Positions 1 to 26,695 of a stretch of DNA of 26,695 nucleotides are shown here, in pieces. Positions within the stretch are counted from its first letter, which is position 1. Every line of letters starts with the position of its first letter. The translations under genes and the position numbers were made by a program. The stretch is from a virus. The stretch lies in IMG/VR virus record IMGVR_UViG_3300021376_000294, positions 1 to 26,695 of that record; one strand, 5' to 3'. A model generated the notes under the pieces. That model ran no database searches and had not been told where the DNA came from. It saw nothing but the letters and a program-made list of their open reading frames with translations.

Positions 1-281
1 CGTTCAGACCCACCAGTGCTGATGGCTACTTGGTCTGCGCCGGGAGAGTAAATGCCGGTGTTTGTGTCGCCGGTGAACTTCAGACTCGGCGTACCAGCAG
101 AGCCAAGGACCAAGGCAGAGTTGCTGCCGTTCTCCCGCATTTGCGGTACACCACCGGCTGTGCTGCCGTCGTGAACGACAACAACGTCCTTGTCGGTATC
201 CACAGTGAGCTCACCCACTGCACCCGTAAAGGTGCTGTGCTCCGCAGTGGTGCCGCGACGATTCTGTACTTGGGTGGCCAT
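1..281 (-). CDS. Fibre-like structural protein, N-terminal part (cut by window edge)
   Basis: Partial gene; only the first ~93 residues lie in the window. It opens MATQVQNRRGTTAEH and continues with GAVGELTVDTDKDVVVVHDG, the N-terminal pattern found on many phage tail or head fibres (RRGT..EH..F.GA.GE.tvDt.k..lvvHDG). It is followed by GDTNTGIYSPGADQVAI, a short repeat-like module also common in fibres. The ATG at 281 shares one base with the stop of the upstream gene (TAATG), which fixes the start and implies coupled translation. The region is visibly more GC-rich than the middle of the window. The role is inferred: a virion fibre or decoration protein that may contact the host. The C-terminal specificity region is outside the window. 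Confidence 0.8.
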   Translation of the reverse strand, partial: MATQVQNRRGTTAEHSTFTGAVGELTVDTDKDVVVVHDGSTAGGVPQMRENGSNSALVLGSAGTPSLKFTGDTNTGIYSPGADQVAISTGGSE

Positions 282-505
282 TAGGTGAGGGCTCCGTAGT
301 CCAACGTCCCGCTAGTGCTACCCGTGATCAGCCCATAGTCTTGATTCGCAAAAGCGATTCTCACAATCTCATCGCTGCCCTGATTGCGCTTCATGTACAA
401 AGCGCCGTCATAGGTGTTGATGCCAAGCTCTCGCAGCGCCAAATCGCTGGTGGTTGGCACCTTTCCAGCAACTGCAGAACTCTTGAGCTTGATTGTGTTA
501 GCCAT
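281..505 (-). CDS. Small fibre/structural protein related to fibre N-termini
   Basis: 74 residues beginning MANTIKLKSSAVAGKVPTTS, then a region of the form DLALRELGINTYDGALYMKR. This is the pattern 'ikLKrS...gkvPt.sdL.lgElaiNt.DGkLY.K' seen at the start of many phage fibre and structural proteins. It is complete and ends exactly where the fibre-like gene begins (one-base overlap), so the two are probably co-translated virion proteins. No signal peptide or membrane segment is seen. No clear Shine-Dalgarno precedes the ATG at 505; a small nested hairpin (GTCC/GGAC outside GGCT/AGCC) lies at about 511-534, just upstream. The family assignment is by pattern only. Confidence 0.75.
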   Translation of the reverse strand: MANTIKLKSSAVAGKVPTTSDLALRELGINTYDGALYMKRNQGSDEIVRIAFANQDYGLITGSTSGTLDYGALT

Positions 506-557
506 GTGGCTGTCCGAGTGGCTATTTAGCCGGACTGCTTAGTTTTCCGACCGGAGA

Positions 558-629
558 TCAATACGTTCCGCCATCTAAATCAAAACCGCTAGCAATCCCA
601 TTTTCAAGCTGTAGCAAGGTGTTTTTCCA
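558..629 (-). other. In-frame open extension after the stop of the 630-941 gene
   Basis: Directly after the TGA of the upstream gene the same frame stays open for 23 codons (WKNTLLQLENG...FDLDGGTY) and ends at a second TGA. The text looks protein-like and resembles short phage segments rich in 'LLQLENG'. A TTG at 617 could start a 19-residue peptide. It may be a readthrough extension, a remnant, or chance. The rest of the 506-629 gap holds only the small hairpin described with the next gene. Confidence 0.25.
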
Positions 630-941
630 TCAAGTGGCCCAGGGAACCCCTGCAGCCTTTGAGGGCTGGCGCTGTTCCTCGATTTGGCCCTGCAGGGCCT
701 GGACAATTTCCAGCACCTTGTCCCCGCCCAGGGCCTCCTTGACCCACTCGATCACCTGCTCCTTGGTGAGATCGGCGAAGGGAATCAAGTTCTCGGGACG
801 CTCAAGGCCAATCGAGCCGTAAGCGCCGGCGGAATAGGTGCCGTCGTGAGCATCCACGGTGTAGTGAGCGGTGTAGACATAGCCATCAGCGGTCTCCCGC
901 TCAAGATTGGCGATGTTCCAGGTGACGTTGAGATCGGACAT
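630..941 (-). CDS. DUF7936-like conserved phage protein
   Basis: 103 residues. The sequence starts MSDLNVTWNIANLERETADG and contains YTVDAHDGTYSAGAYGSIGL, PFADLTKEQVIEWVKEAL and a C-terminus with AALQ-like and PSKAAGVPW patterns. This matches the DUF7936 small proteins common in phages, including cyanophages, near tail and structural genes. It is predicted to be a beta-rich N-terminal half followed by a helix (Q-V-I-E-W-V-K-E-A-L). No enzyme motifs are visible. The start is the ATG at 941. It lies in the leftward structural/accessory segment, 124 bp upstream of the 74-residue fibre-like gene. Function is unknown. The family recognition is fairly confident. Confidence 0.8.
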   Translation of the reverse strand: MSDLNVTWNIANLERETADGYVYTAHYTVDAHDGTYSAGAYGSIGLERPENLIPFADLTKEQVIEWVKEALGGDKVLEIVQALQGQIEEQRQPSKAAGVPWAT

Positions 942-994
942 TGGTTAGGTGGTGGTAGGTGAAATGTAGACAGGGTGTGAAGGGTCAAAGACTA

Positions 995-1153
995 CTAGCT
1001 GTCAGCAAGACGTTTCATACCCTCGTCGTTGTTGGTATAAAGATCGTCCAAAGTTTTCTTGGCCATAAACTCACGTGTCACGGTGAGCGCATCCTTGTCT
1101 CGATTGTTTTCGATTGCTGCAAGCAGCTCCAGCTTGTAATCTTTTTGGGTCAT
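995..1153 (-). CDS. Small hypothetical protein (52 aa)
   Basis: ATG at 1153 to TAG at 995 encodes 52 residues starting MTQKDYKLELLAAIENNRDK and ending GMKRLADS. It is mostly helical and charged, with no cysteines, signal peptide or membrane segment. It lies in the same direction and register of small genes as its neighbours, 53 bp upstream of the DUF7936-like gene. The codon use and amphipathic helices look like a real gene. Function is not recognised. Confidence 0.6.
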   Translation of the reverse strand: MTQKDYKLELLAAIENNRDKDALTVTREFMAKKTLDDLYTNNDEGMKRLADS

Positions 1154-1171
1154 GGTTGTTAGAGCAAGTGA

Positions 1172-1333
1172 CTAAGGAAACTGGCGGTAGTAGTCTTCCA
1201 GCCATTCTTCGCCCATCAATTCTACCAGCTTTTCGTGGGTCAAGCTGTCGATCTACTCCATACAGTCCTTGAAGCGCCGCTCGTTTTTTTCTGGCGTAAG
1301 GGGGACAAGTATGGTAGTATAATTAAACTTCAC
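1172..1333 (-). pseudogene. Small gene interrupted by an in-frame amber codon
   Basis: A GTG at 1333 overlaps the TGA of the upstream ORF (GTGA) and begins a frame that reads 26 codons, meets TAG at 1253-1255, and then continues open for 26 more codons to TAG at 1172. Both halves look like one small acidic helical protein: ...TPEKNERRFKDCME, stop, then IDSLTHEKLVELMGEEWLED, then YYRQFP. The second half could also start at TTG 1243 or ATG 1213 as a separate tiny peptide. The 65-residue ORF upstream is itself uncertain, so the coupling argument is weak. Alternatives are a sequencing error, a decayed gene, or amber readthrough. Confidence 0.4.
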
Positions 1334-1527
1334 CCAGTGGCGTTACGATGCTGCTGCGCCCTCAGGCTTAGGTCTGGGGGCAATTTAATGCTTTCCCAGA
1401 CCCAGACGAGAGGGAGCCTTCTTTGGTTGGCTTCAAGTACGGCAACACGAGCCTTTGGTGATTCAATCTCACCGCTGCCTGCCGTCAGCGGACTATTCGG
1501 CCCCCTCCGAAAAAGGTTTGGATCCAA
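1330..1527 (-). CDS. Uncertain hypothetical ORF (65 aa)
   Basis: This frame starts at TTG 1527, three bases past the stop of the cysteine-rich gene upstream, and ends with TGA at 1330 inside the next GTG start. The product would be basic, proline-rich and without recognisable motifs (includes ARVAVLEANQRRLPLVWVWE). The close packing is the only support. Other frames here also hold short ORFs, for example a 34-codon one with a GTG start. This may be non-coding or decayed sequence. Confidence 0.3.
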   Translation of the reverse strand: MDPNLFRRGPNSPLTAGSGEIESPKARVAVLEANQRRLPLVWVWESIKLPPDLSLRAQQHRNATG

Positions 1528-1530
1528 AGC

Positions 1531-1698
1531 TTAGCAGATTTCTTGTGGAATGTAATAGGCGCAAAGGTGTGCCCTTTCATCATTCAGATTGTCCGCAAAA
1601 GACAATGGGACACCCGAAGGTATTGGTGTTATATGCCGGAGGCAACGGTCTTTGAGCGGGCAGCCAATTCCTTGGCACCACGTCATGTCGTTATTCAT
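1531..1698 (-). CDS. Cysteine-motif small protein, copy 1 (55 aa)
   Basis: ATG at 1698 to TAA at 1531, 55 residues. It has cysteines at 8, 13 and 19 in the arrangement WCQGIGCPLKDRCLRHI, plus two more near the C-terminus (LCAYYIP, QEIC). The spacing C-x4-C-P-[LM]-K-x2-C-[LM]-R is repeated exactly in a second gene at 7036-7230. It resembles small phage and bacterial proteins of the 'C..g.gCP.k..C.Ry' type that may bind a metal ion through their cysteines. Metal binding is inference. It is followed after three bases by an uncertain ORF. Function is unknown. Confidence 0.65.
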   Translation of the reverse strand: MNNDMTWCQGIGCPLKDRCLRHITPIPSGVPLSFADNLNDERAHLCAYYIPQEIC

Positions 1699-1710
1699 TA
1701 GAGGGTCTGA

Positions 1711-1941
1711 CTACTGGGCTTCAAGCTCGGCGGCGATGCACTCAATGCATCCGTGAATCGCTTGGTGTGCAGCGAACACACCAGCATCAGCGTCGGTGTC
1801 ACCAAGCGGTAGATCCATACGGACGAATTCATGCAAGGCACAAAGGGCGGCGGCAATTAAAGGTGCCATTTCCTCTGCAAAGGCAGGCAACCCTTCTGGG
1901 GTACGTCGTACCGCTTCAACGTCACAGCCGTAGCACAGCAT
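1711..1941 (-). CDS. Hypothetical protein (76 aa)
   Basis: 76 residues, ATG at 1941, acidic and alanine-rich (GLPAFAEEMAPLIAAALCAL, HEFVRMDLPLGDTDADAGVF). It contains four cysteines, two close to the N-terminus (CYGCD) and two toward the C-terminus (HGCIECIAAE), so a small metal-binding helical protein is possible. It ends 12 bp before the start of the 55-residue cysteine protein and is probably in the same transcript, downstream of the promoter at 2330-2359. No family recognised. Confidence 0.6.
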   Translation of the reverse strand: MLCYGCDVEAVRRTPEGLPAFAEEMAPLIAAALCALHEFVRMDLPLGDTDADAGVFAAHQAIHGCIECIAAELEAQ

Positions 1942-2027
1942 TGGCAGCGAATGAAAGTTTAGCCAATCTTAATACCGCTGTCTACGCTCATAGTGGCAGC
2001 CAGTGCCGTGACAGCGTATGATATCTC

Positions 2028-2246
2028 TCAGCATTGGTGATTTTGTTTAACATGATCGGATAATTGCTCAAAAGCATACCGAAGCGGGAGTCCATCACAG
2101 CAAGATGAATAGCGGTATGCCGCAAGACGATCATGGTCTGCAAGTTCGCCCGAGGCGGACCACTTAAGAGTTGTTAAATTGACAGAAAGAGTGGGGTTGA
2201 GAGATTTCAAGGGAACACCCGATGGGTTCTGTGTTAATCGTAGCAA
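2028..2246 (-). CDS. Hypothetical protein, start unclear (up to 72 aa)
   Basis: The frame has no ATG; TTG at 2246 is the longest option, and an internal TTG at the LKSLNP segment is another. The C-terminal half reads like a globular protein (SGELADHDRLAAYRYSSCCD, GLPLRYAFEQLSDHVKQNH) with an amphipathic helix. The overlapping frame also holds plausible short ORFs: a 32-codon ORF with an ATG near 2262 and a 48-codon ORF ending near 1990. The reading frame is therefore not settled. It is the first possible gene after the promoter at 2330-2359. Confidence 0.4.
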   Translation of the reverse strand: MLRLTQNPSGVPLKSLNPTLSVNLTTLKWSASGELADHDRLAAYRYSSCCDGLPLRYAFEQLSDHVKQNHQC

Positions 2247-2329
2247 ACCTGCATGTGATCATGAGAAATCACAGGAGAAATCTACAAGTTTCTTGATCTT
2301 TTAAGAATTTTTACCGAAATGCAAGTCCA

Positions 2330-2359
2330 AGTTTAGTCAGCCTTGACGATTTTTGTCAA
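2330..2359 (-). promoter_or_regulatory. Sigma-70-like promoter
   Basis: On the minus strand, TTGACA (2354-2359), an 18-base spacer, then TAAACT (2330-2335). It lies in the 184-bp gap between the gene at 2431-2715 and the ORF at 2028-2246 and points leftward into the small-gene/fibre segment. The -35 is perfect and the -10 differs from TATAAT at two positions. Transcription would begin near 2323. Confidence 0.55.
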
Positions 2360-2430
2360 GTGTTTGTAATGCTTTTGCTTTAGCTTTTTTTGGATGTACT
2401 TTTCTACTCCTCGACCTCGATCGTCAGCTA

Positions 2431-2715
2431 TTAAGAAGAGAAATAAATTACTTCGTTTTTAGTTCTGATGCTAATAACACGACGTGCATCAAAGCTACGC
2501 CATGCAGGTTTGCGATCATTTTCTTTATTTTGGGTTTCGCGAATGCGGAAGATATTCGGATCAAGGCAAGATTTACCAGTGCCTTTGATGTCGTTAAAAT
2601 CGCGTGGGTTGAAGGTCAGTTGACGTTTAGTGCCGTCTACTTTGCGGAAATTGACGGAAATAAAAGATGAACCAGCATTTTGAATTGCTTGGCGGATGAG
2701 TTCGTGGCGTTCCAT
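2431..2715 (-). CDS. WYL_2-like (Sm-like SH3 barrel) small phage protein
   Basis: 94 residues from ATG 2715. It starts MERHELIRQAIQNAGSSFIS, then VNFRKVDGTKRQLTFNPRDF, a central IKGTG, and a C-terminal AWRSFDARRVISIRTKNEV. The pattern 'v.F.K.DGt.R...fnpr...ikGtG....R......AWRSF...RV.sI' matches the small phage family Pfam calls WYL_2, predicted to have an Sm-like SH3 beta-barrel fold. These proteins may bind nucleic acid; the role is unproven. The ATG is preceded on the minus strand by a short GGGAATATCCCC inverted repeat that contains the likely ribosome-binding purines. A TATGAT near 2745 could be a -10 element but has no good -35. Confidence 0.7.
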   Translation of the reverse strand: MERHELIRQAIQNAGSSFISVNFRKVDGTKRQLTFNPRDFNDIKGTGKSCLDPNIFRIRETQNKENDRKPAWRSFDARRVISIRTKNEVIYFSS

Positions 2716-2789
2716 GGGGATATTCCCTGTTGTTCTCCCCTATCATACGCCATACGCATTGAAATGACAGGACCGTTACAAAAACTTAA

Positions 2790-3101
2790 TCAATCAATAC
2801 CCCTGAACCATTTACGTTTGTTTTGGAACCACTCTGCGAGAGCTAGAGGATCTTGAGGCCCCTTTAAATGATCAGATGGATCCGGCTCACCAATATCAAG
2901 GGCTTGACAAAAATCATCGAGATCCGTAGGGTCATCACCAAGAATCGCGGCCCTACGGGCCTGACTGAGCATTGTCGCAACACTTGGATTATGATCTGCC
3001 CATTTTTGAATCCACGCCATGTCTTCTAGTTCGACAGGTGCCCTAAACCTTATTCTTTCGCAAATGAACTCAACCCTGAGACGCACCTGAGTAGAAAGCA
3101 T
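2790..3101 (-). CDS. Hypothetical protein (103 aa)
   Basis: 103 residues from ATG 3101. The N-terminal half is basic (RLRVEFICERIRFRAPVELE) and the middle is acidic (LGDDPTDLDDFCQALDIGEP). The C-terminus LALAEWFQNKRKWFRGID is aromatic and basic. It is probably helical and cytoplasmic; no signal peptide or membrane segment is visible. It follows a rho-independent terminator at 3133-3156, so it needs its own promoter or readthrough. No family recognised. Confidence 0.65.
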   Translation of the reverse strand: MLSTQVRLRVEFICERIRFRAPVELEDMAWIQKWADHNPSVATMLSQARRAAILGDDPTDLDDFCQALDIGEPDPSDHLKGPQDPLALAEWFQNKRKWFRGID

Positions 3102-3132
3102 CTATGCTCTCGCGACTCCGTTAGAGTTCCAC

Positions 3133-3156
3133 AAAAAAATGGGGGCAAAGCCCCTT
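3133..3156 (-). terminator. Rho-independent terminator
   Basis: Minus-strand stem GGGGC/GCCCC with loop TTT, extended by flanking AAA/TTT pairs and followed by CATTTTTTT. It sits 26 bp after the stop of the 3182-3484 gene. It probably ends the unit started at the promoter 3556-3583. Confidence 0.75.
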
Positions 3157-3181
3157 TCCTTACGCCTGATCCTTAAACAGT

Positions 3182-3484
3182 CTAACGTCTGGCAAGTATC
3201 ATGGCGTCTGCCATACAATAAGAAAGGGAGGCAATGCATTCAGGGATGTCCATTTCGCATTCAACAGCAAAGCGATCAAATTCCTTGCTAAAGTAATGCT
3301 GGATGAAGAACCCCATAGCAACCTGGGCATATTCCTCTCTTAATGCTTCATCCCGATAAGTTTCGAGGATGGTTTCAAGACGATTGTCGTCAATCGTCTG
3401 AGAGTCCGATAGTTTTTGCAGTCGCTTCGATATACGAGCAAACTTTGCTTTCAGCTTGGCAGACAAGTTCATAGCGGTAGTCAT
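3182..3484 (-). CDS. Hypothetical helical protein (100 aa)
   Basis: The ATG at 3484 gives 100 residues; another ATG follows at 3472 and the frame extends up to a TTG at 3508. The N-terminus is basic (NLSAKLKAKFARISKRLQKL), followed by an acidic helical body (ETILETYRDEALREEYAQVA) and a C-terminus with three cysteines. It is predicted to be all-alpha and soluble. It appears to be transcribed alone between a good promoter (3556-3583) and a terminator (3133-3156), which suggests independent regulation. Function unknown. Confidence 0.65.
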   Translation of the reverse strand: MTTAMNLSAKLKAKFARISKRLQKLSDSQTIDDNRLETILETYRDEALREEYAQVAMGFFIQHYFSKEFDRFAVECEMDIPECIASLSYCMADAMILARR

Positions 3485-3555
3485 CAAAGGATTGACCAAC
3501 GTGTGCAAATTGTAAAACTTTTAAAACAGGCGTGTCGACCGTTAAGGTCACCTCA

Positions 3556-3583
3556 ATGATATCAGCACTTCTTTAGGTGTCAA
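3556..3583 (-). promoter_or_regulatory. Sigma-70-like promoter
   Basis: Minus strand: TTGACA (3578-3583), 16-base spacer, TATCAT (3556-3561). It is located 72 bp upstream of the ATG at 3484 and is the strongest promoter match in the left part of the window. Confidence 0.6.
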
Positions 3584-3646
3584 CGGAAATGGTCATGCTC
3601 TTAAAGATTTCTGCTTAATTATAAGTCATAATTAATGATATTTTAT

Positions 3647-4357
3647 TTATTCGTGCCAACGTTCCACGAAATCATCAAAGCCCCCAGGGCCGCCACAGGG
3701 ACGCGAGAGGCGATCTACTGGTATTTCATAACCTGAAGTTATAGGTGTTCTATAATCTTTTTTCCTGAACCACTGAGTGATGATATATTTCTTGCCAGAC
3801 TCGGGTGGTAAAGCCTGATGGCTGGTCCAGTCGTTCTCAATATCAGTTCCTGGAAGCAGATTATTCCAAAGTAAAGCATCGCCTGCTCTAGGTTTAAATT
3901 GAAGTTTTAATTGCGGGAACCTTGTAAATCCACCTTCTTCGACATCATTCAAATAAAGCATAAACGTCCAGGTACGTTGATTATCATTGGGTGCAAAAAT
4001 TCTATATGTTTCAGAATTTAAAGGAAAGAAATCAGTATGCTCTTTAAAATATTGACCGATTTCATATTTTTGACCTTGGATTGGCTCTGATTTATTCAGG
4101 GGTATTTTAACAGTATCTATAATTTTATTTTCCAGATGTTTAGTTTCTTTGGTAATATGCTGATCAAAATAACAGGTTTTACTGGTCCTGAAATCCGTTA
4201 TTCGTCTCTCACCCATTTCTGCAACAGTTGATGCGGTTGAGTAGACATCGATAATTTCAATAACTTTATTCAATATTTTAGTGTCAGTTTCAAATCCTTT
4301 CAAATAATAAAAGTCTACAACATCAATATCCAACTTATAAGGTTCAAGGTGTTTCAT
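3647..4357 (-). CDS. 2OG-Fe(II) oxygenase, prolyl-4-hydroxylase-like
   Basis: 236 residues. The double-stranded beta-helix signature of Fe(II)/2-oxoglutarate dioxygenases is intact: the iron ligands H107 and D109 (EHTDFF), the distal ligand H180 (TSHQALPP) and K190 (GKKYIITQWF) for the 2-oxoglutarate carboxylate. Between them lies the P4H-type block RTWTFMLYLNDVEEGGFTRF and FKPRAGDALLWNN. This matches the P4Hc class, which hydroxylates proline or other residues using O2, Fe(II) and 2-oxoglutarate; related genes occur in many cyanophages. The substrate is unknown. The start ATG at 4357 overlaps the upstream gene by 14 bp, so the three genes 4887-3647 form an operon. The region is very AT-rich compared with the fibre genes. 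Confidence 0.85.
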   Translation of the reverse strand: MKHLEPYKLDIDVVDFYYLKGFETDTKILNKVIEIIDVYSTASTVAEMGERRITDFRTSKTCYFDQHITKETKHLENKIIDTVKIPLNKSEPIQGQKYEIGQYFKEHTDFFPLNSETYRIFAPNDNQRTWTFMLYLNDVEEGGFTRFPQLKLQFKPRAGDALLWNNLLPGTDIENDWTSHQALPPESGKKYIITQWFRKKDYRTPITSGYEIPVDRLSRPCGGPGGFDDFVERWHE

Positions 4358-4679
4358 CTTTTTCGATTACAGGATTGCTGATGGAAAGAGTGGGAAGGGG
4401 AATTGATCCATTGTTCCATTCCTCTTTAATTGTAGCGGTTTCTTTCCAATCTTTTTCTATTTCATCTATTTCTTTGTGGTATTGTTTGATGGCATCATCT
4501 ATTTCTTTTTCTACCTTATATTCAATGTAAATTTCTTCTAGCCAGATAAGGAAGGCAACAATTAAAAAATCAATTGGTGCTATATTTGTTTTTACCGATT
4601 TGCGTAAATCTTTAAATAATTGCAGCTTAAGTTTTGGTGGTTGTGAAATACCAAAAAAGTCGTCATTGTTGTTTCTCAT
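4344..4679 (-). CDS. Hypothetical protein with a possible membrane segment (111 aa)
   Basis: 111 residues from ATG 4679. A hydrophobic stretch around residues 35-54 (APIDFLIVAFLIWLEEIYIE) may insert in a membrane or pack as a buried helix. It is followed by a strongly charged helical or coiled-coil stretch (YKVEKEIDDAIKQYHKEIDE). Its 3' end overlaps the oxygenase start by 14 bp and its 5' end overlaps the upstream gene by 17 bp. It is therefore coexpressed with the oxygenase and could be a partner. No family recognised. Confidence 0.65.
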   Translation of the reverse strand: MRNNNDDFFGISQPPKLKLQLFKDLRKSVKTNIAPIDFLIVAFLIWLEEIYIEYKVEKEIDDAIKQYHKEIDEIEKDWKETATIKEEWNNGSIPLPTLSISNPVIEKDETP

Positions 4680-4887
4680 TTGAAATTGACTCCTGTTTGT
4701 GAATCCAAGTTTTCAGCTCATGCAAGTAGCAGCGAAGCATTTCTGCTTTTTCGATGTGCCAGAGATTTCTATCTACAAAAAAGGCAGCATTGTGAGCATC
4801 TATTGCCTTTAGTATTTGGTGGATAGGAGCGTTCCAACTATCCCTTTCAGGAGTATTAAATTCTCTTTTAGACACTTTATTAACCAT
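4663..4887 (-). CDS. Hypothetical protein (74 aa), first gene of the oxygenase operon
   Basis: 74 residues from ATG 4887, predicted helical (PIHQILKAIDAHNAAFFVDR, KAEMLRCYLHELKTWIHKQE). It overlaps the next gene by 17 bp. It is divergently oriented from the plus-strand gene at 4938, with only 50 bp between the two starts, so promoters for both directions must lie in that gap. Function unknown. Confidence 0.65.
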   Translation of the reverse strand: MVNKVSKREFNTPERDSWNAPIHQILKAIDAHNAAFFVDRNLWHIEKAEMLRCYLHELKTWIHKQESISNEKQQ

Positions 4888-4893
4888 TCATAG

Positions 4894-4918
4894 TATGATC
4901 CCTATAAACGGAATCATA
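4894..4918. promoter_or_regulatory. Dyad in divergent promoter region, possible operator
   Basis: TATGAT (4894-4899) and ATCATA (4913-4918) form an inverted repeat with 13 bases between the arms, inside the 50-bp gap between divergent starts at 4887 and 4938. AT-rich hexamers (CATAAT, TAATAT) that could act as -10 elements overlap it; no clear -35 is visible. It could bind a regulator controlling both directions. It could also be chance. Confidence 0.3.
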
Positions 4919-4937
4919 ATATACCCGTCTTAATAAA

Positions 4938-5105
4938 ATGTCTGGTAAAAAGGGTTTGTATGCCAACATTCAAGCAAAACGGAAGAGAATTGCGTCTCAG
5001 AAGGCCCGTGGAGAGACGCCTGATCGGATGAGAAAGCCTGGTTCTAAAGGTGCTCCTACGGCGGCGGCATTTAAGCAGGCTGCAAAGACTGCCAAGGAAA
5101 AATAA
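4938..5105 (+). CDS. Small basic conserved phage protein (55 aa)
   Basis: The ATG at 4938 to TAA at 5105 gives 55 residues starting MSGKKGLYANIQAKRKRIAS, with MRKPGSKGAPTAAAFKQAAK near the end. The 'KKGLYANI.AKRkRI' and 'MRkPGSKGAPTa.aF..aa' patterns match small, very basic proteins found near structural genes in many phages, including cyanophages. It is probably a nucleic-acid-binding or virion-associated protein; this is not established. The stop overlaps the ATG of the next gene (TAATG). It is one of the few rightward genes in the window. Confidence 0.75.
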   Translation: MSGKKGLYANIQAKRKRIASQKARGETPDRMRKPGSKGAPTAAAFKQAAKTAKEK

Positions 5106-5236
5106 TGGCTAAACAAGCGCCAAAAGGCTATCATTACATGCCAGACGGAAAACTGATGAAGGACTCAGCGCATAAAGCGAAAGGTAAAGGCTATGGCGGC
5201 AAAAAAGGATTCAAGACTGGAAAAGGTGGGCGTTGA
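5105..5236 (+). CDS. Small basic conserved phage protein (43 aa)
   Basis: 43 residues: it begins MAKQAPKGYHYMPDGKLMKD and ends in a lysine/glycine-rich tail (KGYGGKKGFKTGKGGR). The 'PKGYHYMPDG.LMKDS.HK' pattern is familiar from phage genomes next to the preceding family. It is coupled upstream by TAATG and its 3' end overlaps the next gene by 44 bp in another frame. The high lysine/glycine content suggests DNA or RNA binding or packing into the virion. Function unknown. Confidence 0.7.
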   Translation: MAKQAPKGYHYMPDGKLMKDSAHKAKGKGYGGKKGFKTGKGGR

Positions 5237-5480
5237 CGGCTATAACAAACCTAAGCGTACACCAAATCATCCAACCAAAAGTCATATAGTTGTAGCCAAG
5301 GATGGTGATCAAATAAAAACCATTCGCTTTGGACAACAGGGAGCCGATACGAAGCCTCCCCGGAAAGGAGAAAGCGAAGCCGATAAGGCTAAACGAGCTG
5401 CATTTAAAGCACGCCATGCAAAAAACATTGCAAAAGGTAAAATGAGTGCAGCGTATTGGGCTAATCGGGCCAAGTGGTAA
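5193..5480 (+). CDS. Conserved basic phage protein (DUF6321-like, 95 aa)
   Basis: 95 residues from ATG 5193. Key blocks are KVGVDGYNKPKRTPNHPTKS, HIVVAKDGDQIKTIRFGQQG and a C-terminus FKARHAKNIAKGKMSAAYWA followed by NRAKW. This is a highly recognisable phage/cyanophage family (kvGv.GyNKPKRTP.HP.KSH.Vvak.Gd..k.IRFGqqG...RHa.NI.kGkmSaAYWa...KW), annotated as DUF6321. The exact DUF number is from memory. Function is unknown. Its conservation beside virion genes suggests a structural or packaging role. It is the third gene of the rightward cluster. Confidence 0.8.
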   Translation: MAAKKDSRLEKVGVDGYNKPKRTPNHPTKSHIVVAKDGDQIKTIRFGQQGADTKPPRKGESEADKAKRAAFKARHAKNIAKGKMSAAYWANRAKW

Positions 5481-5669
5481 TGATTCGCACCTATTCGGTT
5501 TTTTGGTTTTCCGGGGAGCATCTTCGGTTATTTTGCTTTTAATAAAAATTCTCGAGCAATTGGACTCCTGAGACAAATATCAAGAAAAGCTAAAGGAGTC
5601 ACAACCACATCATTGAAGGTTCTATGATTAGAGCGTAGAGCAAGCGTTCTTGCGCTATCCCTTAAAACT

Positions 5670-5954
5670 ATGAAAAAACCCCAAATCACAATTACTCAAA
5701 AGCGTTTCCTTGAGAAATTCGATGATTATACGAATCGCGGATCCGCCCCACAAAAAATAAAAGATCTGCGCAGTTCTTGGAAAATCCAAGATAGAACTAT
5801 TAATAAATGCTATCGATTAGGTCTTCTAAGGAAAGTTGATACCATAGATGATCAGCATAGGTTTGTGGTTAATCCCGATTACAGAGAAGTATTAGGATTT
5901 GTGCGTCAATCTTTTCAGAGCCATGTAACTCGTAAACGAAGTTCAGCCATTTAA
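5670..5954 (+). CDS. Hypothetical small protein, possibly winged-helix (94 aa)
   Basis: 94 residues from ATG 5670. An N-terminal TQKRFLEKF is followed by helices and the block DRTINKCYRLGLLRKVDTID and then DQHRFVVNP, which has the look of a recognition helix plus beta-wing, suggesting a small DNA-binding regulator. This fold assignment is inference. It ends at the bidirectional terminator 5953-5984, facing a minus-strand gene of similar size and layout (5983-6264). The 189-bp gap upstream (5481-5669) holds a GACTCC/GGAGTC inverted repeat and AT-rich sequence but no gene that I can support. Confidence 0.6.
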   Translation: MKKPQITITQKRFLEKFDDYTNRGSAPQKIKDLRSSWKIQDRTINKCYRLGLLRKVDTIDDQHRFVVNPDYREVLGFVRQSFQSHVTRKRSSAI

Positions 5955-5984
5955 AAAAAAGCGGGGCCAATAGGCCCCTTTTTT
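5953..5984. terminator. Bidirectional rho-independent terminator
   Basis: Perfect stem GGGGCC (5963-5968), loop AATA, GGCCCC (5973-5978), with TTTTTT on the right and an A-tract on the left, so it works on both strands. It separates the convergent genes 5670-5954 (+) and 5983-6264 (-). Confidence 0.85.
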
Positions 5985-6264
5985 ATGTTTTACTAAATTG
6001 CTTACGATGCTGATCAGTGATCAAGCTTCTATCTTTACCCAAATGGATAATCCATTCCGAATATTTATCAGAAGAGCGATCAACTACTACAAGTTTTCTT
6101 TCCGCTAAGTTTTTTAATTGTTTCAGATATGAATCAGTATGATTTCGAGAAAATGGATTCACTGGAACAAAACAATGTTTTTCTGGATATTTAATCTTTT
6201 GATAAATTAGATGAGTGTACAAAAATCTCTGAGTTGTAGTCAGTGCCTTTTGAGTGTTCTGCAT
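5983..6264 (-). CDS. Hypothetical small protein, possibly winged-helix (93 aa)
   Basis: 93 residues from ATG 6264, basic. It has the block TTTQRFLYTHLIYQKIKYPE, then SYLKQLKNLAERKLVVVDRS and SEWIIHLG, resembling helix-helix-wing (reading-out of a MarR/ArsR-like wing) but without a confident family match. The start overlaps the upstream membrane-protein gene by 74 bp. It ends at the bidirectional terminator and mirrors the plus-strand gene 5670-5954 in size, N-terminal TQ-R-FL motif and position. Confidence 0.6.
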   Translation of the reverse strand: MQNTQKALTTTQRFLYTHLIYQKIKYPEKHCFVPVNPFSRNHTDSYLKQLKNLAERKLVVVDRSSDKYSEWIIHLGKDRSLITDQHRKQFSKT

Positions 6265-6427
6265 ACTTGATGCAATCGGGATGAAAATCTGGTTTTGATA
6301 CGCAATGGTGGGCTAATTCTGCTGCCAAGCTTGGATATTTTTTTGAGGTCTCTGCGATATGCAATCCAAATGCAACCACAAATCCTGTGATAAAATAAAC
6401 CCAAAGCTCTTTGCTTGATTTATTCAT
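6191..6427 (-). CDS. Small single-pass membrane protein (78 aa)
   Basis: 78 residues from ATG 6427. One hydrophobic segment at about residues 8-25 (LWVYFITGFVVAFGLHIAE) would anchor the protein with a short positive N-terminus inside. The soluble part contains two cysteines in HHCVSKPDFHPDCIKYAE. The spacing is C-x9-C followed by IKY, similar to but not the same as the CP12-type loop at 16268-16411. It could be a lysis or membrane-remodelling accessory; this is not established. It lies 3 bp after the upstream gene. Confidence 0.6.
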   Translation of the reverse strand: MNKSSKELWVYFITGFVVAFGLHIAETSKKYPSLAAELAHHCVSKPDFHPDCIKYAEHSKGTDYNSEIFVHSSNLSKD

Positions 6428-6430
6428 TTA

Positions 6431-6844
6431 TTATATGCAGTGGAGGGAATCAAGGAAGGAATGATCTGACATTCTGCGGAGAACTTTGTCTTGTGTAGTG
6501 CTTGAAAGGCTATTGTAGTCGTCTCCATTTTGGTAAAACCGATCGCTAGCCGAGGATCGTCTACGAACCTCCCTGCGTCGGATAGGTGGCCTTGTGGACA
6601 TTTGAGAATGAATCTTTGGCGTGCGATCATTTTGGATTGGAGCAAATGTGATCTTTAGTCCGAGGAGGTCCCCGAGGCTCAGCCTCAGGTTAATGTCAGT
6701 CTTATTAAGAAGCAAGGGCTCAATGTGTTCTTTAATAATCTCGACACATGCTTCAGCATCTTGCAAATAATCATGCCAAGTGTTCTCCATGCCATCATTT
6801 AAGAAAGCAATGCGTTTAGCTATTCGATCACGTAAATCAGTCAT
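6431..6844 (-). CDS. Hypothetical protein (137 aa)
   Basis: 137 residues from ATG 6844. The N-terminal 45 residues are clearly helical (DLRDRIAKRIAFLNDGMENT, then WHDYLQDAEACVEIIKEHIE) and look like the small phage proteins with 'r.riA..ia...G......W..y..dA..il..i'. The C-terminal half is arginine/serine-rich (RPPIRRREVRRRSSASDRFY) and probably disordered or nucleic-acid binding. It overlaps the upstream gene by 8 bp and is followed 3 bp later by the membrane protein gene. Function unknown. Confidence 0.65.
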   Translation of the reverse strand: MTDLRDRIAKRIAFLNDGMENTWHDYLQDAEACVEIIKEHIEPLLLNKTDINLRLSLGDLLGLKITFAPIQNDRTPKIHSQMSTRPPIRRREVRRRSSASDRFYQNGDDYNSLSSTTQDKVLRRMSDHSFLDSLHCI

Positions 6845-7046
6845 GACTTTTGTAGATTTTCTCTAAATCATTTCTTTTAAGATTTAATATCATTGAAAGA
6901 ATCTCTGATTGCGTCAATTCAATAGAAATTTCTGCCATGTGATAGAAATCAGGTGGACACACGGCAGAAGCGCCTGTAAGACCATTTGATTCCCTCCAGT
7001 AAAGCCACATGTATCTGGCAATAGATTCCCTCAAGTTAGGATTCAT
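6837..7046 (-). CDS. Hypothetical protein (69 aa)
   Basis: 69 residues from ATG 7046. It contains LRESIARYMWLYWRESNGLT and a C-terminal helix pair (IELTQSEILSMILNLKRNDL), soluble and helical. It is translationally coupled at both ends: 11 bp overlap with the upstream cysteine-motif gene and 8 bp with the downstream gene. No recognised family. Confidence 0.6.
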   Translation of the reverse strand: MNPNLRESIARYMWLYWRESNGLTGASAVCPPDFYHMAEISIELTQSEILSMILNLKRNDLEKIYKSHD

Positions 7047-7230
7047 GATCCGAGGTTGGAACCGCTATATGGTAATGGCAATGTCCATCTTTGCAACCAG
7101 ACGCAAAGAATTGTTGCGATGGGCTGGAGACCACATTGATGTAACGCATGCATTTGTTTTTCATGGGACAGGTAAAATCCAGGCAGCCGACCATCCGATC
7201 AGAAGAATTCAATTTTCCCATTTGCTTCAT
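7036..7230 (-). CDS. Cysteine-motif small protein, copy 2 (64 aa)
   Basis: 64 residues from ATG 7230 (a second Met at 7221 is possible). Cysteines at 16, 21 and 27 form GCLDFTCPMKNKCMRYI, with the same spacing C-x4-C-P-M-K-x2-C-M-R as the gene at 1531-1698, then a second pair CKDGHCHYH. Five cysteines and two histidines suggest a small zinc- or iron-binding protein (inference). The 5' end overlaps the upstream gene by 32 bp. Function unknown. Confidence 0.65.
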   Translation of the reverse strand: MKQMGKLNSSDRMVGCLDFTCPMKNKCMRYINVVSSPSQQFFASGCKDGHCHYHIAVPTSDHES

Positions 7231-7681
7231 CTTTCGTTAAGTGAATTTCGCAGCCAGCATTGTAGTCTGGATGTAATGGTCCTTTTTGCTGGGTTTGATT
7301 ATTGATGACAAATAATATACCGGTTTCAAATTCCAGGCACAATCTAATACAAGGAATAATTGATACTTCCTCAAAGGCGGCAAGGATAGCATTGACGTGC
7401 TCCCTAATTTCCGATGTCTTTCGCAAATTTTCGTAGGCTCGGTCGTTGTTGAAGATCAAAACAGATACTGGTGTTTCATCTTTCTTTATGAATCTCAAGA
7501 CTTCATCTTCATTGATGAAAAATGAGATACCAGCATGCTGATCGTCTGTTGTTGGTATGTTTTCGATACTATAACGCTTGAAAGCAAGATTATTCTTGGC
7601 TTTTCCAGTTAAATACTGGTATACCCAAGAGGATGTTTCGTTTGAGTGGAAAGAAAAAGTTTTTTTGGAGCCGAGTTTCAC
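7199..7681 (-). CDS. Hypothetical protein (160 aa)
   Basis: 160 residues using GTG at 7681; the next in-frame upstream codons contain no ATG before a stop. It is alpha/beta in character (GISFFINEDEVLRFIKKDET, VSVLIFNNDRAYENLRK, PCIRLCLEFETGILFVINNQ). There is no signal peptide and no catalytic motif that I recognise. It is the first gene after the promoter at 7706-7734 and heads a leftward run of overlapping genes that reaches the terminator at 5953-5984. Confidence 0.65.
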   Translation of the reverse strand: MKLGSKKTFSFHSNETSSWVYQYLTGKAKNNLAFKRYSIENIPTTDDQHAGISFFINEDEVLRFIKKDETPVSVLIFNNDRAYENLRKTSEIREHVNAILAAFEEVSIIPCIRLCLEFETGILFVINNQTQQKGPLHPDYNAGCEIHLTKDEANGKIEFF

Positions 7682-7705
7682 TGGGAAAACCCATAGAACG
7701 GTTCA

Positions 7706-7734
7706 AGCATAGCAGAATGCTCAAATACTGTCAA
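7706..7734 (-). promoter_or_regulatory. Sigma-70-like promoter
   Basis: Minus strand: TTGACA (7729-7734), an ideal 17-base spacer, TATGCT (7706-7711). It lies between the stop of the membrane protein gene (7763) and the GTG at 7681, leaving a leader of only about 18 nt. Confidence 0.6.
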
Positions 7735-7762
7735 CCCCTCTTGCAATTATTGACTATGGGGC

Positions 7763-8005
7763 CTAACAATTATCCTGCAATTGCTGTTGTAAATATTGAC
7801 GAAGCGCCTTATCATGAATAGTCTTTTCAGCTTTTAAATCTAATTCAAAAATGCGATCTCTTAATTCCTGCTTTCGTGCTTGGCAAAATTGTTGCTTGAC
7901 TTCGTCTGACTTTGCGTAACGAGAGTCAATAGCAATTGTTGTGCCAATAACAGTAGTGAGCATGGCTAATCCACCACCTAACAGTGATAATTTAGAGCCA
8001 ATCAC
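7763..8005 (-). CDS. Small membrane protein with coiled coil, i-spanin/holin-like
   Basis: 80 residues using GTG at 8005; no ATG is available at the N-terminus. A hydrophobic segment at residues 6-26 (LSLLGGGLAMLTTVIGTTIA) is followed by DSRYAKSDEV and a charged helix or coiled coil (RKQELRDRIFELDLKAEKTI, ALRQYLQQQLQDNC). This N-terminal anchor plus periplasmic coiled coil is the layout of inner-membrane spanins and related lysis accessories. It sits two genes from the RlpA-like cell-wall enzyme, which supports a lysis role. No second (outer-membrane) spanin was found. Assignment is inference. Confidence 0.55.
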   Translation of the reverse strand: MIGSKLSLLGGGLAMLTTVIGTTIAIDSRYAKSDEVKQQFCQARKQELRDRIFELDLKAEKTIHDKALRQYLQQQLQDNC

Positions 8006-8026
8006 CAGGGCCCGCCAGCGACTATA

Positions 8027-8527
8027 CTAGTCTTCCTTCTTTATCTTTTGCGTCCATTTTTCCGGAGCATATAACTGTCTTTGTGGGACAAAGTAAGCAG
8101 ATCTACCTCCTGCAGGATCAGCCTTGAATTCCTCAAGCGCACATTCAACATACGGGATCCATCCGTGGATCCTTATGATTTTATTCTCTATAGTAACCAA
8201 CCAATAATTCTTATATGGAGCATCGTCAAACTGTACAATCAAATCCCGATGATGTCGGTTTCTTGTTTTTACATCAATATTGCCAGGTAAATCACATGAT
8301 CCCTTAACGGCCTTAGTTTCGGTAAATAGAAAATCTTTTAGTCCTAAATACGACGCTACGGCCATCTCACCCGCAGCCCCCAGTAAATGAATACGCAGGG
8401 CCTCTATGCCGCGCTCTGAGCCACCATTGCGCCCCCTCAGAGCTCTTTGTTCATTGTATTCCTGTCTTCGTTTTGCTTCCAGGATTACAAGCTCTCGTTC
8501 CTGATCCGTAAAAATGATTTCAATCAT
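8027..8527 (-). CDS. PD-(D/E)XK-like putative nuclease (166 aa)
   Basis: The core reads GAAGEMAVASYLGLKDFLFT, then KGSCDLPGNIDVKTRNRHHR, then beta strands (DLIVQFDDAPYKNYWLVTIE). A helix with GE, followed by D-x5-DVKT, is the arrangement of restriction-endonuclease-fold proteins (E61-like helix glutamate, aspartate, D-x-K). The true start is most likely ATG 8527, because the eight codons upstream to a GTG at 8551 lie inside a terminator hairpin. The stop is 21 bp before the spanin-like gene. It could process DNA or RNA in phage metabolism or counter host DNA; the exact role is unknown. Confidence 0.6.
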   Translation of the reverse strand: MIEIIFTDQERELVILEAKRRQEYNEQRALRGRNGGSERGIEALRIHLLGAAGEMAVASYLGLKDFLFTETKAVKGSCDLPGNIDVKTRNRHHRDLIVQFDDAPYKNYWLVTIENKIIRIHGWIPYVECALEEFKADPAGGRSAYFVPQRQLYAPEKWTQKIKKED

Positions 8528-8528
8528 G

Positions 8529-8554
8529 AAAAAAGGGGTGGATTGTTCCACCCC
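8529..8554 (-). terminator. Rho-independent terminator abutting the next start codon
   Basis: Minus strand stem GGGGTGGA, loop ACAA, TCCACCCC, then TTTTTT (8529-8534). It ends the RlpA-like gene (stop at 8562). The T-tract is followed by C and then the ATG (8527) of the next gene. Confidence 0.85.
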
Positions 8555-8561
8555 GTATGGG

Positions 8562-8921
8562 TTAAATCAATGAGTAGCAAATCCTCATGACACCATTGGA
8601 TGGAGATCCAAGGGCAGCAAAAGCACCATAGCTCAGATCAAGATTTCGTCCAGGGACATATGGTCCCCTGTCGTTAACTTGAACTGTGATTTTTTTACCA
8701 TTGTTTGGATTAAATACTTGTAACCTAGTGCCGAATGGCAGGTATCTATGAGCAGTTGTAAATCCGTAGGCATTAAAGATTTGCCCGCTCGCTGTACGCT
8801 TCCCATGGTAACCATCGCCAACACCATAATGGGATACATAAGTACAGGAACTGGCAAATGCTGCTTTTACAGTGCTCAATAGAAGACAGGGCACGGTAAA
8901 AAGAGTAATTAATTTTTTCAA
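8562..8921 (-). CDS. RlpA-like double-psi beta-barrel protein (secreted)
   Basis: 119 residues from TTG 8921 (MKKLITLFTVPCLLLSTVKA, a classical signal peptide with cleavage likely after AFA near residue 23). The mature domain has the RlpA/DPBB motifs: SHYGVGDGYHGKRTASGQIF, TTAHRYLPFGTRLQVFNPNN, VQVNDRGPYVPGRNLDLSYG. The conserved acidic residues of NDRGP and DLS are present. RlpA proteins bind or cleave peptidoglycan glycan strands (lytic transglycosylase in Pseudomonas). In a phage this could aid lysis or cell-wall remodelling at the envelope. Cysteines C26 and C115 flank the domain and could form a disulfide. There is no SPOR domain, so it is the catalytic barrel alone. A terminator follows. 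Confidence 0.85.
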   Translation of the reverse strand: MKKLITLFTVPCLLLSTVKAAFASSCTYVSHYGVGDGYHGKRTASGQIFNAYGFTTAHRYLPFGTRLQVFNPNNGKKITVQVNDRGPYVPGRNLDLSYGAFAALGSPSNGVMRICYSLI

Positions 8922-9000
8922 TGTTAAAAATAGAGCTCAACGGCATCGATCCCCAATGCCGGGGGCGAACCCTGGAGGGGCTCGAAGCGGAAATGATCGC
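8922..9000 (-). other. Intergenic leader with two hairpins before the RlpA-like gene
   Basis: On the minus strand this 79-bp gap carries a UUCG-capped hairpin (GGG-TTCG-CCC, about 8962-8973) and then CGGCAT/ATGCCG (8941-8946 and 8956-8961). Neither hairpin is directly followed by a T-run (TATTTTT comes 8 bases later). It could be a weak terminator or a leader structure. It resembles a tRNA T-arm but no tRNA can be folded. Confidence 0.3.
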
Positions 9001-9189
9001 TTATTTCGTTAGTCTACCACGATTTTCAAGGTCGAGGTAGTCAATTGCGCTTTTTATGTGAGACTCGGGAATCTCATAAGTCATGAATTTATGGTCGCAT
9101 CGTGGGCATCGACGATAGCGTTGAACGGAAATACCAATCGACAGGGAGTTCGTCAGATTGGTGATGTTCCCGCACTTAGGGCACTGCAT
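9001..9189 (-). CDS. NrdR-like zinc-ribbon protein (62 aa)
   Basis: 62 residues from ATG 9189. Two zinc-knuckle pairs, C3-x2-C6 (MQCPKCGN) and C28-x2-C31 (RRCPRCDH), frame a segment with SVQRYRRCPRCDHKFMTYEI. This copies the NrdR N-terminus (CP.CG...v.dSr....irRRReC..C..rFtTyE). NrdR is the bacterial repressor of ribonucleotide reductase genes; full NrdR is about 150 residues with a C-terminal ATP-cone that is missing here. The phage also encodes a class II ribonucleotide reductase (13877-16219), so a DNA-binding mimic or antagonist of host NrdR is an attractive inference. It lies directly downstream of the tRNA-Leu gene. Confidence 0.65.
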   Translation of the reverse strand: MQCPKCGNITNLTNSLSIGISVQRYRRCPRCDHKFMTYEIPESHIKSAIDYLDLENRGRLTK

Positions 9190-9208
9190 GGCGAAGAAGG
9201 AGAGTAGA

Positions 9209-9282
9209 TAGCTGACCTGAGATTCGAACTCAGACTGGAGCGATTTTAAGTCGCTTGCCTCTGCCGATTGGGCTAGTCAGCC
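9209..9282 (-). tRNA. tRNA-Leu (anticodon UAA), class I shape
   Basis: Folds into a full cloverleaf: 7-bp acceptor (G1-U72 wobble), T8 A9, 3-bp D-stem GCC/GGC with GG in the loop, anticodon stem AGCGA/TCGCT with loop CTTAAAA, a 5-base variable region, T-stem CTGAG/CTCAG with loop TTCGAAT, and A73. CCA is not encoded. The anticodon TAA reads UUA (Leu), but bacterial tRNA-Leu normally has a long variable arm, which is absent. One base separates it from tRNA-Ile. Confidence 0.8.
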
Positions 9283-9283
9283 T

Positions 9284-9358
9284 TGGTAGGACTGCCGGGA
9301 ATTGAACCCGGTTCTGCCGCTTATAAGGCGACGGCTTTAACCAATAAGCAACAGTCCC
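9284..9358 (-). tRNA. tRNA-Ile (anticodon UAU), CCA encoded
   Basis: Cloverleaf: acceptor GGGACTG/CAGTCCT (G1-U72 wobble), T8, D-stem GCTT/AAGC, anticodon stem GTCGC/GCGGC with loop CTTATAA, a 4-base variable region, T-stem CCGGG/CCCGG with loop TTCAATT, then A73 and encoded CCA (9284-9286). It reads AUA without the need for lysidine. It is preceded on the transcript by a structured non-coding stretch (9361-9458). Confidence 0.85.
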
Positions 9359-9360
9359 CC

Positions 9361-9458
9361 ACTTACTTATTTTAGCATGAAGTAAGTAGTACTAGGTTGC
9401 CCTCAGAGTCAGTGTATGCCGTCTTGCGGCAAGACCATGTGTAGAGGGTCAATAACCT
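9361..9458 (-). ncRNA. Candidate structured RNA between the 347-aa gene and the tRNAs
   Basis: The 124-bp gap contains nested complementarity on the transcript. An outer pair AGGTT/AACCT (9454-9458 with 9394-9398) encloses CCCTC/GAGGG (9444-9448 with 9400-9404), which encloses the hairpin GTCTT-GCCGC-AAGAC (9421-9435). A second perfect 8-bp hairpin, ACTTACTT/AAGTAAGT (9361-9368 and 9380-9387), ends 2 bases before tRNA-Ile. No ORF is visible. It may be a tRNA-processing spacer, a terminator-like element, or an RNA linked to the upstream protein. It is not a tRNA (no T-arm). Confidence 0.4.
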
Positions 9459-9482
9459 CTTAAAATACAGTATAGCATGTAA

Positions 9483-10526
9483 CTATTCCATTACGCACTC
9501 TACTGTTTGAAAAACCTTGATTAAATCAAAAATCATCTTAGTGTAAGAATTACGGTGCCGACGGAATTCGAGATTGCCTACAACTTCAGACTTAGACAAT
9601 TTGCCCATTTGGCGGCGGATGTATGTGCTTCTGTAATCCCGATATAGATTTGCGCGATGGATGCCAGCCTTACGGGTGCGGAACGGTGAGGAACTAATCA
9701 AGCGCTGATAATAGCGACGACCAGCGGGACGACCTAAATCATCCTTAAGCACCCTGCCGTCGAGGTCATGTGTCAGAGCCCACAACGTCACAAGACGTGC
9801 CATTTTGACAATTTTATTCAGCTTGCCGTTACGCTTATTAAAGGTAATTCCGAGCTCTTCCAACTGTTTTTGGCTCATTTTTTCAAGCAACACTGGAAGC
9901 GCGGACTTGATCTGCTTAATCCAGGGATGATTTTCATCCTTATAACCACGAGATTTCAGGCGCACTAGCTCTAAATTGAGTCGCTGCCTATGTTCGTTGA
10001 CCGCTTTAATAATTGCATCAGGAGTCGGAGACTTGCGCTCCATTAGATCCATAAGCGGAACCGTGTCAGGAAAAGCATTACAGTAGCTACGGATAGCCTT
10101 AATGTCATGAGTGCCGCAGTCCGGACTGAGCTTTTTAATGGGATTCTTTTTCTCTAAGGCACTCCACTTATCTGAGCAGCCATATGCCAACTGCCGCGCA
10201 GAAGGTGTGATCCGCTCAGGAAATGCCAGGAGACGAATCTTCACTTTTCGCGCGGCACCAATCTCGTAGCACATCTTCTTGAAACAACTCCATTGGGTGT
10301 CTGTAAAGCGTTGGGCTGGTGATTTATCCGCGCAAATGGTGTGAGCACGTTCCAAGACAATCTCAATTAAGTCGCAGTTGTCAAGCGGAATTGAGCGGAG
10401 CCATTTAGCCCTGATAAATTCTGCGTGTGATACGACATTAGAAGATTTATCGTTACCAATCAACAGGAACATACCATTTGCCTCTTGATCCGCATAAATG
10501 CGGAGCGGGTGCTGAAAGGCGTTCAT
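9483..10526 (-). CDS. Unknown basic protein in tRNA cluster, possible RNase H/RuvC-like nuclease
   Basis: 347 residues from ATG 10526. The N-terminal ~150 residues have an order of motifs compatible with an RNase H/RuvC fold: D13 in a first strand (LRIYADQE), a second strand (GMFLLIGND), E55/E59 in a later strand (DLIEIVLERAH) and H140/D141 in a helix (CGTHDIKAIRSYC). The C-terminal 200 residues are strongly basic and helical (RKAGIHRANLYRDYRSTYIR), suited to nucleic-acid binding. This fold call is inference, and I recognise no family. It stands alone between tRNA-Arg and tRNA-Ile, a common place for mobile or homing genes. It appears somewhat more GC-rich than the AT-rich genes on the far left. 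It could also be a replication or recombination factor. Confidence 0.6.
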   Translation of the reverse strand: MNAFQHPLRIYADQEANGMFLLIGNDKSSNVVSHAEFIRAKWLRSIPLDNCDLIEIVLERAHTICADKSPAQRFTDTQWSCFKKMCYEIGAARKVKIRLLAFPERITPSARQLAYGCSDKWSALEKKNPIKKLSPDCGTHDIKAIRSYCNAFPDTVPLMDLMERKSPTPDAIIKAVNEHRQRLNLELVRLKSRGYKDENHPWIKQIKSALPVLLEKMSQKQLEELGITFNKRNGKLNKIVKMARLVTLWALTHDLDGRVLKDDLGRPAGRRYYQRLISSSPFRTRKAGIHRANLYRDYRSTYIRRQMGKLSKSEVVGNLEFRRHRNSYTKMIFDLIKVFQTVECVME

Positions 10527-10603
10527 GTTTAAAAATTTGGCCTAAGTCAATATATCTTTTTTTGCGCTTATAAAAAAAATGAATATCTCGGGCAAGTTAC
10601 AAA

Positions 10604-10677
10604 CGATCCAGGCAGGATTCGAACCTGCGACCGACTGCTTAGAAGGCAGTTGCTCTATTCCGCTGAGCTACTGGACC
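10604..10677 (-). tRNA. tRNA-Arg (anticodon UCU)
   Basis: Canonical cloverleaf: acceptor GGTCCAG/CTGGATC, T8 A9, D-stem GCTC/GAGC, anticodon stem ACTGC/GCAGT with loop CTTCTAA, 5-base variable region, T-stem GCAGG/CCTGC with loop TTCGAAT, G73. No encoded CCA. It reads AGA. It lies 7 bp after a membrane-protein gene and upstream of the 347-residue gene. Confidence 0.9.
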
Positions 10678-10684
10678 AGACAAC

Positions 10685-10891
10685 TCAAACAAACCAGAAT
10701 CTTGCCAAAAACAAAATCAAGACAAGTTTCCAGGCGCTAACACCGACAATCGGCGAAAGCAACAGGCTAAGGGTAATCAGGGCAGCGATAGCAAATGCTG
10801 CTGCTATGCATCCGCCAACAACACCCAAATCCCCAGCATGCTCTCTCATTTCATCTGTACTTAGGTTAAAGCTGAAATCCTTTTTATCCAT
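10685..10891 (-). CDS. Small two-segment membrane protein (68 aa)
   Basis: 68 residues from ATG 10891. After a polar N-terminus (MDKKDFSFNLSTDEMREHAG) there are two hydrophobic segments: about residues 22-46 (VVGGCIAAAFAIAALITLSL) and 50-66 (GVSAWKLVLILFLARFW). The size and topology resemble holin-like or small phage membrane proteins, but it is not next to the RlpA-like lysis gene. Holin function is not established. The ORF ends 7 bp before tRNA-Arg. Confidence 0.6.
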   Translation of the reverse strand: MDKKDFSFNLSTDEMREHAGDLGVVGGCIAAAFAIAALITLSLLLSPIVGVSAWKLVLILFLARFWFV

Positions 10892-10958
10892 GGAAATTTA
10901 CCGAAATAACGAATCAATCTACTGCAATTTAACGCAAATACAACAAAGTTTACGGGAA

Positions 10959-11099
10959 TCATTTCTTTTTTTGGTGCTCAGCTTTAGCTCGTTGCTTTTT
11001 CTCCTCAATATGCCTAATGGTTGCCGCAACTGCCTCATCCCTTCCAGGTGGTTCCAGCTTCTTTTCCTTAAGAATCCTAGACCAAAATTCAGGGCTCAT
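10959..11099 (-). CDS. Small basic hypothetical protein (46 aa)
   Basis: The ATG at 11099 overlaps the TGA of the upstream gene (ATGA), which decides the start over a GTG at 11150. The product is 46 residues, starting MSPEFWSRILKEKKLEPPGR and ending in a lysine-rich tail (KKQRAKAEHQKKK). It is helical and very basic; nucleic-acid or membrane-surface binding is possible. No family recognised. Confidence 0.6.
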   Translation of the reverse strand: MSPEFWSRILKEKKLEPPGRDEAVAATIRHIEEKKQRAKAEHQKKK

Positions 11100-11449
11100 T
11101 GATCCGTTAGATCCGGATATTGTTTTCCTTGAGGGATCTTCGAATACCACCAGGCTTTCTCCGTATTGGAAAGTCGCTCATAGTACAAAATATGTACTTG
11201 AGTCCAGATATGACCATGCAGGTCAATACCGCTTACAGCATAACTAGGGCATCTTGATGCCGCCAGGTCTGGGACGAATCTTTTGCCGATCCTGTTCCAA
11301 CTGGGCTGCTTACCTTTCCATTGCATTGAACAGGAAGGCCAAGGCAGCTCTTCCCGATCATACAAAACGCAAACTGGTCCAATCGTTTTGTAGGCAAATG
11401 ATCCGCCGTGCGAACGGATGACGGTGCCTGATTTTAGTGGATGATTCAA
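11096..11449 (-). CDS. Hypothetical protein (117 aa)
   Basis: 117 residues. The frame opens at TTG 11449, which overlaps the upstream TGA (TTGA), a coupling overlap that supports this non-ATG start. It is rich in aromatic residues and beta-prone (GTVIRSHGGSFAYKTIGPVC, IDLHGHIWTQVHILYYERLS, EKAWWYSKIPQGKQYPDL). It has no signal peptide and no recognised catalytic motif. It is part of a four-gene run below the portal gene (11643-10685), so it may be a minor head or connector-related protein, but this is only positional. Confidence 0.6.
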   Translation of the reverse strand: MNHPLKSGTVIRSHGGSFAYKTIGPVCVLYDREELPWPSCSMQWKGKQPSWNRIGKRFVPDLAASRCPSYAVSGIDLHGHIWTQVHILYYERLSNTEKAWWYSKIPQGKQYPDLTDQ

Positions 11450-11643
11450 GAAGCGAAACCAGACAGCACAAGGATTTTGTCATTAACCAATGCAGTGCAA
11501 TCCACTAGCGAATCTTCGATTTCTTTGCAGAGCTCAACAAGTTCCGCAGTGGTATTAAAAGTCATTTCCACAATCTCCTGGCTAGCTAGCCAGCAAAATT
11601 GATTAGCAGCTCCTGGCTTGAACTGAAAACGGGCAATAATCAT
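11446..11643 (-). CDS. Hypothetical protein (65 aa)
   Basis: 65 residues from ATG 11643, which has a good Shine-Dalgarno (GGAG, 8 bases upstream). A TTG lies immediately before it but is not needed. The sequence is acidic (FNTTAELVELCKEIEDSLVD) with a beta-prone N-terminus (MIIARFQFKPGAANQFCWLA). It is the first gene after portal (gap 33 bp) and is coupled to the next gene by TTGA. No family recognised. Confidence 0.6.
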   Translation of the reverse strand: MIIARFQFKPGAANQFCWLASQEIVEMTFNTTAELVELCKEIEDSLVDCTALVNDKILVLSGFAS

Positions 11644-11676
11644 CAATTCCGCTCCGATAGTTCATTGTATTCAAAA

Positions 11677-13266
11677 TCACTGAGATCTCGCCGCTGAAGC
11701 TTGAACTTTTTCTGGAGTTTGAATATCTGCATTAGGCTGCCCATCTATTTGATTATTGGCAGACCTGTTATCACTACCCCGGCTTACGGCTTCATTCACT
11801 TCCGCGACTATGGACTGATCATTAGGAGGCTGTTCAATTTGATCCATGCGATCTTGCTCGGTCCTTTGCAGTTCATCCTCAACCTTTAGATCAGGATCGA
11901 GGACCCCTCCACGTTGCAGTTCATCTAGCACTGTCCTCTTGGAGACCAGCCCTTGTGAATAAAGATTAACAAGCTGAGCAACATCCGACGCATCCATTGG
12001 CTTGTTGATCAAACTATCATTCATCGCCAATCCTGATTCGTTGTTGATCTGGTTGATCTCGCCGTTATAGGCGGCCCAGAAGCGCATCACAAGATTGAAC
12101 GAAGATGTCTTGTTGCGTACCAATGAAGACACTTGAGACGCGACTTGAGCCGCCCTCAGCGATGCCTCCGTAGCAGTCTTAACTTCAGCCCCATAAAGGA
12201 AGTTCAGGCCGCTGCGATCCATCAGTCCTTCAACATGACGGATTTCCGCCTGATGGCGCTCAAGACTGCGACCAGAAGGCTCTGCAAATTCAAACTTACC
12301 GCCTTCGGTATCAAGATCAACTGCGGTATTTGGTCCAAGAATTAAAGGAAGAGGTTGCCCATCTGGTCCGATCTTGGCTCCAGTACGCACAGGCACTGGC
12401 ATTGCGCATTTATGGATCAATTCATGCAGATCCGAGCGCATTTGGAAGTGCTGAATTGATAATTCCGCTAAACCGTTTAACGGGATATCACCTGAGGCGA
12501 ATCTAGAGACCGTAGCCCCATACCATGCAATCGGAACAACAGGCAAAGAAGTAGCTACTTCGCGTTCCTTGATCTGTCTCCACTCCCTACCATTGCGTTC
12601 TAATCGATATGTCTCAACCGATCCAGGGCGGCAAACATGATAAATCGCTTCTAGTTCAACACCAAAGGAGCCGGGTTCGATTTTCTGCCTGATCTGACGA
12701 ATCGTAGCATGAGCAAGTTTTTCTCTGCCATTCTCGTAGGTGACAGACCAATTGATCACGTCTTTTCTTTCAATCATGAGCATATAGGGTCTGCGACCTA
12801 TCGATTGCTCATCAAAGAAGTTCTCCTCCGATTCGCCAGGCGTCATATCAACCATGATAAAAACGCCACCATCCCTCAGGGCTTTTTCGTCGCACTTGTT
12901 CCAAAAACTTTGAATACTTTCGCCCTGAAGGTCGATATTCTTTTCTGCATTATCCATCGAAGCAGGGGCACCGATAACTTGAAATCTGCTTAACAGACCA
13001 GCATATGCCCGAATGCTGTCTCTGTAAATGGGAGTGTAGGTAGATCTGGATAGGCGACCGTAATAAGCTCTGTTAGGTTCGCCGTCCTCCTGCATTAAAT
13101 ATTTTGACTTCAAATCCTTTGCTAAACCTTTGTCATCAACAAAAGTGCCGTCTAATAAATACCAGCAATCAGACGCAAGCTGTAATGAAGGGAGAATGCG
13201 GACGACCTCAGGTCGATGATATGACACCAATGAAGGGTCATTTATAGGATGCGGTACTCCCTGCAT
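11677..13266 (-). CDS. Phage portal protein (DUF4055-like)
   Basis: 529 residues from ATG 13266. The overall pattern (N-terminal YHRPEVVRILPSLQLASDCW, then YYGRLSRSTYTPIYRDSIRA, ALRDGGVFIMVDMTPGE, WYGATVSRFASGDIPLNGLA, ELSIQHFQMRSDLHELIHKC, and the ...TATEASLRAAQVASQVSSLV... helical stem) corresponds to DUF4055 portal proteins, which form the dodecameric ring at the capsid vertex through which DNA is packaged. The length is typical. The C-terminus is polar and probably disordered. It is separated from terminase by about 6 kb of replication and nucleotide genes, which is unusual. The major capsid gene is not in this window. Confidence 0.8.
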   Translation of the reverse strand: MQGVPHPINDPSLVSYHRPEVVRILPSLQLASDCWYLLDGTFVDDKGLAKDLKSKYLMQEDGEPNRAYYGRLSRSTYTPIYRDSIRAYAGLLSRFQVIGAPASMDNAEKNIDLQGESIQSFWNKCDEKALRDGGVFIMVDMTPGESEENFFDEQSIGRRPYMLMIERKDVINWSVTYENGREKLAHATIRQIRQKIEPGSFGVELEAIYHVCRPGSVETYRLERNGREWRQIKEREVATSLPVVPIAWYGATVSRFASGDIPLNGLAELSIQHFQMRSDLHELIHKCAMPVPVRTGAKIGPDGQPLPLILGPNTAVDLDTEGGKFEFAEPSGRSLERHQAEIRHVEGLMDRSGLNFLYGAEVKTATEASLRAAQVASQVSSLVRNKTSSFNLVMRFWAAYNGEINQINNESGLAMNDSLINKPMDASDVAQLVNLYSQGLVSKRTVLDELQRGGVLDPDLKVEDELQRTEQDRMDQIEQPPNDQSIVAEVNEAVSRGSDNRSANNQIDGQPNADIQTPEKVQASAARSQ

Positions 13267-13324
13267 TTTTAGAATAGCAATTTGCCTTCACAGCAAGAAT
13301 CTGTGCCGCTTCTCGCGACTCTTA

Positions 13325-13870
13325 TTAGTCTACCTTGATCCCCTTGCTGGGCTGAACAGTCATGTCATTCATATATCTACCTGTAATTGCATAGGAATTT
13401 GTAGGAGTTTGATCAAGTCGCGCAAACCTCAATTGGCCAATTCGCATGCCAGGCCAAAGCTCAATATCATGCCTTTGATTAACATTAAACAACTCGAGCG
13501 TAATTCGACCCTCAAATCCTGGATCGATATATCCAGCCATGAGATGTTCAAGTCCCATGCGACCGAGAGTGCTCTTGAGTTGATATTGAGCTTCTGCCCA
13601 GTCAGGCACTTTGATAATCTCATTAGTTACGCCCAGGATGAAATTACTAGGGCGCAACTTAAAGGGTTCGTCTTCAGAAAACCCTGTCAGGTCAAAAGGT
13701 AACCAACGAGTGCGAAGTGCCTCAGGGCCACAGATGTGCCCCTCAACAAGGATTTCCTTGCCAAGGGTTACATCGATTGACGCGGGGTTGACATACTTGA
13801 GATCAAAAGGAGAAATAAGTTTGTCCTCCATGCACATAAGTGCCAGTTGCCAATCAACAAGAGTACTCAT
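13325..13870 (-). CDS. dcd: dCTP deaminase (dUTPase superfamily)
   Basis: 181 residues from ATG 13870. It matches the Dcd/dUTPase trimer fold: early SPFDLKYVNPASIDVTLGKE, the middle block KSTLGRMGLEHLMAGYIDPG, then FEGRITLELFNVNQRHDIEL with the catalytic-type glutamate in TLE, LWPGMRIGQLRFARLD, and a C-terminal G-x-Y...PS tail (YAITGRYMNDMTVQPSKG). Dcd converts dCTP to dUTP and thereby feeds dTMP synthesis, here plausibly through the ThyX encoded at 21293. The start is 6 bp after the ribonucleotide reductase stop, so the two are co-transcribed. Strict dCTP deaminase versus bifunctional activity cannot be told from sequence alone. Confidence 0.85.
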   Translation of the reverse strand: MSTLVDWQLALMCMEDKLISPFDLKYVNPASIDVTLGKEILVEGHICGPEALRTRWLPFDLTGFSEDEPFKLRPSNFILGVTNEIIKVPDWAEAQYQLKSTLGRMGLEHLMAGYIDPGFEGRITLELFNVNQRHDIELWPGMRIGQLRFARLDQTPTNSYAITGRYMNDMTVQPSKGIKVD

Positions 13871-13876
13871 TGGAAA

Positions 13877-16219
13877 TTAAATTTGCTTACCAACTTGATC
13901 AGCGTCTTTCTCCGCCTCGGAAAGACATTTGTCAGAATCACATCCTGCAGCCCCCTTGAGCTCGTAGTCTGGGGTGTCATACTGCTGTAGAACCTCTAAG
14001 AAATCCACCTTATCTTTTCCAAAAATGATTGGGAGGGCACTTCTGTAAGAAGATGCGACGCCATGAAGTCTTTCGTAGGTCTGGGCATCGATTGGTTCAA
14101 ATGGAAGCCGGGGAAAAGTTTCATTGACATCAAAGCGAGCCAGAAGAGCAGCGCTGATATAACCAGCACTCTGCTCCATTGAGGAGTGAATGCAAGAAGT
14201 AAGAATAGGAATTTCATCTTCTCGAAACTCAATGGTCGCAGAGGTGTTATGCTCAGTGTAGTGAGTCTGAACCTGCATGTAAAGGCCCCACTGAGAAATT
14301 GCAGGCAATTTACTCAGGTCAAATTTGTCGCAACCGTTTACATTTGCCCAGGAGACTGCGGTCGGAATCTCAACTAGAACCTCATGGACGCGAGGATCCA
14401 TGATGTCATCCAGAAGATTTCCATCTTCATCCTTTGCGGACTGAGCGGGAACAACTGAATAGCCCCAATCCCGCAGCGCAGAGACTAGTGGATCGGTTTT
14501 GCCAAAGGTGATTCGGCGAATAAAGCGTTGTGCCTTAGGAGGATGCCAGCCAGGGGAGGCCCCCGTCATCAGGCTCTTAGTGCCAGCAGGCTGCACCGTT
14601 GTTACACGATTCGGAACACGAAGTCCATGACGCTCGCAATATTCCTTGATCGCTTCACGCACTACCGCACGCCAACGCACCAAGTATTCCCGCTCTGATT
14701 GAATGAAAGCCTTACCGATACGGCCACCTGGGCGGCCATTCATCATCCATTGCAGCCAAGTACTACCAAAGGCATGTACAAAGAAATCAAATAGGCCGGT
14801 AAAACTCACGCCAACAATTGGATCAATTAAGCGACTGTATTGATACCGTTCATGATAAAATTCATGGTGCAGCAATGCGGCTGCCTGCAATGCACCTGCT
14901 CGGAAAGCATCATCCTGACCTTTTTTGTTTTCAGGACTGATTGTATTTAGATGAATTTCAGCCAGATTGCAGTGGAAGTCGGAGCCAATAATTTCCCCGC
15001 AAGGATTAAGACCATATCGCATCATTCGATGCTCAAGTTCTCGCTCGTCAATGCTAATACCAAGTTCCTGAGCGCGATAATCAAGGTAACTTTTGGCGAT
15101 TTCCTTGTCATCCGCGTAAGTACTCAAGAAGACTTCGCGTGAATGGGATGTGTTGAGAAGATCACGATTTGCTCTTGCAATAGCTTCCGGAACAAATTGA
15201 ATGGCACCTTCACCGGAATAAAACTGCTGACGGATGGACTGCTCTACCTCTTCGATTGTGGGCACATTATGAAAGCAGCGAGTATGGTTAGCCATTCTCA
15301 GCGCTTCCTTTTCTGGATCGACTTTCCAGTTACCATCTTTATCTTGGGTATAAAGACCCATTTTGCAATTGGCTGCCTCAGTGTCGGCTTCGCCAAATTG
15401 GCGCATGCCTGCACTACGGCGAATATTACCTGCTACAACACAGGTGGCCGCTTCATCAATCAGCAAGCAACATTCAACCGAAGTCAGCTTCCTCCCTTGT
15501 GCTTTGTTAAGGAGGTTGATGATCTTGGTGAACATTTCTTCGACCTTGATTGGATTAGCTGTACCACCAAAGCCTTTGAGACGCTCACCAGCGGGTCGAA
15601 TATTACCAAGACCAATCTTTAGATCCAGAGTAGAACCGCCTTGTTGCCATTTGGCTTCCATTGCCAAACTCAACACCATCCGATAGGCATCTGCCCAACC
15701 CTGACGGCTATCGCCAACAGTAAGGACAAATAGATCGTTTTCTTGTTCTAACGAAGAATTCTCTTGGCGATTTTTCTTGGCAATCGTGCCAACTTTATTG
15801 ATCTTAATGATATTAATTTTGTTCTTAACTGCTGGTAGTTTTTCAATAAGATCAGTCTCAAGAATCGCGCCTGTTCCAGAACCCATCATGGCCAGTTCCA
15901 TGATAAGTTTGAATGCATCAAGGTCAACGATGTTAGTGCTAGTGCAATTATACCAGCCACTAAAATTCTTCTGTTCAGCAGCCCAGTCGGTTCCAGCAAC
16001 CCAAAACGCTCGGCCAGAAGGAAAGCAGTGTTGATTTAGTGCCTGATCAAGTACAAGATTTTTCTCCTCTTCCGTGTATTGACCAACGCGAGCGACATCA
16101 TCAATCGTTCGCGTCATGGCCTCCTTGAAGGTTTCCCTCGAACCATCTGGCTTTCGACGGCTATAGGTCCGATAGAAAACGGCAAGAGCGCTGGGAGCGG
16201 TAGACGAAAACTCAGACAT
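13877..16219 (-). CDS. nrdJ: Class II (adenosylcobalamin) ribonucleoside-triphosphate reductase
   Basis: 780 residues from ATG 16219 (a TTG precedes it). Key features of monomeric B12-dependent reductases are present: the first redox cysteine in YNCTSTN (C92), the active-site loop NPCGE (405-409, with catalytic Cys and Glu), the phosphate-binding PAGTKSLMTGASPGWH block, and a C-terminal redox pair C760-x4-C765 (CDSDKC). The enzyme reduces ribonucleoside triphosphates to deoxyribonucleotides, using adenosylcobalamin to make the thiyl radical, and needs no second subunit. This type is typical of cyanobacteria and their phages. It sits between three microprotein genes and dCTP deaminase, forming a nucleotide-supply unit. 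The A9 run before the gene may be a slippery site. Confidence 0.92.
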   Translation of the reverse strand: MSEFSSTAPSALAVFYRTYSRRKPDGSRETFKEAMTRTIDDVARVGQYTEEEKNLVLDQALNQHCFPSGRAFWVAGTDWAAEQKNFSGWYNCTSTNIVDLDAFKLIMELAMMGSGTGAILETDLIEKLPAVKNKINIIKINKVGTIAKKNRQENSSLEQENDLFVLTVGDSRQGWADAYRMVLSLAMEAKWQQGGSTLDLKIGLGNIRPAGERLKGFGGTANPIKVEEMFTKIINLLNKAQGRKLTSVECCLLIDEAATCVVAGNIRRSAGMRQFGEADTEAANCKMGLYTQDKDGNWKVDPEKEALRMANHTRCFHNVPTIEEVEQSIRQQFYSGEGAIQFVPEAIARANRDLLNTSHSREVFLSTYADDKEIAKSYLDYRAQELGISIDERELEHRMMRYGLNPCGEIIGSDFHCNLAEIHLNTISPENKKGQDDAFRAGALQAAALLHHEFYHERYQYSRLIDPIVGVSFTGLFDFFVHAFGSTWLQWMMNGRPGGRIGKAFIQSEREYLVRWRAVVREAIKEYCERHGLRVPNRVTTVQPAGTKSLMTGASPGWHPPKAQRFIRRITFGKTDPLVSALRDWGYSVVPAQSAKDEDGNLLDDIMDPRVHEVLVEIPTAVSWANVNGCDKFDLSKLPAISQWGLYMQVQTHYTEHNTSATIEFREDEIPILTSCIHSSMEQSAGYISAALLARFDVNETFPRLPFEPIDAQTYERLHGVASSYRSALPIIFGKDKVDFLEVLQQYDTPDYELKGAAGCDSDKCLSEAEKDADQVGKQI

Positions 16220-16267
16220 CAAGTGATTGCGGGTGATATCAGGCTACCGGATCCTGGCTTTTTTTTT

Positions 16268-16411
16268 CTAAAGATCAAAGTTTTTGCACTTGATATCTAA
16301 AGGGTTTTCGTCGCAAAACTTATCCCAAAATGGGAGGACATTTTCGGTTTTTTCTGGTAGCAAGTCTTCCCGCTGTTTAGGGTCTTGCTCACTGAGATTT
16401 TCTTTCATCAT
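16268..16411 (-). CDS. CP12-like C-terminal motif microprotein (47 aa)
   Basis: The ATG pair at 16411/16408 opens a 47-residue ORF ending at TAG 16268. The acidic N-terminus (MMKENLSEQDPKQREDLLPE) is followed by PFWDKFCDENPLDIKCKNFD. The pattern F-C-x-E-N-P-x4-C-[KR]-x-[YF]-D (C-x8-C) matches the C-terminal loop of CP12, the small cyanobacterial protein whose redox-controlled loop binds GAPDH. The CP12 core motif (AWD.VEEL) and N-terminal cysteine pair are absent. The same frame is open upstream back to a TAG at 16457-16459 without another start. It lies 48 bp upstream of the ribonucleotide reductase start. GAPDH binding is inference. Confidence 0.55.
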   Translation of the reverse strand: MMKENLSEQDPKQREDLLPEKTENVLPFWDKFCDENPLDIKCKNFDL

Positions 16412-16456
16412 TTTTGTTGCAAGACCTGGTATGTAAGAATAAAAACCAGAGGGATC

Positions 16457-16684
16457 CTAGAGGCATGATGCCCAGAGGATCGTCGCAGTAGTATTATTAT
16501 GGTTCATTGTTGCGAATAAAAGTTTTTCTCGCAAAAAGAGCCATCTTGATTGATCGGTGAAATAGATGTGGCGTAACAGAATTACACAATCCGCCCATCT
16601 CAATTTGCCAATAAGGCCAAGAAGTAACAGCAAGATTCTGTTGTCTAATTCGGCCCCTAAATCTAGAAGCCGATCAGGTTTCAC
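16457..16684 (-). CDS. Uncertain hypothetical ORF (75 aa)
   Basis: A GTG at 16684 overlaps the TGA of the upstream microprotein gene (GTGA), a typical coupling overlap, and the frame runs 75 codons to TAG at 16457. The product contains a leucine-rich stretch (DNRILLLLLGLIGKLRWADC, VILLRHIYF) that may be a membrane or buried segment, then polar sequence. No family recognised. The same frame continues open after the stop into the CP12-like ORF. The overlap supports it, but amino-acid composition is unusual, so it may not be coding. Confidence 0.4.
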   Translation of the reverse strand: MKPDRLLDLGAELDNRILLLLLGLIGKLRWADCVILLRHIYFTDQSRWLFLREKLLFATMNHNNTTATILWASCL

Positions 16685-16827
16685 CGGCCCTGTCCCCTGT
16701 AGGGTTTCCTGGATGGACTACGCTTAGTCCGACCTTGATTGAGGCGAGTACGAACACGCTTACCATCTCCAATGCGAGTACGCTTTGGCGGTCCCGGAGT
16801 GAATTCGACGTTTTTGTAGACAGCCAT
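16681..16827 (-). CDS. Small arginine-rich conserved phage protein (48 aa)
   Basis: The ATG at 16827 to TGA at 16681 gives 48 residues starting MAVYKNVEFTPGPPKRTRIG and ending RSPSRKPYRGQGR. The 'PGP.KRTRIG' and C-terminal 'k.YRGQG[KR]' patterns are familiar from very small basic proteins of cyanophages. Nucleic-acid binding is likely given about one third Arg/Lys. It lies 73 bp after primase and is coupled to the next ORF by GTGA. Function unknown. Confidence 0.7.
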   Translation of the reverse strand: MAVYKNVEFTPGPPKRTRIGDGKRVRTRLNQGRTKRSPSRKPYRGQGR

Positions 16828-16900
16828 GGCTTAATCGAGATGACTAAGCCAAGTTACCCGTTTTTTCAGAATAAAAGCGGATCAGTCGAAACAAGAGACC

Positions 16901-18493
16901 CTACAGGGAGTCTTCCATATTCTTTGGGGCAGAAAGCGTATCATCCTCGATTGGTGACACCATTATGTCTTCAATATGGTGTATGACCCCCGGCGACGAA
17001 TCAATATTTATAGTTGGCACAATGATCGGACGTAATTGTTGAAGATACTGCGGTTCTGCTACAAGAAGCATTGCCATCAATACATCTGGAATAGAATAAG
17101 TTTCATCTACACTCTCTACCTCCTTTATCCGATTCCACAGCCATTTCATTTCAGGGAAGTAAAGTAAATCCATTAATGGAGCCAAGACAGTCCTTATGTG
17201 TGGCTTATGAATATACAAACGAATTAATCTTTTTTCTACCAGTTTTCTTGTGTCAAGCAATCCAGGCTTGGTCCAGCTTTTTGTTAGACGATAATACTTT
17301 ACCGATTCATGTAAATCTTTGGCGATTTGAGTGGCAAGATTTTCTTTATTTTGTGCAAGCCTCAATGCAGCCTTGTCAATGTAATAAGTCCGCAATGATT
17401 GGCTGGATATCTTAGAGAATAAATTTTTGATTCGCTTTTCAACGTCATTAATGACCACGGAATCATTAAAATCAAGACTTGAAAGCCAGCTATCCAGTAT
17501 CCAATCGAGCCAACTTAGGGAGCCTGCAATCAAGGATCTCATGTCAACTCCTTCTTTAATGCAATCATCGGGATCCTTGCCATTTGGGAGGCTTGCAATA
17601 CGAACATCAAGCTTGCCAGACAATGCGTATTGCTCTATCGCGGCAAGAAATTTGCCAATTGCTCGCCTCCCGCCTTCGTCTCCGTCCATGCAAAGTACAA
17701 ATCTTGTGGTTCGTTTCATCAACCGCTTAATTACTGCTATATCCGGCGATGCCGTACCTTGCAGGGCTACCACGTTTTTGATTCCGTATTGATGCAACGC
17801 AATAACATCAATATGTCCTTCGACGAAGACGCACTCTCCTGCCTCGCGAATACTTTCTAGCGCACGGAATTCATTGAAAACAATATTCGATTTATTGAAG
17901 ATTATATTATTTTCTGTGTTAATGTATTTTGGCTTGTCATTGCCTATTGCTCTTTGGGTAAATCCAATAATTTTCCCACTTGAACTTTGAATGGGTATAG
18001 TTAAACGATTTCTACTTTTGTTAAAGCCAAGTCCGAATTCCCTGCTTGTCGCTGGTTCAATATTTCTTGATTTAATAAAGTCTTTTACCTTTTGATCGAG
18101 GCGCAAGTTTTCCCTGAAAAGTCTTTGTGTTGATTCGACTTGTTCATATGCGATTTCGATTTCCCTTCGACGCGCTTGTAGCTCCTCTGAGTTTTCGTCA
18201 ACATAAAGAACTTGTATATTAGATTTTTCTGCAATTCTCTCAACAGCTTCGCGGAAGCTAAGACCAAACTTTTCTTTGATATAATTGATTGCATCTCCCG
18301 AATTCCTGCAAACATGACAAAACAGAAATCCTTTCTGATCTGAAATCGTCAGAGATGGATTGGTGTCATCATGCCAGACACACTGACATATAAATTCTCG
18401 CCCCACGCGCTTCATGGGGACGCCCTCTGCTTCCAGTACATGGGAGATTGGCAGGGCTTTTATTTGATCAATAGTCTTAGATGAGATCCCCAA
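16901..18493 (-). CDS. DNA primase, DnaG type (CHC2 + TOPRIM)
   Basis: 530 residues starting with TTG at 18493, supported by an AAGG Shine-Dalgarno six bases upstream. N-terminal CHC2 zinc finger: C38-x2-H41 (CVWHDDTNPSL) and C59-x2-C62 (FCHVCRNSGDA). The TOPRIM domain has E225 in FVEGHIDVI, then VVALQGTAS, and D270/D272 in LCMDGDEGGRRAIG. The C-terminal ~200 residues are helical and resemble the DnaG helicase-interacting part; no fused helicase (Walker A) is present. It synthesises RNA primers at the phage fork, presumably with a helicase encoded elsewhere or by the host. It lies 24 bp after the small sigma gene and in the same transcript. Confidence 0.9.
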   Translation of the reverse strand: MGISSKTIDQIKALPISHVLEAEGVPMKRVGREFICQCVWHDDTNPSLTISDQKGFLFCHVCRNSGDAINYIKEKFGLSFREAVERIAEKSNIQVLYVDENSEELQARRREIEIAYEQVESTQRLFRENLRLDQKVKDFIKSRNIEPATSREFGLGFNKSRNRLTIPIQSSSGKIIGFTQRAIGNDKPKYINTENNIIFNKSNIVFNEFRALESIREAGECVFVEGHIDVIALHQYGIKNVVALQGTASPDIAVIKRLMKRTTRFVLCMDGDEGGRRAIGKFLAAIEQYALSGKLDVRIASLPNGKDPDDCIKEGVDMRSLIAGSLSWLDWILDSWLSSLDFNDSVVINDVEKRIKNLFSKISSQSLRTYYIDKAALRLAQNKENLATQIAKDLHESVKYYRLTKSWTKPGLLDTRKLVEKRLIRLYIHKPHIRTVLAPLMDLLYFPEMKWLWNRIKEVESVDETYSIPDVLMAMLLVAEPQYLQQLRPIIVPTINIDSSPGVIHHIEDIMVSPIEDDTLSAPKNMEDSL

Positions 18494-18517
18494 GGATTGC
18501 CTTCAATATATCGCGTG

Positions 18518-19132
18518 TCAATCCTGCCATAAAGAATTGATCAGCGCAACACCAGATCTGGAATTCGAACCCTTGAAATAATTTGAAAGCAATGAGACTT
18601 CGCTTGGAGTCATTTTGTTAATTTTTGTTTCTATTTCATTCAAGTACTGAGATGCAAAATCAACTTCATCGGGTTCAAGACTTGCTGATGGACTTGCCTG
18701 ATCATTGATTTCAAGTGGTGGTCCACTACAAACGCTAATAATCTCTTGCCATTCGCTTGATTCGAGATCCAGCTTCTCGCAAATAGCGGCTTCAGACATG
18801 CCTTCGTAAAGCATTTTACGACCACGCAACCAATTGTCTCGCATCTTATGGGTTAGTCTCACTGCATACGTCCGGTCCCTAATCCAATGAAGTAATTCGC
18901 CCCTAATCGTTGGAACGGCAAGACTACTGAACTTGAATCCAGATTCAGGATTGTAGCGATAAGCCGCCTTACAGAGCCCTTCTAAAGCAGCACCTTCAAG
19001 TGTGTCATAATCAATATCGGCAGTTCTTTGCAGCCGCCAAGCTTCTCTTCTAGCCAGATTAATGTTTTCAGACGCTAATCTCTGCTGTTCTTCATTTAAG
19101 TAAAATTTTCTGGTTTTGCGAGCCATTTTCAT
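18518..19132 (-). CDS. Phage sigma factor without visible region 4 (204 aa)
   Basis: 204 residues from ATG 19132. The middle part has sigma-70 region 2 features: DYDTLEGAALEGLCKAAYRY, NPESGFKFSSLAVPTIRGEL, HWIRDRTYAVRL (the -10 and core-binding segment), followed by a region-3-like helical stretch with DNWLRGRKMLYEGMSEAAIC. The -35-recognition HTH of region 4 is not seen; the C-terminus is a short acidic and polar tail. This composition recalls T4 gp55, a late sigma factor that lacks a normal region 4. It would direct host RNA polymerase to phage promoters; late transcription is inference. It follows the large terminase gene by 21 bp and precedes primase. Confidence 0.8.
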   Translation of the reverse strand: MKMARKTRKFYLNEEQQRLASENINLARREAWRLQRTADIDYDTLEGAALEGLCKAAYRYNPESGFKFSSLAVPTIRGELLHWIRDRTYAVRLTHKMRDNWLRGRKMLYEGMSEAAICEKLDLESSEWQEIISVCSGPPLEINDQASPSASLEPDEVDFASQYLNEIETKINKMTPSEVSLLSNYFKGSNSRSGVALINSLWQD

Positions 19133-19153
19133 TAATATAATATATTCATTCTA

Positions 19154-20677
19154 TCACCATAATTCTATTGTTTTTACATTTGGCAAATGTCTTGAACTTC
19201 TTCCCCATTGAACTTCCGTGACTTGTGGCGCTGTACGTTGCAAACAATAGTTTACTGCCATTGTTAGCGCATCAACTTGGTCATCATTCTTTGAAGCAGG
19301 AAATAAGCTGAACTCAGACACAAAAGCATCAAGCCATCTATCGCTTGCCGGTAAGAATACGTTCCCCGCTTCTACTAATGGAACAATTGCAGATGCGCGA
19401 GCCTGCTTACTTTTTTCTGGCTTGAAACCAATCAATCCGGGAACTTTTTTCTTTGCCATTTGAAAAACGGCATAACCACTGGCGGCAAGTTCAATAATCG
19501 TTCCATCAAGGACATGTTTTTTGTACATCCTTGATATCATTGCCAAAGTACCAATCACATCAGTTTTTTCTCTAAAAAGATCAAGCACATAAAAGCTATT
19601 AACAGATTGACCAACGACAATCCCAACAACATAGTCGCTCGTGTTTGCATCGGTAAAGGTACAGTCGACTGACAGAATAATTCTGTCAAAATCGGGTATC
19701 ACAGTATCATGTTCATAATACTGCCACCAATCAGGGTTAAACATGTTACCCCCGACTGGAGCTGGTCTTTGTTGGTATAAAGCCGCAAATTCCCTTACTC
19801 CAATCGCTTCCCTGATCCTTTCATAATCTTGCGTATCGTAACGCTGTGGGCAAACGGCTTGGTCTGCCTGTTCTCTCCAGTCAGGGATGGATTCACAATG
19901 ACTAGGAAGGATAGGTCGACTACCTTTGTCTTCATATAAAGCGGGAAAATCTGCAATTGTCCAGTTTTCTCTTCCGCTTTCGGACACGTTCATTTCGTTT
20001 TCAAACAATTGTCCGATCATGTCATTTTCGGACCATCTAGTTTGAATAACAACGATTGCTCCAACTTCTGGCTCAAGACGTGTATACAAGGTTGATGCAT
20101 ACCAGTCCCAAAGCTTATCCATCATCCGTGGACTCTCTGCATCCTCTCTATTTTTGACAGGGTCATCAATAATCAGCAGGTGACCTGAACGACCAGTAAT
20201 TGCGCCTCCAACGCCTGCTGCCCATAAGCCGCCGCCACCTTGTGTACCCCAAGCGTTAACAGCCTGCTGAACAGGATCTAGTAATCCACCGCCATCTTTA
20301 AAGTATTCTCGTGCTTTACGAGAGAATCCCTGACTCAATTCAGCAGAGTAAGAAGAAATACCAACAAAACGATCTGGATGAGCTAATAGATAGGCAGCAG
20401 GAAGTAATTGTGAACTAAGGAGACTTTTGCCGGTTCTGGGTGGGACTTGCAATATTAATCTATTGCAATCGCCGTCAATAACTTTTTGTAGCTGTTGAAT
20501 TAGGGTTGCGTGGAACTTGTAAAATTTATAGTTCGGATGTACTTTTTTAATGAACTTATGAAGTACAATCCTCTCGCCAACTTCTTTTTGTTGCGTCTTC
20601 TTATCACGCAACGCCTTAAGCATGCCCTGATTTCGGGCTGATCTTTTTAAGTAATCTCTACCTAGTTTTTGTGCCAT
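19154..20677 (-). CDS. terL: Terminase large subunit
   Basis: 507 residues from ATG 20677. ATPase: Walker A QVPPRTGKS (about 78-86), Walker B LLIIDD (167-172) in LLIIDDPVKNREDA, and coupling motif VVIQTRW. C-terminal RNase H-like nuclease: D338 in ILSVDCTFTD, E396 in IIELAASGYAVF, and the terminal acidic NDDQVDALTMA around 464-474. The length is normal. TerL is the packaging motor that cuts concatemers and pumps DNA through the portal. It starts 2 bp after the small subunit stop, so they form one unit. Packaging type (cos or pac) cannot be judged by eye. Confidence 0.93.
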   Translation of the reverse strand: MAQKLGRDYLKRSARNQGMLKALRDKKTQQKEVGERIVLHKFIKKVHPNYKFYKFHATLIQQLQKVIDGDCNRLILQVPPRTGKSLLSSQLLPAAYLLAHPDRFVGISSYSAELSQGFSRKAREYFKDGGGLLDPVQQAVNAWGTQGGGGLWAAGVGGAITGRSGHLLIIDDPVKNREDAESPRMMDKLWDWYASTLYTRLEPEVGAIVVIQTRWSENDMIGQLFENEMNVSESGRENWTIADFPALYEDKGSRPILPSHCESIPDWREQADQAVCPQRYDTQDYERIREAIGVREFAALYQQRPAPVGGNMFNPDWWQYYEHDTVIPDFDRIILSVDCTFTDANTSDYVVGIVVGQSVNSFYVLDLFREKTDVIGTLAMISRMYKKHVLDGTIIELAASGYAVFQMAKKKVPGLIGFKPEKSKQARASAIVPLVEAGNVFLPASDRWLDAFVSEFSLFPASKNDDQVDALTMAVNYCLQRTAPQVTEVQWGRSSRHLPNVKTIELW

Positions 20678-20679
20678 AA

Positions 20680-21261
20680 TTATTCATCGAGACAGATGAC
20701 ATCATCATCATTAATATCTACAACTTCAACACGCTCTAGTTCTTGTTCAACTAATTGAAGCATGTCTTCAACGCCCAAGGCAGCAGCCCAGGCTTGTCTT
20801 GATTGCTCTGTAATATTTGCTGTGGCTCTTAGTAAACCGGCAACCAAAGGAAGTGGCACATCCTCACCTGATTGATGTGCCTGTTTAACACGTTTAGTCA
20901 AGACCTCAAGCAAATCCTCGGAAACATCCATCATCAAACGTGCTTGGCGTTCCGATGCATCACGGAACTCCATGATGGATTGCTTGTGTCTTTGCTCTCG
21001 GAGCTTTTCAGTATCTTTCCAGATCATTGCAACCTGCTCTTTATCCCATTGAGCAGTTCGTTTTTCCCATTGATATTTCTTTGACCAGTGCTGAATGGTG
21101 TCAAGAGTTTTTTTATACATTTCAGCAATAACAGAAAGAGACCTTTTGGGTCCCATTCTCATATACTCCTGAAATGCTCTAAACTGTTCGGCATTCTCAT
21201 GCTTACCATATCTAGGGGGTAATGTATATCCCTTCCTAAAATCGTAGCAATGAACCGCCAT
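20680..21261 (-). CDS. terS: Terminase small subunit-like protein
   Basis: 193 residues from ATG 21261. An N-terminal helix-turn-helix region (SLSVIAEMYKKTLDTIQHWS, followed by KKYQWEKRTAQWDKE) is typical of terminase small subunits that recognise the packaging site. A long central coiled coil follows (SERQARLMMDVSEDLLEVLT, KRVKQAHQSG), then an acidic C-terminus (VVDINDDDVICLDE) that may contact TerL. Position directly upstream of TerL supports the call. It begins 32 bp after ThyX. Confidence 0.8.
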   Translation of the reverse strand: MAVHCYDFRKGYTLPPRYGKHENAEQFRAFQEYMRMGPKRSLSVIAEMYKKTLDTIQHWSKKYQWEKRTAQWDKEQVAMIWKDTEKLREQRHKQSIMEFRDASERQARLMMDVSEDLLEVLTKRVKQAHQSGEDVPLPLVAGLLRATANITEQSRQAWAAALGVEDMLQLVEQELERVEVVDINDDDVICLDE

Positions 21262-21292
21262 TCCAACCTATATAAGCGCTGTAGGATACCGT

Positions 21293-21937
21293 TTAATCAG
21301 AAAAAACGGCTTCATGGATTGTAGGAAACTGTTCCTTGAATATATCAAGAATTTGTAGAGCAATTTGCCTATGCTCTAGTTGAGTTTCAATTCCACTTCT
21401 AATTTGCAAATAATGTATCCATGATCTGATGGTGCCATTCATATAAAGTCTAGTAGGTGAAGCAAGGGGCAAAATGCTTCGTGCGCATTCTTTCGCAACT
21501 CCATTGCTTACCATTTCTTTATACAGATGCTCGCTTTCTTCGAAGATTTCGCCTATGCGTCTGTAGTAGTTTGAGATAATTTCAGTGGAAAGATCATCGA
21601 TAGAGTTTTGACGATTCTTGAGATCTTGTCTCCTAAGATGCGGAATTGACGCAGAACCCAAAGACCCAACATCAGAATACCTCTGTGAGAATTCTTGAAA
21701 TGAAAATGATCTATGTCGAAGAATTTGCGGAGAAATTCCTCTCGTGGTATTAATTTCAACAACCATATTCCCCATCTCAAATGGAGACCAGTGTTGATGT
21801 TTAATTAGATACTTGATTAGTTTTACATAGTCATCATTTTGTTGGCCAGATGGATTACTGACCCTGGCACAATAAACAATTATCTTTTCTGCGTCTGGCG
21901 TAACAGAAACCAGTTTACATTCAGAAAAGTGGTTCAA
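21293..21937 (-). CDS. thyX: FAD-dependent thymidylate synthase ThyX
   Basis: 214 residues beginning at TTG 21937. It has the ThyX signature LRHRSFSFQEFSQRYSD (RHR-x7-S) plus C-terminal residues for dUMP and flavin handling (ECARSILPLASPTRLYMNGT, SGIETQLEHRQIALQILDIF). It makes dTMP from dUMP with methylene-tetrahydrofolate and NADPH, replacing ThyA. The dUMP is plausibly supplied through the phage dCTP deaminase. Start: the frame overlaps the upstream nuclease by 17 bp, and the TTG lacks a clear Shine-Dalgarno. It is last in a five-gene overlapping set that precedes terminase. Confidence 0.92.
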   Translation of the reverse strand: MNHFSECKLVSVTPDAEKIIVYCARVSNPSGQQNDDYVKLIKYLIKHQHWSPFEMGNMVVEINTTRGISPQILRHRSFSFQEFSQRYSDVGSLGSASIPHLRRQDLKNRQNSIDDLSTEIISNYYRRIGEIFEESEHLYKEMVSNGVAKECARSILPLASPTRLYMNGTIRSWIHYLQIRSGIETQLEHRQIALQILDIFKEQFPTIHEAVFSD

Positions 21938-22802
21938 GGCTTTTGGTCGTCTGATTCATTCTATCTAAGTCCAACGGGCTGTACCATTTCGGATAATTAA
22001 GATTCTTTAGGGTTGGTAAAGGTACTGGATAGTCGCCAGATTTTTTGCAATCACGCAAAAGTTGCAGGGCCAGTTGGTTTTTGAGCTTAGCTTCTTTGAG
22101 CATGAAGTCAGGCACCTCAAACAGATCTATTGTATAAGGATCATTACGTTCGATCGCAACAAAGATAAATCTAGCAGGCTTACCGTAAATGGCTTCAGCA
22201 GCAGAGGCATACCAGCCAGCCTGAAAATCATAACCAAGATCAATTGATTTACTTTGAAATTTATCAACATCAACAGAATCCGTCGTTTTTAGATCGACAA
22301 CAATAACTTCATCTTCAAGTACTAAAACCCTGTCTAGACGGGCTTTACAGCGAATATCTTCGTAATCCCAATAGATGGACACCTCATTGAATTTCCGATA
22401 ATCCTTTTGAGAAGGGTCAAACCATTCGAGTTGCCTTAGGCGTTCTGACATACCCATAACAGCATCCCATTGCCTGTACTGCCCATCATTAGCAAGGATT
22501 GTCTTCTTGCTATTTCTGTCTTTCCATTCCTTACCCTCTTTAGAAGTGAATTTAATGTCGTCTGGTTTCTTAACAAAAGATGATTCAAATATCTCATCGC
22601 CCTCTAGCACCCTGCAATGGGTAGCTGTACCAATTGTCATTACTGGACTTGGCATAAATCGCCTTTGCTTGCTTGCCAGGTAATGAGCAGGGCTGGTCAG
22701 GATATGTTTAAGGCTGGATTGATTCTCCCCGGCTTCAACACGATACTGCCTATCTGGCTGAAAATAGCAAACCTCGGCGTTACTGATCATCGACGGCACC
22801 AT
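21921..22802 (-). CDS. PD-(D/E)XK exonuclease, RecE/ExoVIII-like
   Basis: 293 residues from ATG 22802 (a second ATG at 22790). Motifs in order: LTSPAHYLASKQRRFMPSPV near the N-terminus, TIGTATHCRVLEG (family helix), CKARLDRVLVLEDEVIVVDL with the metal-binding aspartate, then KTTDSVDVDKFQ giving the D-x-K motif (VDLKTT), and a helix with YDFQAGWYASAAEAIYG. This is the pattern of phage RecE/DUF3799 nucleases that resect DNA ends for a single-strand annealing protein. The annealing partner is probably the gene at 25559-26239. It is transcribed with RusA and ThyX. The start lies about 9 nt after a -10 element. Confidence 0.85.
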   Translation of the reverse strand: MVPSMISNAEVCYFQPDRQYRVEAGENQSSLKHILTSPAHYLASKQRRFMPSPVMTIGTATHCRVLEGDEIFESSFVKKPDDIKFTSKEGKEWKDRNSKKTILANDGQYRQWDAVMGMSERLRQLEWFDPSQKDYRKFNEVSIYWDYEDIRCKARLDRVLVLEDEVIVVDLKTTDSVDVDKFQSKSIDLGYDFQAGWYASAAEAIYGKPARFIFVAIERNDPYTIDLFEVPDFMLKEAKLKNQLALQLLRDCKKSGDYPVPLPTLKNLNYPKWYSPLDLDRMNQTTKSLEPLF

Positions 22803-22810
22803 TTATTGTC

Positions 22811-22837
22811 AGTATAAGGGCTATAGTTCAGTGTCAA
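22811..22837 (-). promoter_or_regulatory. Possible promoter with a very short leader
   Basis: Minus strand: TTGACA (22832-22837), 15-base spacer, TATACT (22811-22816), inside the end of the RusA gene. Transcription would start near 22804, about two bases before the ATG at 22802, giving a nearly leaderless mRNA. The short spacer weakens the call. Confidence 0.4.
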
Positions 22838-23201
22838 TATTGTGAATGGAAATTTTTATAAAGCTTTCTTTCTCTGGCGCTTTTTGGTAGGTAATAGAAG
22901 CCGACTGAATGATTGTTGCTCGATCATCAACCCAAAGTATTTTATTACCAGTATCAAAAATAGCCCCCATGTAATTATCAATGTCGCCACGGGCAGCCCC
23001 AGCACAGGAGATGTCAACCGCTATCGGGGTTTCAATTGGTGGGCATGGCCATTGCTCTTGCATTTGCCTCGCAACTTCCTTGCGCCAGTTTTGATAGTTC
23101 TTTGGCATGAAGGTGCCATTCCTGGTAACTCTTGGCCTAGCCTTGGACATAAGCTTGACCCTAAGAATCACATCTGGATAGCTTTGCATCAGTCCGGACA
23201 T
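22821..23201 (-). CDS. rusA: RusA-family Holliday junction resolvase
   Basis: 126 residues from ATG 23201. It matches RusA: KARPRVTRNGTFMPKNYQNW (substrate-binding basic block), then DIDNYMGAIFDTGNKILWVD with D-x-D and D residues that hold the catalytic metals, and DDRATIIQSASITYQ. Length is typical. It resolves branched recombination intermediates and is commonly found in phage replication and recombination modules, as here next to the exonuclease. It overlaps the upstream gene by 13 bp and is 19 bp before the exonuclease start. Confidence 0.9.
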   Translation of the reverse strand: MSGLMQSYPDVILRVKLMSKARPRVTRNGTFMPKNYQNWRKEVARQMQEQWPCPPIETPIAVDISCAGAARGDIDNYMGAIFDTGNKILWVDDRATIIQSASITYQKAPEKESFIKISIHNIDTEL

Positions 23202-23542
23202 CTTTCTGACCAGCTATATGCTGCATCAAATAGCTTGCAAGGGTCCTCTTCAAAATATTCCCCATCAGCAGATGGCTTGGAATCGGCTAATGCAATTTTT
23301 AGCAGGATCAGATATCCAATCAGGTCTTGAATTACATCTTCATCACATGCGATCAATTCAGAACCTTTCTTAATTCGACTGAGCTTGTCATCAATTCGAA
23401 CAAGCAACTGCTCAACAGTAGAAGACTTACTGAAAATACGGGTTGGGTTTAATGCGCTATCTCCATACTTGAAATTCTTATCAAGGAGAAGTTGCTTGAT
23501 TGAATCACAGGCTTGAGCAATTTTGATGCAATTGTTGTTCAT
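23189..23542 (-). CDS. DUF1599 (Nmad1)-like protein
   Basis: 117 residues from ATG 23542. The centre reads KYGDSALNPTRIFSKSSTVE, QLLVRIDDKLSRIKKGSELI, then DEDVIQDLIGYLILLKIALA. This fits the all-alpha 'yGdS...lv.RisDKl.Ri......e.d.l.DligYl.l' pattern of DUF1599, linked to MazG-like NTP pyrophosphohydrolases and named nucleotide-modification-associated domain 1. It may act on nucleotides, but the substrate is unknown. The start overlaps the upstream stop as ATGA, which fixes it. The presence beside RusA suggests a housekeeping function in DNA metabolism. Confidence 0.65.
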   Translation of the reverse strand: MNNNCIKIAQACDSIKQLLLDKNFKYGDSALNPTRIFSKSSTVEQLLVRIDDKLSRIKKGSELIACDEDVIQDLIGYLILLKIALADSKPSADGEYFEEDPCKLFDAAYSWSERCPD

Positions 23543-23784
23543 TGATCTGTTACTGGTTTAAGGCTTCTGGCATCGTAGATTTTAACTCTTTGTCCAGACT
23601 GAATAAATTCGACACAGCATCCGTCCCGTGTGCTATTGACAACTATGGCAGCGCTCCATCCTGATCCGCGATAAACATTAACCTTTGATCCTTTACGAAG
23701 GATGGGAAGAGGATGAGGCGGTTGATTCATCCAAGCGGCGTTATCAATAGCCTTCTTTTTTGCGATGTAATTACTTGTTGCCAT
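23539..23784 (-). CDS. Small SH3/Tudor-like barrel protein (81 aa)
   Basis: 81 residues from ATG 23784. The C-terminal 55 residues read LRKGSKVNVYRGSGWSAAIV, then SGQRVKIYDARSLKPVTDQ, with a strand pattern of a small SH3/KOW/Tudor-type beta-barrel (GskV.V.rg.gW..a.Vv....). The N-terminus has basic helical residues (YIAKKKAIDNAAWMNQPPH). Nucleic-acid or protein binding is plausible. It is coupled at both ends (14 bp overlap upstream, ATGA downstream). No specific family named. Confidence 0.6.
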   Translation of the reverse strand: MATSNYIAKKKAIDNAAWMNQPPHPLPILRKGSKVNVYRGSGWSAAIVVNSTRDGCCVEFIQSGQRVKIYDARSLKPVTDQ

Positions 23785-24208
23785 AATCGCTAAGTGCTAT
23801 GGACATCTCTAACGTAAAGTGATGAGGAATTTGAGCGCCAAGACTTGACGCCCATGATATTACCTTAGGTACATTTTGATGGTAAGATCCGGGCGACAGA
23901 ACCCAGAAGTCCCTGTTTTCATTATAGCGAAGAATTTTTTCTTGGACCATTTCACCCAGAACTTCTTCTACGATAATCTCTAGTCTGGATTTCTCGAATT
24001 CAGCATCATCTGTGATTCTTAAATCATCAATCGGGCAGTGTGGGCTTATCGAGCTAACAATTTCAGAAAAGCTAACAGCACCACGATGCAGCAAGACTGC
24101 AATCACATAAGGCCTAACATTGGCGTGAGTGATCATTGGTAGATCATCAATTAATGCACCAAGGGAACCGCAATAATAGCAGTCCTCTAAATCGTAATAG
24201 CTAAACAT
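23771..24208 (-). CDS. Hypothetical protein, possible winged helix (145 aa)
   Basis: 145 residues from ATG 24208, which lies directly after the T-tract of a terminator. It has a mixed helix and strand body (VRPYVIAVLLHRGAVSFSEI, VSSISPHCPIDDLRITD, EVLGEMVQEKILRYNENRDF, WVLSPGSY) resembling a winged-helix unit with a turn and a final strand pair. It is acidic overall. Two early cysteines (DCYYCG) could bind metal. It begins the overlapping operon 24208-21293. No family recognised. Confidence 0.55.
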   Translation of the reverse strand: MFSYYDLEDCYYCGSLGALIDDLPMITHANVRPYVIAVLLHRGAVSFSEIVSSISPHCPIDDLRITDDAEFEKSRLEIIVEEVLGEMVQEKILRYNENRDFWVLSPGSYHQNVPKVISWASSLGAQIPHHFTLEMSIALSDYGNK

Positions 24209-24213
24209 AATAC

Positions 24214-24245
24214 AAACAAAAAGGGGTGAGGCTTATACCCCACCC
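24214..24245 (-). terminator. Rho-independent terminator after SSB
   Basis: Minus strand: GGGTGGGG, loop TATAAG, CCTCACCC (8-bp stem with one G-U), followed by CTTTTTGTTTG. It sits 20 bp after the SSB stop and 6 bp before the ATG of the next gene, so the operon to its left depends on readthrough or an internal promoter. Confidence 0.75.
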
Positions 24246-24265
24246 AATTGGCTACCTAAGACAGA

Positions 24266-24616
24266 TCAAAACATTGAAGAAGCTACATCAGTCTCATCTT
24301 TTGCTTTGTAAGGCATGTTTACACGCGCATCTTTGATGTCGACATAAGTGCGCCCATTGTATTCACGCATAACCTGTTGGCCATTTGCGACAATAAAATC
24401 ACCGCGTTCAATGCGCTCAGCTAGAATTTCAGCTTGCTTGCCGATCACCTGTACTTTGTAGAACTGGCCGGGCTTGGAATCGCCCTTAAAGTAAAAGTAC
24501 TCAGTGTCTCGAACACTGAACTCAAGGCTCTTAGTGCCGCTATTAAGTTCACGGAGAGTTGCGGCGGGTTCGCCTTGCTTGCATACAACCGTGCCGGAAA
24601 CCATTGTCTGTGCCAT
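24266..24616 (-). CDS. Single-stranded DNA-binding protein (SSB-like)
   Basis: 116 residues from ATG 24616, with a weak AGGGA Shine-Dalgarno; an ATG eight codons earlier is less likely. The OB-fold pattern is visible: VSGTVVCKQGEPAATLRELN, KSLEFSVRDTEYFYFKGDSK, FYKVQVIGKQAEILAERIER, GDFIVANGQQVMREYNGRTY, VDIKDARVNMPY. The C-terminus ends in an acidic tip-like segment (DETDVASSMF) of the kind that recruits other proteins. It coats ssDNA during replication and recombination. It is transcribed after the sigma factor gene (30 bp gap) and ends at a terminator. Confidence 0.85.
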   Translation of the reverse strand: MAQTMVSGTVVCKQGEPAATLRELNSGTKSLEFSVRDTEYFYFKGDSKPGQFYKVQVIGKQAEILAERIERGDFIVANGQQVMREYNGRTYVDIKDARVNMPYKAKDETDVASSMF

Positions 24617-24646
24617 GGGTGGGGTCCCTGTGATGTACACTTCAGT

Positions 24647-25435
24647 CTATGTGCTCATTGCAGTTTTGAGCTTGCCAAGCGTAGAATTCATAATTGTCCT
24701 TATTTCATGTCTATTCATCTGATATTTATTAGCAAGATCAATGATCCGGGCATTATAACAACAAACCTGAACGACGATGTCTTTATGAACAGGATCAATT
24801 TCTAGTTCAGAAAGATTGAAAATATCTTCAATAGAGTCAATCGGCTCGAGTTTATTGGTCTGTAAAGCCAGGTCGTGTCTTTCGATTTCTTCGTCTTCGG
24901 AAATTCTTGCGTAAAGCGACAAGGCAGGACTGAGAGCGTTTTGCGCCATTAGTGAACGTTCGTAGTACTGAGGGCGTTGCTCGCGCTTTTCAGTCATGTA
25001 TTTAATATCCGTTAAATATTTTTGATCTCTATGGTACTGTTCTGGCACGTAGATGAGTGATGTCAGACTATAGAGATGTCTTTGAACGTTTTGATATATC
25101 CATCCATGGGCATAAGTACTAAACCTGTAACCACGACGATAGTCATAAAGCACTGCAGCACGATACAGACCAAATACACCAGCCTGCAAAAGATCAATTG
25201 TATGAGAATCTCCAAATTTAAACAGCTTTCTTGGTGCGAGTATTCTTTTTGTGATGATCGGGATCAATTTTAAATTATGATTGACAAGTTTTTTTATTGC
25301 TCTTTGACCTTTACGCGAATCTTCGCCGTGCTCATGAATATCTCGGGAGAGCCTAATGACTTCATTTTGCGATAACACATGAAACCGTCCGGCATTATTG
25401 AGCCAAAAGAGCAAACTGTCATCGCTCGAAGACAT
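24647..25435 (-). CDS. Sigma-70 family RNA polymerase sigma factor (group 1/2-like)
   Basis: 262 residues using the ATG at 25435; a TTG at 25468 would add 11 residues. Region 1.2: LLFWLNNAGRFHVLSQNEVI. Region 2: NHNLKLIPIITKRI, HTIDLLQAGVFGLYRAAVLY, DYRRGYRFSTYAHGWIYQNV. Then a short region 3, and a C-terminal region-4-like HTH (YNARIIDLANKYQMNRHEIR). It therefore has both -10 and -35 recognition parts and looks like a compact cyanobacterial SigA-type factor. It would redirect host RNA polymerase to phage promoters. It lies after a strong terminator (25467-25491) and is followed by SSB. Confidence 0.85.
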   Translation of the reverse strand: MSSSDDSLLFWLNNAGRFHVLSQNEVIRLSRDIHEHGEDSRKGQRAIKKLVNHNLKLIPIITKRILAPRKLFKFGDSHTIDLLQAGVFGLYRAAVLYDYRRGYRFSTYAHGWIYQNVQRHLYSLTSLIYVPEQYHRDQKYLTDIKYMTEKREQRPQYYERSLMAQNALSPALSLYARISEDEEIERHDLALQTNKLEPIDSIEDIFNLSELEIDPVHKDIVVQVCCYNARIIDLANKYQMNRHEIRTIMNSTLGKLKTAMST

Positions 25436-25466
25436 ACTGTTTTCATTCAACGAAACAATGATATGC

Positions 25467-25491
25467 AAAGAAAAGGGGGCGTCAACCCCCC
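25467..25491 (-). terminator. Rho-independent terminator
   Basis: Minus strand stem GGGGG-TTGACG-CCCCC (25475-25490) followed by TTTTCTTTG. It ends the unit formed by the 133-residue gene, the annealing protein and the tiny ORF. The loop spells TTGACG, which is part of the hairpin and not a promoter. Confidence 0.8.
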
Positions 25492-25596
25492 TTAATTAAG
25501 ATTGCAGATCTCAACAATAGTCCCATCAAAGAACCTGGCGAGATTCAGGGCGAGATCGTCAATACGTTTCTTGAAATTTAGAGTTTTCAGTCTCAA
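25492..25596 (-). CDS. Tiny hypothetical ORF (34 aa)
   Basis: A TTG at 25596 opens a 34-residue frame overlapping the last 38 bases of the annealing-protein gene and ending 1 bp before the terminator hairpin. The peptide LKTLNFKKRIDDLALNLARF, FDGTIVEICNLN has a helical pattern (DLA..LA.FF.G.iv) familiar from small phage proteins. There is no convincing Shine-Dalgarno, so the start is uncertain. Low confidence. Confidence 0.35.
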   Translation of the reverse strand: MRLKTLNFKKRIDDLALNLARFFDGTIVEICNLN

Positions 25597-26239
25597 CCCA
25601 AGACTCGTCCTTTGATTTAAGGGTGTCAACGCCGATGTCAAATTTTCCAGCAATTCGGGCGACGAGAGCATCGATGGCTTCAGTGCAAAGCCCCTTCTCT
25701 GCCGCCAGCTCGCGGAAATCGGCCTCAGAGGTCTGTTTCTTCTTGGTCGAGCGTTTAGGCGAGACATCGTTCGCAGGGGCCTTGGAGGGGCTTACAGGGA
25801 CCTCTCGCGACTCCTCTACGGCATACCCGCTTTCCAGGGGCATCTTTGCCCATAATTCATATGCCAGTCCGAATTGCATAGCGGCAACCAGGCAAGCACC
25901 CCTGCGCTGCGTGTCTGTCACGTCTCGAGAAGTGATCTTCTCAAAAGGTATCGAATTATTCCGATGGTCCATGATCGCCTGCGGAACCTCGGGCGTGGTG
26001 AATCCGGAAACGTGGCGATAGCGGATCAGAAGGTAACCGCCAACTGGTGCCTGATGAACCAGGCCACCATCTGTGGAAAACACCGTTTCGCACATCCAAC
26101 CTGGGGCGTGCATTCTAAGGAGGTTCATGGTGCGAGACCAGTTGATGTAACTGGCCTTGAAGCTGCCAGACCCAATCTGCTCAACAAGGTCCTTGGTGGC
26201 AATCCCGCTCAAGTTTGGGATCTCAATGGCGTTTTGCAT
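25559..26239 (-). CDS. Single-strand annealing protein (DUF1071/Rad52-like)
   Basis: 226 residues using ATG 26239, which overlaps the upstream gene by 17 bp; the frame itself opens earlier. The order of motifs is that of DUF1071 annealing proteins: LVEQIGSGSFKASYINWSRT, TVFSTDGGLVHQAPVGGYLL, RNNSIPFEKITSRDVTDTQR, and RGACLVAAMQFGLAYELWAK, where the conserved R-x-x-V-A-x2-FGL-x3-LWA region lies. The C-terminal ~80 residues contain a lysine/serine/proline linker (SKAPANDVSPKRSTKKKQTS) and a small helical domain (ELAAEKGLCTEAIDALVARI). These proteins anneal complementary ssDNA and act with a RecE-like exonuclease; the likely partner is at 21921-22802. It is an early gene near the right edge. Confidence 0.75.
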   Translation of the reverse strand: MQNAIEIPNLSGIATKDLVEQIGSGSFKASYINWSRTMNLLRMHAPGWMCETVFSTDGGLVHQAPVGGYLLIRYRHVSGFTTPEVPQAIMDHRNNSIPFEKITSRDVTDTQRRGACLVAAMQFGLAYELWAKMPLESGYAVEESREVPVSPSKAPANDVSPKRSTKKKQTSEADFRELAAEKGLCTEAIDALVARIAGKFDIGVDTLKSKDESWVETENSKFQETY

Positions 26240-26624
26240 TGCGTTTGGCTTTTGCTTCCCGCAGTCTATGGAGTCTTTGTTGCTCGCGTTTGCAAATCTT
26301 TGCAATGTCTTGAGATGAGATCAGCCCACCCAGTAGGTCGAAGATCGCTGTCTGGCTCATCAAAAGCTCGAAGTTCAGTCGGATCACTACCTTGCCGAAC
26401 TCCTCGTTGACCGCATCGAATCGATTTTTGATCCGCTGCCTCTTCCGTCGTGCCACAGCAGCCTTGGCAGCTTTGCGGCGCCTGTTCTTCTCGTAGAGCT
26501 CCTTCCGGTGCTGCTCATGGTACCTCCGGCAGTAGCGGCGCTTGCTCTCCTGGGCATTCAGCCACGCCTCCTCGGTTTTGTACAGAAGCCTGCTTTTGGG
26601 GACTTTTTCTTCCGGTTCGCGCAT
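26223..26624 (-). CDS. Arginine-rich hypothetical protein (133 aa)
   Basis: 133 residues from ATG 26624. It is about one third Lys/Arg; the segment YCRRYHEQHRKELYEKNRRR followed by KAAKAAVARRKRQRIKNRFD resembles the basic linkers of HNH-like or zinc-binding phage proteins, but no HNH triad or cysteine pairs are seen. The middle VVIRLNFELLMSQTAIFDLL looks like a small helical globular part. Another basic helix ends it (CKREQQRLHRLREAKAKRNA). It is coupled to the annealing protein by a 17 bp overlap, so a DNA-binding accessory to recombination is plausible. Not recognised. Confidence 0.6.
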   Translation of the reverse strand: MREPEEKVPKSRLLYKTEEAWLNAQESKRRYCRRYHEQHRKELYEKNRRRKAAKAAVARRKRQRIKNRFDAVNEEFGKVVIRLNFELLMSQTAIFDLLGGLISSQDIAKICKREQQRLHRLREAKAKRNAKRH

Positions 26625-26695
26625 AAGACTAATGATGATGATAAGAGTCTTCTTAATCTTTTTTAATCTAGTATATATATATATCTAAGGATGGG
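26625..26695 (-). promoter_or_regulatory. AT-rich upstream region with (TA)6 repeat
   Basis: The last 71 bp hold TATATATATATA (26672-26683), overlapping a TATACT -10-like hexamer (26669-26674) on the minus strand. A matching -35 would fall at the window edge (about 26692) and cannot be judged. It is probably the promoter region for the first gene (26624). No clear Shine-Dalgarno is seen. Confidence 0.35.

Follow-up and report, generated by a model that had tools for sequence, protein, structure and literature searches.

The present analysis identifies two small proteins of a cyanobacterial virus, P0003 and P0004, as divergent members, on the evidence of their sequences, of one widespread and uncharacterised family of four-cysteine phage mini-proteins, within which they represent two distinct subfamilies. 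The window, that is, the whole stretch of DNA analysed here, is an entire virus record of 26,695 bases; P0003 (64 amino acids) is encoded at 7036–7230 and P0004 (55 amino acids) at 1531–1698, both on the minus strand. Our preferred reading, to which we assign a probability of roughly one half, is that these proteins are metal-binding accessory factors of replication or nucleotide metabolism and that the phage carries two differently specialised copies of separate origin. The PHROGs entry for the family is without function, and the window proteins found no matching model in Pfam or NCBIfam, although the family is widespread; knowledge of its metal and its partner could put a name to genes that are now hypothetical in many phages. 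The window contributes two subfamilies that sit on the margin of the PHROGs model or outside it, both in one phage, so that the copies can be compared within a single genome.

The phage is a virus of cyanobacteria. The large terminase subunit shares 74.4% identity with its counterpart in Synechococcus phage S-CBS2 and 72.8–73.8% with those in S-CRES1–3, and the genes for ThyX, terminase, a sigma factor, primase, ribonucleotide reductase, dCTP deaminase, and portal follow the same order as in S-CBS2, S-CRES1, and S-CRES3, with the deaminase counterpart carrying a dUTPase annotation in the last two. Terminase, sigma factor, and portal were named through PHROGs, and ThyX, the reductase, the primase, and the deaminase by eye and by homology. 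Because related isolates have genomes of 71–74 kb, the record is probably a fragment. A second record (L096; IMGVR_UViG_3300020183_000131, 48,127 bases) is 99.84% identical to window positions 8678–23266 and probably derives from the same phage; when searched whole at E 0.1 it yielded no member of the four-cysteine family. The window phage also encodes two distinct sigma factors, at 24647–25468 and 18518–19132 on the minus strand (phrog_351 and phrog_36098).

The original prediction had placed a shared cysteine motif in two open reading frames, and both frames contain it, but on the minus strand. A six-frame search of the window finds the motif, C-x4-C-P-[LM]-K-x2-C-[LM]-R-[HY]-I, two times in its strict form, and none of 300 triplet-preserving shuffles contains it. 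A fourth cysteine, absent from the motif as originally described, lies further downstream (C51 in P0003 and C46 in P0004, the latter belonging to the subfamily MLNDITRCHGIDCHQKHQCARHTAPVPDNVLLSW..NPERAHLC), and the two proteins are 30% identical over 43 residues (BLASTP E 5e-8 in a single comparison). Across the family the pattern is C-x4-C-x5-C-x-R followed by the fourth cysteine 20–32 residues on, and both window proteins fit it. PHROGs v4 represents the core of the family as phrog_20586, which shares its cysteine and arginine pattern, length, and phage setting, and the core consensus is MPDI[ST]MC-x4-CP-x-KE-x-C-Y-R-[FY]-TA-x-PNEYRQSYF-x2-PP-x(5-12)-C-x-YYW. The C-x4-C-x5-C-x-R segment is kept in 78 of 80 core loci, the remaining two (L068 and L088) having a longer first gap. 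In a 10-row alignment that was not chosen by motif, and that includes the window proteins as two of its rows, the four cysteines and the arginine are invariant; phrog_20586 matches the eight other rows. The fourth cysteine is likewise invariant in all 51 rows of a larger alignment, whose rows were selected for the initial segment of the motif, so that the invariance there of the first three cysteines and the arginine follows partly from that choice.

The family is found in phages of diverse hosts. Both window proteins match gp077 of Synechococcus phage S-CBS4, at E values of 4–5 that have no significance alone, and gp077 is the sole cyanophage match common to both. Annotated as a hypothetical protein, gp077 is a core member in its C-terminal 46 residues (MPDIAMC-x4-CPVKENCWRY...CEYFW) and matches phrog_20586 at 9.8e-8; it differs in its annotated length of 104 residues, with an extra N-terminal half, and the exonuclease gene is gp075, two genes on. 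From gp077, tblastn led to phages of Cellulophaga, Nonlabens, Maribacter, and Celeribacter, and a single-sequence scan with a member from a spring-water phage gave 94 confirmed viral loci, 80 of which were taken into the comparison of core members. Isolate phages that carry the family grow on Synechococcus, Cellulophaga, Nonlabens, Maribacter, Celeribacter, and Riemerella. In contigs of cellular genomes, confirmation was obtained for 2 of 16 pattern hits, one on a Pseudomonadota metagenome-assembled contig that is phage-like by eye and the other a 10-residue match, and at E values up to 10 phrog_20586 gave matches in 6 of the 14 genomes used as controls. Our literature searches found no paper naming DUF6078 or phrog 20586, and a keyword search found no title or abstract opening on the family.

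Membership of the two window proteins was borne out by the profile search that had been proposed as a check, and the outcome of two unrelated families did not occur. Specifically, a 70-member profile holding neither protein ranks P0004 (37.4 bits, E 7.3e-11) and P0003 (27.3 bits, E 1.1e-7) at the top of 629 window frames, with the third hit at E 0.0086. Profile–profile comparison joins the P0004 type to the core with 96.8% probability (E 2e-10) and the P0003 type to the core with 97.8% (E 9e-13), whereas the two subfamilies match each other with only 58% (E 1e-4). The phrog_20586 model barely covers the window subfamilies, if at all: 5 of 15 of their members match it weakly (best E 0.0043), and the library model has no match at E 10 to P0003, to P0004, or elsewhere in the window record.

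A primase/helicase cluster lies within 4.5 kb in 23 of 96 core loci, and exonuclease, polymerase, Erf, thymidylate synthase, and nucleotide-kinase-like clusters occur in 9–12 of the 96 each, in counts that include redundant loci. Ten neighbour representatives were picked from 28 clusters as recognisable-looking; eight of these match DNA-metabolism or nucleotide-kinase PHROGs, one matches a terminase, and one has no match. Homologues of the window exoVIII, dcd, sigma2, or ThyX genes occur anywhere in the compared stretch at 9 of 12 P0004-type loci, and P0003 in the window lies among small open reading frames downstream of the portal gene, not adjoining the primase gene. Metal binding is plausible from the four conserved cysteines, with zinc likelier than an iron–sulphur cluster. 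In the model we propose, the four cysteines (C-x4-C-x5-C ... C) would coordinate a single metal ion, with structural zinc the likeliest candidate, and that ion would lock a chain of 50 residues, which has no CxxC knuckles, into a small fold. The protein may act as an accessory factor at the DNA-replication or nucleotide-metabolism stage, contacting nucleic acid or a replication protein through a conserved basic and aromatic surface formed by K/R-x2-C-x-R-[FYH] and, in the core, Q-S-[YF]-F. P0003 and P0004 would be differently specialised members and not interchangeable backups, P0003 being resident in the phage lineage and P0004 probably having come, together with the gene upstream of it, from other viruses. 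AlphaFold gave poor models of both proteins from 51-row alignments (pLDDT 47, pTM 0.2), and solved structures had no significant sequence match to the family profiles. In the PDB, hits to dipeptidyl-peptidases (E 0.11) extend over 16 profile positions and vanish with a larger profile.

It is possible, if on balance improbable, that the four cysteines instead hold a [4Fe-4S] cluster in the manner of WhiB-type proteins, which would make the family a small redox-sensitive or transcription-linked phage factor. The local C-P-x-[KR]-x2-C-x core and the C-x5-C spacing resemble the WhiB motif (PF02467), and the family has no CxxC knuckles; moreover, 1 of 15 subfamily members weakly matches the Pfam Whib model (E 0.068) and one matches the WhiB-like phrog_9926 (E 0.1). 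Both hits, however, are far below significance, and the 14 other members have none at E 10. WhiB proteins carry a C-x2-C-x5-C motif with the lone cysteine on its N-terminal side, whereas the present family has C-x4-C spacing and a C-terminal lone cysteine. A more elaborate form of the iron–sulphur idea, in which the family would be a phage mini [4Fe-4S] switch of 50 residues that reports the redox or oxygen state of the host to replication or transcription, with P0003 and P0004 serving different partners, strikes us as a long shot; if it were true, such a switch in a cyanobacterium would sense light and photosynthetic electron flow.

The preferred reading, in which a zinc-binding accessory factor is present as two specialised copies, also concerns the history of the pair. 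The two genes had been described as paralogues retained twice in one phage, and that description holds in so far as they belong to the same family and the same phage; a recent local duplication is not supported, each protein grouping with its own subfamily, relatives, and neighbours. By their sequences, P0003 and P0004 look like old, separately inherited relatives and not a fresh duplication, because they fall in separate clades, have neighbours of their own, and belong to subfamilies whose profiles each favour the core over each other. In a 61-row tree built on 52 columns, in which the bootstrap is unsettled, P0004 groups with its relatives in other phages (100/100) and P0003 with its syntenic kin (100/99.7). 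The neighbours differ as well: a 69-residue gene follows genes of the P0003 type, and a gene of an AELE type precedes those of the P0004 type. One of the two was perhaps gained by transfer.

A duplication inside the phage lineage followed by divergence is unlikely on these grounds, although several observations point towards it. The proteins share family and genome, and both keep C-P-[LM]-K; an earlier, smaller tree from which the P0004 relatives were absent placed P0004 beside the P0003 clade (96/57); and a second earlier tree did so with an SH-aLRT of 94.8, the paired tree there scoring above the free tree (AU p 0.605). In the 61-row tree, too, an AU test did not reject a P0003 and P0004 clade (p 0.383), and since the pairing stands unrejected in these tests an older duplication within the lineage is possible. 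Against this stand the two well-supported groupings in the larger tree, the closer match of each subfamily profile to the core, and the distribution of the types among portal relatives. Specifically, no P0004-type gene was found in the 50 of 53 portal-relative records that were searched whole at E 0.1, and none of the 50 shows both types; a P0004-type profile run against the 53 portal loci and three isolate stretches yielded only a single match, short and weak, in L146 (12.5 bits, E 0.12).

Copy number across phages bears on how unusual the pair is. In the same whole-record search of portal relatives, 10 records matched with one match each, comprising six of the P0003 type, three of a diverged type (that of L113), and one that is short and weak. 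A single copy is present in the 48-kb L207 record and in each of ten other P0004-type records that were searched, and S-CBS4 has one in its whole record. Among the core records, 40 of 80 were searched whole, and at E 0.01 two of these (G023 and G010) have two copies and 38 have one; the copies in G023 and G010 are encoded on opposite strands at distances of 14 and 18 kb, and these two records fall in the same three-member tree clade. Three further loci that share the same pair (L038–L040) have two adjacent copies, L069 has a second, partly open copy 0.7 kb on, and L084 ends in a fusion with the beginning of a second copy. From the core-record counts, L038–L040, and L069, two copies per phage appear uncommon but not unique.

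The relatives of P0004 were first reached through its upstream 76-residue neighbour and then by a direct scan, which gave 12 loci, one of them the L207 contig. These relatives read MLNDITRCHGIDCHQKHQCARHTAPVPDNVLLSWVATLNPERAHLC and are 44–58% identical to P0004. Their profile, which consists of 10 rows of which one (L231) is wrongly trimmed, scores P0004 at 72.7 bits (E 1e-21) and P0003 at 5.8 bits, a value that 466 of 2000 shuffles also attain. P0004 itself reads CPLK, near the CPMK of P0003, and the relatives with which it groups read CHQ[KR] or CRQK. Directly upstream, at 1711–1941 on the minus strand, lies the 76-residue open reading frame, of a 'SPAAQAVL...AELE' type; in the window it ends ..CIECIAAELEAQ and is followed after 12 bases by P0004. 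In 8 of the 12 other loci, judged on the upstream frames displayed, the P0004-type gene begins on or next to the stop codon of a preceding ..A[IV]A[AD]ELE.. gene, L208 and L221 being alike; in L230, L223, and L224 the frame displayed is a different one, and the L229 locus is cut. Compared with the intact 'LSPAAQAVL..YDVPPEGLPAFAEEM' relatives in L207 and L236, the N-terminal half of the 76-residue frame appears to be out of frame (1711–1990).

The window also holds a third copy, of the P0004 type but truncated, at 1972–2046 on the minus strand. It reads PMLRDIIRCHGTGCHYE.., matches positions 1–17 of the subfamily profile, and then diverges to a stop; its score is 24.5 bits (E 1.1e-6 over 1233 frames), and the best of 60 shuffled windows reached 12.5 bits. 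Given this broken copy and the out-of-frame 76-residue frame, the stretch from 1.5 to 2.1 kb looks like a site of gene traffic and decay.

P0003, in turn, belongs to a subfamily whose genes in kin phages lie downstream of portal. Among 53 portal relatives, orthologues lie 3.7–5.2 kb downstream of portal in L104–L107, L109, and L116, the corresponding distance in the window being 4.4 kb. In L106 and L116 the series runs NrdR-like gene, RlpA gene, 174-residue gene, P0003-type gene, and 69-residue gene, and L104 has the same series without a match to the 174-residue gene. In the window the 69-residue frame (6837–7046, minus strand) overlaps the 3′ end of the P0003 gene, and its homologues follow the P0003-type gene in L104, L106, and L116 at 40–41% identity. 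The start codon of P0003 is uncertain: the protein as annotated begins 15 residues before the first cysteine, and the orthologues in L104, L105, L109, and L116 begin 6–7 residues before it. A profile of four orthologues gives P0003 42.3 bits (E 3.9e-12) and also picks up P0004, with 20.8 bits (E 2e-5); with this profile none of 2000 motif-preserving shuffles reached the score of P0003, and 5 of 2000 reached that of P0004. A 62-residue CxxC..CxxC protein encoded at 9001–9189 on the minus strand is NrdR-like by eye, in a phage that encodes ribonucleotide reductase; it matches phrog_10675 (1.2e-6, no assigned function) and several other entries weakly, and homologues of its gene precede that of RlpA in L104, L106, and L116.

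Diverged forms of P0003 occur in L108, L110, and L113, and with these included a P0003-type gene is present in 9 of the 36 portal relatives that have at least 5.5 kb after portal and absent from the other 27. The compared stretches of S-CRES1, S-CRES3, and S-CBS2 had no P0003-type gene, nor did the S-CBS2-sized record behind L120. Such dispensability in kin, together with very small size and variability, is a feature of many host-takeover genes, and the cysteines might accordingly form disulphides, or the proteins be host-directed inhibitors, with no metal role at all. We consider this quite unlikely, since no signal peptide is evident by eye and the retention of four cysteines and an arginine across divergent phages suggests a cytoplasmic protein with a metal site.

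Shuffled sequences delimit how much of the family assignment each comparison can carry. Plain shuffles of the two proteins reached at most 11.5 bits against the core profile. Shuffles that kept the first three cysteines, P, K, and R (1000 of each protein) reached at most 27.0 bits, against 27.4 bits for P0003 itself, and 26.3 bits, against 37.5 bits for P0004. When all four cysteines were kept with P, K, and R, 2 of 2000 reached P0003 (best 34.5 bits) and 0 of 2000 reached P0004. On these figures the link of P0003 to the core is weak taken alone and rests on the bridge through its orthologues; with the subfamily profiles and the same motif-preserving shuffles, 0 of 2000 reached P0003 (42.4 bits) and 0 of 2000 reached P0004 (72.4 bits). 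Chance agreement of cysteine spacing between unrelated reading frames, which the shortness of the sequences, their 30% identity, and the two shuffles that match P0003 against the core profile might suggest, is exceedingly improbable, being contradicted by the absence of the motif from 300 shuffled windows, the 70-member profile, the profile–profile scores, the tree with its separate clades, and the subfamily profile hits with their shuffles.

Several database comparisons help to place the family. Neither PHROGs nor NCBIfam contained a model matching P0003 or P0004 at E 10, and a direct scan of viral contigs with the two proteins found no close relatives. Pfam hits on P0003 and P0004 to WD40 (0.014), TILa (0.096), and DUF6078 (0.15) all fall below the cut-off. 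The N-terminal stretch of DUF6078 (PF19555) weakly resembles the family, with best E values of 0.0016 in the 10-row alignment and 0.003 among 15 subfamily members, but its cut-off of 27 bits is not reached by P0004 (12.8), the Riemerella phage protein (18.7), or the L009 member (19.2), and P0003 has no match to it; the Pfam model, moreover, is 145 positions long, unlike the mini-proteins. Three tblastn hits are attributable to chance: that in Mycobacterium phage Adler lies in a frame that is antisense to an annotated gene and contains a stop, that in MT836247 overlaps a long open reading frame (dehydratase-like by eye) in another frame, and that in a Klebsiella phage overlaps the end of an antisense DUF1367 gene.

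An intergenic element lies at 1329–1405 of the window (77 bp, extending at most to 1318–1473). It is 96% identical to an unannotated segment of Synechococcus phage S-H1 (MK105819, 30685–30761) and is also present in four viral contigs (L235–L238) at 87–100% identity. In all five loci compared, the window and these four contigs, a phrog_7802 homologue lies 0.4–1.6 kb from the element. The element has a stable predicted fold on either strand (z about −3.5), and an Rfam search with it gave no match; it is possibly a structured RNA or a mobile or regulatory element. Adjoining it, 81 bp at 1410–1490 are 80% identical to the kin records behind L212 and L213 (locus 15434–15514).
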